Source: a virus
Length of the DNA stretch: 64,000 nt
Direction: 5' to 3' (one strand)
Virus record (IMG/VR): IMGVR_UViG_3300030329_006012
Location: 1-64,000 of that record
Part shown: positions 1 through 64,000 of the stretch, one piece after another
Position numbering within the stretch: the stretch's first letter is position 1
Layout: every line of letters begins with the position of its first letter
Position numbers and translations under genes: made by a program
Notes under the pieces: model-generated
Database searches by the model: none
Seen by the model: only the letters and a program-made list of their open reading frames with translations
Told to the model about the DNA's origin: nothing

Positions 1-612
1 GATTTTGATCCGGAACCGTTCTTTAAGAAATGTTTTGATAATGAAGTGTCTCTCCTCAAAGAAGATGTCCAGCCAACAGATAGTCAAAAGGCCGACTTCG
101 AAGCACAGGGCGTAGGAATTATACCAGAGGTAATCCCTGCCCTCAACGAGTACTTCGGAGAATTTAGTTTGGTTTCTTCGGAAGAAGAAATCCACGAAAA
201 GTTGGACTTTAAGACAGATGACAGTTTCACATTTAAAGGATATGTTGATTGCCTGATAAAGACTCCAGACGGAAAATATCACGTCATCGATTGGAAGTCT
301 TGCAGTTGGGGTTGGGATATGCGAAAGCGCACAGATCCGATGGTAACTTATCAGCTTACATATTACAAACATTTTCTTTCTGAAAAGCGGAACATTCCAA
401 AAGAAGATATTGAAACTCACTTTGCCCTTCTCAAGAGAACGGGGAAAAAAGATAGGGTTGAATTGTTCCGTGTTACGTCGGGAGAAAAAAAGACAAATAA
501 TGCCCTTAAACTTCTTGAGCAGTCGGTTTATAATATAGATAGACAAAATTATGTTAAGAACAGACTCTCCTGTTCTCGTTGCGATTTCAAGGGGACTGTT
601 CACTGCCCATAG
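1..612 (+). CDS. PD-(D/E)XK nuclease, Cas4/RecB-like (5' end outside window)
   Basis: Frame 1 is open from the first base, so the gene starts upstream; the first internal start is a GTG at 46. Numbering from that GTG, the PD-(D/E)XK core is visible: D68 in GYVD, D82 and K84 in IDWKS, then a QxxxY motif (Q103-Y107), the order seen in RecB, AddB and Cas4-type nucleases. The C-terminus carries three cysteines (C176, C179, C187), and one more lies in the upstream part (codon at 31-33). One N-terminal plus three C-terminal cysteines is the Fe-S cluster layout of AddB/Cas4 nucleases. The likely role is a DNA exonuclease in phage recombination or host DNA degradation. The family is fairly sure; the Fe-S cluster is inference. 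Confidence 0.75.
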   Translation, partial: DFDPEPFFKKCFDNEVSLLKEDVQPTDSQKADFEAQGVGIIPEVIPALNEYFGEFSLVSSEEEIHEKLDFKTDDSFTFKGYVDCLIKTPDGKYHVIDWKSCSWGWDMRKRTDPMVTYQLTYYKHFLSEKRNIPKEDIETHFALLKRTGKKDRVELFRVTSGEKKTNNALKLLEQSVYNIDRQNYVKNRLSCSRCDFKGTVHCP

Positions 613-620
613 GTGAACTT

Positions 621-1880
621 ATGAAGAAAAAGATTTTAACTTTATCCGACCACCCCTTCTCCCCTAGTGGTGTCGGCACACAAACAAAATACGTTATCGA
701 GGCCCTTCTCAAAACTGGAGAATATCAAATTATTTCTTTAGGCGGGGCCATAAAACATCAAAATTATCAACCCATTAAAACTGAGCAATGGGGAGAAGAT
801 TGGATTGTACACCCCGTCGACGGGTACGGAACACCAGATCTAGTCAGATCTGTTATTCGTTCTGAGAAGATCGACATGGTTTGGATAATGACCGACCCGC
901 GCTTTTGGGGTTGGCTCTGGGAGATCGACGACGAAATCCGCTCGGTGTGTCCCATAGTCTATTACCACGTGTGGGACAATTACCCATATCCCACCTACAA
1001 CAAGCAGCACTACCTTTCCAATGACGCCATCGCCACGATATCAAAGGTGACAGATGATATTGTAAAGACAGTAGCCCCATCAGTTGAGAGCAAGTATATT
1101 CCTCATGCAGTGAATGGAGACGTATTCAAGCCACTACCTGCAGAGAAAATTAAAGAATATAAAACTAGAACTCTAACTCCCACTGGCGGCGCAGACAAAT
1201 TTGTATTCTTCTGGAACAACCGAAACGCTCGCAGGAAACAAAGCGGCTCGCTGCTTTTTTGGTACAAGGACTTGCTGGATCGGATTGGCAAGGACAAGAC
1301 GTGCCTGATCATGCACACTGATATTACTGACGCTCACGGTCAAGATTTAAAAAAGATAATCGAAGAGCTGGACATGACAAATGGCGAAGTAATGTTTTCA
1401 ACAACTAAGGCGCCTGCAGAAGAGTTGGCGAATATGTATAATATGGCAGATTGTGTTATAAACGTCGCCGACGCTGAAGGCTTCGGCCTTGCAACACTAG
1501 AGGCCCTATCTTGTGAAACACCAATTATCGCAACCATGACTGGCGGACTTCAAGAACAAGTCACAGATGGTGAAAGTTTTTTCGGAATTGGAATCGAGCC
1601 GGCATCAAAGGCAATTATAGGATCTCAGGACATTCCTTGGATTTACGAAGACCGCTTAAATGGTGAAGATGTCGTCAATGCCATGCAGATGATGGTCGAA
1701 ATGCCATCAGAAGAACGCTTAGCACTTGCAGCAGCCGGCCGCCAACACGTACTCAAGAACTATAACTTTGAAGATTTTGAGAAGACGTGGGTAAGTTTTA
1801 TAAAAGAAGTTATGGACAAGAATGGTAGCTGGGAAGACAGAAAAAATTACAGCACGTGGACTTTGGAGGAGATTTCATGA
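621..1880 (+). CDS. GT-B glycosyltransferase, GT4-like
   Basis: A 419-aa protein starting at ATG 621, which follows an AGGTGA and begins directly with the N-terminal Rossmann strand (KKKILTLSDHPF) and a glycine-rich loop (SPSGVGTQ). The C-terminal domain has the GT4 nucleotide-sugar motif EGFGLATLE (E286 and E294, the E-x7-E pair) followed by a P-I-I-A-T-x-x-G-G segment. It should transfer a sugar from an NDP-sugar to an unknown acceptor in the cytoplasm. It is the first of three consecutive GT-B enzymes, and its stop overlaps the next start (ATGA). The acceptor could be a surface glycan, a virion protein or phage DNA; the sequence does not decide. Confidence 0.85.
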   Translation: MKKKILTLSDHPFSPSGVGTQTKYVIEALLKTGEYQIISLGGAIKHQNYQPIKTEQWGEDWIVHPVDGYGTPDLVRSVIRSEKIDMVWIMTDPRFWGWLWEIDDEIRSVCPIVYYHVWDNYPYPTYNKQHYLSNDAIATISKVTDDIVKTVAPSVESKYIPHAVNGDVFKPLPAEKIKEYKTRTLTPTGGADKFVFFWNNRNARRKQSGSLLFWYKDLLDRIGKDKTCLIMHTDITDAHGQDLKKIIEELDMTNGEVMFSTTKAPAEELANMYNMADCVINVADAEGFGLATLEALSCETPIIATMTGGLQEQVTDGESFFGIGIEPASKAIIGSQDIPWIYEDRLNGEDVVNAMQMMVEMPSEERLALAAAGRQHVLKNYNFEDFEKTWVSFIKEVMDKNGSWEDRKNYSTWTLEEIS

Positions 1881-3127
1881 AAAAGATAATTGTAAAAGGA
1901 CCAGCATTAAGTGCCTCCGGATATGGCGAGCATGCCCGTTTCATCTTGAGAGCCCTTAGAAAAAGAGAGGATGTTTTTGATATCTATCTTCACAATCTTT
2001 CGTGGGGCAAGACAGGCTGGCTATTCGAGGATTCCGAAGAACGCCGCTGGATTGACGAAATAATCAAGAAGACGGCAGTTTATCTTTCGCAGAACAAGGG
2101 GAGAGTCTTTTTTGACTTTTCTATGCAGGTTACGATCCCCAACGAGTTTGAGAAGATGGCAGCCGTCAACATTGGCGTAACTGCCGGCATTGAGACCACC
2201 AAAGTAGATCCATCATGGCTCCAGAAAGCAAACGAGATGGATAAGCTGATTGTTGTCTCAAGTCACGCAAAGCGCGGCTTTGAAGAGACCAAATATCCCC
2301 TCCTCAACGACCAACAGCAGCACGTGATGGATCTGGAATGTAACATCCCTGTCGAGGTTGTTGGCTATCCTGTGAGAAAGTTCGAAAAGGCAGATGTAGA
2401 TTTTAAATTTGATACAAAGTTTAACTTCTTATCTGTTGCTCTCTGGGGACAGAGAAAAAACATGGTAAAGACAGTGGAGAACTTTGTTGAAGAGTTCCGA
2501 TATGACGAAGATGTCGGATTAATTCTCAAAACAGCGTTCAGAAGTGGGTGCACCTATGATAAAGAAAATATGAGACTGTCATTGCAGAACATTTTGTCCC
2601 AATATCCTGATCGCAAGTGTAAGGTCTATCTTTTACACGGAAGACTTAGTGAGAGTGAATTGGCAACTCTCTATGAGCACGATTCTGTAAAGTGTATGCT
2701 TTCTCTTGCACATGGCGAAGGCTTTGGGCTTCCCTTGTTCGAGGCAGCTTCAATTGGGCTTCCCGTTGTTGCTACCGACTGGAGTGGCCAAACAGACTTT
2801 TTATACGCTCCCCAGAAAAACAAAAAAGGTAAAGAAAAGCTAAAAGGGCTTTTTGGAAAAGTGTCTTATGACTTACATAAGGTCCAGCAGGAGTCCGTAT
2901 GGGAAGGGGTCATAACCGCAGATTCAATGTGGGCCTACCCAAAGGACAATTCTGCAAAAGAGAAAATGAGAGATGTCTATAAAAACTATGATCTGGCGCT
3001 CAGTAAAGCAAAGAAGCTGAAGGAATATGTTGTAGTTGAGTTCGACTCAGAAAAGATGTATGATAAGTTGGTTTCTCACATCCCAATTACCCCAGAGGCC
3101 TCTAAAGACGAATTCATGGTGCTATAA
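1877..3127 (+). CDS. GT-B glycosyltransferase, GT4-like
   Basis: A 416-aa protein. The start is ATG 1877, seven codons inside the longest frame, because a strong GGAGGA lies just upstream and the ATG overlaps the previous stop. The N-terminus (KKIIVKGPALSASGYGEHAR) has the glycine loop of GT-B enzymes. The C-terminal half has HGEGFGLPLFEA and then GLPVVATDWSGQTDF, the donor-binding E-x7-E region and following loop. The central SVALWGQRKN stretch matches the second Rossmann domain. It is translationally coupled to the glycosyltransferases on both sides. The donor and acceptor sugars are unknown. Confidence 0.83.
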   Translation: MKKIIVKGPALSASGYGEHARFILRALRKREDVFDIYLHNLSWGKTGWLFEDSEERRWIDEIIKKTAVYLSQNKGRVFFDFSMQVTIPNEFEKMAAVNIGVTAGIETTKVDPSWLQKANEMDKLIVVSSHAKRGFEETKYPLLNDQQQHVMDLECNIPVEVVGYPVRKFEKADVDFKFDTKFNFLSVALWGQRKNMVKTVENFVEEFRYDEDVGLILKTAFRSGCTYDKENMRLSLQNILSQYPDRKCKVYLLHGRLSESELATLYEHDSVKCMLSLAHGEGFGLPLFEAASIGLPVVATDWSGQTDFLYAPQKNKKGKEKLKGLFGKVSYDLHKVQQESVWEGVITADSMWAYPKDNSAKEKMRDVYKNYDLALSKAKKLKEYVVVEFDSEKMYDKLVSHIPITPEASKDEFMVL

Positions 3128-4338
3128 TGAAGTTTATATACATAAGTCAATTTCACGATAACTGTGGGTACGGCTCTGCGGCCCGTGGATATCTAAAAGC
3201 TCTCAGCAACCATTTTTCCCCCGACGACCTCAAGATTCACAGCGTGTCATTGGAGAGAAGAAATAGTATTCTTAAAGACTCAGATGTGGAGCTGCTGGAC
3301 AAGTATTCTTTTAAAGATCTCGCTACAGCCGAAAAGTTTGCAGAAGAGGAAGAATATGTGGTGGTGTGGCATATGCCCCCTCCAATGGTGACGTTGGCAG
3401 AGAAGTATGCGCCTTTTGATCCAACTTGGAAGTGTATCAAGATAATGATGGAAAATGGTGTTCGGAATATTAATATTTCGGCATGGGAGGCAACAGGGAT
3501 CCCAAGAGCCTGGGAAGATATATATAAAAACATGAAAACCACAGATGTCATTGTTCCGAGTACATGGAATCAGGAAGTGTACAGCAAGAAAATAAAGACC
3601 CACTATGTGCCCCATATCATGGAAACGCCCCAGTATGAAACCATTCCAATGGATATGCCAGTGGATTTTGAAAATAATTTTGTTTTATTCTCTATGTCAC
3701 AGTGGTCTCATCGTAAGGGGTTTGACTCATTAATCAGAGCGTTCTGCATGGAGTTTGGAGAACAAGAAGATGCATATCTTATCATAAAGACTTATGGCGT
3801 CATCGCAGACTCTTATCCTGTTTCGCAGGAGGAGCAGGCAAGGTCGATAACGAACGAAGCCTTAAATTACAAAAATCAAGTGCAACTAGAGTACGAGAAA
3901 TCTCCAAAGTGTAAGCTCGTGGTAATTCCAAAGGTCTTGCCAGAGGAGAAGATATCTTGGCTCTATGAGAACTCCACCGCTTTTGCTCTTTTGACAAGGG
4001 GCGAAGGCTTCGGACTTACTGTTGCCGAAGCGACAATGTTGGGCCTCCCCGTTATTGTCCCCGATTCCGGTGGCCACACAGATTATTTACAAGAGTATGA
4101 TAATAAATACCTTACGGAAGGACATTGGACGCCATACTTCGGGCTTCCTGGTTATAGCTGCGAGATTAGTTGGTATGAACCAGACATCGCTTCAGCACGT
4201 TCAGCCCTTCGCCAGTGCTACAATGATTGGAAAGACGGAAAGATTTCTAGAAAACCCAATCCTGCGGTATCTTTTACTAAGGCGGAGGTGGGCAAAAAGT
4301 TTACGACCATCTTAATGGAGGTTGCACATGGCGGTTGA
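3127..4338 (+). CDS. GT-B glycosyltransferase, GT4-like
   Basis: A 403-aa protein, third of the tandem GT-B set. The start ATG overlaps the preceding stop (TAATG). The N-terminus KFIYISQFHDNCGYGSAARG resembles the loop of its two neighbours, so the three probably share ancestry. The C-terminal donor-binding motif is RGEGFGLTVAEA, followed by GLPVIVPDSGGHTDY. The middle part (FVLFSMSQWSHRKGFDSL) is the usual opening of the second Rossmann domain. It probably acts in sequence with its neighbours to build one oligosaccharide. Which linkage each makes cannot be read from the sequence. Confidence 0.83.
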   Translation: MKFIYISQFHDNCGYGSAARGYLKALSNHFSPDDLKIHSVSLERRNSILKDSDVELLDKYSFKDLATAEKFAEEEEYVVVWHMPPPMVTLAEKYAPFDPTWKCIKIMMENGVRNINISAWEATGIPRAWEDIYKNMKTTDVIVPSTWNQEVYSKKIKTHYVPHIMETPQYETIPMDMPVDFENNFVLFSMSQWSHRKGFDSLIRAFCMEFGEQEDAYLIIKTYGVIADSYPVSQEEQARSITNEALNYKNQVQLEYEKSPKCKLVVIPKVLPEEKISWLYENSTAFALLTRGEGFGLTVAEATMLGLPVIVPDSGGHTDYLQEYDNKYLTEGHWTPYFGLPGYSCEISWYEPDIASARSALRQCYNDWKDGKISRKPNPAVSFTKAEVGKKFTTILMEVAHGG

Positions 4339-5332
4339 TATAATTAAGGAAAAGGTTGCAGAAATAGATTTTGATACTTCTCATGGATTTAAGACTGCTA
4401 TTTGCGTGTTAGCATATAACCGGCCCGACTATTTTAAGGAAGTGGTGGAATCGATTGAGGCAAACACAGAGTCTCATGAGTTGCCCGTTTTCTTCTTTTT
4501 AGATGGGGGCCCCAACTCGACAACAAAAGAGAACATAGAAATTATAAAGTCTTGCAAAAAGATAAAAAACAAATTTGTAATCGCGAGAGAAGGAAATATC
4601 GGATGTTCGAAAAACCTAATTGACGCGAGGCGATTTGTATTTGATAAAATGGGTTTTGACTTGGCTTTTATATTTGAGGATGACCTCGTTGTATCTGAGA
4701 ATTATGTTCGTCTTCTTTTAAACGCCTATAAAGACCTCTCAGAAAAGTATGAGAATATTGGGATGTTGCAGGCTTGGAATTTGGATGAAGATGCCAATGT
4801 TGAGAACCCAGATGAAGAAAAGTTATCTTCTTTCAGGGTAATAGAGGACACTCACTTGTGGGGATACCTCATGCCACGAAAAGCGTGGGATCAAATCAAG
4901 GAGAGAATGTATGAGTATGAAAAAACATTTCATGATCCGCTCCCGAAGAATGGCATGGGCAAGATTGTTTTCGAGAGCAACTTAGGCGCTGTAAGAAAGT
5001 TCATGCATGAAAGTTGGAGTGAACCACCCTCTCAGGAAGGGAACCCCTCGATTATAGTTGACCCCTTTATTGAAAAAAAGAAGGGGAGATTCTTTGGCCC
5101 TAACGCACCCACTGGCCAAGATATTAATACGGAATTAAACTTATCTTCAAAGGGGCTTGTTCGCCTCGTTGCATGCCAGAACAGATCAAGATATATTGGC
5201 AAGATTGGCCTTCATGCGACGCAGGCCATATGGGATAAGTGGGGTTTTGGTACTATTAGGCTAGTCAATCACCGTAGCGACAAACTTGTTGAGAGGTTTT
5301 CTGTAGTGGGGGACACTGCGAGGAATGAGTAA
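4328..5332 (+). CDS. GT-A glycosyltransferase, GT2/GnT-I-like
   Basis: A 334-aa protein starting at ATG 4328 after GGAGG. The opening AICVLAYNRPDYFKEVV and the following FFFLDGGPNS are typical of the GT-A nucleotide-binding fold, and FIFEDDLVVSENY carries an acidic metal-binding cluster (E117, D118, D119) equivalent to the DxD motif. The spacing, with GNIGCSKNLI before EDD, is reminiscent of GnT-I-type and GT2 enzymes. It is a different fold class from the three preceding GT-B enzymes, so the cassette probably makes a branched or mixed glycan. Donor and acceptor are unknown. It overlaps both neighbours and belongs to the same transcriptional unit. Confidence 0.78.
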   Translation: MAVDIIKEKVAEIDFDTSHGFKTAICVLAYNRPDYFKEVVESIEANTESHELPVFFFLDGGPNSTTKENIEIIKSCKKIKNKFVIAREGNIGCSKNLIDARRFVFDKMGFDLAFIFEDDLVVSENYVRLLLNAYKDLSEKYENIGMLQAWNLDEDANVENPDEEKLSSFRVIEDTHLWGYLMPRKAWDQIKERMYEYEKTFHDPLPKNGMGKIVFESNLGAVRKFMHESWSEPPSQEGNPSIIVDPFIEKKKGRFFGPNAPTGQDINTELNLSSKGLVRLVACQNRSRYIGKIGLHATQAIWDKWGFGTIRLVNHRSDKLVERFSVVGDTARNE

Positions 5333-6035
5333 GATTATTGTGTGTGGCTCGAAAAGGTACGTGAATATCAAATTTGACAAACTGGTAGACTCTTTCGATG
5401 AGATAGTTAGAACCAACTTGTTGCTTCCTGATGATGGGTATGGCCTCCGAAACCCGACGATACAGCCTATCAATTGCCATATGTGGGCAAAATATAAAAA
5501 GAAGGTGCCCTTATCGGGGTGGAAAGAGTATATAAAAAGGGGCGTGACAGAAGATTATATAAAGAGGTTTAAGAAATTTATTGATTCTGCCACTGATACG
5601 AAGTTTGTAACTTATACTCGCAATAACACGTCAAAGATGAAGAATTTTTGTAAAAAGAAGAATATTAATGCAAATATAAGGAAAGAAATACGTAATGGCC
5701 TCTCTTATGTTGCAGAGTGCCTATCTTCTGGCAAAAAACCTTTTCTTATTGGATTTTCTCTTTCAAAGGAGGACTACGAATTTAGTCAGGTCCACGGAGA
5801 TAGGAGAAGAGCAGATCGAAAAATTAATGACGCCCATCATTCTAGGGGTTCCGAAATAGAGTTGATAACAGAGCTCCACAACAAGGGATACATTGATGCC
5901 TCCTTTTGTTGTATCTGCGACGAAAAAGAGCTGCGGTTTTGCACAAAAGTCATAACTCCCACCCCCAGATCCCTTGAGTTGGCGAAGAAGCTTCTTGCTA
6001 ATGACCAGTGCGCCAACAGCGAGGATAAAGTATGA
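5325..6035 (+). CDS. GT29-like sialyltransferase-type protein
   Basis: A 236-aa protein. The N-terminus (IIVCGSKRY, then LVDSFDEIVRTN) resembles the large sialylmotif of GT29 enzymes, in which a VVGNS-type strand is followed by the I-D-S-F-D-x-V-x-R-x-N segment. Near the C-terminus, HSRGSE gives an H-x4-E pattern like sialylmotif VS. GT29 enzymes use CMP-activated nonulosonic acids, which fits the cytidylyltransferase and KdsA-type synthase in the same operon. I infer that it transfers CMP-KDO or a CMP-nonulosonate to a glycan. It lacks any signal peptide or membrane anchor, so it should be cytoplasmic. The assignment rests on motif similarity only. Confidence 0.55.
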   Translation: MSKIIVCGSKRYVNIKFDKLVDSFDEIVRTNLLLPDDGYGLRNPTIQPINCHMWAKYKKKVPLSGWKEYIKRGVTEDYIKRFKKFIDSATDTKFVTYTRNNTSKMKNFCKKKNINANIRKEIRNGLSYVAECLSSGKKPFLIGFSLSKEDYEFSQVHGDRRRADRKINDAHHSRGSEIELITELHNKGYIDASFCCICDEKELRFCTKVITPTPRSLELAKKLLANDQCANSEDKV

Positions 6036-6958
6036 TGGAAAAATTTAACAACAAGCCTGTGTTTCCCGTTTCACCTTCTTACGATCCGGATGGGAGCCTA
6101 AGCACCACCGGTAGTATAAAGTATGTGAAGTATCTGGAATCTAACGGCGCTGAAGTAATCATGACCACGGCAGGCACCTCTCAGTTCAACTTGTTATCTC
6201 TGGCAGAAATCCGAGAACTGAACATTTCTGTGTGTAATAATTTTAAGAAAATTAAAATAGTGGGCATCCCGGCACTATCAAAAAGAGATCTGGTCGCTGA
6301 GATAAAGTTCTACGACAAGCATATTGAAGACAAGAAAGACGTTGTTCTGCTGCTTCTGTATCCTGAGAGGTTTTATGATAATGAAACGGTGTCTCGCTAT
6401 TTTTCCGATGTAGAGAAAATTTCTGACTTCAACCTCATGATTCACGGTAAGGAGATAAGAAAAGGTACCGGTGGAATTAAAGAATATGATGCAGATCTGT
6501 TAAATCACATATTGGCCAAAACAAGTAAAATTATAGGCATGAAGGAAGAGTGTGGAAGTTTTGAATTGGGCTACGATACCATTAGAAAGCTGCCAGAAAA
6601 CTTTATAACGATAGTTGCAGGAAAGAGCATTAGGAGATACGAATTTCTTAAAAAAGCTGGCGCAACCACCTTTCTTTCTGGTGTAGGGAGCTTTTATCCA
6701 CAGTTTGAGGTGGAATACTTTTCTTCAAAGAATAGGCAGGATTTCCTAGATATTGAAAATAACCTTTTTGACACATTTATGTCAATTGGTTGGCACAAGA
6801 GCATGAGAAATGCTATAAGGTACATGAAGGTGGGGTGTGAACACGATAGGCAACCATTTCCTACCTTCTCCCCGCAGGAGAAGAGGGAAATAGTAAGCAG
6901 ACTTAGAGAAGTCGAGGAATTTTTGAGTTCCGTCGAGGAGGCCCACGATGAAGCATGA
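6032..6958 (+). CDS. DapA/NanA-family class I aldolase
   Basis: A 308-aa protein of the usual length for the dihydrodipicolinate synthase / N-acetylneuraminate lyase family. Visible family features are TTAGTSQF (the TT-G pyruvate-binding loop), LLYPERFY (position of the catalytic Tyr) and IIGMKEE with K171 as the candidate Schiff-base lysine, followed by a GATTFLSG turn before the C-terminal helices. The enzymes condense or cleave pyruvate and an aldehyde. Beside CMP-sugar synthetase and KdsA homologs, a role in ulosonic acid metabolism is more likely than lysine synthesis, but the substrate is not fixed by the sequence. The start ATG overlaps the upstream stop; a second ATG at 6035 is also possible. 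Confidence 0.72.
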   Translation: MMEKFNNKPVFPVSPSYDPDGSLSTTGSIKYVKYLESNGAEVIMTTAGTSQFNLLSLAEIRELNISVCNNFKKIKIVGIPALSKRDLVAEIKFYDKHIEDKKDVVLLLLYPERFYDNETVSRYFSDVEKISDFNLMIHGKEIRKGTGGIKEYDADLLNHILAKTSKIIGMKEECGSFELGYDTIRKLPENFITIVAGKSIRRYEFLKKAGATTFLSGVGSFYPQFEVEYFSSKNRQDFLDIENNLFDTFMSIGWHKSMRNAIRYMKVGCEHDRQPFPTFSPQEKREIVSRLREVEEFLSSVEEAHDEA

Positions 6959-7604
6959 TAAGTTATCCACAGTGTGGTCGAATTCGACACGCAAATGGCG
7001 CCATTTGGACTATACCGACGCCGTGTCGAAAAATTATGAATTTCTCTCTGAGTGCACGAGAGAGTTTGATAAGGACGAAATTGAAGAAGTTGTAGATTGG
7101 GGCCCCGGAGGAGGGTGGCTATCAAAGTTCTTTGTAGACTGTGATATCCACCTAGTAGATATCGTCTCCTCTAATTTGGAAGAGTCCGCCGAGAACGTCA
7201 GGGCCACAGCAAGGTCGGTAGAGGCACATCACATCAAAGACATCGAAGAGGCCAATACACTGGGTTCATTATCTCCCGATATTCTAATGGCGTTTTCAGT
7301 TATATACCATTTCCCGACAATTGAATACTGGAAGTCGGTGTCTGGCTTGTGGAATCAGATGTCTCCTCGCTATATTGTGGGACGCACTTTCCTGACCAAT
7401 GGCGATTCATGGCAACGCTCGGAGAAGAAATACGCAGTAGGGAGAAATTATCTTCGCGGAATCGTTTTAAATAAAGAGGAATTTATAAATTCTTTCCCTG
7501 ACTATAAGATAATATATGAAAAGAAGATAAGCCAAAAGTATGATAGGCACGGCGCCCCCGCCGATCAATATTCATATGTTTTTCTCTTTGAGAGGAAAGC
7601 GTGA
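6948..7604 (+). CDS. class I SAM-dependent methyltransferase
   Basis: A 218-aa protein. The SAM-binding motif I is VVDWGPGGGWLSKFF, followed by an acidic strand end (IHLVDIV) and by the ILMAFSVIYHFP segment at the motif IV position. These are typical of class I methyltransferases acting on small molecules or sugars. It overlaps the aldolase gene by 11 bases and the next gene by four, so it is part of the glycan operon. O- or N-methylation of a sugar residue is the simplest role; no substrate-specific motif is recognisable. Confidence 0.68.
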   Translation: MKHDKLSTVWSNSTRKWRHLDYTDAVSKNYEFLSECTREFDKDEIEEVVDWGPGGGWLSKFFVDCDIHLVDIVSSNLEESAENVRATARSVEAHHIKDIEEANTLGSLSPDILMAFSVIYHFPTIEYWKSVSGLWNQMSPRYIVGRTFLTNGDSWQRSEKKYAVGRNYLRGIVLNKEEFINSFPDYKIIYEKKISQKYDRHGAPADQYSYVFLFERKA

Positions 7605-8293
7605 AGATAGCAGTCATACCAGCCCGTGCCGGATCTACTAGGTTGAAAAACAAAAACACACACCCGCTGAAGGGCAAGCCACTTATTAGGTGGGTGACAG
7701 AAGCAGTTATAGAGTCGCGGTGTTTTGATAAGGTGGTCATCTCAACCGACGGTGATGATATTTTTGATGCTGTGGCAGACTTGAATGTTACTCGCCACAA
7801 ACGACCAGGCTCCCACGCCACGGTCAGCGCAACGGCACTTGATGCGATGCTAGACTATATGCAAAATAACCCTCCCTTGGGGGCGGAAGCGGAAGATGCA
7901 ATTTTTGCTTATTTTCTCCCCACTTGTCCGTTTGTATCTCCTGTCGACATTAAGCGCGGTATGGAACTACTGGAGTGTAGTGGGTCTAGATGCGACACCG
8001 TAGTCAGTATGACCCAGATCCCAGAAACAATTCAGTTGGCGTGTGTCATGAAGAACGATTGGGTTCTTCCCGTTTTTGATAACCTAGAGTGTGGACTAAC
8101 TAATAGCAAATTTATTAAAAGATACTTTAAACCATCTGGGGCATTCTATATGGGACGTTGGGATAAGGTATTACAAAATAAAAACTTCTTTAAAGGAAAC
8201 GTAAAGGGTGTTATAATACCACCAGAGAGGTCAGTTGATATAAATAATATTAATGATATTAGGTTTGCAGAATCTATGCCGGAGGGAATATGA
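7601..8293 (+). CDS. CMP-ulosonate cytidylyltransferase, NeuA/KdsB-like
   Basis: A 230-aa protein with GTG start overlapping the preceding stop. The N-terminus KIAVIPARAGSTRLKNKN is the nucleotide-binding P-A-R-x-G-S-x-R signature of acylneuraminate and KDO cytidylyltransferases, followed by GKPLIRWV and VVISTDGDDI. Length matches NeuA. The enzyme couples CTP to a nonulosonic acid or KDO, giving the CMP-sugar used by GT29-type or KDO transferases. The phrase pattern is closer to NeuA than to KdsB, yet the nearby KdsA homolog points to KDO; both remain possible. A TGTTATAAT (8209-8217) lies in its 3' part and could be a weak internal promoter. Confidence 0.82.
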   Translation: MKIAVIPARAGSTRLKNKNTHPLKGKPLIRWVTEAVIESRCFDKVVISTDGDDIFDAVADLNVTRHKRPGSHATVSATALDAMLDYMQNNPPLGAEAEDAIFAYFLPTCPFVSPVDIKRGMELLECSGSRCDTVVSMTQIPETIQLACVMKNDWVLPVFDNLECGLTNSKFIKRYFKPSGAFYMGRWDKVLQNKNFFKGNVKGVIIPPERSVDINNINDIRFAESMPEGI

Positions 8294-9021
8294 AAGTTCA
8301 TAAAAAATGGCTCACAAAAAATAAAAAAGATCAAACCAAAGAAAATAAGGATAAGTTTGTTTTTACAAATAATCACGGCTGTGCATTTTTGAAAGCTGAT
8401 TTTATGTCATCCCTAGATTCGAATTCAAAACTGAAAATGATGGAGATAGGCTGTCAGGAAGGGAACGTCTCGATTAAATTGATAAAAGAATATCTTCGAC
8501 ACAGTGACAGCAGGATGTATTGTCTTGATCTGTTTCCTCCTGACAAGCTCGGCATGGAGAGAAATTTTGATCACAACATCAGCTTGTTGGGCGATGATGC
8601 AAGCAAGGTAATCAAGTGTTCGGGCCCCTCATGGAAGAGTTTAAGAAATTTAAGTACAGAAGAAAACTTTGAAAGTTTTGATCTGATCTATGTTGATGGT
8701 TGGCATGGAGCACACGGTGTGCTGGACGATGCTGTCTTGTCTTGGAAGTTATTAAAGGTGGGGGGCTTTTTAGTGTTTGATGATTATTCTTGGTCCAAGG
8801 CCGGCATGAAAGATTTCCGCAAACCTAAACTAGCTATTGATTCTTTTATAAAAATCTTTAAGATTTTCTTTAATGAAACTAAAGCAGGCAATCAAAAGTG
8901 TTTTAAAAAGACAGTTTCAAACGACATGGAAATCAGACGCTGCCAAGAGAAGGGCGGCTCTGATGAGCTTTCGTCAAAATACTTTGTAGATTTAAAAGAG
9001 GGGGATAGTTATGAGCAATAA
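8290..9021 (+). CDS. class I SAM-dependent methyltransferase, Methyltransf_24-like
   Basis: A 243-aa protein starting with ATG overlapping the upstream stop. The lysine-rich first 25 residues precede a SAM-binding strand and loop, MMEIGCQEGNVSIKLI, then MYCLDLFPP (motif II), FDLIYVDGWHGAHGV (motif IV, with the D-G-x-H pattern of the Methyltransf_24 type) and GGFLVFDDYSWSK. This subgroup is common in glycan clusters and methylates sugars or related small molecules. The substrate is unknown. It is the second methyltransferase in the cassette, so two methyl groups or two different sites may be modified. Confidence 0.75.
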   Translation: MKVHKKWLTKNKKDQTKENKDKFVFTNNHGCAFLKADFMSSLDSNSKLKMMEIGCQEGNVSIKLIKEYLRHSDSRMYCLDLFPPDKLGMERNFDHNISLLGDDASKVIKCSGPSWKSLRNLSTEENFESFDLIYVDGWHGAHGVLDDAVLSWKLLKVGGFLVFDDYSWSKAGMKDFRKPKLAIDSFIKIFKIFFNETKAGNQKCFKKTVSNDMEIRRCQEKGGSDELSSKYFVDLKEGDSYEQ

Positions 9022-9808
9022 AGTTTGGATACTAGGGCCCTGTTCAATCGAGAATGAGGAATTATATTTTTCAACATACGAAAAACTAGCCTCCTTCATG
9101 GGAGATAGGGACTGGTACTATAAGGCATCATTTGATAAGGCAAATAGAACATCTCTCACCGGCGGCCGAGGACCAGGACTAGAAAAGAGTATAGAAATCT
9201 TTGAGGATCTAAAAGATAAACACCCAGAAGCAAAGCTTCTCACGGATGTTCACGAAACATGGCAAGTTGAAAAACTTGCACACGTCATCGACTGCGTTCA
9301 AATCCCGGCATTTCTCTGTAGGCAAACAGACTTGATTGTTGAGTGCGCGAAAAGTTTCAGCAAGGTGAATATTAAAAAAGGGCAATGGATAGGCCCAAAC
9401 AATCTAATAAAATCGGTTGACAAGGTAAAAAATGTTAACCCTGAATGTGAGGCGTGGATCTGTGATCGTGGAACAAACTTTGGATATAATGACTTGTTTG
9501 TTAATTTTGGCATTGTCGATGAACTCAAAAAGCATTATGATAAGGTCTTAATAGATTGCACACACTCAATACAGAGATCGAGAGCTATATATGGCACACA
9601 GGGAGACCGCCGACTGGCAGAGAGGTACCTTCTCTCTTCTGATGTCTTTGGATACGATGGTGTTTTTGCAGAGGTCCACCCAGACCCACCATCAGCCGTC
9701 TCTGACGGAGACTGCCAGATCTACTTAGACAAAATCGAAGGCTTGATAAGAAGGTCGGAAACCATTTCGCGTGTAGTTGCCGAGAAAGATCGCGCCCGTG
9801 AGGAATAA
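9011..9808 (+). CDS. kdsA: 3-deoxy-D-manno-octulosonate 8-phosphate synthase
   Basis: A 265-aa protein, close to the usual KdsA length. Diagnostic segments are GPCSIEN near the N-terminus, KASFDKANRTS, RGPGLEKSIEI, LTDVHE, VIDCVQIPAFLCRQTDLIV and VNIKKGQW, all in the KdsA order. The reaction condenses phosphoenolpyruvate and arabinose 5-phosphate to KDO-8-phosphate in the cytoplasm. The cysteine in GPCSIEN sits at the metal-ligand position of metal-dependent KdsA. No KdsD isomerase is seen here, so arabinose 5-phosphate would come from the host. It overlaps the methyltransferase upstream and the sulfotransferase-like gene downstream. Of all genes in the cassette this assignment is the surest. 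Confidence 0.9.
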   Translation: MSNKVWILGPCSIENEELYFSTYEKLASFMGDRDWYYKASFDKANRTSLTGGRGPGLEKSIEIFEDLKDKHPEAKLLTDVHETWQVEKLAHVIDCVQIPAFLCRQTDLIVECAKSFSKVNIKKGQWIGPNNLIKSVDKVKNVNPECEAWICDRGTNFGYNDLFVNFGIVDELKKHYDKVLIDCTHSIQRSRAIYGTQGDRRLAERYLLSSDVFGYDGVFAEVHPDPPSAVSDGDCQIYLDKIEGLIRRSETISRVVAEKDRAREE

Positions 9809-10367
9809 GATTCATATCGGATACCACAAGTGTGGGTCGACTTTTTTGCAGAAGCTGATTTTTCCTTGTGTGCCGACCTACGAGGGTAGACTTTATGGAA
9901 AAGGTCATGCTAGGTGCAATTTCAGGAAGTTTTACAAAAAAGGCTTCAAAGAAACTTGCCGAGCGATAGAGAAGCACTACTCCAATAGGGAGGGCGTGTT
10001 TATATCTCATGAGGGATTTTCTAGCCTAAGACACCAGCATTTGTTTGAGATTTTAGGTGATGACTGGGATGTTTTGGTGGTGAAAAGAAATTTGCACGAT
10101 CTCATACAAAGCCGTCTCCGCCACAAACCGCACGACTTTTTTCTCTATGACAAAATTAAGCGCGGCACCATCGATGCGGAGGTGAAGCGTTTTTACGATC
10201 CGGAAAGTCTAAAGAAAGGGTTCAGCCACCTTACGGTATTATCCTTCGAAAAGCTTTTTTCAGGGGAAAAGGAAGAGCTTGATAGGTTATCTAAATATCT
10301 GGGCCACGACATAGGGCCCATTTTCCGAGAAAATATTAGTCGAAGAAAGAACTCAAGAAAGAAATAA
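9798..10367 (+). CDS. sulfotransferase-like protein
   Basis: A 189-aa protein if translation starts at GTG 9798, which overlaps the kdsA stop; a TTG at 9777 would add seven residues. The N-terminus HIGYHKCGSTFLQKLIF looks like the PAPS 5'-phosphosulfate loop of sulfotransferases (a H-K-x-G-S/T-T-x-L-Q pattern). The VVKRNLHDLIQSRL segment matches the 3'-phosphate-binding R and S positions. It is short for the family but contains both motifs. It would move sulfate from PAPS to a sugar hydroxyl. As a cytoplasmic enzyme in a glycan operon it may sulfate the glycan made by the preceding genes. Confidence 0.6.
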   Translation: MRNKIHIGYHKCGSTFLQKLIFPCVPTYEGRLYGKGHARCNFRKFYKKGFKETCRAIEKHYSNREGVFISHEGFSSLRHQHLFEILGDDWDVLVVKRNLHDLIQSRLRHKPHDFFLYDKIKRGTIDAEVKRFYDPESLKKGFSHLTVLSFEKLFSGEKEELDRLSKYLGHDIGPIFRENISRRKNSRKK

Positions 10368-10373
10368 ACCATT

Positions 10374-11042
10374 ATGAGGGCTGAAGATATAAGTGAAAAA
10401 TTACAAGAAGATGGGTATGTGGTACTCCCCGACTATCTGAAGGGTAATCCCATGAAAGAACTTTTTTTTGAAGAGGTGGGGGACATTTTATCTAATTCAT
10501 CTGCCGACAAAGGATATAAGTTTGGAAAAGCAGAAAGAATTGGGTCTTTGAATAAGAATTCCAAGAATAGAATAGGAATGTCACATTGTTTTACAACCCC
10601 CCTTCTCGAAGAAGTTCGGAGGGGAAAATTTAAGGCAGATTGCAAATTCACTGAGATTTTTGTGACTCATGAGTTTACTGACGAGAATGGGCTGGAGAGG
10701 AACGGGTATTTACACTTTGATCGTATTTGGACTTTTAAGTATTTTTACTACATAACAGATACGAGAAGTCAGGCTGATGGGCCACTAACTGTTGTCCCCG
10801 GCTCCCATGTTTTGGGAAAGAAGCTGAGAAAGGCTCAGCTCGCCACTGGTGCCCCCTATAAAGAACAAAAAAATAGAATAGAAATTGATTTCCCACTTGT
10901 ATATGAAGAAATTAAATCAAAGAAGACACCGCTTTACGGGCCTGCAGGCACTCTTGTCATATTTGATACCGATGTTTTTCATATGGGCGGGACAGTAACT
11001 GCCGGCCACGAGAGGAAAGTGTGCCGACTGCACATGAGGTAG
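10374..11042 (+). CDS. PhyH-family Fe(II)/2-oxoglutarate dioxygenase
   Basis: A 222-aa protein. The metal triad is visible as H-x-D in YLHFDRIW and a distal His in FDTDVFHMGG, with a downstream R (RKVCRLH) that would bind 2-oxoglutarate. The DGPLTVVPGSH segment between them is typical of phytanoyl-CoA dioxygenase-like proteins. The enzyme should hydroxylate or otherwise oxidise a small molecule or sugar. The gene is not overlapped by its neighbours (six-base gap upstream), yet lies at the end of the same run. Marine phages often carry such genes, and the substrate is rarely known. Confidence 0.72.
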   Translation: MRAEDISEKLQEDGYVVLPDYLKGNPMKELFFEEVGDILSNSSADKGYKFGKAERIGSLNKNSKNRIGMSHCFTTPLLEEVRRGKFKADCKFTEIFVTHEFTDENGLERNGYLHFDRIWTFKYFYYITDTRSQADGPLTVVPGSHVLGKKLRKAQLATGAPYKEQKNRIEIDFPLVYEEIKSKKTPLYGPAGTLVIFDTDVFHMGGTVTAGHERKVCRLHMR

Positions 11043-11084
11043 AGGAGAATAATTATGAAATTATCAGATCAAGCAGTGGGATCA
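11043..11084 (+). repeat. direct repeat copy 1 (duplicated gene start)
   Basis: These 42 bases match 11433-11474 at 40 of 42 positions, offset by 390 bases. Each copy contains a ribosome binding site (AGGAGAATAA), the ATG and the first ten codons of the gene at 11445. The two differences are T/A just before the ATG and G/A in the eighth codon. The pair brackets the small HAD phosphatase gene. Confidence 0.9.
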
Positions 11085-11102
11085 CAGATATGTCCCCTCT
11101 AA
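11055..11102 (+). pseudogene. truncated duplicate of the 11445 gene start
   Basis: A 15-codon frame (MKLSDQAVGSQICPL, stop TAA) begins with the same residues as the 65-aa protein at 11445 (MKLSDQAMGS) and then diverges after codon ten. It keeps the same ribosome binding site, so it may still be translated. It is best read as a broken leftover of the host-phage gene after the phosphatase gene was inserted, not as a functional peptide. A leader-peptide role cannot be excluded. Confidence 0.75.
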
Positions 11103-11139
11103 TGTGGCAAAAAAAACTACAGAGAAGACTTGGGGAGTA

Positions 11140-11442
11140 ATGATCATATACGTTGACATCGATGAGACAATTTGTTTTTCTCCGGAAAGTAGAGATTATT
11201 CTATGGCTACCCCCATAGAAAAAAACATTAACAAAATAAACAAAATGTATGATAATGGAGATACAATAGTCTACTGGACAGCTCGTGGGACTCTCACTGG
11301 CAAAGATTGGAGAGGGGTGACAGAAGGGCAGTTTAAGAGGTGGGGTGTAAAATATCACGAACTGAAATTCGGAAAGCCGGCCTATGACCTGTTTATAGAT
11401 GACAAGAATATAAGTTCAGAAGAATTTTTTAAAGGAGAATAA
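11140..11442 (+). CDS. small HAD-type phosphatase-like protein
   Basis: A 100-aa protein from ATG 11140, chosen because GGGGAG lies five bases upstream and the HAD nucleophile motif then falls at the N-terminus (YVDIDETI, a DxDxT). Later segments are YWTARG (the motif II Thr/Ser region) and FIDDKN (the DD of motif IV). This compact arrangement is that of small capsule-type HAD phosphatases found in phages and glycan clusters. Its place after the KdsA cassette allows the speculation that it dephosphorylates a sugar phosphate, as KdsC does, but it is much shorter than KdsC. The flanking 42-bp duplication shows that it arrived by insertion. Confidence 0.72.
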   Translation: MIIYVDIDETICFSPESRDYSMATPIEKNINKINKMYDNGDTIVYWTARGTLTGKDWRGVTEGQFKRWGVKYHELKFGKPAYDLFIDDKNISSEEFFKGE

Positions 11443-11474
11443 TAATGAAATTATCAGATCAAGCAATGGGATCA
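11433..11474 (+). repeat. direct repeat copy 2 (start of the intact gene)
   Basis: This is the second copy of the repeat at 11043-11084, with two mismatches. It contains the functional ribosome binding site and start codon of the 65-aa gene at 11445. Its first ten bases overlap the last codons and stop of the phosphatase gene. Confidence 0.9.
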
Positions 11475-11642
11475 TTAATGATGGTCTTGCAAAAATGTTT
11501 AATGGAACAAAGCGATATCGTTCCAATGTTAAAGGAACTAGAATTTGTTCAGGACGGAGATGAACTCTCGGTCAAGAACCCGCCAACACTTCACTTTGAC
11601 GAAGAAAAATTGGACAAAAACACACTGGAAAACAATGCCTAA
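11445..11642 (+). CDS. unknown 65-aa protein
   Basis: I do not recognise this small acidic protein. It has an N-terminal amphipathic stretch (KLSDQAMGSLMMVLQKCLMEQ) and an acidic C-terminal half ending ...LHFDEEKLDKNTLENNA. A clear AGGAG precedes its ATG, and its end overlaps the zinc-ribbon gene by eight bases. A truncated copy of its first ten codons lies 390 bases upstream. Coupling to small genes leading to gp55 suggests a phage-specific accessory role in the late-regulator block. Confidence 0.6.
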   Translation: MKLSDQAMGSLMMVLQKCLMEQSDIVPMLKELEFVQDGDELSVKNPPTLHFDEEKLDKNTLENNA

Positions 11643-11892
11643 ATATGTTTATGAATGCACTGAGTGCGGTTTCGTCAAGGAGGTCGTCCACTCTATGAAA
11701 GAAAAGCTTAAAGATTGTGAAGAATGTGATACAATAGAGGTACTTAGGAGAGTTCCTTCGTTCACCCTATCTATTGGACCTGGTGTTTCTACATCTAGTG
11801 GGACAAGAGTAAAGGATTTTATTGAAGAAACTCGTTCTGAACTTAAGAAAGAGAAAAAGGAATTGCAGAGAAAAGAGTATTCTAATGATTGA
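11635..11892 (+). CDS. FmdB-like zinc-ribbon protein
   Basis: An 85-aa protein. The ATG at 11635 overlaps the previous stop; it was chosen over an upstream start since it begins exactly at the zinc ribbon (PKYVYECTECGF). Cysteines form C-x2-C and, after about 20 residues, C-x2-C (DCEECD), as in the FmdB-type putative regulatory proteins found in bacteria and phages. The C-terminal third is a lysine- and glutamate-rich helix. Binding of nucleic acid or a protein partner is possible. There is no direct clue to its target. Confidence 0.68.
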   Translation: MPKYVYECTECGFVKEVVHSMKEKLKDCEECDTIEVLRRVPSFTLSIGPGVSTSSGTRVKDFIEETRSELKKEKKELQRKEYSND

Positions 11893-12220
11893 AATTATTT
11901 TAGTAGCTTCGGTTATTTTTAATTTAGCACTTATGTGGTATGGTTATCTTCTTTTGAGGAAAGTAATATACGTCTCAGGTAATACGTCGGAGATAATTGG
12001 TGCTGTTGATAAATACCGAGACCACCTCAACGGTGTTTTCGAATTAGAGATGTTTTATGGAGATGAAACACTCCAATCTCTATTGGAGCACACCAGTGAC
12101 CTGTCCACTTTCTTAGGAGAATGCGAACAAGCATATGGAATGACTGAAAGTGAGTATGGGAATTATGTCGAAAGTGTCCAAGAAGAAGAAGCGGCGCCGG
12201 ATGAGCAGGGGCGGGGGTAA
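11885..12220 (+). CDS. small membrane-anchored protein, unknown
   Basis: A 111-aa protein from ATG 11885, which overlaps the previous stop. Residues 1-25 (IEIILVASVIFNLALMWYGYLLL) form one clear transmembrane helix or uncleaved signal anchor with no charged residues. The remainder is soluble and acidic, with a probable helical region. Its last 56 bases overlap the N-terminus of the gp55 gene in another frame. The function is not recognisable. Confidence 0.6.
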   Translation: MIEIILVASVIFNLALMWYGYLLLRKVIYVSGNTSEIIGAVDKYRDHLNGVFELEMFYGDETLQSLLEHTSDLSTFLGECEQAYGMTESEYGNYVESVQEEEAAPDEQGRG

Positions 12221-12881
12221 AGCCTATTTCACGAAGGTGCATGAAGATGCAATCGTAAAATATGCCTTATCTAACTCTAGAGAAGAAAAAACAAAGTTAT
12301 ATGTAGATTTAATTAATCCGGCCTTCAACGAGATGGTCGATAAGATAGTATATACATACAAGTTCACAAACCTACCAAACATTGACGACCTAAAAGCCGA
12401 GTGCAAAGTCTGGCTTACAACCATTCTGGACAAATTCGATCCAGCAAAAGGCTCAAAGGCTTTTTCCTACTTCTCGGTTATAACGAAGAACTGGTTCATT
12501 CATAAGGTCAAACGTACAGCCCTCCAAAACAAGAGAGAGGTCTACTATGATGAAATTCCAAAAGACATGGAACAACATCATTTGTCTACCACAAACATGT
12601 ATTTTGAAATCAGAGAGGCCAACGAGTTTTGGAAATATCTCTGGGGAGAAATAGAAGAGTGGGAAAAACATGCCACTAAGCCGAATGAGAAGAAGGTTCT
12701 TGATGCTATAAGAATTCTCCTTGCAGACCCCGACGCTATCGAAATTTTTAATAAGAAAGCTATTTATTTCTACATAAGAGAAATTACTGGACTCAACACA
12801 AAACAGGTTGTTAGTAGTTTGAATAAGGTTCGGACAAGATATCGAACTTTTAAGTCCAAGTGGAATGAGGGAAAAATTTGA
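12165..12881 (+). CDS. late-transcription sigma factor, T4 gp55-like
   Basis: A 238-aa protein, somewhat longer than T4 gp55. The ATG at 12165 gives a basic N-terminus (SKVSKKKKRRRM); ATGs at 12150 and 12200 are alternatives. The core LKAECKVWLTTILDKFDPAKG followed by KAFSYFSVITKNWFIHKVKR is the sigma region 2-like -10 recognition segment that T4 gp55 homologs share. The protein should direct host RNA polymerase to late promoters, switching on the head and tail genes around it. It overlaps the preceding gene by 56 bases, an unusually long overlap. The identification is by pattern; no region 4 is expected in this family. Confidence 0.78.
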   Translation: MSKVSKKKKRRRMSRGGGKAYFTKVHEDAIVKYALSNSREEKTKLYVDLINPAFNEMVDKIVYTYKFTNLPNIDDLKAECKVWLTTILDKFDPAKGSKAFSYFSVITKNWFIHKVKRTALQNKREVYYDEIPKDMEQHHLSTTNMYFEIREANEFWKYLWGEIEEWEKHATKPNEKKVLDAIRILLADPDAIEIFNKKAIYFYIREITGLNTKQVVSSLNKVRTRYRTFKSKWNEGKI

Positions 12882-12883
12882 CC

Positions 12884-13177
12884 ATGAGAAGCGATTTAGA
12901 GGAACAACTAGAAAAGGCACTCGACAATGTGAACGAGGACAGGGACGTAACGAAGAGGCTACTCAATGATCTTATTGATTATATCTCAGTATCTAACGAG
13001 CGCCATGTCGAGGCCGGAGCAATTGCAGCAAAGTACGTAGAAACACTTCAGCGTTCAAACGAGCAGGTTGTTAAGGTTGCCGGAATAATCCAGAGAGCCA
13101 CAGCGAACAAAGGCTCAGAAGGGCTAAGCAAAGAGGAAAAGGACGACCTTTTCGAACTCATCAGCGGGGACGGCTAA
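12884..13177 (+). CDS. unknown 97-aa helical protein after gp55
   Basis: A short, probably all-helical protein with heptad-like spacing through its first 70 residues (for example LEEQLEKALDNVNEDRD). The start is uncertain: ATG 12884 is 12 bases from AGGG, while TTG 12878 has ideal spacing and would add two residues. It lies three bases after the gp55 stop. The position invites comparison with small late-transcription partners such as T4 gp33, but I see no sequence motif to support that. It ends one base before the baseplate peptidase gene. Confidence 0.6.
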   Translation: MRSDLEEQLEKALDNVNEDRDVTKRLLNDLIDYISVSNERHVEAGAIAAKYVETLQRSNEQVVKVAGIIQRATANKGSEGLSKEEKDDLFELISGDG

Positions 13178-13178
13178 A

Positions 13179-14339
13179 GTGGGTGTAAAAAGAAATTCCT
13201 TGCAGGGACTTGACGCTCTCATAAATATTGCCTCTGGTACACCTACCGGCGGCAGCACAGACGATTTAGGCGAAGGACAGGTTTATGTTGCAAAGATAAT
13301 TAAAGAAGTCCCTCCTACCGATCCGAATAACCCCCACCTGATTCAACGCATTGGTTCCCTATCGCCTGCACCAGCCAAGTTATATAAAATAAAAATTCAA
13401 GAAGAGCTCGGAAACTCCATCACTGGTACCGAGCTTTTGCTCACAGAACCAGAAGAACTAAAAGATGTCACCTCACAGGGCCTTTCTACCGTCGATGTGG
13501 GGAATTTTGTACTTAACATGCTCCCAGAGGGGATCTATATGGTGGAGTCCGAACAGCAAGAGCCACCTGGCATTGGCGATGAGGTATATGCCACTGCTGA
13601 TGGCGGTATCGAAGGCCGCTACTTGTTGGCAAATAAAGAGGGGAAGCAAAAGACAGATCAGGGCGGCTACGGGGTCTACGATCCAAAGACGGGAACTTGG
13701 TCCTCCCCAAGCCAATCATTCACTGACGAGAACGGAAACCCAATAGCGGCAGAAGATAGGAAGAACAACCTTCTGAGCTTCGTTAAAGAAGTTATGGTTC
13801 CATCCGCAATCAGGATAACATCAGACTACGCTAAAAGAACGCACCCTGTTACTGGTGATCCTGCAAAGCATCATTATGGTGTTGATGTTGGCGTTGGCGG
13901 AGCTACCGGTGTTAAGCTTTACGCCCCGCGCAAAGGAAAAATTACAGTTGCGAAATTTCAAGACGAGGCGGGCTCCTATTGGGCAAATGGCAATTATATA
14001 AAATTAAGACATGATGATGGCAACGAATCAGTGTTCCTCCATCTCCAGACAATATCCGACAAGATTAGGCCAATTGACGGCACACCGGAAGTTATCACCA
14101 GCCCAGAGCAGATACCGCTTAACCAGAAGTCAGCGGCGCCATTTTCTCAAAGAGCCGGCGAGCAACGAAGTGGCGGCCGCCCAAAGCTCGGAGTGGTCAC
14201 TGTAGAAAAAGGAGATCTTTTGGGAACAATAGGCACCTCTGGCCGAAGCACAGGAATTCACCTCCACTGGCAATTTTCTTCTCAGGCCGATCCATATGCT
14301 ATCGTATTCGGCCAATGGAAGACGGAACCCTCCGTATAG
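13179..14339 (+). CDS. baseplate hub-like protein with M23 peptidase domain
   Basis: A 386-aa protein with GTG start. Residues 30-155 are beta-rich and may form an OB-type fold like T4 gp5 (inference). Residues about 200-380 are an M23 (LytM-type) endopeptidase: H-x3-D in HHYGVDVGV near residue 230 and the H-x-H of GIHLHWQF near 361, separated by a YAPRKGKI and GTSGRSTG framework. These are the zinc ligands that cut peptide cross-links in peptidoglycan. The usual T4 hub lysozyme is a glycosidase, so this phage seems to use a peptidase for cell-wall penetration. It opens the baseplate module. A separate lysis role is less likely. Confidence 0.75.
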   Translation: MGVKRNSLQGLDALINIASGTPTGGSTDDLGEGQVYVAKIIKEVPPTDPNNPHLIQRIGSLSPAPAKLYKIKIQEELGNSITGTELLLTEPEELKDVTSQGLSTVDVGNFVLNMLPEGIYMVESEQQEPPGIGDEVYATADGGIEGRYLLANKEGKQKTDQGGYGVYDPKTGTWSSPSQSFTDENGNPIAAEDRKNNLLSFVKEVMVPSAIRITSDYAKRTHPVTGDPAKHHYGVDVGVGGATGVKLYAPRKGKITVAKFQDEAGSYWANGNYIKLRHDDGNESVFLHLQTISDKIRPIDGTPEVITSPEQIPLNQKSAAPFSQRAGEQRSGGRPKLGVVTVEKGDLLGTIGTSGRSTGIHLHWQFSSQADPYAIVFGQWKTEPSV

Positions 14340-14348
14340 GTACAAAAC

Positions 14349-15278
14349 ATGGCAAACACAAACTACAAATTACCCCACGAGGCCGAGAGGCGAAAAGATA
14401 TCCTCACCGGCAACAAAGATCTTGACGACGAGCGCATCCATATTAATAAAAACAGGCACGAGAACCAGCCAAGAGTTGCAAGAACTGAAAACGACTACAT
14501 TATTGAAAATAGACACAATGCGAGCATTGTTCTTGGTAGAGACTATGAATATGATGATTTAAATGACACCTCCATTGGGATGGTGGACATATCTGCAGGC
14601 CGCACAGGGAATATGGATGATGGAGAGAGGTCTGGAGGAAGTCTGATTTCGGATGCAGCAAAAATTTATATCAGCCAAAAGACGGACATAGACAGGCTTT
14701 ACGGCTTTACCCCCAAGAAGTCCTCCACAAGCCGCTCCGCCATCGGCATTAAGGCAGATGCTGTTCGTGTTATATCCAGAGACCCATCTGCCGGCATAAA
14801 GCTGATTGTCCAGCCAGACTCCTTTGGGTCAACAGCAGGCAAAAACTCTCAAGGAGGTTCGGCGACTGGCGTCCAAGGCGGCGTTGAGATCTTGGGTCCA
14901 GGCAAGGAGATTTCCCAACCGATGGTAAAATCAGATGACCTTGCGAAGTCTCTAGCCAAGCTCGTCAATTATATCGAGCAGATAGAGATTATGGTTTGGG
15001 ATTTCGTCAGCTATCAAAAGAAATTCAACAGCGCCGTATCACAGGCGACTGACATCGAGGCGTTTTATGCACAGAAGGGAATTCCAGACCCACTGTTACT
15101 TAAAGCAAAGGCACGAAATTCACTAGATTTATTCTCATATGTAGAATCCAGCGGGAGATCCATAAGATCTAAACTAGAGAAATACAAGACCAACGATTTG
15201 GGCGTAGACGCAGACGGAGAGAAAGCAGTAAAAACGAGTAAAGCCGTATTCTCTAGTAAGTACCACAAACTGAACTAG
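14349..15278 (+). CDS. baseplate-associated structural protein
   Basis: A 309-aa protein without a known enzymatic motif. The central SAIGIKADAVRVISRDPSAGIKLIV looks like a beta-structured segment that recurs in virion proteins of T4-like marine phages; that comparison is from memory. The C-terminal 100 residues are helical, with a MVWDFVSYQKKFNSAV region. The location between the hub peptidase and the giant baseplate protein suggests hub or spike assembly. It is followed by a short gap (15279-15293) with a GTATTTAT element. Confidence 0.62.
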   Translation: MANTNYKLPHEAERRKDILTGNKDLDDERIHINKNRHENQPRVARTENDYIIENRHNASIVLGRDYEYDDLNDTSIGMVDISAGRTGNMDDGERSGGSLISDAAKIYISQKTDIDRLYGFTPKKSSTSRSAIGIKADAVRVISRDPSAGIKLIVQPDSFGSTAGKNSQGGSATGVQGGVEILGPGKEISQPMVKSDDLAKSLAKLVNYIEQIEIMVWDFVSYQKKFNSAVSQATDIEAFYAQKGIPDPLLLKAKARNSLDLFSYVESSGRSIRSKLEKYKTNDLGVDADGEKAVKTSKAVFSSKYHKLN

Positions 15279-15293
15279 AGAGTATTTATATAT

Positions 15294-18200
15294 ATGGCCC
15301 AGCAAGACCCAAACAAAAACACCAATTTAGAACAACAGTTTGAAGACTCCTCAGACGTAGGATCCGAGCAAAGATCCGAAGACTTTGCCGCTCAAGCGAA
15401 GTACGCCTCCGGCACAAGAGAGCTCGTGCTCCAAACTCATGGCGATGTTCTGGGTGCATATGATCAAATTGGAGAGGGGACAGCTTATCCTCCCGATCAT
15501 CTATTCTTGATAAACCTTAATCCGATTTTTAAAGAAGAAAAGTTAAACAACGACTTCTTGATGAGTAAGAAAGAGTATTTCTACGAAGATATGCTCGCCA
15601 CCGCAGAGACGACTTCATTTGATAGGTTCTACTCTAAAAAGACGGAACATATTAAGAAACTGTTTAGGTTTTTCCAAAGAAGACTTGATGATGATTTAAG
15701 TTCTAAAAAGAGAAACATTAAGACTAACGGCATCGATTTCGAAAAACACATGTCAATGATAGAGTCGGTTCCGAACGAGATCAAGAGAGCAGCCCTAAAG
15801 GCAAACCCTCTACTGGGAGACCTTATGAGGGAGTCTGAAAACAAGTACCAGACCTCAATCGTAATGACAGCCCCCGTGGGAACGTACAGCACCTTTATGG
15901 GTGTTTATTTGTTTTTCCCAAATGCAGATTTGAGGGAGCTCCTGTCTGACGTTGGCCTCGATGAAGGCGCCGACAAGATCAGCAGCATTTCTGCGGACTA
16001 TGTGAGATTCTTTATTCCAGGCAGCTTCTTTCAGAACGATTCCCCCTTCAAGAGCCTGTTTTTCCAATTCAACGGATACATGCAGAAACTAGATCTTCTT
16101 GCTGATCTTGGGAGGGAAGACTTAACAAGAGCAGAGAATCACATGAACTGTGGGTTCACACCCGGCGCCGCAGATTATCCGCCACTACTTGATTATTTCT
16201 CCTTTTCCCATTCTTTTCACCAGCCAACTCCGATAACGGTAGAGGAAAACCCGGTGGAGAACAGCAAATGGAGAGAGAACGCTGCACAGGCAGTAGATGC
16301 ATTCACAGGGGCAATGGACGATGCAACCAAATCGCTTACGAGGTCACTGTCTCAGTTTATTTCCGATCCATACACTGTCGTCGATGGCGACAAAATGACC
16401 TTGACCACCAAGAATTATACCGCTGGCTCTGTCTTCGGAGCCAAGCTCTCCTATGATGGTGACAAAAAATCACCACTCATGGAGCTCTCAAGGGGCTGGC
16501 TGGATCAGGCAGAGCTCAGCGCCGCCGCAGACCGGACGTCCTTAATTACGTTTCAAAGCCGCTCAGGACCCGAAGTCAATGCAGATGCTGTAATTGAAAT
16601 AAATCGAGAAGACGAGGCCCTGAAAAAGAAGCTCGTTGCTAATTTTAAAAAGACTGGCAACGCGCTCGAAGAAGGAATGGTCATCCAGATACCAAAGCAG
16701 TCTGGTACAAAAAACAAGTGGAAAAATCTCCTCAATTCCGTAGAGATGGAGGAGATGGATCCAGAGCGCCTCAAGGAAATTTGGAACGAAGCTTTTCTAG
16801 ATCCTTTCCTTGCAAGAATATGTCCGGCCACCCTTCCAAAAAGGGTTCTTGAGTGTTTACTTCCGGGCAACTGCCGCGATCTCATGAAATACATTGGCCT
16901 ATGGCGTACCCGCGATTTCTTAGAAGAGTTTATTGCTTTTGACCTATTTTCTGATACCAAAAGTCTGGTCACTGCACTGACGAAGTGGGATGAGCTCGTT
17001 CAAGAGCAGTACAGCTTTAAAGCAGTACAGTTTAATGGCAACGGTTTTCTGAAGTCGGGAACTACCGACTCTAAGGAGGTTTTCCCAAACGGTGCAGATA
17101 GCGTTTCCGTATCTCTGCAGGTGAAAGTAAAGCCGGAGAACAAGAAAACAAACGACAAGAAGGTAAAGTCGATATTCTCCCAGAAGGGAGTGTTCGAGAT
17201 AAAGAAGGGGATATTGGGAGATATAAAAGTTGTTCTCTATTCTCAGGACGGAAAGAAAGTAACTTATACAAACTTTGGAGAATCCACAATTGATTTTGAT
17301 GACGATTACTGGCACCAGCTTGGTTTTTCCTGGGCCGGTAATACTGGAAACTTCACGCTATATTTCGATGGCAGAGAGGTGAAGACCAAGAAGGACAGTG
17401 GCGACACATTCACAGGCCCATTGGCATCCCCCGATAGTACGCGGTTTCTTGTTGCTTCCGAGTCCCACGAAGAGAGCAGGAAGGGCTTTGCAGGACAACT
17501 TGATGAAATTTGTGTATTTGATAAGACCCTCTCAGCGGCTCAGTGGAAATCGCTTGGTAAGATTGATAGCGATGTAAATTTAAACACAGCAAGGCTCAAA
17601 TTGAATGTCAAGGCTTGGTGGCGCATGGGAGATGCCGTTGATGATCGCACTCCTGCTTCTGGCGTCACCGGAAAGATCGTTGACCTCGCTGGAGGTAAAG
17701 ATCTCTCTTTCGGAAACCCCAGCGAAGGATCCACCAAAATAATTGTTGCTCACCTGTTTAAAGAGAAGGACGAAAACCGCTTTATCGATATAATAAATCG
17801 AGAAACAGATGTTGAGAAGGTTTGCGATACAATCATGGAATACATAATGGAGCTTGTGGAGGTCTCCTTTGATCCGGAAAAAATAAAGAAAGATATACTG
17901 GACCAGATAAACATACCTAATTTCTCTGGGGATCCCCACAAACAAGTGAAGCTCATAATCAAAAAGACAATTGTAGAGCAGTTGCTGAAAATGGTAGCCA
18001 CCTTTCTAATGAAGATGATTGCCGAGCTGCTAAACTGCGATAGTTGGCGTGGAATGGTCAAGGCTCTTGTGAAAGGAACAGTTAATTTTGATGCCAACAC
18101 TTTTGGGTCCGCATTTGTGGAAAACAACCCGGTTGCAGAGTTCATCAATGCAACTCAAGATCCGGAAGAGTGGTCAAAGATATTAAAAGACACGGAGAGC

Positions 18201-21200
18201 TACTTCCTAAAGGGTGTTTCCACATCCCTCTCGACAGGATTTCAGATGCACGAATCTGGCTCCAACGGCCAACACAAATATACCACTCTTGGTATCGGCC
18301 AAGTTCAGTTTGCCGAGGAACACAACATAGGCGCACAAGTGTTTGATACCATCAACGGCACAACCGTATCGATAGAGAACTCCGAGGGAACAAATTCCCA
18401 AGACGTTGTAGTAAATCTCGTTAAGAAAGCATCAAGAGATACACCCCCAGAGTCTGTCCTCGCGCTTCTCGCATCGGGAGCAGATCCAACAGCCGTAGCT
18501 AACATGACAGAGATTCTTAACTCTTCATCAGACGAGACAGGGATCACATTCAGCAACGATGACACGGAGATGTTCTTCGGCACGATAGGTTCTCAGCTAG
18601 GTTTCCAAAATGTTATTGATCAGTTGAGATATGCCGCTCAAGTAGTCGATCAGGCCGTTGCAGATCCAGAATTCTGCATACCATCTCAGACAACCTCTCA
18701 ATCACTTGGTCTTCAAAAGACCCCAGCTCAGACCGCATCTGATAAGGCAACAGTGCAGGATATTTTAAAAAGAGCGGAACAGTTAAATTCGTCAGATACC
18801 GGCAACGGCTGCTCAACTCCGGTACCTCTTTCGGGCCCTGAAGAGGAATCTCTAAAGAGGACGATTAATGATGTGTTCTCCCCAATCACCTCTGCCTATG
18901 ATAGTGATCTCTTGCTTTATAAGCTCGGACTAACATCTATAGACACAAAAACTAGAAAAATACCAAAGGTTTTGTGGAAGGGAGATAAGCCAAAAGTAAA
19001 GGTTGCCGACGAGAACGGCAACATCAAAATAGAAGAGTATGAGATCAAAGAAACACAAATCAACCCTGAGTTTGAGGGCATGCTTGAGCAGGGATTCATA
19101 CCAACACTAAAAAATGGAAAACCATGCGGAACCAGAGCCGGCGGCGTAGTCAAGACTCAGTGGAACCCGTTCACTGCTACGGACGAAAACCCGTGGCTGA
19201 AAGAACGCAGGCCACCAGAAAGTCTCATGCCAAAGCCGCCAGAAAACGAAGACGACGAAGTTCAGCAGCCAGACTTAGAGATTGGGGATCTCATTAAGAG
19301 CCTTGGGCCTTACACTGATTACCCAAAAGGGTATGAAGATGCGAATGTTCCATACAACAAGGTCACTCTTGGCGGAAACGCCGGCAATGCCCTTTCTGCC
19401 AACGTAAAGGGGTTTATTCTTGATCCAAACCGAGGTCTTAATGAGGCTAGATATTTTGAGAACCGAACCAAGGCGTCGAGAAGGGGTATAGAAAATATAA
19501 GAACCAAGAGCAGAACAACCCTCATACCCCCTTCCAATGCCAATAATCCACCACCCGCGAACGACTCCTATTCGACAGTAACTCACGAGGTAAGTTGGGG
19601 AAGATCATTAAGCGGCGTCAAGCTGGTTTCTCTCCGGAAGACTGGTGCAGAGAATCTTGTTTTGGATCCGGTAGAAGTTCCCTTCAACCTGTCGTCTGAG
19701 ACGCTGGAGGCCATCAACTCAATGGGGTATGACGCTGGCCCTGCAGAATGTGAAGATGTTCTTGCCACAGGCGGGGCAGCAGGTGGAGACAAATCCGCCG
19801 GCGGCAATCACACCCCGCAAGAAAATGTGTTTGCAGATGTGCTCGCCAGCAATAAAAATACAGCCAGAATATCAAACTCGAAAATTAAGACAGATGTTTA
19901 TGACTCTCTATATAAGGAAGTGTTAACTGCGGCCATGTTTTATATCGCGGACTCACCACTCTTAAAGACCATTCCAGACATTGTTGACAGCGACGGTTCG
20001 CCGATGCTGGCCATCAACTTTTTGAACCTGAATACAACTCCAAGATTAATAGACATGCCATCTTTGGCATCACAGGTCTCGGAAGATTACACAAACCTCA
20101 TGGCTTGCCCCGATGAGTTGGTGGAGCCACCTCTCTACACAGCCCTCAAGACAGCTGCCCCTCGCATCTTGGCCCGTATGTATATTACAGATATTATGCT
20201 GAGAGCAATTGTCCCGTTTTCTCAATTGTTTTTTAGTTCCAAGGATCCATTGATTCACGGACTTATAATAAACAGGATAGAGGCTGATCTGAATTTGTTT
20301 GCCAACAAGTTTGTTGCCGGCAAAGCAGCCGGAGTTAAAGCGAAAATTGTTGAGCAATATAACTCCCTTGCCAAGACGGGACAAATAGATGCACCAATGG
20401 CCTCCGAGGAGCCCGGCTCCAATGCCGGCTTTAAAACAGCGATGGGTTACTTTATTGAAGACGAGTTTGATTTTGTGGTAGATCGACTTAAGGAAACGGT
20501 TCACGGAGATTGTATCCCCAAGTCAGGTGACGATAAAGCCTCGGTTACTCAAGAGATGTACAATATAATAATGAAATATGCCGACTTGGGGGATAGGAAT
20601 CTAAAGGTTGAGACTTATGCAATAACAAAAGAGACCGAAACTGAAGAGCCAAAAGTTCTAAAGGACTTCTCAATACCAGAGCAGCTTGACGAGATTGATG
20701 TAATCGGAACTTCCTTGTCTTACTTCTACAACGATTTAGAGGTCCTACTATCCAAGGTGGAGCATTCCGCAGAGGATCTAATTAAAGAACTTGGCATCAA
20801 CTTAGATGATATTGAATGTGACAACAATTCCATCTATGACCCCAAAGGATTCACGACGCCGACGGAGGATCACTATCACTCGTATGATACATTTGCCGGA
20901 TCTGACGGTAACGGAAACACTACCAAAACTTTTGATCTCGACGGAAACGAAATATTTGATGAGAGACATCACAATCACTCGATCTATCAGTTTGCCGTTG
21001 TGCCAAAGTTTAACTCGGCCGATCAAGTAGAGCACGTACACTCTCTTGTGACCACTAAAAGTAGAAAGCAATCAGAGGCCGCAAAAGTTATGGATCAGGT
21101 TCAGAGCGCCATGCGAGAGAAGTTGACTCAAACTGATAGCTTTAAAGTTTTGTTTGATTTCTGTTTCGACCTGAACGACGCTGGCTCACTGGCGATGATG

Positions 21201-22040
21201 TATTGCTTGCAATCATCAGACGATCAGATTATGTCAAGAGTGTTCAATAGTACCAAAAAATCAATCATCACTATGTTTGGTTGGCTTTGGGAACAAGACC
21301 AATCTTCGGATTCTTGCTCAAGCGCAGAAGCTGAATCGATGTCTCTTGACTTTGAGGACATGTTTCCTGATTTGGCCGCTGCTGCCTTAAATCCAGAGCT
21401 CCTGCTTATGCTGCTTGTGGCGCCTCTTACAACATACAAAGGCTGGGCAAAAACCGCAGACCCCCACGTTTTCATAACGTCTACTATAATTGACTTGATT
21501 GGTATGCCAATACTTCCAAAGAATTCGAAGGAGTGGGTAACACTTCCGTTTAGCGACACGCCAGAATGCAGAAACTGGCCAGACTTTAGTCAGGCAGTTA
21601 GCCCCTTGGACACCCTTTTCGCCGGCGGCGAAAACCTTTTTAATCCAGCTGGTCCACCGTTTGATCTTCCACCACTTTATCTTCCTGCACCATTAATTGA
21701 GGGCCTTGTTGCCCTTGGCGTAACGTGGGCCCCTTGCCTAGTAGGAATGCCCCCGTTTCCACCAACACCGTTTGGGATGATATATTACTTTGCTGTTTCT
21801 CCGCTTATTTGGCTCATGAGGGACTTGCCTAGACTGATAGAGATGATGCAGGGAAGCGAAGCAGGAAGAAAATCGCTCGCAGCAGCAGGTCTTGCTGTTG
21901 AGGGAGAAATCAGTTGCGAAGACCAAACACCGCAGGAAACGGTAGACTCCGGCACCGCAGAAGTTGTGGAAGAGGGTTGTCCACCATTAAAAACATTTGA
22001 AGAAACAGTCATTGACGCAGGAACACAGAAAGACTGTTAA
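15294..22040 (+). CDS. giant baseplate/tail structural protein with LamG domain (2248 aa)
   Basis: A 2248-aa protein. Residues about 575-755 form a LamG/concanavalin-like domain: an N-terminal QFNGNG strand, WHQLGFSWAGNTGNFTLYFDG, and GQLDEICVFDKTLSAAQW. Around 1855-1925 is a histidine cluster (DHYHSY, RHHNHS, VEHVHS) that could bind metal in a beta-fiber. The last 250 residues are proline-rich and hydrophobic (PPFDLPPLYLPAPLIEG) and could embed in the baseplate centre or contact membrane. It sits between the hub peptidase and gp25. No T4 protein of this size occurs here, so I name it only by position. A weak ribosome site precedes the ATG. Confidence 0.65.
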   Translation: MAQQDPNKNTNLEQQFEDSSDVGSEQRSEDFAAQAKYASGTRELVLQTHGDVLGAYDQIGEGTAYPPDHLFLINLNPIFKEEKLNNDFLMSKKEYFYEDMLATAETTSFDRFYSKKTEHIKKLFRFFQRRLDDDLSSKKRNIKTNGIDFEKHMSMIESVPNEIKRAALKANPLLGDLMRESENKYQTSIVMTAPVGTYSTFMGVYLFFPNADLRELLSDVGLDEGADKISSISADYVRFFIPGSFFQNDSPFKSLFFQFNGYMQKLDLLADLGREDLTRAENHMNCGFTPGAADYPPLLDYFSFSHSFHQPTPITVEENPVENSKWRENAAQAVDAFTGAMDDATKSLTRSLSQFISDPYTVVDGDKMTLTTKNYTAGSVFGAKLSYDGDKKSPLMELSRGWLDQAELSAAADRTSLITFQSRSGPEVNADAVIEINREDEALKKKLVANFKKTGNALEEGMVIQIPKQSGTKNKWKNLLNSVEMEEMDPERLKEIWNEAFLDPFLARICPATLPKRVLECLLPGNCRDLMKYIGLWRTRDFLEEFIAFDLFSDTKSLVTALTKWDELVQEQYSFKAVQFNGNGFLKSGTTDSKEVFPNGADSVSVSLQVKVKPENKKTNDKKVKSIFSQKGVFEIKKGILGDIKVVLYSQDGKKVTYTNFGESTIDFDDDYWHQLGFSWAGNTGNFTLYFDGREVKTKKDSGDTFTGPLASPDSTRFLVASESHEESRKGFAGQLDEICVFDKTLSAAQWKSLGKIDSDVNLNTARLKLNVKAWWRMGDAVDDRTPASGVTGKIVDLAGGKDLSFGNPSEGSTKIIVAHLFKEKDENRFIDIINRETDVEKVCDTIMEYIMELVEVSFDPEKIKKDILDQINIPNFSGDPHKQVKLIIKKTIVEQLLKMVATFLMKMIAELLNCDSWRGMVKALVKGTVNFDANTFGSAFVENNPVAEFINATQDPEEWSKILKDTESYFLKGVSTSLSTGFQMHESGSNGQHKYTTLGIGQVQFAEEHNIGAQVFDTINGTTVSIENSEGTNSQDVVVNLVKKASRDTPPESVLALLASGADPTAVANMTEILNSSSDETGITFSNDDTEMFFGTIGSQLGFQNVIDQLRYAAQVVDQAVADPEFCIPSQTTSQSLGLQKTPAQTASDKATVQDILKRAEQLNSSDTGNGCSTPVPLSGPEEESLKRTINDVFSPITSAYDSDLLLYKLGLTSIDTKTRKIPKVLWKGDKPKVKVADENGNIKIEEYEIKETQINPEFEGMLEQGFIPTLKNGKPCGTRAGGVVKTQWNPFTATDENPWLKERRPPESLMPKPPENEDDEVQQPDLEIGDLIKSLGPYTDYPKGYEDANVPYNKVTLGGNAGNALSANVKGFILDPNRGLNEARYFENRTKASRRGIENIRTKSRTTLIPPSNANNPPPANDSYSTVTHEVSWGRSLSGVKLVSLRKTGAENLVLDPVEVPFNLSSETLEAINSMGYDAGPAECEDVLATGGAAGGDKSAGGNHTPQENVFADVLASNKNTARISNSKIKTDVYDSLYKEVLTAAMFYIADSPLLKTIPDIVDSDGSPMLAINFLNLNTTPRLIDMPSLASQVSEDYTNLMACPDELVEPPLYTALKTAAPRILARMYITDIMLRAIVPFSQLFFSSKDPLIHGLIINRIEADLNLFANKFVAGKAAGVKAKIVEQYNSLAKTGQIDAPMASEEPGSNAGFKTAMGYFIEDEFDFVVDRLKETVHGDCIPKSGDDKASVTQEMYNIIMKYADLGDRNLKVETYAITKETETEEPKVLKDFSIPEQLDEIDVIGTSLSYFYNDLEVLLSKVEHSAEDLIKELGINLDDIECDNNSIYDPKGFTTPTEDHYHSYDTFAGSDGNGNTTKTFDLDGNEIFDERHHNHSIYQFAVVPKFNSADQVEHVHSLVTTKSRKQSEAAKVMDQVQSAMREKLTQTDSFKVLFDFCFDLNDAGSLAMMYCLQSSDDQIMSRVFNSTKKSIITMFGWLWEQDQSSDSCSSAEAESMSLDFEDMFPDLAAAALNPELLLMLLVAPLTTYKGWAKTADPHVFITSTIIDLIGMPILPKNSKEWVTLPFSDTPECRNWPDFSQAVSPLDTLFAGGENLFNPAGPPFDLPPLYLPAPLIEGLVALGVTWAPCLVGMPPFPPTPFGMIYYFAVSPLIWLMRDLPRLIEMMQGSEAGRKSLAAAGLAVEGEISCEDQTPQETVDSGTAEVVEEGCPPLKTFEETVIDAGTQKDC

Positions 22041-22052
22041 GAGGAACAAAAA

Positions 22053-22460
22053 ATGGCAAATAATAATAGCAAGAACTTTCTAACACCGCAACTCCCACTG
22101 GTTGAAAGCGGAGAGCTGGATTACGAGCATATTGGCGACTATCGAACTCTCATAAAGCAGAATTTTAAAAACCTTATCTTAACAATTCCGGGAGAAAGAG
22201 TTATGGATCCCGACTTTGGTGTCGGCATACAAAGATTTCTTTTTGAGGCAGCACCAGTCTTCGCCTCATCAGACATCCAATCAGAACTTGCCCTGAAGAC
22301 GCAAAAGTATTTGCCATTTGTCAATATAGACAATGTTCTGGTTGAACAAACTGAAGAAGACCACACACTTGTTGTAAGGATTTTTTATTCTGTCCCATCG
22401 TTGGCCATTCAAGAGTATGTGGATTTATCATTCTCGGATGATGGCACTCTCATAAGTTAA
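22053..22460 (+). CDS. baseplate wedge protein gp25-like (GPW/gp25)
   Basis: A 135-aa protein, the normal length for gp25. The region DYRTLIKQNFKNLILTIPGERVMDPDFGVGIQRFLFE contains the family hallmark: a loop I-P-G-E-R-x-x-x-P-x-F-G followed by the L-F-E segment. The C-terminal half alternates beta strands. In T4, gp25 joins the wedge to gp6 and contacts the tail sheath; the gp6 homolog follows here after a 46-base gap. This is one of the firmest assignments of the window. Confidence 0.9.
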   Translation: MANNNSKNFLTPQLPLVESGELDYEHIGDYRTLIKQNFKNLILTIPGERVMDPDFGVGIQRFLFEAAPVFASSDIQSELALKTQKYLPFVNIDNVLVEQTEEDHTLVVRIFYSVPSLAIQEYVDLSFSDDGTLIS

Positions 22461-22506
22461 GTGTAAACTTTTGTATTTAACTATTTAGGAGAGTAGGAGT
22501 AAACTG

Positions 22507-24297
22507 ATGACAAAAAACAGAAACCCACCCATAAACTATACGAGCAGGGACTTTGCAACAATCAAGCAAGATTTGGTTGACCACGCAAAAAGATATTACC
22601 CCGACACATTTCAAGATTTTAACGAAGCCGGCTTCGGCTCCTTGATGATGGATTCTGTGGCCTATATTGGAGATATTTTATCTTTTTATGTAGATTATCA
22701 GGCTAATGAGTCCTTTGTCGATACCGCATCTGAGTTTGAGAGCCTAGTAAACCTCGGCAACCAGACGGGGTTTAAGTTACAGCAGAACCCATCATCCCAC
22801 GGGATTGTGACCTTATTTGTAATGGTTCCCGCCAACTCTTCCGCCACTGGCCCAGATTCTAGATATATACCTATTTTAAAAAAGACAACACCACTGGTTT
22901 CCACATCGGGAGCGCGATTTACCTTGGATGAGGATGTCAACTTTGCAGACGGAACAACTGTTGTTGCAAGGACAAATCCCACAACAGGCGCCCCAACTCA
23001 CTATGCGATTAAGAATTACGGGGCAGTCTCTTCTGGAGAACTCACGTCCCAAGTGATTTCTATTGGAACCTATGAAAAGTTTAGAGAAGAAGAAATTTCA
23101 GATTCCTTTATCACAAACGTCGTTTCCATCCACGACTCCGATGGCCACGAATATTATGAAGTGGATTATTTGACACAAAATATTGTGATGCGCTCAATCG
23201 CCAATCGAGACACCTCAACTCAATCATCTGTCAGGGAGATTCTGAAGCCGCTTGTTGTTCCGAGAAGATTTACGACACAAAGATCCGCCGCCGGAATGAA
23301 AATTCAATTCGGCGCAGGAAAAGAAGAAGACTCCAACGAGAGAGTTCTAGACCCGTCTAGTGTCTCGATGAAGATGTACGGAAAGGAATACATCTCAGAT
23401 GTTGAACTTGATCCTTCAAAGCTATTATCTTCGGACTCTATGGGCGTATCCCCTGTCAACACAAAACTTACCGTCGTTTATCGAAGAAATACAAAGACGG
23501 ACACAAATATTAGCACAAATACTTTAACTAAAGTTGATTCTCCTTTTCTTGAGTTTATCGATATTGCAAATCTAGATCCAGCGGTGGTGCAGAACGTGAA
23601 ATCAAGCGTTGAGTCCACCAACGAGTCGCCAATTGTCGGCTCTATCGAAAGCAACAATGTCGAGGTATTAAGGAAGAGAGTAATGAACTCTTTTGCAAAC
23701 CAGCGACGAGCAGTTACTTTAAAAGATTATGAAACTATGGCATATGCAATGCCTTATAAGTTTGGCGCCCTATCCCGCGCTAAGGCCATCAAAAACCCAA
23801 ACCCACGAAGAGGGAATTTAAATATTTCTACCATTGCAGTTGACTCTTCTGGCCACTTGTCTGCGCCCAATTCGGTATTGAAAGATAACCTAAAGGTATG
23901 GCTCGACAAGGGGCGAATGGTCAACGATGTCGTAGAGATTTCAGACGCCAAAGTTATAAATTTAGGGGTCAATTTTACCGCCATCGGAGATTTAAACAAG
24001 GACAGCAGCGTAATCCTGCAGACCTGCATCACTGAACTAACTAATTTATTTTCCTCCCCGCCGGATATTGGCGAGGCTTTCTATATCACAGACATATACA
24101 AGGCACTGAAAGATGTCGACGGCATCATCGATGTGGTCGATGTCAATGTTGTTGTGAAGAACGGCGCAAACTATAGCTCCACTTCTTTCAATATTGGCGA
24201 GAACCTATCCGCAGACGGCCGCGCAGTGATTATTCCTCGTAATGCAATTTATGAAGTGAAGTACCCCAACGTGGACATCAAAGGAGCGATTAGATAA
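22507..24297 (+). CDS. baseplate wedge protein gp6-like
   Basis: A 596-aa protein, similar in length to T4 gp6. The N-terminal region INYTSRDFATIKQDLVDH and FNEAGFGSLMMDSVAYIGDILSFYVD are the hallmarks of gp6/gpJ-like baseplate wedge proteins. The domain around RAVTLKDYETMAYAMP (about residues 400-430) is also conserved in the family. It should form the ring holding the wedges together. It is preceded by AGGAG and a CTATTTAG element, and its TAA shares an A with the next ATG. Confidence 0.88.
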   Translation: MTKNRNPPINYTSRDFATIKQDLVDHAKRYYPDTFQDFNEAGFGSLMMDSVAYIGDILSFYVDYQANESFVDTASEFESLVNLGNQTGFKLQQNPSSHGIVTLFVMVPANSSATGPDSRYIPILKKTTPLVSTSGARFTLDEDVNFADGTTVVARTNPTTGAPTHYAIKNYGAVSSGELTSQVISIGTYEKFREEEISDSFITNVVSIHDSDGHEYYEVDYLTQNIVMRSIANRDTSTQSSVREILKPLVVPRRFTTQRSAAGMKIQFGAGKEEDSNERVLDPSSVSMKMYGKEYISDVELDPSKLLSSDSMGVSPVNTKLTVVYRRNTKTDTNISTNTLTKVDSPFLEFIDIANLDPAVVQNVKSSVESTNESPIVGSIESNNVEVLRKRVMNSFANQRRAVTLKDYETMAYAMPYKFGALSRAKAIKNPNPRRGNLNISTIAVDSSGHLSAPNSVLKDNLKVWLDKGRMVNDVVEISDAKVINLGVNFTAIGDLNKDSSVILQTCITELTNLFSSPPDIGEAFYITDIYKALKDVDGIIDVVDVNVVVKNGANYSSTSFNIGENLSADGRAVIIPRNAIYEVKYPNVDIKGAIR

Positions 24298-25745
24298 TGG
24301 CAATCAAAAGATATACAGCAAACGCCGACAATACCATAACTAATGCGTTCAAAGAAAACCTGCAAACTCGTGCAACAGACGCAAATATGGGAGAGTCAGA
24401 TATTATAGAAACATTCACAATATATGGGCAGGCCAACACATCCTCAACCGAACAGGCGAGGATATTAATGAACTTCCCAGTTAATGAGATCAAGGCAGAC
24501 AGAGCCTCAGGGGTGATTCCATCGAAGGACAATGTAAGCTTCTTCTTGAGGGTACACAACGCGCCGCATGGACAAACTTTACCATCTGATTATGCTTTAA
24601 GTATATTGCCCGTCTCGCGTTCATGGTCTGAGGGCTATGGCCTTGACATGGAAACCTACACCGATGTTGGCTTTTCAAACTGGATATCAGCTTCCGCTTC
24701 TTCCTCCGTAGGTGATGGTGCATGGGTTTCCGAAGGCGGTGACTACCATCAGGAGCCCGCCTACAGCCAATATATATCAACAGGCCCCCAGGATATTGAG
24801 GTCGATATCACCACTCTCGTGGAGCAGTGGATCGCCGATGAAAAAGAGCCAGATGGCATCGGCATTGCCATTTCCTCTAGTTACGCCGCGCTGGATCGTT
24901 CTTTCTATGTGAAAAAGTTCTTTGCCAGAGGATCAGAACATTTTTATCTGAGGCCAAAAATCGAAGCTCGCTGGGGAGCTACAATGAAGGATAGGAGAAA
25001 CTCCTTTTACGCATCGAGCCCTCTAGTTCCAGCCGAAGACAATACAAACACTCTTTATATTTACAATCAAGTCAGAGGACAACTTCAAAACATTCCAGCC
25101 ATCGGAGAGGGAGAACTCTCCATGAGCCTGTATTATGGCGCAGCAACTGCTCCAGCAGGAACTCCATACACTATAACCGGATCAGATTCAGTCATCGGAA
25201 CTTCTGTTGTCGCAGGATGGGTCTCAACGGGAATTTATTCAGCCTCAGTCACCATCGACACGTCCGCATCTTATTTATATGATGTGTGGCATGATGGCAC
25301 AACTCAATTTGTGACAGGAAGTCAAATTTCAGTTCGCAGCTTCTCAACCAATACAGCGGTTGATACAGGCGAGTATGTATCCAACATCGTTAATTTGAAA
25401 GAGAAATATTCAACTACAGAGAAACCAAGATTGAGAATGTTTGTCAGGGACAAAAACTGGAGTCCGACGATTTATACTGTGGCCACAACAAATATAGAAA
25501 CAAAGGTGATCGAAGACGCCTATTATAGAGTTTTTAGGGTTGCTGATGATTTTGATGTTATATCTTACGGTACTGGATCGGGAAATCAAGGATATACACA
25601 AATGTCCTATGATAAAGATGGAAATTATTTTGATATTGATATGTCCTTGTTCGAGACTGGATATTCTTATGGTGTGAAGGTTTCATATAAGGTAAACACT
25701 CGGTACGAGGAGCAACCAGAACTTTTTAAATTTAGGGTTGAATAA
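24297..25745 (+). CDS. baseplate-associated protein with DNRLRE-like domain
   Basis: A 482-aa protein. Residues 35-230 have a beta-sandwich pattern of DNRLRE type: QARILMNFPVNEI, a VSRSWSEGYGLDMETY strand, DIEVDITTLVEQWI, GIGIAISS and FFARGSEHFYLRPKIEARW. The second half (about 240-480) is another beta-rich region with a FRVADDFDVISYGTG segment, resembling a wedge or fiber module. DNRLRE domains often occur in extracellular or cell-surface proteins. The position after gp6 is that of T4 gp7/gp8, but no homology to these can be claimed. Confidence 0.6.
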   Translation: MAIKRYTANADNTITNAFKENLQTRATDANMGESDIIETFTIYGQANTSSTEQARILMNFPVNEIKADRASGVIPSKDNVSFFLRVHNAPHGQTLPSDYALSILPVSRSWSEGYGLDMETYTDVGFSNWISASASSSVGDGAWVSEGGDYHQEPAYSQYISTGPQDIEVDITTLVEQWIADEKEPDGIGIAISSSYAALDRSFYVKKFFARGSEHFYLRPKIEARWGATMKDRRNSFYASSPLVPAEDNTNTLYIYNQVRGQLQNIPAIGEGELSMSLYYGAATAPAGTPYTITGSDSVIGTSVVAGWVSTGIYSASVTIDTSASYLYDVWHDGTTQFVTGSQISVRSFSTNTAVDTGEYVSNIVNLKEKYSTTEKPRLRMFVRDKNWSPTIYTVATTNIETKVIEDAYYRVFRVADDFDVISYGTGSGNQGYTQMSYDKDGNYFDIDMSLFETGYSYGVKVSYKVNTRYEEQPELFKFRVE

Positions 25746-28700
25746 TGGGAAGACAGCCAAATAGAAGAGCCACTACTGCAGTGAGCAGAGAAGAGCTCCA
25801 ACAAAAAAATATAGAATCATATAAAGTTGTAGAGTCGGCTGGTAATTTAGATAATAAAAACAACCCAAGAGTCAACTATTCTTCGCCAGAAAACTTTGTT
25901 ACTTACGGTTCCGCGAAGGAATATTATGTTTCGTCTATAGAAGGCATCTATGGCCAATATCCGTATGACGGTTCAAAAAACGAAAAGAACGAATGGACTT
26001 TCAATGCATCTGGCCTAGATCGATATATGTTCGACAACGAGTATCCGAGGGTAAATGGTAATGTTGCCATTTCATCCAATGGCTGGGGCCCCACCGAGGC
26101 ATTTCATGATGGTGGAAAATACGCCCTCCCCGAAAATAAAGAATACATTACGATTTTTGGTGGCCCGAACACAGACAAGGCAGCCTCCAACTTGGCATCT
26201 CTATTCCCCTCAGTAGGCGGCACAGCAAACATTGTAGATGCCAGCGAAAATAGAGAGTCAAACTTGACAATCTGCGAAGATGAGGGAAACACTGTTGAAT
26301 TTTGGATGAAAAAAGATGCTTTTCATGCGTATGGCCAACAAGAGGTCATTTTCGATATGTGGGCATCCGGATCGACTTATGGTACAGATTATGCGAGGTT
26401 TGCAATTTTTCTAAACAACGATTCTTTACTAGATCCATCTTGCATGGGCATTTCCTATGTTTCTGGTAGTGACGAGATTGTTGGAACCTTCGAGAACACC
26501 ACCACCAGCTCAATTGCTGATTCAAAATGGCATCACTATGCGATTACGGTCTCACCACGCGAAGGCTCGGCAACTCTCTTTGTAGATGGAAAAAAGTCAG
26601 AAACTATTTCAGGAGACCAGATCACGGGAACCTCAACCAGTGGGCCCTTGGTGGCCACGATAGGGGCATACTATGCAACACGCCCAGCCGATACTATAGG
26701 TGGCGTATCCGGCTCATCAGCCGGCTACTTCGCGTCAACGGATTCAGAAATAGAAGAGCTCGCTTCACCGGCCGGAGCCGATACTGTGTGGGAACTAGAT
26801 GTTTCCGGAGCCTTGATGCCACAAACCTCCCCTCTTGGAAATCCAATTTGGGATATAGATACGAGTGGAGATATCATGCCAGAAGGAGACACTGACTCAA
26901 CACCGTTCCCAGTAGCGGTTCCTGGTTGGTGCAAACTTTCTGCATCTCTTGATGAATTTAGGTTTTGGAAGACGGTGAGAACAGAGACTGAGCTCGGCCT
27001 AAACTGGAAGACTCAAGTTTACGGAGGCACAAACACAGATGACGCCAACACAACTCTTGGGGTTTATTATAAGTTTAACGAAGGCATTACTGGCAAGGCA
27101 AATCTTGACTCAAATGTCCTAGACTATTCAGGACGTATATCAAACGGCTCATGGGTAGGATATTCTTCAGGTGCAAGAAGCTTAACTTCGGCAATGGTCG
27201 AGTCTGGCAACGCCGCGAAGGAATTTAAAGACCCAATTATTTATGAGCAGCATCCGGAGGTCGTTTCCTTAAAAAGTACCAAATCCGCCGAGGGCCTCAT
27301 GTACGATCAGCAGAACAACGCTTCTTTATATAACTCTATGCCAATGTGGATTAGGGAAGAAGATCAGGGCCAGCAAAGCATCTTAAAGTTAACACAGATT
27401 ATGTCCTCATATTTGGACAGTCTTCAGACAAGCGTCTCTCAGGTTAACGAGATAAAAAATCTTGGATACCCTTCAGGATCTGAGTCTCCGAATATTTTTG
27501 CTAAACGAAATGCACAAAATCTTGGATTTGATACAGGAGAGTTCTTTGTAGACGCTACGGTTTTGGAAAAATTTATGGACAGGAATGATTCTGGGGATCT
27601 GGAATACAAACTTGAGGATGTTAAAAATCTTATTTATCAAAACATCTATAACAACTTAACATTTATTATGTCGTCAAAAGGGACAGAGAAATCTTTTAGG
27701 AATCTGTCTCGCTGCTTCGGGATCCCTGATGATTTCTTGAAGCTCAACATATATAGCAACAATGAAGAATATACGATTGAAGATAAGTATGCCAACGTCG
27801 CAATTCGCAAGAACACAATAGACTTCAACGACCCCACCAGATTCCAAGCAACCATGTTTCAAACAAGCAGCACTAGCTCGCCAACAAGAGATTTTATTAC
27901 AGAATCGTTGGCAGAGGAGATCCGCGATTTGGCTGGCCTCACTTTGGAAGGAGATTTTATTTTCCCCAAAAAGCCCCCATCTTATTCTCCTCACTATTTT
28001 GATACACCATTCACCAAATCATCTGTTTTTGGACTTAGATATACTAACGGAATAGACTTAACCACACCAGATGGCCCCGATCTTTCGGTGAACGTGATCC
28101 GCGAAGAGCGAAACGGCCAAAGCGCATATTTTCAACTCACCTCCTCATACATGGGTTTAAACATGACTTCGAGTGTTTTTGGCGACGTTTATGACAACAC
28201 CCGTTGGAACTTGGCAGTTAAGCTTAAAAACACCTCCCACAATTCCGTTGTCTCTGGAGATTATGTGATGGAATTTCAAGGAGTCAACTCTGATGGCAGC
28301 CGTGTAGACAACTCCTTTTCCGTGAGTCACGATTTTCCGCCCGGCTGGCCTGCAACGGCCTTTACCTTATTGGCATCCAACAAGCGCGTTTATGCAGGTG
28401 CGATGAGGACAGACACTGTTGGGGCAGTTGTTAATAGTTCTGACGTTTTAGTTTCGAACATCAGATATTGGCAAAAATACTTATCAGATGACACGATTAG
28501 AAACCATGCCGTCGATGCGACAAGTTGTGGTGTAAAAGATCCCAACATGCCCTTGTTTGTTGCGGATACCCTAGTTCCAACTCCAACTGCGATTGAAACC
28601 CTAACCCTTGATTGGGACTTTCAAACAGTCTCGTCTGCTGACGCCTCTGGAGAATTTTTCGTACCAGACATATCGTCAGGGTCAGCTCAACTAGAGGAGC

Positions 28701-29299
28701 TTTACGGGGATTTAGGCAGTTTCCATCCGGGCAAAGGATACGGCTTCCCAGCAGAAAGTACAGTTGTAAACAAGGAATATATAAACACGCTTAAAAGAAT
28801 CAACCCTGAAAACTCCAACGGCGCCGACATGGTTAAGGTTTTAACACCGGCCGAAGAAATACAGCAGGAGCTGTCCAACCCAACAAATCTGGTATTCTCT
28901 ATAGAAAAGAGCCTATACCAGACAATCTCCGACGAGATGTTGAAATTCTTCTCTACTTCTGCAGACTTGGCCTCCCTATATATGCGGCCATCTGACAAAT
29001 ACAATACCCAAAACAGAGACTTAGAACTAATGAGGAATTATTTCTTCGAAAAGATGGACAACAATCCAGATGTAAATAAGTTTTATGAATATTTTAAATG
29101 GATTGATGACATCGTTGTACAGATGCTCAGACAACAATTGCCGGCAGGTGCAGAGGTGATTGATGGCTCTGTGAACATAATTGAGAGTCACATTTTAGAG
29201 AGAAACAAAATAAAGCACAAACCACCAACTTATGCGACATCCAAATCACCGATCTACGAAGGATCATTGAGGACGCCCAACACAGAGAGGACCGACTAA
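25745..29299 (+). CDS. wedge/tail structural protein with LamG domain (1184 aa)
   Basis: An 1184-aa protein. Residues about 170-480 hold a LamG-like domain: NTVEFWMKKDAF, SIADSKWHHYAITVSPREGSATLFVDGKK, SASLDEFRFWKT and LGVYYKFNEGITG. It is interrupted by an insert with two copies of a W-x-L/I-D-x-SG-x-x-MP phrase. The middle part (about 520-700) resembles a helical assembly region, with SYLDSLQTSVSQVNEIK. Near residue 950 the TLDWDFQTVSSADASGEF phrase resembles a motif that I recall from marine phage structural proteins. The job is probably baseplate wedge or fiber attachment. The start overlaps the previous stop (A of TAA/ATG). Confidence 0.62.
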   Translation: MGRQPNRRATTAVSREELQQKNIESYKVVESAGNLDNKNNPRVNYSSPENFVTYGSAKEYYVSSIEGIYGQYPYDGSKNEKNEWTFNASGLDRYMFDNEYPRVNGNVAISSNGWGPTEAFHDGGKYALPENKEYITIFGGPNTDKAASNLASLFPSVGGTANIVDASENRESNLTICEDEGNTVEFWMKKDAFHAYGQQEVIFDMWASGSTYGTDYARFAIFLNNDSLLDPSCMGISYVSGSDEIVGTFENTTTSSIADSKWHHYAITVSPREGSATLFVDGKKSETISGDQITGTSTSGPLVATIGAYYATRPADTIGGVSGSSAGYFASTDSEIEELASPAGADTVWELDVSGALMPQTSPLGNPIWDIDTSGDIMPEGDTDSTPFPVAVPGWCKLSASLDEFRFWKTVRTETELGLNWKTQVYGGTNTDDANTTLGVYYKFNEGITGKANLDSNVLDYSGRISNGSWVGYSSGARSLTSAMVESGNAAKEFKDPIIYEQHPEVVSLKSTKSAEGLMYDQQNNASLYNSMPMWIREEDQGQQSILKLTQIMSSYLDSLQTSVSQVNEIKNLGYPSGSESPNIFAKRNAQNLGFDTGEFFVDATVLEKFMDRNDSGDLEYKLEDVKNLIYQNIYNNLTFIMSSKGTEKSFRNLSRCFGIPDDFLKLNIYSNNEEYTIEDKYANVAIRKNTIDFNDPTRFQATMFQTSSTSSPTRDFITESLAEEIRDLAGLTLEGDFIFPKKPPSYSPHYFDTPFTKSSVFGLRYTNGIDLTTPDGPDLSVNVIREERNGQSAYFQLTSSYMGLNMTSSVFGDVYDNTRWNLAVKLKNTSHNSVVSGDYVMEFQGVNSDGSRVDNSFSVSHDFPPGWPATAFTLLASNKRVYAGAMRTDTVGAVVNSSDVLVSNIRYWQKYLSDDTIRNHAVDATSCGVKDPNMPLFVADTLVPTPTAIETLTLDWDFQTVSSADASGEFFVPDISSGSAQLEELYGDLGSFHPGKGYGFPAESTVVNKEYINTLKRINPENSNGADMVKVLTPAEEIQQELSNPTNLVFSIEKSLYQTISDEMLKFFSTSADLASLYMRPSDKYNTQNRDLELMRNYFFEKMDNNPDVNKFYEYFKWIDDIVVQMLRQQLPAGAEVIDGSVNIIESHILERNKIKHKPPTYATSKSPIYEGSLRTPNTERTD

Positions 29300-29517
29300 T
29301 GGCAGACGAAGTAATGGAAGAGGTAAAGACCCTTAGAGCAGTTATTAAAAGTACGGAGCCTAAGTTTGTTACATATTCGGCATCCGAGAGGACATCTCTT
29401 TTATATAATCGAAACACTGGCATCATCAACGCTATTGAAATGACTGTAAACTCAGACAGTCTGCAGACTTTTAAAGTTGGCGAAAACAAAGTTAAACTTC
29501 TATTTAAAGTAGAGTAG
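29299..29517 (+). CDS. unknown 72-aa virion-region protein
   Basis: A small protein with TAATG overlap to the giant structural gene upstream and a GGAGG for the fiber gene right after it. The C-terminal half is beta-like (IINAIEMTVNSDSLQTFKVGENKVKLLFKVE). I recognise no family. By size and context it may be a small wedge or connector subunit. Confidence 0.55.
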   Translation: MADEVMEEVKTLRAVIKSTEPKFVTYSASERTSLLYNRNTGIINAIEMTVNSDSLQTFKVGENKVKLLFKVE

Positions 29518-29532
29518 TCCGGAGGAATTTAG

Positions 29533-32367
29533 ATGACAAAGAATATTGTACCAAGATTAGACGGCACTGGCGAGATCGGAACATCTGCAAAGAAGTGGAA
29601 TAAAGTAAACGCACAAGAGGTTTCTTCCTCAGCTTTTATTGGCGACGGAACTCTCGTCACTAACGTGGATGCAGACACTGTTGACGGCAAACATGCAACA
29701 GATTTTGATTTAGATTATGTTACGGACAATGGAAATGCCACAGCAAACAGTATTGAGGTAACAAGCCTCACAGCGTCTGCTAACGTTGTTGCCTCCGCCT
29801 TCTATGGCGACGGCTCTGGCATCACTGGCGTAACTGGAGATTGGGACGGACAGCATTCAGGATCTGCCGCAATTACGGGATCATTAACTGTCTCTGGTTC
29901 AGGTGCAATTTTCGAGTATGTTGGCCCTGCAGTTCAACTTGGCAATCCAGCAGTCAACCCCACTATTTCAATTTACGGCGAATTCCACAGTAATTTGATA
30001 CCCAACTCTGGACAGTCCATTGGAAACACTTCGAACCGATGGGGGGATCTTTGGGCCGGTGATGCAACACTAGAAACACTGGACGTCTCAGGCTCTTCAC
30101 GCTTCGGAAACCTCTTAACCGACACACACGTTTTCACAGGATCCTTTCACCAGACTGGCTCCGGTGCAACATCAGTCTTTAAAGATCACATTAATGTTGA
30201 AGGGCAACTCTCTGCCTCCTCTTACGTTGGCGACGGCTCTGGTATCACTGGCGTAACTGGCGATTGGGACGGTCAGCACGACGGCGATGCAGCAATCACA
30301 GGATCGCTCACGGTGAGTCAGCTGACGGCCTCTGCAATTGCAGCACCTGGAGTCAACGGAGAGCTCCTTTATAATTTAAACGGAACTATAGCTGAGATCG
30401 ACGACGGCGCCGTCAGTTGGGATCCCATCACTGGGATGCTTACGTTGGCAAATGGCATAAACTATGACAACGACGGCAATGTTGAGGCAGCAGGCTTCTA
30501 TTCAATCACATCCGGCGATGAAATCTCCCTAAAGGCAGACGGAACTGGCGCCTATGTTGAGCTCTCAGGTACCCACTCAGATAAAGGTGTCTGGGTAAGA
30601 TCATCTATGCTGTGTGACACAAACATCACAGCTTCTGGCCACGTCTCTGCCTCCGTCTTCTACGGCGATGGCTCGCAACTTGAGGGAGTCACAGGTGGAT
30701 GGGACGGACAACATACTGGCGATGCAGCAATTACTGGAACTCTTTCGGCTTCCTTTTTGGTTGGCGACGGAACAGGAATCACAGGTCTATCGGCCAGCGC
30801 ATTTACAAATCTGGGAGTCATAAACCCAAATCAGACTTCATTTTTCCATCCAGCGAGAGTAGACTATCTAGACACATATTCAGAACACTACACTTCTTAT
30901 CCCTATGTTGAGAGTTATCTCAAGATACCAACAGTTGATAACGACGGCGCTTATGCATATATGTGGAAATGGGAACAAGCAATTGCCTCTGGTCCTACAG
31001 ACCCAACATCCGATACCACTATCATAAATCACTTGAGCGCATCAAGGACTTTAGAAATTGTAAAAGTAAACCTTGCAACGCAAGCGACGTCGAGCTTATA
31101 TAAAACCTATTATTCTGGAGCTTACGGGGAAACCCCTGTAACTGTCGGAGGAGGGGTGCTGACATCTTCTTACTTTACTCCAAACGCCGACGATGGCGGC
31201 TATGGCGACTTAAAATACCACTCAGCATCTTACGGAGAGTATTTATATTTTACTCCCTCTTTGACATCACTTGAGATCTACAGGCTGAGGGCAGATGGGG
31301 CAAGCAGCGCAATTGAACTGGCTGTTACTTCAACATTGGCTCCTGGCAGTCAATTCGGTTATTATAGACCCATGAGGCTCGCCATCCACGACGACAATCT
31401 TTATTGGTCACAATGGGCAATCTCCGCAGGTGAGACAAACATAACAGCATCGCTGATGAAGGCAGTTATCGCTCCCGGTGGCACATTGGCCACTTCCAGC
31501 TTGTATCTCACTACAAGTCTGGCCGGTAATCCAAACTTTGTGATCCCCTACTACTCAGGACTAGCAGCAGACTCAACACACATATACTGGTCGGGCCCAT
31601 ATCTTGGTCTGGGCGATGATGACAATTCTGGTATTATGAGAGCCAGCCTTACTCCGAACGACACTGGCTCTTTTGAAATGCTGTACCGGCCAATGTCACA
31701 CGGAGATTATGACCCAACGTCTGTTGGCCTGCCGGGCAACCTAATGGTTGATTCATCTCAAAACAAACTGTATTATGTGGATCAGGGCGGAAAAACAAGC
31801 ACTGATATTCTGTACAACCCCTCCATCCGTATAGCGGATATTGAAACTCCAAATCCTGCTACGATAATAAAGTTGACAGACTCATTCTCAGCAAGCTTAA
31901 CGCCACCAACTTGTGAATACCCTGTGACACCAAGGGTTTCTTTCGCCATCGATTCAAATTCTTCGATGTTGTACTATTGTGAAACGGATCAGAGCTCCTC
32001 AACTTGCCCCGATTTGGGCAATGCAACGATCTTCCATGAAGGCAGCTTCCACTCTATTGGAACTGATCTTAGGACAAGCTTGGTAGGCTCCAGTATATAT
32101 ATAACGGCTTCAGGCGGCTCTATTATCATGAGTGGTTCCAACCCAACACAAATAGGAGATACCGAAATAGACGGAACACTGCTACTTGGCACAGAGACGG
32201 CAACGCCATCACAGCCCCAATCAGGATCCAGTGGGACGGACGGAAGAATCTATGTGAAGGGCGGAAACCTTATCGTCCAATACAATGTCACAGGAAGTAC
32301 TTATTATAAATACCTCGACTTAACTGGAGAGGGTGTCAACTGGAACTTCAGCTCTTCAGAGCCGTAG
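29533..32367 (+). CDS. tail fiber with glycine-rich repeats and propeller-like domain
   Basis: A 944-aa protein with strong GGAGG. The N-terminal 430 residues carry three copies of a phrase YGDGSGITGVTGDWDGQ-x2-G-x-AAITG-S/T-L (near residues 90, 230 and 371), plus a shorter fourth VGDGTGITGL. These are separated by beta segments of the trimeric-fiber type. Residues about 430-850 show repeated LYWSQW, IYWSGPY, LYYVDQGG and LYYCET phrases, which look like the blades of a beta-propeller. The C-terminal 90 residues may be an end domain. It follows the wedge genes, and it probably contacts the host surface. Confidence 0.7.
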   Translation: MTKNIVPRLDGTGEIGTSAKKWNKVNAQEVSSSAFIGDGTLVTNVDADTVDGKHATDFDLDYVTDNGNATANSIEVTSLTASANVVASAFYGDGSGITGVTGDWDGQHSGSAAITGSLTVSGSGAIFEYVGPAVQLGNPAVNPTISIYGEFHSNLIPNSGQSIGNTSNRWGDLWAGDATLETLDVSGSSRFGNLLTDTHVFTGSFHQTGSGATSVFKDHINVEGQLSASSYVGDGSGITGVTGDWDGQHDGDAAITGSLTVSQLTASAIAAPGVNGELLYNLNGTIAEIDDGAVSWDPITGMLTLANGINYDNDGNVEAAGFYSITSGDEISLKADGTGAYVELSGTHSDKGVWVRSSMLCDTNITASGHVSASVFYGDGSQLEGVTGGWDGQHTGDAAITGTLSASFLVGDGTGITGLSASAFTNLGVINPNQTSFFHPARVDYLDTYSEHYTSYPYVESYLKIPTVDNDGAYAYMWKWEQAIASGPTDPTSDTTIINHLSASRTLEIVKVNLATQATSSLYKTYYSGAYGETPVTVGGGVLTSSYFTPNADDGGYGDLKYHSASYGEYLYFTPSLTSLEIYRLRADGASSAIELAVTSTLAPGSQFGYYRPMRLAIHDDNLYWSQWAISAGETNITASLMKAVIAPGGTLATSSLYLTTSLAGNPNFVIPYYSGLAADSTHIYWSGPYLGLGDDDNSGIMRASLTPNDTGSFEMLYRPMSHGDYDPTSVGLPGNLMVDSSQNKLYYVDQGGKTSTDILYNPSIRIADIETPNPATIIKLTDSFSASLTPPTCEYPVTPRVSFAIDSNSSMLYYCETDQSSSTCPDLGNATIFHEGSFHSIGTDLRTSLVGSSIYITASGGSIIMSGSNPTQIGDTEIDGTLLLGTETATPSQPQSGSSGTDGRIYVKGGNLIVQYNVTGSTYYKYLDLTGEGVNWNFSSSEP
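29791..30788 (+). repeat. fiber coding repeats (3 full, 1 partial)
   Basis: Diverged coding repeats of about 105 bases begin near 29791, 30211 and 30645; the last four or so codons before 30788 hold a shorter copy. They encode the Y/V-GDGSGITGVTGDWDGQ phrase and the following AAITGSL strand. The intervals are about 420-430 bases, so the repeat marks a regularly spaced beta-structured element in the fiber shaft. Confidence 0.75.
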
Positions 32368-32462
32368 AAAGAAAAGCCAATCACTTTTATAACATCTAAA
32401 TAATTACTACTGAAGAATAAAGGCTTATAGAAGCCCGATATTGATGTTATAATAAGGTACTC
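32368..32462 (+). promoter_or_regulatory. 95-bp gap with extended -10 promoter-like site
   Basis: This is the longest non-coding stretch of the window. It contains TGTTATAAT at 32445-32453, an extended -10 (TGnTATAAT) ten bases before the next ATG; no good -35 is visible. AAGG at 32454-32457 is a ribosome site for the 2519-aa adhesin. CTAAATAA at 32396-32403 resembles a T4-type late promoter core. A weak stem (GGCTT-loop-AAGCC, 32422-32435) lacks a T-run and is a poor terminator. Confidence 0.5.
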
Positions 32463-35400
32463 ATGAGCAACCCCGGAAACAAATCAACAAAAAGAGCCCC
32501 GTTTACAATGTTCAGTTCCTCTGCCGAAGGGGGATATTTAACAGAGTTCCATGAAAATTTCAAAGAAGGCGTCCAGATTGCAAACATGCATACGGACACT
32601 TATGGCGATTTCCGCAACCCGCCAATGCAAGGTCCATTTACGGAACAATTCGTTGGCGGTGCCTTTTTCCGACATCAACCTCTTACTAACGACGACAACG
32701 GCTTCGAGTGCCCACCGGGTGAAATTCCGGGCTGCGATGACCCCACCGCAAGCAACTACAATCCGTGCGCCACTATGAATGATGGGAGCTGTCTATACGG
32801 CCCCATCTCTTTTTCCACCGACGCTGAGAGATTAGAGGGCTTTAATATTGATGCAGCTGCAGGCTCGCTGACAATTTCCCGCCCCCAGCGCGGCTTTCTT
32901 TATCGCGATGCCTTCGCAAAGCGACCCGTCAACATCAGAAACATCAAAAAGCGCAGCCCAGGAAACTATAGCCAAGAATATGAAGTCATACAAATCGCAG
33001 GAAGAACATTAAATCCTCGACACTACGCAGAATACCCAGAACAATACACTACAGATTATCCTCTTCATATGGGGACAGAAGGAAGAGTTTTAAACACTCT
33101 CAACGCAGCCGGCCAACCTGCAACCGGAACACTGCCCGACTATACACTGCCCGACAATACGGGCTCTCTTAATGAATTCATTTTCGTAAACAAGTTCTCA
33201 GCTCCCGGCGACAGATACACAATGTCTCGCGGCTTTTTAAATCCAAAGGGAGAAGAACTCTCAGGATATAATGCAAGCCCATTCAGAAACCTGAATGTCA
33301 AGAAGGAGTTGTCAGCAGATTTGGCAACACATACGCCAAAGGCAACAGACATCCCGCCAGCATCTGGTACACTTTACCATACGACGAATAGGAATACGAG
33401 GTACTACAAACAGGTGAGTGATGCCGTGGCCAGTAGTGTCACGCCAGCAGGAAACTGCCATCAGATAGCTATAGATACTGCAACGCAGAAAATTTATTGG
33501 ACGGACTACACTGCCGGTACGATTAGTCGTTCCAATGTCGACGGGGCAGCAGTCGAAGAGTTGGTGTCTGGCATTTCCGGCCCCTATGGTATATCCCTTG
33601 ACACCTCCGCCGGAAAGCTATACTGGGCCGAGTATAGTGGCGGAAATATTAATAGAACAGACATAGAAATCCCAGCCGGAGAGACTCCGGCGACAAGAAC
33701 AATAGACAACATCGTGACAGGACAAGCCGTAATCTACGCAATCATGGTGGCTCCCCATCTTCAAAAAGTGTATTGGTCTAGCCAAGCCGGACTCGAAATC
33801 AGGGCAAAAAACTCTGACGGTTCAGGGGACGTTACAGCCATAACCGATTCTGAAAGAACAGAAGGTATGCAGTATGATCCTGTTACGGATAGAATATTTT
33901 TCACCAAACAGGATTACCCGTCGGTGAGTGGTAATATATTCTCAACTCTTGCCGATGGAAGTGGTAGGATAGAAATCCTGAATTTCCCTACATCCATCCC
34001 CGCTGGACTCTCGGTAGATGGAAATCTTGGACAGATATACTGGACAGACAAGATCAATGGCGAAATTTCGAGAGCAAACCTCGATGGAAGCGGATTAGAA
34101 GAGCTTCTTGATGCCAATAACGACCCACGCGGTACCGCCTTGGACATCAATAGGGGAATTTTATATTGGGCATCCAACGATGATCAAACTCTAAAAAGGA
34201 TCACACTCCCATACCGTCCAGTCTACGACGACGGCTACGTCACCCACGCAATCCCACAAAGCAGCTTACAATATAGCTGGATCAAAGACTCTGCCACAAC
34301 AACCAGAGCAGAATTCCAAGGCTTCGCAACAGGCAGTGACATTACCTTTTACCCTTCAACCTATGACTTTATGTCTATGGGAACCATCAGGGTTTCAGAT
34401 CTTGGCCCAACACAAGCGGTTGTTGGAGAATATTTCTCCTATACATTCGACGGCTTCACGTTATCCGGAGGAGCCACATCATGGGCTCCACCCGACGTAA
34501 CCTTCACAGACGGGGAGCAGCCGTCTTGGATGTTTTACAGCTATGAACTATCTCCCGCCTCTGTTACTATATGGGGGACACCACCAACTCCAGCTTTTAT
34601 ACGGGACATCCCTATGATTGTTCAGTTCACCGATGACATGGGCGGCTCTGATGCGAAATCTGAAACCATCGAAGTTATCGCTTCACACCCATACACTACT
34701 GTGCCCGGTCTCGTGCCGCATGTCATGAATGATGTATATATCGACGAAGCTGCAGCTGTGCAGGACTTTGATTTCACAGGCTCTGTTTACACTTATAACT
34801 CATGGAAAGAGATTCGAGGAGGAGAGCTGGCCCTATCGAGATATTACAGGAATCATAACATCCTCCCAGTGGCCAATATGACAGACAAAGTAAAGCAATA
34901 TATAGAGCCGCCAGTCGTGGCAAACAACCAACCTTTGGATTACATTTTGGCCATCGACAACACTGGAACACCATACAATATCCGAAGCGCCTATGGCAGC
35001 AAGCTGCAGAGGTATTCGAACACCGAGATAAACAAACTGGCCAATGTAACAATTTCCGATGCTGGAACGGAGTATAGTAAAATAAAGCCGCTTTACTTGG
35101 AAAGGTCCACGAGCGACACCAATAACCCCGTCAAAGCTTTCTATTCCTTGACATACGGACAAGCAGTTTACCCGCAGAGCAAGAATGCATTTATGAAGAA
35201 GGTGCGAATTCGAGGGAAATACACTGAGGTTCCCGGCACAGGCGAAAACGGGTATGATCGGCTATACGGAACACAACGCACCTTCTATAGTGCCACCGAG
35301 CAAAGAAGTGAGGGCGCCCTAAACTCGCAAGGATGTGCACCAACAGAATTCTCCACGCAAGAGGTTTATGCAGAAGATTTTGGTCCCGGAACTGAATGGG

Positions 35401-38400
35401 CGAACTATTCGCCGATGATTTCTAGAGACAATACCTCTGGAATTGCTTACGATAATACCAGTGGCAGCTATTGTTTTATCTTTGGCGGACAGCAGAATGC
35501 CAAAACAGAGACAAGATACATCTCTCTAAAACAGCCCGTGATCGGCGCGTTTACAGCCTCCTTCAAGGCAGTGTCTCACCCATACTCACCACTCAACCTT
35601 ACACCATCTACACTCGGCGTAGACAGCCGACTTGTGGTTGTAGAGAAAGATGCCGTCGTTAGACCAACTTCAGATATACGGAGAACCACATACTGTGCGA
35701 ATAAAGATTCGGGCTGGACAGCAGATCTCACCGGCCCAGGCTGGACATCTTTTTCGTATGAGAATTATTATTATTCACCCACCAATATTATAATCATGCA
35801 GCCCTCCCCTCAATTTGTGGACTACTCTGAGGCAACAGTCGCCCTAAAGGATCTGGAAATCTCATATACTCCAGCCACAGACCTTATTGCCTCAGACGCC
35901 TTTGCCCCAATGGGAACATCAGGAGATAAATCCTTTTATGCCTCTGGAACCTTCGATGAAAACATTGGAGAATTGAATTCAGATACCGATATAACAACTC
36001 CATATAAAAAGGTACAGACCTCCATTGCTTACAGTGAAGAGGTCAATAACGTTATAAACCACATTTTCCCTGGCCAAGAGTTGCCATCTACAAACTCAAT
36101 CACCGAAGCTGATTTGGCCGGAGAGCAAATTTCTTTTGGATACACAGAAAGACTAACAGAGGAAATCTCTGGCCTTACACCTGCATATTCTTCGTATGAA
36201 GACTACGCGGAAAACGAAAAGCATGCCATAAAAGAGGCATCAATCCTGCCAGAATTTAGAATCTCTGAGCAAATGCCCTTCTATGTTGAGCAGAATGGCG
36301 GAAATTTTCGAAAAGAAAATAAGAAATTTTTAACTCTGCTCGGAGCAGAATACAGCGCCTCTGCAGATAGTGCAGCTTCGGTCGCATTTGACCCAGACTT
36401 TGCCCAAGCTCATTTGTTGTCAGAGGGTGTCCCAAATTTAAAGAAGATTAGGGAAGACCACATCGGCCACTCAAAGCCTCGAAGAATATCACTTACAGCG
36501 AAGGGAGTCAAAAAACTTCTCCCATACAACGGATTTTACCCTGACACTAGAACTGTCCAACTCGCTAACACCTTGAGCTCCTCGCTCGCCGCTGGTATTA
36601 AGTCTTATGTTTATGATTCCCTCACAGCCGCCGACTCTCTAGAGACGGAACGAAATGATGCAACCGGCTGGTTTGGGTTTCTGAAGACAATGATGTCGCC
36701 TGGCATTCTGCACAATAGTTTGAAGGGAGGCATCGCTGTCGACTATCCAGTTTTTGGTTCTCCCGTCAACGTTGAGGGAAGAAAGCACGACTCCGCGTTT
36801 GGAGATGTAAAGCTACTGGATGCCCCAGATACAAGAATCTCATTTGATTCTCTCTACAACTTGAAAAAGAATCTCCCCGTCGACACACCCATTTACACTC
36901 TAGCGACTTCGGATAAACTGCAGGATAAAAAGGACACCTATCCTTTTTATTTTAAATGGGACGGCACCAAGAAGCCATCGTTCGAGCTTGGCATGCATAA
37001 TTTTTTGGCAGAGAGTGTAAAATTCTTTCTTAAGGGTTCCGAACTAAACTCCTTCTTATCTTCCCCTACTTCTGATTTTGGAGCAGTGGTGCCGTATAAA
37101 AAATATTATATGGATGTTGTCTTAGACGACGCAACGCAAAGAAACAAATTCCTGAACGTCAAAGGTCAAGCAAATCAGTTTGCTAATTTTCTTTCTACGA
37201 CACCGAAAGACGATCAGTTGCCCTTTTCGACCTTCTATGGTCATGCAACCGATATCTGCCCCGATGGTTACGGCGGATATTATGCAATGGTGGGGGCGCC
37301 CTGGTATTATTCATTCCCAATCGCCCCCCCCGACCTTTGGGGCATGGCAATATTGTACCATGTTGATTCGTCGAACCAGAGAACAGAGGTATGGAGATCG
37401 ACTGCAGCCGATGCCAACAATAGCGAATCTTGGCTAGGAACTTCGGTGGCTGTAATTTCAGGATCAGATGGTGTTTTCTTCGGCGCCGGCGCAACACGAT
37501 ATAATGATGGCACTTACACCAACGGCTATGCAAAGTTTTGGAAATATGATGGAAACACGGTTTCGGCAATTTCTCCGGGCGGCTTCGGATTACCGTGGAC
37601 CACCGTACAAAATGCCACAAAGTTTGGCGTTGCAATGAAGGGCTATTATGACGAGACAGTAAATATTCCATATTTTGCTGTAGCGGACTTGGGGACGTCT
37701 GTAGGCGGAACGGACGCTTCAGGATTAAACCTTTTCGCCATCGATGATCCCGGCGGGACACCAGAAGTGCACTGGAAGATGTGGCAGAACTTTGATTACA
37801 CGGAAAACAATATTTCGGTTGAACTCAATTATGGCATGACTGATCTTGCGATTCAGAAAGTAGAGTTTTCATCAAGTCCTTCCGACAATCGCCTCATTAT
37901 TTTACATTCAGCCACCGCATACAGGGACAATGCTACTCACCCTAATTACAGTGGTTCGGTACAGGCTGTCTTGTGGGACGAGACCACCAGTGCCGGCACC
38001 GCCCTTGGGCCCTACGTAGATCCGATAGGTCCAATCGTGTCTGGCCCAATGTTTGGTTCTAATGTCTCCGTTGTAGAGACATATAACAACGGTTCAACCG
38101 CCAAGGGAATCGTTTCGGTAAGTCGTGGCAGCGATTCAAGTTTATTTAATAGTACAGGCTCACAAGCTCTTTTCTGTGTAGATTTTGCTCCGGCAAACTT
38201 TAGCCTCGACCCAGCCGATGCGGATACGCGGATGATGAATGTGGCAGCCTTCCCTCAATACACCAACCCCTATGGTTATGGCGGCACCCTGTGGGGAGTC
38301 TCAGCTGACTTGCAAAAAGATCCAGACAATGGTGACATTATATTGGTTTCAGGAGATCCCTATTATTACTCTACTGGTAGTTGGGGCGGATATAATCTCG

Positions 38401-40022
38401 CCGGCGCCGTAGAACTACAGAGGTTCCCTGTTAAGTTTTTCGACGAAGACGGTGTTCCTTACTACTTTCCTACTGGCTCACTTGCTGACCTGACTACGTT
38501 GCAGGACTTTATGGATGTCTCTACTCAAAACCCGAAACTCGGCTATCCAGTGGCGACTACAATGATCGACGATAAACTTCATGTCCACGCAGGCGCTGTA
38601 CAGTACAGTGGCTCACTGTCTGCCGGCGGCATGGCCTGCGTTTTATATGAGGAGAGCAGAGAGCAAGACTACAGGCAAGATGGGAAGCTATTTGGATTTC
38701 CATTGGACGGATATTATGATCCGGCCTACTGCACATATACACCCCCTGGTTTTTATGGTGAGTCCATTGCGAGACTGTCTTTTTCTTCCGCCACCGGTGG
38801 TGATGTTGACTTAGAAGAGATTTTAGAAAACATGCAGGTCGAGCACCTGCATACGCTGGCCGGGAACAGGATACAGACTATCACAGGTTCACACCCAGTT
38901 TATACAACGACTCAAGACGAAGCTCAAACAACGGTGTCATCCTCTGTGGATCTTTTTGGCAAAGTCACAAATCCAGGCATGGAATTTTCCGTATCAGAAG
39001 ATGGCGCCCTAACCCGCGCCGACCGAGCAACTCCAGCAACAGCCGGATCGGCAAGGTGGGCGATCTCAACGAAGTTTGAATGCCCAGTAGTAAACGTATC
39101 TTCCAGCTTGTATCGCGAGAACTATTCGACCTTTAACAATCAGATCTCCTCCTCCGTCGCGCTGTCCTCCAGTACAGTTTCCTATGATCCACCTCAAAGT
39201 ACGTGGACGAGCTATACCGAAAATCCACCCACCGAGAACTACACTTTCTCTTTAAGGGATTCTTTTGACTTATCTACTGTATCTTCCAACACAGGATCTT
39301 TAATCGACTTGTGTGGTTTCACGCCCGGCGACAAGCAGGTGGGCTCACTCGCAGACCAGAAGACAATCAGCGAAGCAATTATGGTAATCCCCTATACTAG
39401 CCGGCCAATTCGAAACAAAACGATAAAGCTTGAAGATGGCATGTATTTTTTCAAAGTCGGAAAGAGAGAGCTAAAGCGCCAAAGGAAATCTATGGAAGAC
39501 AACGGATACGCTATCAGCGAAGAAGTTCCAGTCACATCCATATCTGAAGCAATCGACGCTATGAAGAATTATGTTATACCGCCTCAATACAACTTTGTAA
39601 AGTATGACGACCTCTCTCCCTTTGTTGCATATTTTCTGAAGTTTGAACACTCTCTTAATCAGGATGATTTGAAGAAGGTTTGGCAGGGAATCTCGCCATC
39701 AATTGCCGTAACTCCAGAGACCGACGAGGTAGACATCTCTCACGACATCGATAAACACAACTTTTTTTACGACATCAATATCCCAAATGATATTAAGTTT
39801 ATGATATTTAAAGTAAAGCAAAAGGCAGAATGGAATTACTACAACGTAACTACAGACTCCACGGACGATGATCGTTTCAGGTTCGATTTCCAAGGCAACG
39901 GACAGGTAGAAGTTGTGCCAGACTATAGTTATAATTGGCCTTATGATTACTTCTCCCTCGTGGAGAGGGCCAAGGTTAGCGTTAACTTTACGCTCAAGAA
40001 GGATGAGGAAGACACAGAATGA
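32463..40022 (+). CDS. giant mosaic tail adhesin (2519 aa)
   Basis: A 2519-aa protein with several extracellular-type modules. Near residues 88-113 is a Cys phrase, CDDPTASNYNPCATMNDGSC, of a type often seen in Bacteroidota and marine virus surface proteins. Residues about 330-585 form a YWTD (LDL-receptor class B) propeller: KIYWTDYTAGTISRSN, KLYWAEYSGGNINRTD, KVYWSSQAG, QIYWTDKINGEISRAN and ILYWASNDDQTLKR. Residues about 650-745 look like an Ig-type (He_PIG) domain. Residues about 1580-2000 resemble FG-GAP propeller blades (GTSVAVISGSDGVFFGAGA, FGSNVSVVETY). The C-terminus becomes charged. I infer host-receptor binding. It is translationally coupled to the next gene. Confidence 0.72.
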   Translation: MSNPGNKSTKRAPFTMFSSSAEGGYLTEFHENFKEGVQIANMHTDTYGDFRNPPMQGPFTEQFVGGAFFRHQPLTNDDNGFECPPGEIPGCDDPTASNYNPCATMNDGSCLYGPISFSTDAERLEGFNIDAAAGSLTISRPQRGFLYRDAFAKRPVNIRNIKKRSPGNYSQEYEVIQIAGRTLNPRHYAEYPEQYTTDYPLHMGTEGRVLNTLNAAGQPATGTLPDYTLPDNTGSLNEFIFVNKFSAPGDRYTMSRGFLNPKGEELSGYNASPFRNLNVKKELSADLATHTPKATDIPPASGTLYHTTNRNTRYYKQVSDAVASSVTPAGNCHQIAIDTATQKIYWTDYTAGTISRSNVDGAAVEELVSGISGPYGISLDTSAGKLYWAEYSGGNINRTDIEIPAGETPATRTIDNIVTGQAVIYAIMVAPHLQKVYWSSQAGLEIRAKNSDGSGDVTAITDSERTEGMQYDPVTDRIFFTKQDYPSVSGNIFSTLADGSGRIEILNFPTSIPAGLSVDGNLGQIYWTDKINGEISRANLDGSGLEELLDANNDPRGTALDINRGILYWASNDDQTLKRITLPYRPVYDDGYVTHAIPQSSLQYSWIKDSATTTRAEFQGFATGSDITFYPSTYDFMSMGTIRVSDLGPTQAVVGEYFSYTFDGFTLSGGATSWAPPDVTFTDGEQPSWMFYSYELSPASVTIWGTPPTPAFIRDIPMIVQFTDDMGGSDAKSETIEVIASHPYTTVPGLVPHVMNDVYIDEAAAVQDFDFTGSVYTYNSWKEIRGGELALSRYYRNHNILPVANMTDKVKQYIEPPVVANNQPLDYILAIDNTGTPYNIRSAYGSKLQRYSNTEINKLANVTISDAGTEYSKIKPLYLERSTSDTNNPVKAFYSLTYGQAVYPQSKNAFMKKVRIRGKYTEVPGTGENGYDRLYGTQRTFYSATEQRSEGALNSQGCAPTEFSTQEVYAEDFGPGTEWANYSPMISRDNTSGIAYDNTSGSYCFIFGGQQNAKTETRYISLKQPVIGAFTASFKAVSHPYSPLNLTPSTLGVDSRLVVVEKDAVVRPTSDIRRTTYCANKDSGWTADLTGPGWTSFSYENYYYSPTNIIIMQPSPQFVDYSEATVALKDLEISYTPATDLIASDAFAPMGTSGDKSFYASGTFDENIGELNSDTDITTPYKKVQTSIAYSEEVNNVINHIFPGQELPSTNSITEADLAGEQISFGYTERLTEEISGLTPAYSSYEDYAENEKHAIKEASILPEFRISEQMPFYVEQNGGNFRKENKKFLTLLGAEYSASADSAASVAFDPDFAQAHLLSEGVPNLKKIREDHIGHSKPRRISLTAKGVKKLLPYNGFYPDTRTVQLANTLSSSLAAGIKSYVYDSLTAADSLETERNDATGWFGFLKTMMSPGILHNSLKGGIAVDYPVFGSPVNVEGRKHDSAFGDVKLLDAPDTRISFDSLYNLKKNLPVDTPIYTLATSDKLQDKKDTYPFYFKWDGTKKPSFELGMHNFLAESVKFFLKGSELNSFLSSPTSDFGAVVPYKKYYMDVVLDDATQRNKFLNVKGQANQFANFLSTTPKDDQLPFSTFYGHATDICPDGYGGYYAMVGAPWYYSFPIAPPDLWGMAILYHVDSSNQRTEVWRSTAADANNSESWLGTSVAVISGSDGVFFGAGATRYNDGTYTNGYAKFWKYDGNTVSAISPGGFGLPWTTVQNATKFGVAMKGYYDETVNIPYFAVADLGTSVGGTDASGLNLFAIDDPGGTPEVHWKMWQNFDYTENNISVELNYGMTDLAIQKVEFSSSPSDNRLIILHSATAYRDNATHPNYSGSVQAVLWDETTSAGTALGPYVDPIGPIVSGPMFGSNVSVVETYNNGSTAKGIVSVSRGSDSSLFNSTGSQALFCVDFAPANFSLDPADADTRMMNVAAFPQYTNPYGYGGTLWGVSADLQKDPDNGDIILVSGDPYYYSTGSWGGYNLAGAVELQRFPVKFFDEDGVPYYFPTGSLADLTTLQDFMDVSTQNPKLGYPVATTMIDDKLHVHAGAVQYSGSLSAGGMACVLYEESREQDYRQDGKLFGFPLDGYYDPAYCTYTPPGFYGESIARLSFSSATGGDVDLEEILENMQVEHLHTLAGNRIQTITGSHPVYTTTQDEAQTTVSSSVDLFGKVTNPGMEFSVSEDGALTRADRATPATAGSARWAISTKFECPVVNVSSSLYRENYSTFNNQISSSVALSSSTVSYDPPQSTWTSYTENPPTENYTFSLRDSFDLSTVSSNTGSLIDLCGFTPGDKQVGSLADQKTISEAIMVIPYTSRPIRNKTIKLEDGMYFFKVGKRELKRQRKSMEDNGYAISEEVPVTSISEAIDAMKNYVIPPQYNFVKYDDLSPFVAYFLKFEHSLNQDDLKKVWQGISPSIAVTPETDEVDISHDIDKHNFFYDINIPNDIKFMIFKVKQKAEWNYYNVTTDSTDDDRFRFDFQGNGQVEVVPDYSYNWPYDYFSLVERAKVSVNFTLKKDEEDTE

Positions 40023-41101
40023 CCTTTTATAACAAAAAAGAGGAAGTTATCGAGGTAGAACTGACGTCATTTGGCAAGACCATGCTGGCTAAGGGGAAGC
40101 TGAAGCCGTCATATTATGCATTCTTTGATGAGGATATTATATATGATCCTGAGTATGGGGCATCTTCATCCGAGACAGCAGACGAAAGAATTCGAAATCA
40201 AACCCCTCGAAGCAGAGTACAATACAACTACTCTAGCGTCGAGGATGTAAAGTCAATGAGGGAAGAAATAATCCCCACCACCGACGGAGAGTCAGTAAGG
40301 CAAGTGCTGGTTCAGGAACAACGACGCCGAAACGTCTTTCCACCAATTGGCACATCTGCCAACAGCACCGCTTATCATCCTTCTTGGAAGGCGTATATGT
40401 TGCAAGGAGAGCTGGATTCTTCCTCTCCTGACATCACTATGGACGATTCTACAATAAACATCCCTCAGATGGAGTTGGCCACAAGAACTTTCACTTCTAA
40501 GGCAATTAGGGGCTCCGATTTCAACTCATCTTTGTACGGATACACTTTTCCCGATGGGAGCAGCGTCACATTAAAAGAGGACGAAAACTCCGAGTTTCTC
40601 CTGTTCTTACTGGAGGAAAATGCCTCTTCTGATTCCGAGAATTTTTCAATTGAATTTTATGAAGTTGAGGAGCAGAGTGGCAAAGAGTTTTTAACTCCAC
40701 TTTCCTTTCCTAAAAAATTTGAGAAAGACAGAATTGTTGACGGCATAATGTTGGACAATGAATATATACCTGAACTCGACCCATCGGAAGATCCTACACT
40801 TGTTGGCTATTATTTCGATGTCGAGGTTGATTCTGAAATTGATCCCGCCATTTTGACCAAAGCCATGCAGTCTGGCCGGTTTGCCGATATCCGAGATTTG
40901 GAGTCATTTGCAAACAGTGCCAGATTTAAAGATGGCGATCTAGAAAGACTTACAGCAGGAAACTCAGCAACTGACATTTATGGACTTAGCCTTTCTGATA
41001 TCGCAGGAATGAATGAAGAGGCACTAAGAAGCGCGGAAGAGAGAGCTCAGTCACAAGAGAATCTCTACGACGAAGAGGATAACACCAATGGCTGCGATTG
41101 A
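40019..41101 (+). CDS. conserved T4-like structural protein
   Basis: A 360-aa protein, start overlapping the adhesin stop (ATGA). The N-terminus MTFYNKKEEVIEVELTSFGK followed by KLKPSYYAFFDEDIIYD is a conserved opening that I recall from structural proteins of marine T4-like myoviruses. The rest is acidic and beta-rich, with SIEFYEVEEQSGKEFLTPLSFP. It may be a neck, tail or fiber-attachment protein. It overlaps the next gene by 14 bases. No enzyme motif is seen. Confidence 0.62.
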   Translation: MTFYNKKEEVIEVELTSFGKTMLAKGKLKPSYYAFFDEDIIYDPEYGASSSETADERIRNQTPRSRVQYNYSSVEDVKSMREEIIPTTDGESVRQVLVQEQRRRNVFPPIGTSANSTAYHPSWKAYMLQGELDSSSPDITMDDSTINIPQMELATRTFTSKAIRGSDFNSSLYGYTFPDGSSVTLKEDENSEFLLFLLEENASSDSENFSIEFYEVEEQSGKEFLTPLSFPKKFEKDRIVDGIMLDNEYIPELDPSEDPTLVGYYFDVEVDSEIDPAILTKAMQSGRFADIRDLESFANSARFKDGDLERLTAGNSATDIYGLSLSDIAGMNEEALRSAEERAQSQENLYDEEDNTNGCD

Positions 41102-44063
41102 TCTTATAGGAAGAACAGTTCCAAATGTTATATTGGATACAGTTATTTTAAGGAGCGAAACCGGCTCCGATCCTACTGCCCTGAGAAAAATAGAGCTTAG
41201 GATGCATATTCCAGAATATATCTATGAAGACGGCACAGGGACTTGGTATACAAATGGAGATTACAAGACCAAGTTGAAAATAAGAATTCGAGTTGAGACA
41301 GAAAACGGCTCGGAAGAAATAACAAAGTCGTTTGAACAGATGTCTGGGCTGGATATTACGCTGTTACAGTCCGAGCAGAAATTTAAAAACATATACTTTT
41401 CCGAAGAAATCGTTGCCGCCGAGCTACCTGGTTTATTGACGGCCACCAGTCCGGAGATGTTGAAGGTGTCCGTGGAAACCATCATTCCCGCCTACAACTT
41501 ATCCCCTCCGATTAACTTTGGGAATATCGGGTTCACGGAGCTCAAGGGAAAAACCTCTTCTGTAGATGTTATCGCCAACGGAAACGTCTTGTCGAGAACA
41601 GTTGGCTACTTCTTGGAAGGAACATTTTACAACGGCCCAAAGACACAACTTACAAACGGAAGGTGGGTTACTGGAGACGCCCAGAATGAGGCATCGCAGT
41701 TTCTAATAGAAAGAGAAGTTCCAAATATAAAAGTCATGGATCTCAGAGATACTGGTCTGTATCAAGATGTCCGTTACGGCAGATGGGATTCCGGCGTAGA
41801 TATCACTAAAAAAGGAGCCTACTTTTCTCCGATGAGTACAACCAGGGACACCAATGGAGTTGCAAGGTTTTTGTTTACCCTTGATTATAAGAGAGCATAT
41901 GCAGAGAATTCTCTCTGGGACTTCATGTTCGAGAGACTTTCGGAAAACCTTCAAGACCGTGTGCTGCTGTGGTCTTCCTTGAGAAAGTTGGCCTTGAAAA
42001 GAGTGCGCGTTGGTGCAGCATTCGTAAATGATGTTCCTCAAACCATTGTTTCGAGTGGCGAGTTGTCGGGAGACAGATTTGTAGATTACTCAGACTCCAC
42101 TGCCTCGATCAAGGAAGAGGAATTTAATTTTCAGAAGGGGACTTTATTTTTAAGATCTTTTTCTGGAGCCGATAAATCCTTTAAAGACATTTCGTTTGGA
42201 GAGTATGCATATATTGCAGAAGCAGAAATTAGAGACGGGATGTATCAATTTGTGAGTTTCCAACTTGAAGACCTCAAAAAATCATACCAGCTTTTAAGAC
42301 AATATATAAATAGGATGCAACAGGCCGGCCACATGACGTCGGATCAGCGACCAACAGCAGCATTTAACAATAAAATAAATGCAGAAACAGATTTTTTAAA
42401 CAGACCCTATATAAGAGCCCTTGTTTCAATGTCAGAAGGAATATATTTCTATGAAGGCAGAAGCGTGAGCGAAGAGGCAAAGATATTGAGAACACTTAGG
42501 GCAAAGTTGAGTCCGGTCACTTCCACACTTGGCACGTTGCTTGAGGTGCTTGGCGACATGGAATCAGTAATAACGATTACTCAAAAGAAGCTGGACGCTA
42601 TCAGCGACAAAGCCGCCACTGCCACTACACAGGGCGCCCCGTTTGGGAACATGGTATATTCCGTTGAAGAAACATTTACCAACCTCTTTGATGCAACGAA
42701 AAGTTTTAAAACCGGCCTAAGTTTCCTTTCCGCTACGGAGATACTGGAATCCTCCGACGCCACGGGCCTCAAGGTCGTATCTTCTGAAAAGTTCGAAAAG
42801 AGAGTCGAAGCCGAGGGGATTAACTTCTTTAATTCAAAGGAACCCACGTTTACCATACAGGGATCGCAAGATACCCTCTCTGAAACAGGTAGAACCACTT
42901 CGTTCACTTACTTAACACCAACATCCGCGAGAGTGGGAAATATCGTGTATGCGGTTGGCCCAACAACGGGCTTAACCTCGACAGAGGGCATCGATGTCAC
43001 ATCCCTTTCTCTTGGAGATTCTAAGGGAAAATATAAGACCGTGTTATCTGACTTAAGATATTCTAGAGTTACCGACAGCGGCGTCGGCGCAGAGCCACTT
43101 ACTATTACTCCGGTTTCCGATCCTGATTTCGAATCAATCGCACCCGAAGGTGAGCCAAATCCGAACAATTCCGCCGTTGACACAATTTACAGCTTCGGGT
43201 CTTCAATCGCTGCTGAAAGTTATAACAGCCCGTTTGAGTTCTTGAGGGTTGATAAGATCGAGGGAGACAGTGTTTTTATTACTGGCATTACGGGCCAAAT
43301 GGCAACCCTAACAAAAGAAAAATTCAGCCTGCTCCCAAATTACTTTAAATCAATATTGGCAAACTCTCAGGTATTTGGCAATAGTTATTCAAAAATTTAT
43401 GATAGTGCGTCCAATGGCGACGTCGATCCCTATAGCTTGATTATAGGCTCGGTTGCAAAGATCGAGGTTCTTACGGGGTACAAAAAAGAAAACATTGAGT
43501 ATGCCATGCATACAACCCGCCGACCAGAATACATGGTCCGAGAACCCATCTGGGAGCCTCTCACTTATGAGCTTTACAGAAGAAACTCAGGTACGAACCT
43601 TTTGTGCCGCCTGTCAAAGTATGATAACAATGCCATCGGTTTTCATAGGAGCAATGATGCCGCAATATACAACCACTACTTTGTGCTCGACGCACCAGTC
43701 GTCTCTACGATTTACGGAAACGACGGAAGCAATAATTTGCAACTAGATTTAAACGGAGCGAGATCAATCAATGATCTTGCAAATATATTCAGTAACTATG
43801 GGATTGATTATAATCCAGGTTCCGGTACCGGTGCTGACGATGATATTGATTTCGGCGCCGATGCTTGCGCTGCTCTATTGGATGAGCAGTTGGCAGAACA
43901 GATGAGTGGTGCAGACGTAACTGCAGCCATCGATGCCTTAAAGTTGCAGCCGATGAGAGAGGGCGACATCGCCCCATTTGCCGGCGTCCTTATTGATTCT
44001 GAGTCGGCCGAAGAAATAAGCGATGTACTTAGCGATATAGATTCTACAGGGGGAAGTGAGTAA
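41088..44063 (+). CDS. large tail structural protein, unknown (991 aa)
   Basis: A 991-aa protein from ATG 41088. I do not recognise a named domain. Residues 20-120 look like a beta-sandwich (ELRMHIPEYIYEDGTGTWYT). The middle region is mixed, with a helical QLEDLKKSYQLLRQYINRMQQAGHM segment near residue 400 and a DMESVITITQKKLDAI helix near 490. The C-terminal 150 residues are acidic. It is coupled to both neighbours and surely belongs to the virion. Confidence 0.55.
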   Translation: MAAIDLIGRTVPNVILDTVILRSETGSDPTALRKIELRMHIPEYIYEDGTGTWYTNGDYKTKLKIRIRVETENGSEEITKSFEQMSGLDITLLQSEQKFKNIYFSEEIVAAELPGLLTATSPEMLKVSVETIIPAYNLSPPINFGNIGFTELKGKTSSVDVIANGNVLSRTVGYFLEGTFYNGPKTQLTNGRWVTGDAQNEASQFLIEREVPNIKVMDLRDTGLYQDVRYGRWDSGVDITKKGAYFSPMSTTRDTNGVARFLFTLDYKRAYAENSLWDFMFERLSENLQDRVLLWSSLRKLALKRVRVGAAFVNDVPQTIVSSGELSGDRFVDYSDSTASIKEEEFNFQKGTLFLRSFSGADKSFKDISFGEYAYIAEAEIRDGMYQFVSFQLEDLKKSYQLLRQYINRMQQAGHMTSDQRPTAAFNNKINAETDFLNRPYIRALVSMSEGIYFYEGRSVSEEAKILRTLRAKLSPVTSTLGTLLEVLGDMESVITITQKKLDAISDKAATATTQGAPFGNMVYSVEETFTNLFDATKSFKTGLSFLSATEILESSDATGLKVVSSEKFEKRVEAEGINFFNSKEPTFTIQGSQDTLSETGRTTSFTYLTPTSARVGNIVYAVGPTTGLTSTEGIDVTSLSLGDSKGKYKTVLSDLRYSRVTDSGVGAEPLTITPVSDPDFESIAPEGEPNPNNSAVDTIYSFGSSIAAESYNSPFEFLRVDKIEGDSVFITGITGQMATLTKEKFSLLPNYFKSILANSQVFGNSYSKIYDSASNGDVDPYSLIIGSVAKIEVLTGYKKENIEYAMHTTRRPEYMVREPIWEPLTYELYRRNSGTNLLCRLSKYDNNAIGFHRSNDAAIYNHYFVLDAPVVSTIYGNDGSNNLQLDLNGARSINDLANIFSNYGIDYNPGSGTGADDDIDFGADACAALLDEQLAEQMSGADVTAAIDALKLQPMREGDIAPFAGVLIDSESAEEISDVLSDIDSTGGSE

Positions 44064-46297
44064 TGCCAGAGAATAACGATTTTGTTGAGCCAGTCAAGCC
44101 TGTGGTCACACCACCTCTTGATACGGCGCAAGAAGCACTAGATCAAGAAGTTGTTCGAACCAATCTACCACTTCAGTTGCCGCCACATGCAATGCCTTCC
44201 ATAGACGGGAAAGGCTCAATGGAGGATATCTTTTGTGTAGCTAAATCTACGATTAATCGAGACCCCTTCCTGCTAACTCTTGGTGGCTCCTATATTATCG
44301 ATGGTGATTCGATCACCACCCAAAACAATGCGTCCGTCCCATTTGAAGCCGTCTACTACATCACTGATTTTACTGGTTCCGCAGATCCACTCGGCGGCAC
44401 TACCACTTTTGCCAAGATTATACCAACGAAGACTGGAACTAAAATGCCAGCGTCACCCACTAACACTTATTTTCACGACGCATTTGATGTTCCTGTGCGC
44501 CCCATTTCCACGGCCAAAACAGTATACGGAACCTACATTAGTGATTATGAGGACTATATTGCAGAGCAGACGCAAGATCCTGAGTTGACAATGATGGATG
44601 TATATGGCACCGTCTTATCACTTGGCAACGACTCAGAATTAAATAACGCAGCGAGGAGAGTGTACCCTAATGGCACACCCCTAACGACAGACTGGCAAAT
44701 TCAAGATGGCAATCAGTGGGCCGATCTCGATGCTGAATCACGGATAATCACATATTTTAGAGATTTCGGAGCTAATAGTGTTCAGCCTGCACTAAACTAT
44801 AAAAACGTAATCTACCCCCACAACGCCGTTGTTTCAGCAAACAGTGCGTTTGCACTAGCAAAAGATTCTTTTCCATTCTATGTGAACTTCAACATTAATA
44901 TGGCCCCCTCTGGTGATATGTGCAAGAGTCTCATAGATACGAAGTATGCAGATAAATTCACCGCCAATATCGGAGCCACAATCTCAAATGGAGATGTGTT
45001 CACGAGAGAGGATCTTGTCCAGCAAACCCGCGACGGCATAAAGAATTATAGGTCAAGAGTTTACGACGCAAACTTGCTGGCCACATATGATGCCTCATCC
45101 TTTATATCAAATTCGGTTGTACTGGGAACAGAGGAAGATCTCAAAGAAGCGTTTCCGAGCTTGCAGCCAACATTCAATGACGTCATCGAGGCCCTGAAGT
45201 ATCTCATTGATTTAAGAAACTTGCTGACAACAAACGCTCTCAACTTTATTGACATTGCTTCAGGGAAGAAATGCTACTCAGAGGTGATTGTCTATAGAAT
45301 AGCTAAGTTCTCCGAAGAAGATCCGCTGGCCCCAATTCAGAACTTTTATTTCTTCAATAGCCCTGACGCATCTACTTTCAACTTTATGGACTCACAAGTG
45401 GTTCCTGGCAAGATGTACAATTACAAAATCTATGCTTATTCGTTTGTTGCTGCAACCGCTTACGAATATGACAACATTACAGATGAGGAAGTTTTCGGCA
45501 TCGCAAAGGTCAACGCATTCTCAAAGGCACAAATCGCAGAAACACTAATCTCAGAGACTAGGGCGTTTGTCACGAGTCTGCCACCGACAAGCCCAGAGGT
45601 GGAGTTTAGATCCTTTCTCGGAGAAGAGAAACAAATCCAGCTCCTCTTTCAAGATAGTATCCAACGGATTGTAGAGCAGCCAGTCATTTTGAATCAGGAA
45701 GAGAGGCTTCTTGCCAACCGTCTCAGGGTTTCGCAAGGTGTCACACACGAAGCCCCGCTAACTTTCTTTAATGATGACGAGACTAAAGTCTATGAGATAT
45801 ATAGAAGCACCGTTGCTCCTGACCGGGTTGATGATTTTGCCGACAAGCTTTCCCGCCGTGTCACTGGCAAAGTAGTTCTTGAGGGCCTAAGATCAGATCA
45901 GACTTACTACTATATGTTTAGGACTGTAGACAGCCACGGAAATATATCTAACCCATCTGTACCATTTGAAGTGACGCTCATCGGCGGCCTCTCGCCATAT
46001 CTTTTGGTAAATGAATATTTATATCCTTTTGTCGCTCAGGAGAAAAAACAAAAGCAGAAGCCTTTTAAGAGGTTCATGAGAGTAAGGCCGGCCCTTCAGC
46101 AACTCATGCTTAATACTTCATCCGGGATACAAGATAAGAAGTCTTCTCTTGACGTGAATAATGTGACTCTTGGAGTTGCCACCGACGGAAAAGTTTGGGG
46201 AAAGAAATATAAAATTCGAGTTATCTCGAAGGAAACAGGAAAGAAAATAGACTTTAATTTTAAATATGATTATAATTTTGATTATAGAGAACAATAA
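44063..46297 (+). CDS. structural protein with fibronectin III-like segments (744 aa)
   Basis: A 744-aa protein beginning at a TAATG overlap. Residues 395-470 (ECYSEVIVYRIAKF-like region to KMYNYKIYAYSFVAATAYEYDN) and 590-650 (LEGLRSDQTYYYMFRTVDSHGNISNPS) have the strand pattern of fibronectin type III repeats, in which tyrosine-rich F/G strands precede a V-x-S-x-G-x-S-x-P turn. The N-terminal 250 residues contain no recognised domain. The last 100 residues are basic. A tail-fiber or fiber-connector role is likely. Confidence 0.58.
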   Translation: MPENNDFVEPVKPVVTPPLDTAQEALDQEVVRTNLPLQLPPHAMPSIDGKGSMEDIFCVAKSTINRDPFLLTLGGSYIIDGDSITTQNNASVPFEAVYYITDFTGSADPLGGTTTFAKIIPTKTGTKMPASPTNTYFHDAFDVPVRPISTAKTVYGTYISDYEDYIAEQTQDPELTMMDVYGTVLSLGNDSELNNAARRVYPNGTPLTTDWQIQDGNQWADLDAESRIITYFRDFGANSVQPALNYKNVIYPHNAVVSANSAFALAKDSFPFYVNFNINMAPSGDMCKSLIDTKYADKFTANIGATISNGDVFTREDLVQQTRDGIKNYRSRVYDANLLATYDASSFISNSVVLGTEEDLKEAFPSLQPTFNDVIEALKYLIDLRNLLTTNALNFIDIASGKKCYSEVIVYRIAKFSEEDPLAPIQNFYFFNSPDASTFNFMDSQVVPGKMYNYKIYAYSFVAATAYEYDNITDEEVFGIAKVNAFSKAQIAETLISETRAFVTSLPPTSPEVEFRSFLGEEKQIQLLFQDSIQRIVEQPVILNQEERLLANRLRVSQGVTHEAPLTFFNDDETKVYEIYRSTVAPDRVDDFADKLSRRVTGKVVLEGLRSDQTYYYMFRTVDSHGNISNPSVPFEVTLIGGLSPYLLVNEYLYPFVAQEKKQKQKPFKRFMRVRPALQQLMLNTSSGIQDKKSSLDVNNVTLGVATDGKVWGKKYKIRVISKETGKKIDFNFKYDYNFDYREQ

Positions 46298-46358
46298 TAT
46301 TTAAAAAACCCGTCTATTTAGTGTAGAATACTATTTATCGTTACAGGAGAATGTAAAA
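46298..46358 (+). promoter_or_regulatory. 61-bp gap with two CTATTTA elements
   Basis: A non-coding gap that holds CTATTTAG (46314-46321) and CTATTTAT (46331-46338), 17 bases apart, then AGGAG before the next ATG. The same element occurs at 22481, 54083 and, as GTATTTAT, at 15282, each in a gap upstream of a gene. It is a candidate late-promoter motif for this phage's gp55, though AT-rich gaps could yield it by chance. Confidence 0.35.
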
Positions 46359-47249
46359 ATGGCTTTTTTAGATAACAGTGGAGACATCATTATTGATGCA
46401 GTTTTGACAGATACGGGCAGATATAGACTTGCCCAAGGCGATGGATCTTTTAAGATTTCTAAGTTTGCTCTTGGCGACGACGAGATTGATTACGCTCTTT
46501 ACGATGCCGACGCATCCGACGCCACGGCCGATTTGCAAATTATGCAGACTCCGATCTTGGAGGCATTTACAAACAACGCATCTTCGATGAAGAGTAAGTT
46601 GGTCTCTCTATCGAGGAACAACATTCTTTACATGCCTGTCTTGAGGGAAAATAATTACAACCCAAATGTTTTAAACGAAGAATTTCAAATGTATGTTGTA
46701 GCTGCAGATGAGACCACCGAGAATAACACAAACCAGACTGATGCCAATTGGCTCTTTGGGGAAAACTTTCAAAATGCCGGACAAATTAGGATCGATCAGG
46801 GTATCGACAGTGATGCTATTTCACCAAAGTTTTCCATTGAGTCAGACTTGGAAGAGTCCCAATATATAATCGAGATAGATAATCGCTTGGGAACCATTGT
46901 GTCGGACACTGGCCCAGCTGCCAAGATTGCGTTTATTGATGATGATAATATCGCAACTTATATTCTTGCACAGAACACCGACCCTTCGTATGTAACAAAG
47001 AACGCAAGTACTTCCCAAGCAGGCGAAGTCATCAAGGGCCCAAGGGGCACAACAATAAAATTTTCAATTCAATCTTCAATCGAAGTTAACACGAGTACTT
47101 ATCTTTTTGATACGCTCGGCTCCACCGGCGCTGCTCCCATGACGGGTCTGACCGGCGGATTTAAATATATCGACACAACTGTTAGAATCCAAGGCGCTAC
47201 TACGGGAGCGCAGATCGATCTGCCAGTCAGATTTGTCAAATCATCGTAG
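46359..47249 (+). CDS. conserved phage structural protein (MAFLDNSG family)
   Basis: A 296-aa protein with AGGAG. The N-terminus AFLDNSGDIIIDAVLTDTGR followed by FKISKFALGDDEIDYALYD is highly characteristic of a structural protein family in T4-like marine phages, as far as I recall it. The C-terminal half is beta-rich with a KGPRGTTIKFSIQSS strand. The function is not known; fiber or tail-tip is probable given the surrounding genes. It is preceded by the 61-bp gap and thus may begin a transcript. Confidence 0.62.
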   Translation: MAFLDNSGDIIIDAVLTDTGRYRLAQGDGSFKISKFALGDDEIDYALYDADASDATADLQIMQTPILEAFTNNASSMKSKLVSLSRNNILYMPVLRENNYNPNVLNEEFQMYVVAADETTENNTNQTDANWLFGENFQNAGQIRIDQGIDSDAISPKFSIESDLEESQYIIEIDNRLGTIVSDTGPAAKIAFIDDDNIATYILAQNTDPSYVTKNASTSQAGEVIKGPRGTTIKFSIQSSIEVNTSTYLFDTLGSTGAAPMTGLTGGFKYIDTTVRIQGATTGAQIDLPVRFVKSS

Positions 47250-47265
47250 AACAGGGGTATAAGAA

Positions 47266-48294
47266 ATGGCAACAATTTTTAAGAATTTATCAAGCGACAA
47301 CATCACGTCTACGAGAACGCTTTTACATGAATCAGTTCCAGTGACGGGAACAATCGTTTCCGGCAGTGCATATGATGATTCGAACATCAAAAACTACTCT
47401 CACGGCATGTTTCAATCAGTATATGATTACCCCATTCTGAGCTCCTCTGCCAATCATCTTTTTGATTTAACCTGTGGCTATGCAACAGGATCGCACTTGA
47501 ATGTTTCTACCAACTCAGAGAACTCCAAGAAGGTAAACATTTATGGCCAAATGGCGCAAGTGCTCGTTGGGCACGATTCTTCTGGAAACATTTTGGAATT
47601 TGATAATGACGGCAACTTTGCCACTACTGGTGACAAAATTACAGAAGCCTATTTTATTAATCTTTCTCGGCTCCTAACCAAAGACGAAATCAAGAAGGGA
47701 ACCTTTTCTCTTGAGATTGGTGACGGTACAGCTTATGACACCCCATTTTCTTCAACAGAAATAATTTCCGACGCAGGAGCAGACACTAACTATAGAACAA
47801 ACTCTCCAGCCGGCGAATACGGTGTTTTATACACAGGTTCGGCTCCGTTTACGGAAGGTACAGGCGTTGGACTTATTTACTATCAAGCCGGAGTTGCTGT
47901 CTTGACAGCCTCTGTCTTTGGTTCGGCAATTATGAATACTGCAGATGACGAAGTAGAGGCAGCTCTCACCGGGACCACTATTCAGGATAATGCAGATGAT
48001 CTCCGCCACCGTTATGAGAATATGTCTTTCAACAATACAATTGAGTTGAACTCTACCATTTACTTCTGTAACGCCAATCACAATGAGTTTAACTACAGCT
48101 CGAATCCAACATACTTGAGCAGTAGCCAAATCAGAGTTAAGGATGGAAATGCCCAGAAATCTCCATCTTCATATATCACTTCTGTGGGCCTTTACTCAGC
48201 TGACAATGAGCTTTTGGCAACAGCGAAATTATCTGAACCACTTAAAAAGGATCCCTCATCCACGCTCACGCTTAGGGTGAGGCTAGATTATTAG
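47266..48294 (+). CDS. fiber-type structural protein, paralog A
   Basis: A 342-aa protein with AGGGG upstream. Its C-terminal 60 residues (YITSVGLYSADNELLATAKLSEPLKKDPSSTLTLRVRLDY in short phrases such as SVGLYS and ATAKLSEPLKK) correspond to those of the next gene, so the two are paralogs. The N-terminal half has beta-strand-rich, low-complexity Ser/Thr/Asn regions. It probably lies in a fiber or tail-tip complex. No enzymatic motifs are seen. Confidence 0.6.
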   Translation: MATIFKNLSSDNITSTRTLLHESVPVTGTIVSGSAYDDSNIKNYSHGMFQSVYDYPILSSSANHLFDLTCGYATGSHLNVSTNSENSKKVNIYGQMAQVLVGHDSSGNILEFDNDGNFATTGDKITEAYFINLSRLLTKDEIKKGTFSLEIGDGTAYDTPFSSTEIISDAGADTNYRTNSPAGEYGVLYTGSAPFTEGTGVGLIYYQAGVAVLTASVFGSAIMNTADDEVEAALTGTTIQDNADDLRHRYENMSFNNTIELNSTIYFCNANHNEFNYSSNPTYLSSSQIRVKDGNAQKSPSSYITSVGLYSADNELLATAKLSEPLKKDPSSTLTLRVRLDY

Positions 48295-48320
48295 ACCCCT
48301 TTTCCGAAGAGGAGGAGTGA

Positions 48321-49430
48321 ATGTCCTTTTACAAGTTTGATAAGAAAGATATTTTACTAAACAAGATTAGATCCTATCCTGAAGTCAAGATTTATGTTGA
48401 CTCTGGTAATGTTTACTATAACAATTCTTACGTGCCAGGCATAAAGCCTGTCAATCATATTTCTGGAAGTGAACTTCGGGTTGCACAAAATTCATGGAAC
48501 TGCCGACCAGTGTTTGTTCCGTCTTCCTCCTATGACTCCCCAACCGTTCTTCCTGACACGATATGGACAAAAGACTATTTCTTAAGCTCAAGTGCCAACA
48601 TTTCATCTGACTACTTAATTGGCGCACCCGTTGTTTATCCCGATAGCCCTCCCGATCCAAAACTGTCGGCACTGAAGAATACTTTAAATTATTATTCTAA
48701 AAACAGTATCAACTACTCCTTCTCTTCGAGCATCGGAGGGAACTCTTGGTACAAGCCAGAGCAAGACATGATGCTCATTAGCATACCCTCTATCTTATAT
48801 GGCTCTCAGATCCAACCCGGCAGTATTAAGTTGAGCTTTTATGTAACGGGAACACTCGCGGCCGAACTAACTGACTCCACTAAGCGAGGAGATCTCACCG
48901 ACGATAGCGGCAGAACTGCAGGAGTGGCTCTCTATAATGAGGGGTTCTTTCTGCTGACTGGCTCTTGGGCGCTAGGAGTAAGCACAGATATGAACTATCC
49001 GGTTCCTGACGACAACCCCCGATGGAAGTATTTCGGATATCAGAACCCTGCATTGACAGACTCTACATTCAATATAAGTTTCAATGGCACGACTTATACT
49101 CCGTCGATGACGATGTTTGCCCACGCAAACAAGGGAGAACTAAATAGTTCGAATAATCCAACTTTTATTAAGCACTCGTCATCTTTGGACGCCAACCAAA
49201 AGCTTCTTGTAACGAGCTCTCATATGTACGTGGAGAACAGCATGCGCGAGGTTGAGAATGTTACCTCGTCCTCTTTCGCTTCTTCTGGGTCTTTCGAAAA
49301 AACGTCGTACCTATCCTCTATTGGGGTTTATGATGATGATCACAATTTAGTTGGCATTGCCAAGCTCGCCACTCCCGTTAGAAAGAGGGAAAAAGATAGC
49401 TACACGTTTAAAATAAAGATGGATCTGTGA
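48321..49430 (+). CDS. fiber-type structural protein, paralog B
   Basis: A 369-aa protein with a strong GGAGGAG. The C-terminal phrases SSIGVYDDDHNLVGIAKLATPVRK and SYTFKIKMDL parallel SVGLYSADNELLATAKLSEPLKK and LTLRVRLDY of the preceding protein, so both come from one duplication. The first 130 residues have no counterpart that I can see. It is the last tail-type gene before the replication block; its stop codon TGA is part of a TGATATAAT promoter-like site. Confidence 0.62.
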   Translation: MSFYKFDKKDILLNKIRSYPEVKIYVDSGNVYYNNSYVPGIKPVNHISGSELRVAQNSWNCRPVFVPSSSYDSPTVLPDTIWTKDYFLSSSANISSDYLIGAPVVYPDSPPDPKLSALKNTLNYYSKNSINYSFSSSIGGNSWYKPEQDMMLISIPSILYGSQIQPGSIKLSFYVTGTLAAELTDSTKRGDLTDDSGRTAGVALYNEGFFLLTGSWALGVSTDMNYPVPDDNPRWKYFGYQNPALTDSTFNISFNGTTYTPSMTMFAHANKGELNSSNNPTFIKHSSSLDANQKLLVTSSHMYVENSMREVENVTSSSFASSGSFEKTSYLSSIGVYDDDHNLVGIAKLATPVRKREKDSYTFKIKMDL

Positions 49431-49436
49431 TATAAT
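49428..49436 (+). promoter_or_regulatory. extended -10 promoter-like TGATATAAT
   Basis: TGATATAAT fits the extended -10 consensus TGnTATAAT, and its TGA is the stop of the structural gene. The ATG of the RuvC-like gene begins seven bases after the -10, so a transcript started here would have almost no leader. The -35 area (TTTAAA near 49407) is weak. No Shine-Dalgarno precedes that ATG. Confidence 0.5.
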
Positions 49437-49442
49437 ATCTAT

Positions 49443-49964
49443 ATGATCTGTGGCCTTGATATTAGCACTAGCATTACTGGTGTTACATTACTTGACAATT
49501 CTGGAAAAATAGTGTATAATGAAGCTTGGGATACGAGAAAATTCAAGGATTTTTTCGCAAAAGCGGAGTTTATTAGAAGAAAAATAACATTCCTTACGGA
49601 GAGTTACGACATTGATGAGATATATATAGAGCAATCTCTGCAGTCTTTTCGCAGCGGATTCTCTTCTGCAAAGACACTTTCGTCATTAAGTCGATTCAAC
49701 GGAGTCGTTTCTTGGCTCATGTTTCAGCACACAAAGGTAAAACCAGAATACTTATCGGCAACTTCTGCCCGAAAGTCTTGCGGAATTAAAGTTCCGAGAG
49801 GCTCAAAGGCCAAACAGGTTGTTGTTGACTTTTTGCTTGACAATGAGCCACAATTTATGGTAGAATATACAAGATTCGGAAATGTTAAACCTGAATGCTT
49901 TGATAAGGCAGACAGCATAATTATAGCAAAAGCGGGATATAATTGTCGGCAGGACAGAAGTTAA
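49443..49964 (+). CDS. RuvC-like Holliday junction resolvase
   Basis: A 173-aa protein of RuvC size. The RNase H-fold acidic residues are visible: D in CGLDISTSITGVTLLD at the start, E in IYIEQSL about residue 61, and D-x-x-D in CFDKADSIIIA near the end, the last pair being the usual DxxD. T4 uses the unrelated gp49; RuvC-like resolvases replace it in many other phages. It should cut branched DNA before packaging. The gene has no visible ribosome site, and its end overlaps the primase gene by 22 bases. Confidence 0.75.
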   Translation: MICGLDISTSITGVTLLDNSGKIVYNEAWDTRKFKDFFAKAEFIRRKITFLTESYDIDEIYIEQSLQSFRSGFSSAKTLSSLSRFNGVVSWLMFQHTKVKPEYLSATSARKSCGIKVPRGSKAKQVVVDFLLDNEPQFMVEYTRFGNVKPECFDKADSIIIAKAGYNCRQDRS

Positions 49965-50911
49965 AAATTCTAAGATCTTTTCTCGGACATTCACAGAAGG
50001 TCGGAGCAGAACATCTTTTTACATGCCCTAAGTGTAGGCACCACAAGAAAAAGCTTTCCATAAATATAGGAAAGGACAGCTTTAAGTGTTGGATCTGCGA
50101 CTACAAATCTCCATCTATCGCCAGACTCGTTCGGAGATATGGCGGGTTCAACCAGAAGGTTGAATGGGAGAGGATTTCAGGAAGAATCGATCTTTCATCG
50201 CCGGAGTCTGACCTTGTTTCGATGATAAACACAATCGGGGAAACAGCGCAGGAGTCGCTAGAAGAGGTAATTTCTTTACCGACAGAGTTTAAAACCCTAA
50301 CTGGAACGCCTACCCACATTTCCGCAGTTAAGGCGATGAGATATTTGAACTCTCGTGCCGTAGACAAGAAGGACATCTTAAAGTGGAAGATTGGGTATTG
50401 CTCAACAGGCGAATATGAAGACCGAATTGTGATCCCCTCATTCAACACCGATGGCAGGGTCAACTATTTTATAGCCAGATCGTATGGCGACTCTTGGATG
50501 AAGTATAAAAATCCACCGGCCCATAAAGATATAGTTTTTAACGAACTGTACGTTGATTGGGATAGCGATCTTATATTGGTCGAGGGTGTCTTCGACGCCC
50601 TTGTAGCCGGAAATGCTATTCCACTCTTAGGGTCCTCCCTGCGTGAAGACAGCAGGCTGTTCTCGAAGATTGTGCGACACGACACACCACTTTACATTGC
50701 ACTGGATCATGACGCTGAGTCCAAGGCAATAAGGCTAATTAATAGCCTCTTAAAATATGATATGGAAATATATAAAATTGACGTATCAGGCTTCAGCGAT
50801 GTTGGTAGTATGCCAAAGGAAATATTTAGACAAAGAAAGAATTCGGCCATCCCCATGACTGGCTCTCTTTCTTGTCTTGAGTATGCATTGAATGGACTCG
50901 ATGCACAATAG
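49943..50911 (+). CDS. DnaG-type primase with zinc finger and Toprim
   Basis: A 322-aa protein. TTG at 49943 is the only start that keeps the N-terminal helix before the zinc finger. C-x2-C (CPKC) and C-x2-C (CWIC) form a zinc ribbon at about residues 28-53. The Toprim core shows LILVEGVFDALVAG (the E residue) and YIALDHDAESKAI (the DxD), then YKIDVSGFSDVGSMPKE. It should lay RNA primers for phage replication. It is in the position of T4 gp61, but is more like bacterial DnaG. No helicase gene lies in this window. Confidence 0.75.
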   Translation: MSAGQKLKILRSFLGHSQKVGAEHLFTCPKCRHHKKKLSINIGKDSFKCWICDYKSPSIARLVRRYGGFNQKVEWERISGRIDLSSPESDLVSMINTIGETAQESLEEVISLPTEFKTLTGTPTHISAVKAMRYLNSRAVDKKDILKWKIGYCSTGEYEDRIVIPSFNTDGRVNYFIARSYGDSWMKYKNPPAHKDIVFNELYVDWDSDLILVEGVFDALVAGNAIPLLGSSLREDSRLFSKIVRHDTPLYIALDHDAESKAIRLINSLLKYDMEIYKIDVSGFSDVGSMPKEIFRQRKNSAIPMTGSLSCLEYALNGLDAQ

Positions 50912-50923
50912 GAGAAAACAAAT

Positions 50924-53900
50924 ATGGTAAGAATCGCTCACATTAGTGATACGCATATACGTAATTTAAAATTTCACAAACAATATAGGGCAGCTTTCGA
51001 AGATATGTATGACAAACTTCGAGAGCTTAAGCCGGATTACATCATTCATTGCGGAGACATTGCACACCGCAAGACAGACATATCGCCGGAACTTGTGGAC
51101 ATGACCACTGACTTCATCAGGGGAATGGCAGACATCGCTCCTACCCATATTATTTTAGGAAACCATGATGGCAACTTGAGGAACGACAGTCGGCAAGATG
51201 CCATCTCCCCGATCATTGCGGCAATGGACAATTCCAATGTGCATCTATATAAAAAATCAGGAGAGTTCGACATTGGAGATGACATTGTACTGAATGTGCT
51301 ATCTGTGTTTGACAAGGACAACTGGATTACCGAGCCGACCAATCTGGATAAGATTAATGTCGCCCTCTATCACGGCCCAGTCGCTGGCTGTAAAACAGAG
51401 ACTGGCTTCATGCTGGAACATGGCGTCAACATTTCTGTCTTGCAGAATTTTGATTATGGCTTGTTGGGCGATATTCACAAGACAAACCAGAAGCTAGACC
51501 ATGAAGGCAGGGTCAGGTATTGTGGATCCACCATTCAGCAAAATCATGGCGAAACAAACGACAAGGGATTTTTGATCTGGGATATCGAAGATGGGGATAA
51601 TTTTTCTGTCACCCACCACCAGATCTTGAATATAAATCCGTTTGTTACGGTGATCTTGACTCCAAAAGGAAAGGTGCCAAAGGGACTGGATATTCCCGAA
51701 GGCTCCCGCGTTCGTATTCGCTCCATGAACCAGATTTCAGTCGGTGCGATGAGAAAAGCACAGGCAGTTATTCAGTCGAAATTTAATCCGGAATCAACGA
51801 CAACTCAAAACAATGTTAGTGGTGTTGTCGGCAGCGTAGAAGATGCAGTGAGGGAAGCTCTAGAAGAGGATCTCCGAGATGAGAAGATACAGGAAAAGCT
51901 AATCACGAACTATCTTAGCGATTTTGAATTGTCTGACGAGATGTTGTCGGAGGTTTTACAGATAAACCGTCGCATGAATACGCTGGCCTCCGCAGAAAAA
52001 GACGAGGTTTCCAGAAACATCCACTGGAAACTGAAGAACCTTGAGTGGGACAACTTGTTTAATTATGGAGAAGGTAACAAGGTGGACTTCCAAAAGCTGT
52101 CTGGCGTTATTGGCATCTTTGGGGAGAACTATTCTGGCAAGAGTAGCACTATTGATTCCCTGTGTTATGCTCTCTTTAATAATACAACAAAGAGCGTTCG
52201 CAAAGCATACAATATAATAAATCAAAACAAAAGCCGGTGTAGAGCCAAGGCAGTTATTGATATTGCTGGCCAAGATTATGTTGTCGAACGCCGCAGCGAG
52301 AAGTATGTCAAGCGTCTCAAGGGCGAAGTTACCAATGAGGCGAAAACAGACGTTGACTTTCTCCTCCTTGATTCATCTGGTGATGCTAGGGAATTAAACG
52401 GAACAACGAGATCGGCAACAGATAAGCAAATTGCAAGGTATTTCGGAAATATAGATGACTTTCTGTTGACCTCTATGTCTTCACAGACAGATTCTTTGAC
52501 CTTTCTTAAAGAAGGCTGCACCAAGAGGAAAGAGATTCTTGCCAAGTTTCTTGATTTGGTTCTTTTTGAGGAGAAGTTTGCACTAGCAAAGACTGAGGCT
52601 TCCGATCTTAAGGGACTCATCAAGGCCCTTGAGGGAAGGGATTATGACCGCGAAATTTTTGATACTGCAGCTGACCTCTACAGAAATGAGGAGTCCCTTG
52701 CAGAACAGAAATCTGACTGTGAGAGGTACAAAGAAGACCTGAAGATAACAAACGATGAGATAGAGACAATCTCTCAGCAGATCGATTCAATACCCTCTGA
52801 CATAATCGATTCAGAGAAGACAAAAAAAATGGTAAAATCCCTCAATAAAGAGTTGGTCGGAATAAAGGATGCCGTCATTTCGACAGAGAAGGATAGGGTA
52901 AAAAATACCCAAGGGCTTGAAAAGATAAACGAATTCTTGTCTACTTTCGATATTGACTTATATAGAAAGACCAGAGAAGAGATTACATCACTGGAGAGGA
53001 AGATCGCCGATCTCTCTGCCGAGGAGGACTCGCTATCAAATACGTTTGCGGTAGCGAAGAAGAAATCCACGCTTCTACGTGAGGTTCCTTGTGGAGACAT
53101 GTTTCTTGGCTGCAAGTTTCTTTCCGATGCATCTGAGGCGAGGGAGAGTCTTCCTGAGTTGGAGGGCAAACTATACTCAATTACCTCAAGAAAGGATGAG
53201 GCTTCTGAGTCTCTGCGCTTGCTTGATACCACCTCTGTGGATTCGAGGATTGATAATTATGAAAAACTTCTCGACAAGAAGGTCGAAAAAGAGAGAGCTA
53301 TCGCAGAGGCATCACTTTTATCAGAAAAACTCATGCTAGAGGCAAAAGAGAAAGAGAGACACATCTCAGATCTTGAGTCAGACATCCAGATTTATGAAGA
53401 TAATATTGAAGCAATTGAAAACCTGGAAACAATGCTGAAGACCAAAGCAACGCTTGAGAAAGAGGCGACGGGCATCATGGAGAACCTTGGGGCCTGCGAG
53501 GAGCAAGTTCTTGAGCTGTATAAGGTGAACGGTTCTCTGGAAGAGAAGCTTGCAGCCCTTGAGAGGGATAAGGAGACCCTAAGCCACAAGAGAGAGGAAT
53601 ATGCTGCGTATGATTATTTTCTTCGATGTATGCATGCACATGGGATTTCCTCTGACATCGTAAAGAGGAGACTTCCTGTTATTAATGCGGAGATTTCCAA
53701 GGTGTTGTCTAATGTGGTTGAGTTCGAGATATTTCTTGAGACAGATGGCCGCAAGCTGGATATCTTAATTAAACATCCCAAGTTTGATCCGAGGCCGATT
53801 GAGCTTGGCTCAGGCGCCGAAAAAACACTCGCCGCCATAGCGATTAGACTAGCCCTTCTCAGTGTTAGTACTCTGCCTCGCGGAGATGTATTCATTCTTG

Positions 53901-54079
53901 ATGAGCCAGGTACAGCACTTGATGAAAACAACATGGAAGGTTTTTCTAGGATTGTTGACATGATCAAGACGCAATTCAACAAGGTTATTTTAATCTCTCA
54001 CCTCGATAGCCTTAAAGACACTGCAGATGTCACAATTGACATAGATAGGAAAGATGGTTTTGCTCATATTGATCAGTAA
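50924..54079 (+). CDS. fused recombination nuclease gp47-gp46 (Mre11/SbcD-Rad50/SbcC)
   Basis: A 1051-aa single protein that T4 makes as two. Residues 1-330 are a calcineurin-type nuclease: AHISDTH, HCGDIAHRK, ILGNHDG, LYHGPV and GDIHK. Residues about 385-1051 are an SMC-type ATPase with Walker A at G400-S407 (GENYSGKS), coiled coils to about 900, LGSGAEKTLAAIA (signature motif) and VFILDEPGTALDENN (Walker B and D-loop). The zinc hook is atypical: C723 and C730 (CGDMFLGC), not CxxC. The protein resects DNA ends for recombination-dependent replication. A clear GGAG-like site precedes the ATG; nothing in the frame suggests a lost stop. Confidence 0.88.
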   Translation: MVRIAHISDTHIRNLKFHKQYRAAFEDMYDKLRELKPDYIIHCGDIAHRKTDISPELVDMTTDFIRGMADIAPTHIILGNHDGNLRNDSRQDAISPIIAAMDNSNVHLYKKSGEFDIGDDIVLNVLSVFDKDNWITEPTNLDKINVALYHGPVAGCKTETGFMLEHGVNISVLQNFDYGLLGDIHKTNQKLDHEGRVRYCGSTIQQNHGETNDKGFLIWDIEDGDNFSVTHHQILNINPFVTVILTPKGKVPKGLDIPEGSRVRIRSMNQISVGAMRKAQAVIQSKFNPESTTTQNNVSGVVGSVEDAVREALEEDLRDEKIQEKLITNYLSDFELSDEMLSEVLQINRRMNTLASAEKDEVSRNIHWKLKNLEWDNLFNYGEGNKVDFQKLSGVIGIFGENYSGKSSTIDSLCYALFNNTTKSVRKAYNIINQNKSRCRAKAVIDIAGQDYVVERRSEKYVKRLKGEVTNEAKTDVDFLLLDSSGDARELNGTTRSATDKQIARYFGNIDDFLLTSMSSQTDSLTFLKEGCTKRKEILAKFLDLVLFEEKFALAKTEASDLKGLIKALEGRDYDREIFDTAADLYRNEESLAEQKSDCERYKEDLKITNDEIETISQQIDSIPSDIIDSEKTKKMVKSLNKELVGIKDAVISTEKDRVKNTQGLEKINEFLSTFDIDLYRKTREEITSLERKIADLSAEEDSLSNTFAVAKKKSTLLREVPCGDMFLGCKFLSDASEARESLPELEGKLYSITSRKDEASESLRLLDTTSVDSRIDNYEKLLDKKVEKERAIAEASLLSEKLMLEAKEKERHISDLESDIQIYEDNIEAIENLETMLKTKATLEKEATGIMENLGACEEQVLELYKVNGSLEEKLAALERDKETLSHKREEYAAYDYFLRCMHAHGISSDIVKRRLPVINAEISKVLSNVVEFEIFLETDGRKLDILIKHPKFDPRPIELGSGAEKTLAAIAIRLALLSVSTLPRGDVFILDEPGTALDENNMEGFSRIVDMIKTQFNKVILISHLDSLKDTADVTIDIDRKDGFAHIDQ

Positions 54080-54112
54080 TGACTATTTACTTCTATAGTG
54101 GAGGTGACTATT

Positions 54113-54367
54113 ATGAGCACTGATGAAAAAATTAAATTAGATACAATCGAGGAGAAGATTGACCAAATGACGTCTAAGTCCGGAGTACTGGACAGACTGT
54201 TCAGCAAAGTGGCTTCTCGCAAGTTAATGGTCTGGATGACAGCAACAGCCCTTATGTCTGTTGCGGCACTGGAGTCCGAGCATTGGGTTTGGATTAGTAT
54301 CGTATATCTAGGTGGGCAATCTGCTATTGACATCTTTGAAAGGATCAAGGGGTATAAAAAGCAGTGA
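54113..54367 (+). CDS. small membrane protein, possible holin
   Basis: An 84-aa protein from ATG 54113, with GGAGGTGA upstream. Residues 1-38 are charged and probably a short coiled coil; two hydrophobic segments follow (LMVWMTATALMSVAAL and HWVWISIVYLGGQSAID), with a charged end. A size below 100 residues with two membrane helices fits a class II-type holin, but also other small membrane proteins. Its TGA is overlapped by the GTG of the next gene. The gap before it contains CTATTTAC (54083-54090). Confidence 0.45.
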   Translation: MSTDEKIKLDTIEEKIDQMTSKSGVLDRLFSKVASRKLMVWMTATALMSVAALESEHWVWISIVYLGGQSAIDIFERIKGYKKQ

Positions 54368-54996
54368 AGGTTACAGTAACCATATCCAGAAAAAAGGTTC
54401 TGACCAATAAGAGGGGGAAGTCGCTGGTGATGGTTTCTGGTGGACTAGATAGCGTGGCAGCACTTGTGTGGCTTCTTGAAAACACCGATGACCTTATTCA
54501 CGTGCACCATGTAAGGTTGTTTAATTATGAAGACAGATCTACCCCTGAGTACGAGGCATATAAGAATTGTATGAAATATATAGAAGAAAATTATAGACCC
54601 CTGCATTTGGTTACAGAATCGGTCGTCTCTTGGCCAGAGCCGTTTTGCCCGTGGGACATGTACTCTTATATGTTCCAAGGCGCCCTTCTGATAAACTGCT
54701 ATAATCCCGGCTTCAACCCTACGAGGATTGTCACTGGGAGCATCGACGAGGAAGACCCGAACACTAATGTGCACGTTCGACGAGGTGTTTCGTGGGAGAT
54801 GTTTAAGCTTTTGTGCGAACATGCTGTTGAGTGGTATAAGCCGCTGCTTCATATGAAAAAGCCAGAGGTCGCTGCCATTTTGCCAGATGAGCTTCGAAGA
54901 ATGACCTTTTCGTGCCGCTCCCCCATTGTTGAGGACGGCATTTATCGAAGCTGTGGCGAATGCCGTCCCTGCTGGGCCAGAAGGAAAGAGGACTAA
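54364..54996 (+). CDS. QueC/ExsB-like PP-loop synthetase
   Basis: A 210-aa protein with GTG start overlapping the previous stop (GTGA). The PP-loop SGGLDSVA (about residues 26-33) marks an ATP pyrophosphatase; the C-terminus has a Cys and then CGECRPC, the zinc site of QueC-like 7-cyano-7-deazaguanine synthases, after a LHMKKPEVAAILPDELRRMTFSCRSP region. QueC makes preQ0, which some phages place in DNA to resist restriction. The rest of such a pathway is not in this window. A divergent PP-loop enzyme with another product cannot be ruled out. Confidence 0.68.
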   Translation: MKVTVTISRKKVLTNKRGKSLVMVSGGLDSVAALVWLLENTDDLIHVHHVRLFNYEDRSTPEYEAYKNCMKYIEENYRPLHLVTESVVSWPEPFCPWDMYSYMFQGALLINCYNPGFNPTRIVTGSIDEEDPNTNVHVRRGVSWEMFKLLCEHAVEWYKPLLHMKKPEVAAILPDELRRMTFSCRSPIVEDGIYRSCGECRPCWARRKED

Positions 54997-55367
54997 TGAT
55001 AAAATTTAAAAAGGCTGTCTTGTTTTTGAAACACTATTGGTATTTCCCTGTCTTGTTCATTGTAGCTGCAGTGGCATTTATTGTCCACAGGAAAAAGGTG
55101 GAGATGCTGATCGACATCTTGGTCGGGTCAATGGAGAGCCACAAGAGAGAGATCGAAGTTTTGAACGAGGCCGAGAGGAAGAAGTCAGAGAGGCTCGAAA
55201 GTGCCGCCCTAGATCATTCGAAAGAATTGCAAGAAATATTTTCAGATGAGGCATTGGCACTTGAAGATGCCGGAAAACAAAAAGAGAAAAGAGAAAAATC
55301 ACTTCAGGAGCTGGAAATGGAGATGCTTGCTGACGAGATGAAGAAGGCTTTTAAGAAAGAGAGTTAA
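54996..55367 (+). CDS. membrane-anchored coiled-coil protein, possible inner-membrane spanin
   Basis: A 123-aa protein from ATG 54996 (overlapping the QueC stop), after which the hydrophobic helix AVLFLKHYWYFPVLFIVAAVAFIV begins. The rest is a long charged coiled coil. One N-terminal helix with a periplasmic coiled coil is the plan of Rz-type i-spanins. The next gene also has a membrane helix and coil. Neither contains a lipobox, so an Rz/Rz1 pair is not established. Location near a holin-like protein supports a lysis role. Confidence 0.45.
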   Translation: MIKFKKAVLFLKHYWYFPVLFIVAAVAFIVHRKKVEMLIDILVGSMESHKREIEVLNEAERKKSERLESAALDHSKELQEIFSDEALALEDAGKQKEKREKSLQELEMEMLADEMKKAFKKES

Positions 55368-55368
55368 T

Positions 55369-55809
55369 ATGAAGAGGTTAGTTGTGTGTATTCTGTTGTT
55401 TAGTTTCCCGACTTTTGCAACAGATTTGGTGGTAGAGGGAATACGAAAAGGCCAGCCATCCCCTTTTGACGGCGTTGTTATGGATGCAGACACGGCTGCA
55501 AAAGTAATTGCTGAGCGAGAGTATGAGATCAAGAAGTGCGATATTAAGATTGAGCACGAGAAAAAGAAGAAAGATTCTCTTTGCGACTTAAAGACCGAGA
55601 TACTTGATGCTAAACTAAAAGCAGAGGAAGAAAAGAACAATGCCATTACAAAAATCAAAACAGAAGAAATCGAAAGACTTACGAAGGCTCTTGAAAACTC
55701 CTCAACCGACTACAGCGAGTGGTGGTTTGTTGGTGGCTTTTTCGCAGGAATTGTGGCTTCTATCGGGGTGTTTTACGCCGCCGTAAAAACTTCTCAAGGT
55801 GATGTGTGA
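55369..55809 (+). CDS. secreted coiled-coil protein with C-terminal membrane helix
   Basis: A 146-aa protein. Residues 1-18 (KRLVVCILLFSFPTFA) look like a signal peptide with a cleavage site after TFA. A GQPSPFDGVVMDADTAAKVI segment follows, then a coiled coil (about 45-110) and a C-terminal helix, WWFVGGFFAGIVASIGVFYAAV. A periplasmic coil tethered at the end could be a unimolecular spanin or a membrane assembly factor. I recall the G-x-P-x-PFDGV phrase from small phage membrane proteins, but cannot attach a function. Confidence 0.45.
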   Translation: MKRLVVCILLFSFPTFATDLVVEGIRKGQPSPFDGVVMDADTAAKVIAEREYEIKKCDIKIEHEKKKKDSLCDLKTEILDAKLKAEEEKNNAITKIKTEEIERLTKALENSSTDYSEWWFVGGFFAGIVASIGVFYAAVKTSQGDV

Positions 55810-56204
55810 AGAAAGATTTAAATGAGATAGCTTCATTGGAAAAAGCCATTTCCCAGAAATACGGAGCAGACACAGTGGTTAATCCAAAATCCACTTGGGA
55901 TGCCGAGAGGGAAGAGGATTATATAGAACAGTTGAAAAAAGTAGCAAAATCAGAAGCTGCGACCTCTAAAAGCCATTCTCAAGTCGAATTAAACGGTTTT
56001 TTGTTATCTCGAAAACTAATTAATAAACGAAGTGAAAGGGTTTGTCCTGTTTGCGACACATATTCTTTCAGCAAAAGAGATGATTTATATATGAATCGTT
56101 TCGAGTGTTGTTTGAAGTGTTACATTAACTTCGTAGAAGACAGAGAAGAAAGATGGGCTACCGGATGGCGGCCCGAAAAATTGGAGAAGAATAGAGATGA
56201 TTAA
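55806..56204 (+). CDS. small zinc-finger-like protein, unknown
   Basis: A 132-aa protein with GTG start overlapping the previous stop. The C-terminal half has C-x2-C (CPVCDTYSF) and, after about 22 residues, C-C-x-x-C (ECCLKC), likely a zinc-binding module. The N-terminal half is a charged helix region. It overlaps the histone-like gene by eight bases. Its context is transitional between the lysis-type genes and the packaging genes; no known family is evident. Confidence 0.5.
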   Translation: MKKDLNEIASLEKAISQKYGADTVVNPKSTWDAEREEDYIEQLKKVAKSEAATSKSHSQVELNGFLLSRKLINKRSERVCPVCDTYSFSKRDDLYMNRFECCLKCYINFVEDREERWATGWRPEKLEKNRDD

Positions 56205-56385
56205 AGAAAAATTACAAGAGATTATTGATGTGCTGTCTGCTGCAGATAGAGATACGCAAAAGTTTGATCGCGGAAATGCTACAGCGGGAACCAGAGTTAG
56301 GAAGAACGCAATGGAAGCTATAAAACTACTCAAAGATATGAGAGCCGAAATTATCGACATTCGCAACGAAAGAAAAAACCACTAA
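56197..56385 (+). CDS. Hc1-type histone H1-like protein
   Basis: A 62-aa basic protein. The pattern KFDRGNATAGTRVRKNAMEAIKLLKDMR matches the Hc1-type histone H1-like family, where D-x-x-K-F-x-x-G-N-x-x-A-G-T-R-x-R-K begins the DNA-binding helices. Family members bind DNA nonspecifically. In a phage it could help condense DNA before or during packaging, or alter host nucleoid structure. It is right upstream of the packaging genes. The family fit is good for such a short protein. Confidence 0.62.
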   Translation: MIKEKLQEIIDVLSAADRDTQKFDRGNATAGTRVRKNAMEAIKLLKDMRAEIIDIRNERKNH

Positions 56386-56401
56386 TTAGGAGAAAAGTAA
56401 A

Positions 56402-56941
56402 ATGTCAAATATTGGAGATATTGTAAAAGGAATTAATCAAGCTGCAGCTAACGCTCACGACGGCGCGGTGGACGAAGAGGGTGAGCCCTTGGATATTGGA
56501 TTGCACCGCGATAAGCCGACTCCAATAACTGACCGCCGCGTCATGGACGGCTTCGGCGTGTCCATTAATGGTACCACGATGCGTGTAAATTACCACCGCG
56601 AAGTTGCAACCAACGAGGTTATGGACAACCGACTGAAGACGGATATTGAAACATCCATTGAAGAGGTGGCGTCCTTTCTGAAGAAGGAATACAAGAAGAT
56701 AACTGGCGAAGCCTTAAAGCTCAAGAAGTTGCCAGGTGACGTGATTGGAAACGTCCAGTCAACTTCTCGTGTCCGCTCTTGGGTGCAAGCACACTGTGAC
56801 TATGAAATTCAGGGCGCAGACGGCCACAACGTAAAAGACAAAGACGGAATTGATGCCTCTATTAGAACCTTCTTGGAGTTAGGAAAATCCCCCAAGAAGC
56901 CCCAGAACGTATCAATCAGTGCTGCCGCTAACGAAAAATAG
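56402..56941 (+). CDS. unknown protein upstream of terminase (179 aa)
   Basis: A 179-aa protein with AGGAG. The first 60 residues are polar; the middle (EVMDNRLKTDIETSIEEVASFLKKEYKKITGEAL) is helical, and the region LPGDVIGNVQSTSRVRSWVQAHCDYEIQG is conserved-looking and beta-like. The position directly before gp17 raises the possibility of a small terminase, but I see no DNA-binding helix-turn-helix. A minor virion component is equally possible. Confidence 0.55.
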   Translation: MSNIGDIVKGINQAAANAHDGAVDEEGEPLDIGLHRDKPTPITDRRVMDGFGVSINGTTMRVNYHREVATNEVMDNRLKTDIETSIEEVASFLKKEYKKITGEALKLKKLPGDVIGNVQSTSRVRSWVQAHCDYEIQGADGHNVKDKDGIDASIRTFLELGKSPKKPQNVSISAAANEK

Positions 56942-56950
56942 GTGACAGCC

Positions 56951-58549
56951 ATGACTGGCTACCAGCTCACAAAAAAGCAGATTATCAAAGAGATCGTTAA
57001 ATGTGGCAAGGATCCGGTCTATTTCACCAACACATACGCAAGGATCTCCCACCCACAACTGGGACAGATCCCTTTCAACACATATGATTTCCAGACCCAA
57101 CTGTTAAGAGACTTCACAGATTATCGATTTAATGTGATCTTGAAAGCGAGGCAGCTGGGCATTTCTACGATCTCTGCAGCCTATATCGCGTGGCTGATGA
57201 TGTTTCACAAAGAGAAGAATGTCCTTGTTGTTGCAACGAAGTTTGGCACCGCATCCAATCTTGTTAAAAAAGTGAAGCAGATTATAAAGAATCTACCAGA
57301 TTGGATGGCAACCGCCAACATTACTATAGATAACAGATCCTCGTTTGAGCTATCGAACGGGTCTCAGATCAAGGCATCTTCGACCTCTGGTGACGCCGGC
57401 CGCTCGGAAGCCCTCTCTCTTTTGGTGGTTGACGAGGCGGCTCACGTCGAAGGTTTGGACGAGTTGTGGATGGGCTTGTATCCTACTCTTTCGACGGGTG
57501 GAACGTGTATTGCCCTCTCAACGCCCAATGGCGTTGGGAACTGGTTCCACAAGACGTTTTCCGACGCAGACGAAAACAGAAACGATTTTCACTCCACCAC
57601 TCTAACTTGGGATGTGCACCCAGACAGAGACAAAGAGTGGTTTGAAAGAGAGACACGGAATATGTCTAGGCGCGACATCGCGCAGGAACTTGAGTGCTCT
57701 TTCCTCGCCTCTGGAGAGTCGGTGATCCACCCTGATGACATAACGAGGCTGGAGGGGTTGGTTGTTGAACCGAAGTACAAGACCGCTTTTGATAGAAATT
57801 TGTGGATCTGGGAGGAGTTCAAGCCGGAGAACTCTTACATTTTAGTTGCCGATGTTGCTCGCGGAGACGGTAAGGACTTTTCGGTATTTAACGTTATCAA
57901 ACTAGAGACGATGGAGGTCGTGGCCGAATATCAGGGGAAACCAAATCTCGAAGCCTTTGCTGGACTACTCAACACTTCCGGCCGCGAATATGGCGACTGC
58001 ATGCTCGTGGTGGAAAATAACAATATTGGCTTCAATATATTGGAAAAACTTGTGGATGTGCAGTACCCAAACCTGTACTATTCAAGCAAGGGATCTCACG
58101 AGTATGTAGACCCCCTTGTTGCTGAAACCAAGTCGTCCGCCATTCCTGGATTCACCACCTCCATGAAGACACGTCCCCTAATCATCGCAAAATTGGAAGA
58201 ATATATTCGTAATAAACTACTTAAAGTGTATTCTATACGCCTAATCAGTGAAATGAGAACGTTTGTATGGAATCATGGACGACCCGAAGCCATGCGTGGC
58301 TACAATGATGATCTTATGATGTCGTTGGCGATTGCATGCTGGGTCCGAGATACGGCAATACTTACTAATAGTAGGTCCGTAGAGTACAGCAAGGCTTGTT
58401 TGGACGCGATGATTGTAACAAATACTAAAATAAACACTAAAATTCCTGGACAAATGGGTTATAATAGTTCATTAGACGCAGATAGATCAAGAAAAAGAGA
58501 AGAAACTATTAAAGAATACCAAGATTACATGTGGCTTTACAAAGGATAG
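56951..58549 (+). CDS. terminase large subunit, gp17-like
   Basis: A 532-aa protein. ATG 56951 was preferred to GTG 56942, since AGGTGA sits seven bases before it. The ATPase domain shows an unusual Walker A KARQLGIST (65-73, no lysine before S-T), Walker B LLVVDEAA (D161, E162) and the coupling motif STPNG. The RNase H-type nuclease shows VADVARGDGKD (D301), VVENNN (E355) and YNDDLMMSLA (D453, D454). The set agrees with T4 gp17 packaging motors. It pumps and cuts DNA at the portal encoded next to it. Confidence 0.92.
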   Translation: MTGYQLTKKQIIKEIVKCGKDPVYFTNTYARISHPQLGQIPFNTYDFQTQLLRDFTDYRFNVILKARQLGISTISAAYIAWLMMFHKEKNVLVVATKFGTASNLVKKVKQIIKNLPDWMATANITIDNRSSFELSNGSQIKASSTSGDAGRSEALSLLVVDEAAHVEGLDELWMGLYPTLSTGGTCIALSTPNGVGNWFHKTFSDADENRNDFHSTTLTWDVHPDRDKEWFERETRNMSRRDIAQELECSFLASGESVIHPDDITRLEGLVVEPKYKTAFDRNLWIWEEFKPENSYILVADVARGDGKDFSVFNVIKLETMEVVAEYQGKPNLEAFAGLLNTSGREYGDCMLVVENNNIGFNILEKLVDVQYPNLYYSSKGSHEYVDPLVAETKSSAIPGFTTSMKTRPLIIAKLEEYIRNKLLKVYSIRLISEMRTFVWNHGRPEAMRGYNDDLMMSLAIACWVRDTAILTNSRSVEYSKACLDAMIVTNTKINTKIPGQMGYNSSLDADRSRKREETIKEYQDYMWLYKG

Positions 58550-58552
58550 AAT

Positions 58553-60502
58553 ATGGCAGACAATACAAGAAACCCCAGAAACCCCCAGTCGGGATTATTC
58601 AATAGGCTCACCAGACTTTTTTCGGGCCCCATTGTCAACCGCCGGACACAAACTTATCGACAGCAACGCCGCCGCCAGCTAAACAAGTATAAGAAGCAGT
58701 TCTACTCCACAAGCGGCCTCCAGTTTAAGAAATCGACGTACAACCCGTTTGACGTTATGCAAACAAATCAAATATCCAACCAAAACCGCGCAGAGCGGTA
58801 TATGGATTTTGACCAGATGGAGTACACTCCAGAAATCGCCTCGTCACTGGACATTTACGCAGATGAGATGACAACATATTCACAAATACAGGACATGTTA
58901 AAGATAAATTGTTCCAATGACGAGATCAAAACTATCCTATCATCATTATATAGCAATGTCTTGAACCTGCAATTCAATCTATTCGGCTGGTGTCGCACAA
59001 TGTGCAAATATGGCGACTTCTTCCTGTATCTCGACATCGACGAAGAAGAGGGAGTCAAGACAGTTATCGGCTTGCCACCGCAAGAAGTTGAAAGGATGGA
59101 GGGCGAAGACCCAACAAATCCGAATTACATACAATTTCAGTGGAATTCAGGCGGCCTGACTTTTGAAAACTGGCAAGTCGCCCATTTCAGAATTCTTGGT
59201 AATGACAAATACAGTCCATATGGCACTTCCGTACTGGAACCAGCCAGAAGAATCTGGAGACAACTCACTTTGCTGGAGGATGCCATGATGTCCTATCGCA
59301 TTGTACGATCCCCAGAAAGACGTGTGTTCTATATTGACGTTGGCAACATTGCTCCACAAGATGTCGAGCAATACATGCAGCGCATTATGACTCAAATGAA
59401 ACGAAATCAAGTTGTTGATGCTCAAACCGGACGAGTGGATTTAAGATATAATCCTCTGTCGGTAGAGGAGGACTATTTCATGCCCGTGCGTGGTGATTCC
59501 TCTTCAAAGATCGAATCGCTGCCTGGCGGAACATTCACCGGCGACATCGACGACGTTAAATATTTAAGAGACAAGCTATTCTCAGCACTCAAGGTGCCGC
59601 AGTCCTATTTGTCTCGCGGCGAAGGCGCAGATGAAGACAAGTCTACTTTGGCGCAGAAGGATATCCGCTTCGCTAGAACGATCCAGAGACTTCAACGCAG
59701 TGTTCTGTCGGAAATAGAGAAGATAGGCACTGTTCACCTCTATACTCTTGGTTTCCGAGGAGATGACTTAGTAAACTTCTCCTTGAGCCTGAACAATCCA
59801 TCTAAAATTGCGGAACTTCAAGAGCTGGAACACTGGAGAACGAAGTTTGATGTCGCAGCCGGAGCTACTGAAGGATTCTTTAGTAAGCGATGGCTGGCCA
59901 CGAACCTCTTCGGACTTTCAGACGATGAGATTATCAGAATGCAGCGAGAAATGTTCTTTGATAGAAAGTTCGATGCTCAGCTTAACGCAGTCGGAGAAGC
60001 AGTGGAATCAGAAGGTGGAATGGGTGGCGACTTCGGCGGAGATGATATCGGCGGAGATGATTTCGACGACGATTTAGGCGGAGACGATCTTGGCGGAGAC
60101 GATCTTGGCGGAGACGATTTGGGTGATGACGAAGATGAAACCCTTCTCGTAGCACCCCCTGGAAGGCGAAGCGATAAAGCTGCAATTGGAGAATTTACCA
60201 CAACCCCGAAGTCAAAGGGGAAGAGATACAAGAAGCGAGGACAGGGTGGCCACAAAGCGGCTGCACGGAACTATAGCATGGACGCCCACGCAGGTGGTCA
60301 CAAGAGATCCACCACGACGGGAAACACTGTTCCGGGCCTCGATGGCCTTAAAACTCTCGCAAATGGAATATTTGAAGAGAAGGGCACTAATTATAAAAAG
60401 GACGAAAAGAAAATCCTATTGGCCAGCCACGAGCTTAGGCGTTTTGCGGAATCTTTAGTCAGTTCGGAAAAACCGGAGAAGGATGAAAATGGCAAAGCAT
60501 AA
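58553..60502 (+). CDS. portal protein, gp20-like
   Basis: A 649-aa protein. Regions typical of T4-type portals are RAERYMDFDQMEYTPEIASSLDIYADEMTT, YRIVRSPERRVFYIDVGNI, and LPGGTFTGDIDDVKYLRDKLFSALKVPQSYL. The last 150 residues are unlike T4: a tandem GGDDLGGDD tract near 495-530 and a lysine-, glycine- and histidine-rich end. The portal forms the dodecameric gate at the capsid vertex and anchors gp17. It is encoded four bases after gp17 and has a strong T4-like gene order. Confidence 0.9.
   Translation: MADNTRNPRNPQSGLFNRLTRLFSGPIVNRRTQTYRQQRRRQLNKYKKQFYSTSGLQFKKSTYNPFDVMQTNQISNQNRAERYMDFDQMEYTPEIASSLDIYADEMTTYSQIQDMLKINCSNDEIKTILSSLYSNVLNLQFNLFGWCRTMCKYGDFFLYLDIDEEEGVKTVIGLPPQEVERMEGEDPTNPNYIQFQWNSGGLTFENWQVAHFRILGNDKYSPYGTSVLEPARRIWRQLTLLEDAMMSYRIVRSPERRVFYIDVGNIAPQDVEQYMQRIMTQMKRNQVVDAQTGRVDLRYNPLSVEEDYFMPVRGDSSSKIESLPGGTFTGDIDDVKYLRDKLFSALKVPQSYLSRGEGADEDKSTLAQKDIRFARTIQRLQRSVLSEIEKIGTVHLYTLGFRGDDLVNFSLSLNNPSKIAELQELEHWRTKFDVAAGATEGFFSKRWLATNLFGLSDDEIIRMQREMFFDRKFDAQLNAVGEAVESEGGMGGDFGGDDIGGDDFDDDLGGDDLGGDDLGGDDLGDDEDETLLVAPPGRRSDKAAIGEFTTTPKSKGKRYKKRGQGGHKAAARNYSMDAHAGGHKRSTTTGNTVPGLDGLKTLANGIFEEKGTNYKKDEKKILLASHELRRFAESLVSSEKPEKDENGKA
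60035..60121 (+). repeat. 15-bp tandem repeats in portal gene
   Basis: Units start at 60035 (GGCGGAGATGATATC), 60050, 60077, 60092 and 60107, interrupted by a 12-bp spacer at 60065-60076. Two successive copies (60077 and 60092) are identical. They encode a G-G-D-D-L/I/F repeat, an acidic flexible linker. Confidence 0.85.
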
Positions 60503-61298
60503 TAAAAAAAGAAACACTGCGTTCATTTTCGAAGCACTCAGTCACGAGATGACTCAGGCGATTGTATCGAAAGATGACGTCAGGCGACAAAAGATTGTAA
60601 AGATAGTGAGGCACCACTTTAAAAAAGGAACAGAACTCAGGAAAGAGCTGGATCTCTTCCAGGCACTCTCCGAGAACTATGGCACCAAGGACGAAGCTTC
60701 GAAAATTCTGCAGGAAGCCAAATCGAGACACTCCAAGGTCAATAGAGAGAAGCTGTTCTCTGAGCAGACAAAGCTCATCAATCGCATCAACAAAGAGTTA
60801 TCAAAGGGCGTCTTCTCAAACTTTGTTGGAAACTACAAAGATTTGGCAACTATCTACAAGGTATTCAATGATGACACTCCCATCAAGGAGAAGATTTTAT
60901 TGGAGGAGGTTGTAGTTTCTTCTATGGTCTCAGACTCAGATTCTGAAAAGATGAAGCCAGTAGATGGTGTTGTGTACAGCACATTTGTCAAGAAGTTTAA
61001 CGAGGAGTATTCAAGGAAACTCCCAACTGAACAGAAGGAATTACTCAACAGATATGTGAGCTCTGTATCCGACAATGGCTTAGAATTCAAATTCTATCTT
61101 AACGAAGAAATCGGGCGCCTAAAGAAGAGGGTTCAAGAGTCGCTAGAGGTCGAGGAAATAAAGGCAGACCTACAGATGACAGACTCAACCAAGAGGGTTT
61201 TTAAAATTCTTGAGGATCTTTCTGAAGAGCCCCTTGGCGAAGAAGTGGTTAAGAAGGTAATGAGTGTGCAGAACTTTATATTGGAGGTAGATTCATAA
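60489..61298 (+). CDS. conserved unknown after portal (269 aa)
   Basis: A 269-aa protein, probably all helical. ATG 60489 is six bases after AAGG, better than the ATG at 60483. The N-terminus AKHNKKRNTAFIFEALSHEM is basic, then long helices follow to the end. It overlaps the portal stop by 14 bases and is coupled to the next gene by ATG overlap. The location corresponds to the T4 gp67/gp68 prohead core genes, so it may be a core or portal-associated protein. I cannot confirm homology. Confidence 0.58.
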   Translation: MAKHNKKRNTAFIFEALSHEMTQAIVSKDDVRRQKIVKIVRHHFKKGTELRKELDLFQALSENYGTKDEASKILQEAKSRHSKVNREKLFSEQTKLINRINKELSKGVFSNFVGNYKDLATIYKVFNDDTPIKEKILLEEVVVSSMVSDSDSEKMKPVDGVVYSTFVKKFNEEYSRKLPTEQKELLNRYVSSVSDNGLEFKFYLNEEIGRLKKRVQESLEVEEIKADLQMTDSTKRVFKILEDLSEEPLGEEVVKKVMSVQNFILEVDS

Positions 61299-61834
61299 TG
61301 GCTATTGAAATAAAGGTGGATGCTGAAGCCACGCCATCCAAAAAAGAAGCCACAAATGAAAGGCCCCTAAGCTTCTCGCTCAACGCCCGTCGAAGCATCG
61401 ACGGGAATATTATGATTTTCGATCATATTGACATCGATATAGTTTATGCACCTGGTGTACGCAAGGTCATGACCTTTGCAAAAGATATGCTAAGTGATAG
61501 TGTTTATGCCGCCCAAAACAGAATGTTCGAATACCTCTCAAAGCACGGAGTCGTAACGAGAGACACTGTTCAGGGAGGGAATGTTTACGGCTCAATGGAA
61601 GGAGCCGTTCCTGAGCCAGTTGGCGATCTTGATGCGACCAAAGTGTTCATGATGTCTATCGGCAAGTTCTTGGAAGAAGAAAAGCCCTATTTCATGTATG
61701 AAAAAGCGTACAAGGAGCAAGAACTGGAGGATCTGGTCGATCCAGACGCTCAGGACTCTACAGAGCTTGGAGAAGTCCCACAGGCTGCCAAGAAAGGCTC
61801 CATCGGAAAATTGAGAGGATACTGGAACGTCTAA
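61298..61834 (+). CDS. conserved unknown in prohead module (178 aa)
   Basis: A 178-aa protein with TAATG overlap. The central NARRSIDGNIMIFDHIDIDIVYAPGVRKVMTFAKD is beta-like and looks well conserved. The end (KKGSIGKLRGYWNV) is basic. The location between portal and protease genes makes it a candidate core, neck or vertex protein. No enzymatic motif is evident. Confidence 0.55.
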   Translation: MAIEIKVDAEATPSKKEATNERPLSFSLNARRSIDGNIMIFDHIDIDIVYAPGVRKVMTFAKDMLSDSVYAAQNRMFEYLSKHGVVTRDTVQGGNVYGSMEGAVPEPVGDLDATKVFMMSIGKFLEEEKPYFMYEKAYKEQELEDLVDPDAQDSTELGEVPQAAKKGSIGKLRGYWNV

Positions 61835-62175
61835 TGAACCTCTTGATGTTTGTTTTGTGTGCCTTTGGCCTAACACAAATAATAGTTTATGGTACAATTT
61901 TTGATAAAATGCGCCCCACAGAGGGGTGGCTTGGGTGTCTTTTTAATTGTTCTATGTGCGTTGGTTTTTGGTCTGGGGTATTTCTTTGGGGAATAAACGA
62001 TTTTACAACACTATTTATCTTTGATAATAGCATCCTAACAGGGTTTTTGCTGGGATGCTTGTCTTCAGGTACTAGCTATATATTATGCCAGGTGGTTGGA
62101 GATGAGGGAGTAAAGTATGAACGGCTGGACAAAAAAGTGGATGCTTCAACCAGTAAGACGTTGTTGCAAGGGTAA
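61834..62175 (+). CDS. DUF1360-like small membrane protein
   Basis: A 113-aa protein with three hydrophobic segments (about 3-20, 35-60 and 68-90). The LFNCSMCVGFWSGVF phrase is the C-x2-C-x-GFW signature of the DUF1360 family. T4 does not have it in this position. It is coupled to the preceding gene (TAATG) and followed by a terminator hairpin. The role is unknown; an anchor for prohead assembly at the inner membrane would fit the place but is speculation. Confidence 0.62.
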   Translation: MNLLMFVLCAFGLTQIIVYGTIFDKMRPTEGWLGCLFNCSMCVGFWSGVFLWGINDFTTLFIFDNSILTGFLLGCLSSGTSYILCQVVGDEGVKYERLDKKVDASTSKTLLQG

Positions 62176-62183
62176 CTGACTCG

Positions 62184-62204
62184 GACGGGTAATGCCCGTC
62201 TTTT
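62184..62204 (+). terminator. Rho-independent terminator hairpin
   Basis: GACGGG (62184-62189) pairs exactly with CCCGTC (62195-62200) across a five-base loop, followed by TTTTG. It lies between the membrane protein gene and gp21, so transcription may be cut or attenuated here. Confidence 0.75.
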
Positions 62205-62219
62205 GATTTGGAGAAATTG

Positions 62220-62834
62220 ATGTCAAAGTATTTATTAACCGAGTATTACGAGCTTTGCCCAAATGGGACATGCGAAGACCTGCTTACTGAGGCAGAGAAG
62301 CAATTGGTCAAGAACGGAGCAATGTTTTTGACTGGAGTTATGCAACGAGCTAACGCCAAAAACGGCAACGGCCGTCGCTATCCAAGGCCCGTGCTTGAGC
62401 GCGAGATGGAAAACTACAAGAAGCTCGTCCGAGATAGACGCGCCGTCGGCGAACTCGACCACCCGGACTCTGATGTTGTTAATTTAAAAAACGCATCTCA
62501 TATTGTTACAGAGGTTTGGTGGGACGGTGACGATGTTAAGGGGAAGGTTCAATTACTAGACACTCCTTCCGGACAGATTTTGAGATCACTGGTGAATGGT
62601 GGCGTTAAGTTGGGAATCTCTTCTCGTGGACTTGGCTCTGTTGCCCAGTCCGGCAACGACACCATTGTTCAGGAGGATTTTCAGCTGATATGTTTTGACT
62701 TTGTTTCAGAGCCCAGCACCACCGGTGCCTTTATGGTAAAGGAAAGTAAGAGTCGAGCCAACAATATCACCACAAAGGCAGATAGAATAAACAGAGCTTT
62801 GAACAACATTTTAAAGCCGTGGGAGAACAAATAA
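62220..62834 (+). CDS. prohead core protease, gp21-like
   Basis: A 204-aa protein from ATG 62220, four codons inside the longest frame, after TTGGAG. Family features are NGNGRRYP, GELDHP with H81 and GISSRGLGS with S134/S135, followed by FDFVSEPS; the His and Ser are at positions close to those of the T4 gp21 catalytic pair. It should cleave scaffold and capsid precursors during head maturation. The gene lies immediately after a terminator hairpin, unlike its closely coupled neighbours. The scaffold candidates follow downstream. Confidence 0.88.
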   Translation: MSKYLLTEYYELCPNGTCEDLLTEAEKQLVKNGAMFLTGVMQRANAKNGNGRRYPRPVLEREMENYKKLVRDRRAVGELDHPDSDVVNLKNASHIVTEVWWDGDDVKGKVQLLDTPSGQILRSLVNGGVKLGISSRGLGSVAQSGNDTIVQEDFQLICFDFVSEPSTTGAFMVKESKSRANNITTKADRINRALNNILKPWENK

Positions 62835-63685
62835 TGAAAATCCGCAAATCACTATTAAAAAAGATCATACAGGAAGAAGTTACTAACGCTAAGTTCATTA
62901 ATGTCCGAGAAGATTCTGAAGAGCCAAGCATCATCGCCCCCGGCTTGGGAGACTTCGGCCAAGACGCCATCGCTGTATTAAAACAAACCAGAGAGTTTAT
63001 CGACAAAATGATCGAGGAAGATCAGGTTTATGGCAATCTAGTGGACAGTTCCATTGCAAGGCTGCAAGGAATTGCCAAGTTTCACAAAGAACTGCAAACT
63101 CGCATGAATGAGGATAACTTTTTTGACACCTCTACGGAGACTGCTGAGGCTGCCGAGCAAGAGGCCGAGGACGACACTGCGCCAGTAGACGAGTCAAGCC
63201 GTCTTCTCGACGAAATCATCGTTCAGGAGATTATTAAAATATTGGGCGAAGGACCACTTAGCCACACTCATCAAGCCAGAGCACTGCAGAAAAAGGCCAA
63301 GGAGCAAGGTGCACTCGGTCATAACGATGCCGCAGCCCTGAAATATCATTTGGCTCAGTCTGAAAAAGAAAAAGCCGCATTGGGAGAAAAAGCCAATTGG
63401 GGCGGAAACAAGGGCGATCAAAACCGATCCGCAAAGCGAGGAGAAAAGTCCCTTGACGGCGCCGAAGATTTCGAGCCAGTTTTTGAAGAAAAAGACGACG
63501 ACTGGATGGGCGATGTTAAATCGACTGGCGAGTGGACAGATTATACCGTAGCTGAATTAGAGAAAAAGAAGGCGACTCTCATGAAAAAAGAAAAGAGAAC
63601 TGCTGACGAAGTAAAGACAGTGCGTCAATTGAATTTTGCCATCAGAGCAAAGAAGGGTGAGTTGAGTGAAGAAGAGCGAACTTAA
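62834..63685 (+). CDS. candidate scaffold/prohead core protein (gp22 position)
   Basis: A 283-aa protein from ATG 62834 (TAATG overlap with gp21). It is highly charged and predicted to be helical, with an acidic Q/E-rich centre (AEQEAEDDTAP) and lysine-rich C-terminal helices. The first residues (KIRKSLLKKIIQEEV) resemble those of the next protein. T4 places scaffold gp22 immediately after gp21, and helical charged proteins are usual there, so I infer a scaffold or core role. No direct homology is claimed. Confidence 0.55.
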   Translation: MKIRKSLLKKIIQEEVTNAKFINVREDSEEPSIIAPGLGDFGQDAIAVLKQTREFIDKMIEEDQVYGNLVDSSIARLQGIAKFHKELQTRMNEDNFFDTSTETAEAAEQEAEDDTAPVDESSRLLDEIIVQEIIKILGEGPLSHTHQARALQKKAKEQGALGHNDAAALKYHLAQSEKEKAALGEKANWGGNKGDQNRSAKRGEKSLDGAEDFEPVFEEKDDDWMGDVKSTGEWTDYTVAELEKKKATLMKKEKRTADEVKTVRQLNFAIRAKKGELSEEERT

Positions 63686-64000
63686 AAAGATATTAAAACC
63701 CATCATTAAAGAATGTATTAAAGAATCTCTCTACGAAGAGGGTTTGCTTAAAAATATTGTCTCTCAAGTAGTTGAGGGCTATTCGGCTGGTACCCCAAAG
63801 ATCGTGGAAGAAAAGGTCGTAAGTCGCATCGATAGCGATGAACAAGATAAGCATGCCGCGAAGATAAAGGGAAAGCTTGAAGAGACTAAAAAGAAGATGT
63901 TGAATGCAATTGGTTCATCGGCTTACGGCGGCGTAAATGTATTCGAGGGAACCACTCCAGCGCCCAGTGAGGGCGTTGCACACGCTAATCCGATGGAAGG
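63666..64000 (+). CDS. candidate scaffold-type protein (cut by window end)
   Basis: A GTG at 63666 opens a frame to the window end (111 codons visible) and overlaps the previous stop by 20 bases. The start KKSELKKILKPIIKECIKESL is a basic amphipathic helix, similar to that of the preceding protein; the visible end reads TTPAPSEGVAHANPMEG. It probably is a core, scaffold or capsid-targeting protein, as the major capsid gene should follow. The frame is incomplete, so length and function remain open. Confidence 0.6.
   Translation, partial: MKKSELKKILKPIIKECIKESLYEEGLLKNIVSQVVEGYSAGTPKIVEEKVVSRIDSDEQDKHAAKIKGKLEETKKKMLNAIGSSAYGGVNVFEGTTPAPSEGVAHANPME

Follow-up and report, generated by a model that had tools for sequence, protein, structure and literature searches.

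A predicted phage pathway for making, activating and transferring an ulosonic acid, with an exchangeable sugar synthase

In a 64,000-nucleotide window from the 190-kb IMG/VR record of a large, tailed, T4-like phage, six overlapping ORFs on the + strand (5325–9808) probably encode a phage pathway that would make an ulosonic acid, activate it as a CMP derivative and transfer it to a glycan. This sequence of steps had been proposed in a preliminary description of the window and is supported by gene neighbourhoods that are conserved when searches start from KdsA, DapA or GT29, and by a natural swap of the synthase; for the same two reasons we regard the genes as one functional unit. To judge from their sequences, related phages carry the same gene set, in which the gene predicted to build the sugar is swappable, and they probably use different sugars to repaint the host surface or the phage particle itself.

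Gene content of the array

The six ORFs, which overlap by 4–11 nt in the ORF list, encode in 5' to 3' order a GT29-type transferase, a DapA-fold protein, the methyltransferase-like protein MT1, a NeuA/PseF-type CMP-sugar synthetase, a methyltransferase and KdsA. They had been described as a coupled operon, which is indeed present, but its extent was underestimated: co-directional glycan genes span 579–11442 and comprise three GT4 genes, one GT2-like gene, the six core genes, a weak sulfotransferase-like ORF, a PhyH oxygenase and a HAD phosphatase. The three GT4-family glycosyltransferases (579–1880, 1856–3127 and 3127–4338, +; Pfam Glycos_transf_1, E = 1e-13, 6e-9 and 1e-13) probably serve to build the acceptor. 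They are followed by a GT2/GNT-I-like glycosyltransferase (4322–5332, +), whose matches to Pfam families of the Glycos_transf_2 type (E about 5e-5) lie just under the cut-offs.

The gene at 9011–9808 (+) was assigned to the KDO-8-phosphate synthase (KdsA) family, metal-dependent type, in agreement with the first reading. Its product passed the NCBIfam KDO-8-P synthase model NF003543 (E = 7e-75; 251.5 bits, cut-off 242) and missed two other curated KdsA models (TIGR01362, 242 against 314 bits; NF009109, below cut-off), and its best PDB match was the Aquifex KDO8P synthase (E = 2e-54). When aligned with the Aquifex enzyme, whose known metal ligands are Cys11, His185, Glu222 and Asp233, the window KdsA retains the KANR motif (K43-A-N-R46) and the metal ligands (C11, H185, E221 and D232) in invariant columns, and its loop after the conserved THS-Q is unlike that of Aquifex KdsA. 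KdsA matches from the Acinetobacter 'phage' MD-2021a were set aside, as their pyrG-kdsA-eno context looks bacterial.

The CMP-sugar synthetase (7601–8293, +; PF02348, E = 3e-23) is of the NeuA/PseF type. Its best NCBIfam model was PseF, matched over the full length (E = 9e-31) at 107 bits, under the cut-off of 205.7, and none of the NCBIfam equivalogs was matched above cut-off. The best PDB match of a profile of its family was a NeuA (9ftb, E = 4e-44), whereas the KdsB equivalog TIGR00466 gave 33.7 of the 155.2 bits needed, over the first 60 residues only. The enzyme had been called a NeuA/KdsB-type cytidylyltransferase; the NeuA(/PseF)-like half of that name stands and the KdsB-like half does not. 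By these profile comparisons it is NeuA-like and not assignable to NeuA or PseF. The two proposed methyltransferases fared unequally, since the product of 8290–9021 (+) is a Methyltransf_24 protein above cut-off (PF13578, E = 5e-12), while MT1 (6948–7604, +) is class I SAM methyltransferase-like by weak Pfam matches (E 0.02–0.09). Relatives of MT1 recur within the cassette of other phages.

The first gene of the core (5325–6035, +) encodes a GT29-type, sialyltransferase-like protein and predicted CMP-ulosonate transferase. The Pfam GT29 model PF00777 did not match the window protein itself at E up to 0.1, and single-sequence searches with it found nothing in phages or IMG/VR, so that alignment-based searches were needed. 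Related cassettes contain GT29s 38–41% identical to it, and GT29s from such cassettes exceed the PF00777 cut-off (E 6e-20 to 2e-30). A profile built from the remaining cassette GT29s, with the protein's own clade excluded, detected it at E = 4.6e-12 (best of 2,000 shuffles, 0.23), which bears out the suggested homology for a divergent member. Its predicted structure (pLDDT 89.7) had GT29 and GT42 sialyltransferases as its top 19 PDB fold matches, although these are weak (best E = 1.2e-3, TM 0.33–0.49). In a sialylmotif alignment of 30 sequences, G125, G143 and the VS-type pair H172-x4-E177 are invariant, R29 and D22 nearly so, and the L-motif has diverged in the window clade. Phage proteins of this type are short (about 190–280 aa), far diverged, and unannotated or without a PHROG family. 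Stenotrophomonas phage DLP_6 is a cultured relative that has a GT29. To our knowledge, no sialyltransferase activity is known for any phage GT29.

The second gene (6032–6958, +) encodes a DapA-superfamily protein. The Pfam DHDPS model matched it weakly (E = 1e-3), and its AlphaFold model (pLDDT 94.7) matched DHDPS/KDG-aldolase folds in the PDB (E about 1e-12, TM 0.73–0.79). Besides this TIM-barrel fold it has the superfamily's Schiff-base lysine, Lys171, invariant in 27 sequences. The catalytic Tyr of the YNxPxR region is missing, its position being taken by His138 in nearly all members and by Asp in one. What had been described as a DapA/NanA-family aldolase therefore keeps its superfamily assignment, but because His occupies the catalytic Tyr position it is not an ordinary NanA-type lyase.

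Downstream of the core lie a sulfotransferase-like ORF with an uncertain start codon (9777–10367, +; PF00685, E = 0.009, below cut-off), a PhyH-family 2-oxoglutarate oxygenase (10374–11042, +; PF05721, E = 6e-8, above cut-off) and a small HAD phosphatase whose true start may be internal (11104–11442, +; PHROG 1238, E = 8e-27). ORFs resembling the first occur in some related cassettes. The PhyH protein is a possible sugar hydroxylase; a PDB sequence search for a KdoO-type KDO hydroxylase gave chance matches only. The HAD protein, a candidate ulosonate-phosphate phosphatase, weakly matches a capsule phosphatase family and not KdsC (EcbF-BcbF, E = 7e-6, below cut-off; PDB 9iqw, a capsule biosynthesis protein, E = 3e-10). 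Its gene lies 1.3 kb downstream with other genes between, and its family is widespread in phages.

Conserved neighbourhoods and synthase exchange

Conserved neighbourhoods were retrieved independently from KdsA, DapA and GT29, and they come from dozens of distinct phage contigs. Among 28 viral clusters with this DapA, KdsA was present in 27, a NeuA-type synthetase in 26, GT29 in 21, PhyH in 16 and the HAD phosphatase in 14. GT29 accompanied KdsA in 30 of the 42 KdsA clusters with a CMP synthetase, against 5 of the 28 without one. In the scan that started from GT29, a PEP-condensing ulosonate synthase was found in 27 of 31 clusters and a CMP synthetase likewise in 27; the synthase was KdsA in 16 and a sialic-acid-type NeuB in 11, and no cluster had both (p = 1.6e-5). 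A second architecture, KdsB-KdsA-x-GT29, connects GT29 with a synthetase of the KDO type. Accidental accumulation of accessory sugar genes that share no pathway would suit a region rich in glycosyltransferases and a gene order that varies between phages, but this explanation is very improbable, as the associations hold from any of the three starting genes, and the GT29-first scan and the mutual exclusion of KdsA and NeuB largely refute it.

The exchange of synthases is seen directly in two syntenic phages, which retain GT29 (89% identical) and the CMP synthetase (86%) while a [DapA-KdsA] module in one corresponds to a [NeuB-second DapA-kinase] module in the other. The DapA of the NeuB module likewise has His for the catalytic Tyr. 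On the GT29 tree, KdsA and NeuB interchange at least six times.

Proposed pathway and identity of the sugar

In the pathway that we propose, KdsA would join PEP to an aldose phosphate of the host, with arabinose-5-phosphate the likeliest, and so form a KDO-type ulosonate phosphate. Its phosphate would be removed by a phosphatase, either the small HAD protein or one from the host. A 2-keto acid may be bound as a Schiff base by the DapA-fold protein, which would then tailor the ulosonate at C3/C4 or supply a precursor by pyruvate aldol chemistry. The NeuA/PseF-type enzyme would then make the CMP-ulosonate, and the GT29-type enzyme would pass it to an acceptor; the GT4 and GT2 enzymes, or else the host, probably build this acceptor. 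Decoration could follow by the methyltransferases, PhyH and perhaps the sulfotransferase. In related phages the [DapA-KdsA] module is traded for [NeuB-DapA-kinase] with synthetase and GT29 constant. The purpose is probably an altered host surface, by which rival phages would be blocked, or an altered virion.

The preliminary description had named a KDO-like sugar. An ulosonic acid in general is well supported; KDO in the narrow sense is less certain, because the synthetase lacks KdsB character, KdsD is missing and GT29s of this type also act next to NeuB. A search for KdsD (arabinose-5-phosphate isomerase, SIS domain) found none in the 190-kb record, although that record is possibly incomplete and the isomerase step could come from the host; for want of this domain in the record, a simple KDO operon in which the phage encodes all steps was set aside. 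NeuB is likewise absent from the whole record.

There is a real possibility that the product is another ulosonic acid, either a nonulosonate with nine carbons or an unusual acid of the C7/C8 kind; the viral KdsA clade would then have shifted its sugar substrate and hence be able to replace NeuB. The character of the synthetase, the KdsA/NeuB interchange beside a GT29 and a synthetase that stay 86–89% identical and across the GT29 tree, and the unusual loop after THS-Q all point this way, but KdsA passes one curated KDO8P-synthase cut-off with its KANR motif and metal ligands retained, and GT29 and the synthetase could merely tolerate two donors. It is improbable that the enzymes instead boost or copy the KDO supply from which the infected host makes ordinary LPS, with the GT29-type protein acting on an unrelated sugar. 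Marine viral genes do often include kdsA and kdsB (PMC10653327), and at many viral KdsA loci neither a CMP synthetase nor a GT29 lies nearby (28 clusters lack the synthetase, and 5 of these have GT29), yet in the window KdsA clade the gene is accompanied by DapA, a CMP synthetase of its own and GT29, and 27 of the 31 GT29 clusters contain an ulosonate synthase.

With the fold and Schiff-base lysine retained, DapA might instead act as a pyruvate aldolase, either producing another ulosonic acid alongside the KdsA route or breaking down ulosonic acids of the host for salvage, and leave the KdsA product untouched. One KdsA cassette (L090), with an HpcH/HpaI pyruvate aldolase and without DapA, fits this possible but somewhat doubtful role. 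Against it stand the replacement of the catalytic Tyr by His, also in the swapped NeuB module, and the distribution of DapA, which among GT29 clusters accompanies KdsA in 16 of 16 and NeuB in 4 of 11; moreover, KdsA and DapA are exchanged as one unit, which suggests one shared product line. More speculatively, and on balance rather unlikely, the exchangeable modules with the constant CMP synthetase and GT29 would switch ulosonic acids on host or virion, and the His-for-Tyr DapA partner would carry out a new tailoring reaction that yields an undescribed sugar.

Relation to known systems

The bacterial KDO pathway (KdsD, KdsA, KdsC, KdsB and WaaA) shares with the window the KdsA family, CMP activation and a dedicated transferase, and sister phage cassettes use KdsB-type synthetases as that pathway does; the window differs in its NeuA/PseF-type synthetase, a GT29-type rather than WaaA-type transferase, an extra DapA and the absence of a detectable KdsD. 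With bacterial sialic, pseudaminic and legionaminic acid clusters it shares a NeuA/PseF-type CMP synthetase and a sialyltransferase-family transferase, and sister cassettes also NeuB, whereas the window itself has KdsA. The phage proteins belong to the same family as plant GT29 (MGP2/RCKT1 and SIA2; PMC12168206) and bacterial GT29 (PMC5811610), but are short and far diverged by comparison. MGP2/RCKT1 is required for KDO on pectin RG-II (PMC12168206), which provides a precedent for a GT29 that uses CMP-KDO. The main text of a survey of bacterial GT29 does not contain the words 'virus' or 'phage' (PMC5811610), and among papers that mention GT29, phage and sialyltransferase together, none has phage GT29 as the subject of its title or abstract.

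Surface-polysaccharide ('LPS') clusters have been described in jumbo phages and in cyanophages related to T4. Their carriers are again large and tailed, and the clusters combine several glycosyltransferases with sugar-modifying enzymes, oxygenases and HAD phosphatases. A marine T4-like virus of 179 kb that has NeuA, KdsA, Gmd, WcaG, ManC and WaaG has been reported before, and a 'lock-out' purpose has been proposed (PMC7824862, PMC5332604). The excerpted text of these reports does not describe GT29, DapA, the NeuB/KdsA interchange or a defined synthesis-activation-transfer cassette. The Acinetobacter baumannii prophage gene pair epaA-epaB (PMC12053666) likewise changes a surface ulosonic acid of its host, but those genes modify a host-made sugar, whereas here the predicted genes for synthesis, activation and transfer are all phage-borne.

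Phage 'LPS genes' are usually listed singly as auxiliary metabolic genes, and the present set offers instead a defined pathway as a recurrent, testable gene set. It predicts that the GT29-type phage proteins act as ulosonyl transferases and draws attention to a so far uncharacterised Schiff-base enzyme of ulosonic-acid metabolism. The exchange of the sugar synthase, with the activating and transferring enzymes kept in place, also amounts to a natural experiment. If the sugar reaches the host surface, the result would be a phage-driven change of a negatively charged surface sugar.

Other sequence features

DNA hypermodification was considered as a destination of the sugar and set aside on the weak negative evidence that the record has no gene of the thymidylate-synthase/hydroxymethylase family. 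Promoter and terminator scans gave counts near the shuffled expectation. The motif TATAAATA is enriched across the window (7 copies against 1.8 expected), and its sole copy in the cassette falls within the synthetase gene.

Predicted ulosonate genes in the glycan array of a T4-like phage

The window covers positions 1-64,000 of an IMG/VR virus record of 190,225 bases, which is that of a T4-like tailed phage as judged by its terminase, portal, baseplate wedge, primase and late-sigma-like protein; the closest terminase relatives are those of Flavobacterium phage immuto (47% identity) and Microcystis phage Mel-JY01 (44%). The six ORFs of the preliminary description were recovered at 5325-9808 on the + strand with mutual overlaps of 4-11 bases, and they form the central part of a co-directional glycan array (579-11442). 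KdsA reached one curated KDO8P-synthase cut-off and missed two others. Among solved structures, Aquifex KDO8P synthase is the closest, and the KANR motif and metal ligands of that enzyme are conserved. The CMP synthetase had been described as NeuA/KdsB-type; family model and structure-profile searches placed it as NeuA/PseF-like and not KdsB-like. The GT29 protein alone was unrecognised by any family library searched. The earlier GT29-like call nevertheless held, as the protein matched at 4.6e-12 a profile made from cassette GT29s outside its own clade; several of these GT29s exceed the Pfam GT29 cut-off. In structure predictions built on alignments of 22-27 sequences, its fold matches were sialyltransferases, weakly, and the DapA-like protein was confidently modelled as a TIM barrel belonging to the DHDPS/KDG-aldolase/NAL superfamily. 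Alignment of the latter displayed an invariant lysine followed by Glu-Glu, with His at the position of the catalytic tyrosine.

A 45-nt direct repeat (11040-11084 and 11430-11474; 93% identical, 390 nt apart) encloses the small HAD phosphatase gene (11104-11442) and takes in the beginning of the gene at 11445. The arrangement looks like an insertion of HAD at this site, with a truncated copy of the beginning of the following gene left behind. The tail/baseplate region contains very long ORFs at 15294-22040 (2,248 aa) and 32463-40022 (2,519 aa).

A conserved cassette with a largely viral DapA subfamily

Relatives were gathered from three starting points, KdsA, DapA and GT29, and neighbours were counted in fixed flanks using custom profiles and simple ORF calling; absences in IMG/VR contigs are soft because the contigs are fragments. 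Two architectures recurred. In type A, to which the window belongs, the genes are [HAD]-GT29-DapA-KdsA-[MT/PhyH/sulfotransferase]-NeuA in variable order; type B has KdsB-KdsA-x-GT29. DapA loci grouped at 95% identity gave 28 clusters, counting the window. KdsA accompanied DapA in 27 of them, a count partly ascertained because both DapA and KdsA queries were used to collect them; a NeuA-type synthetase was present in 26, GT29 in 21, PhyH in 16 and small HAD in 14. In the KdsA tree, the window falls in a well-supported group of 35 sequences that is separate from the KdsB-type cassettes; DapA accompanies 28 of the 35.

Within the collections searched, this DapA subfamily is confined almost entirely to viruses. 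One cellular genome in an 84,980-species collection carried it, and it was not found in 298 other genomes sampled from that genome's phylum (E up to 1e-20). In this alphaproteobacterial MAG (WLXB01000064.1), DapA is flanked by NeuA and NeuB with PhyH nearby, a nonulosonic-acid cluster with no adjoining KdsA.

DapA and the PEP-condensing synthase are exchanged as a module

Two contigs, one holding loci L180 and L182 and the other L179 and L181, are largely collinear across tens of kilobases. Between GT29 and the CmcI-type methyltransferase gene, L180 carries a DapA-KdsA module (2812-4471) and L179 a module of NeuB, a different DapA and an APH-family kinase (2762-6353). The neighbours are retained, with identities of 89% for GT29, 89% for the adjoining methyltransferase, 88.5% for the CmcI-type methyltransferase, 86% for the CMP synthetase and 76% for PhyH. 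The breakpoints coincide with gene borders, and whole-contig searches found the other contig's synthase type in neither. The DapA-family protein and the PEP-condensing synthase are thus exchanged jointly, against an unchanging set of activating and transferring enzymes. The DapA of the NeuB module also has His at the tyrosine position and retains the lysine. In addition, a methyltransferase-like gene of L180 occupies the position of a sulfotransferase-like gene in L179.

As an independent test, a GT29-first scan of 31 clusters gave KdsA in the flanks of 16, NeuB in 11, neither in four and both in none. This mutual exclusivity (p=1.6e-5) and the presence of DapA in 16/16 KdsA clusters versus 4/11 NeuB clusters (p=3.7e-4) are indicative only, because the clusters share kinship. 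On well-supported branches of the GT29 tree, the NeuB label needs at least six changes.

A candidate pathway and its alternatives

In the pathway that we consider most likely, KdsA would form an ulosonate phosphate that is dephosphorylated by HAD or a host enzyme, the NeuA-type enzyme would activate the product, GT29 would transfer it, and the methyltransferases and PhyH (10374-11042) would decorate it. As an ulosonic acid is a substituted pyruvate, DapA could act through a Schiff base on C3/C4, by dehydration or epimerisation; the top NCBIfam model for both DapA types is the dehydratase KdgD, far under cut-off. Alternatively, DapA may perform pyruvate aldol chemistry; in one cassette (L090) an HpcH/HpaI aldolase is present and DapA absent. 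For the sugar, which the preliminary description called KDO-like, KdsA and the sister cassettes of KdsB type make KDO a sensible default, but in view of the NeuA-type synthetase of the window and the synthase swaps it may be another ulosonate.

Phage polysaccharide clusters and a proposed 'lock-out' purpose (PMC5332604, PMC7824862), kdsA/kdsB as common marine viral genes (PMC10653327), prophage enzymes altering a nonulosonic acid (PMC12053666) and a link of KDO transfer to plant GT29 (PMC12168206) have been published. No report of phage GT29 cassettes, a DapA partner or KdsA/NeuB interchange was found in the open-licence literature, which is weak evidence of absence.

Other viral KdsA and GT29 loci

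KdsA is common in viruses generally, in at least 548 IMG/VR stretches. In two viral loci (L018, L089) it immediately follows a transaldolase-like gene, with CMP synthetase and GT29 absent, and perhaps serves another use. Synechococcus phage S-SCSM2R has KdsA and KdsB in mutually opposite orientation close to psbA/psbD, with no GT29 recognised adjoining them. A 462-kb uncultured phage (LR756500.1) encodes KdsA, a KdsB-type synthetase, a SIS-domain (KdsD-like) protein and a GT29-like protein within ~10 kb; this jumbo phage perhaps possesses a nearly complete KDO pathway. KdsA matches also fell in two records labelled Acinetobacter phage MD-2021a (CAKLQF020000008.1, CAKLQH020000043.1); the one examined of the two has pyrG-kdsA-eno and other housekeeping genes and is apparently mislabelled bacterial DNA.

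Two phage loci (L046, 8611-10509; L135, 6630-8483) encode a fusion of NeuB with a xylose-isomerase-like TIM barrel (AP_endonuc_2), so that one protein may hold two sugar-forming steps. In a 484-kb uncultured phage (LR756508.1), a 6-kb stretch contains four GT29-type genes together with NeuB and a small HAD. In Stenotrophomonas phage DLP_6, a 'hypothetical protein' (116909-117700) adjoining a nucleotide-sugar transferase is a GT29 (PF00777, E=1e-7, above cut-off), and this cultured phage offers a system where a phage GT29 could be examined.
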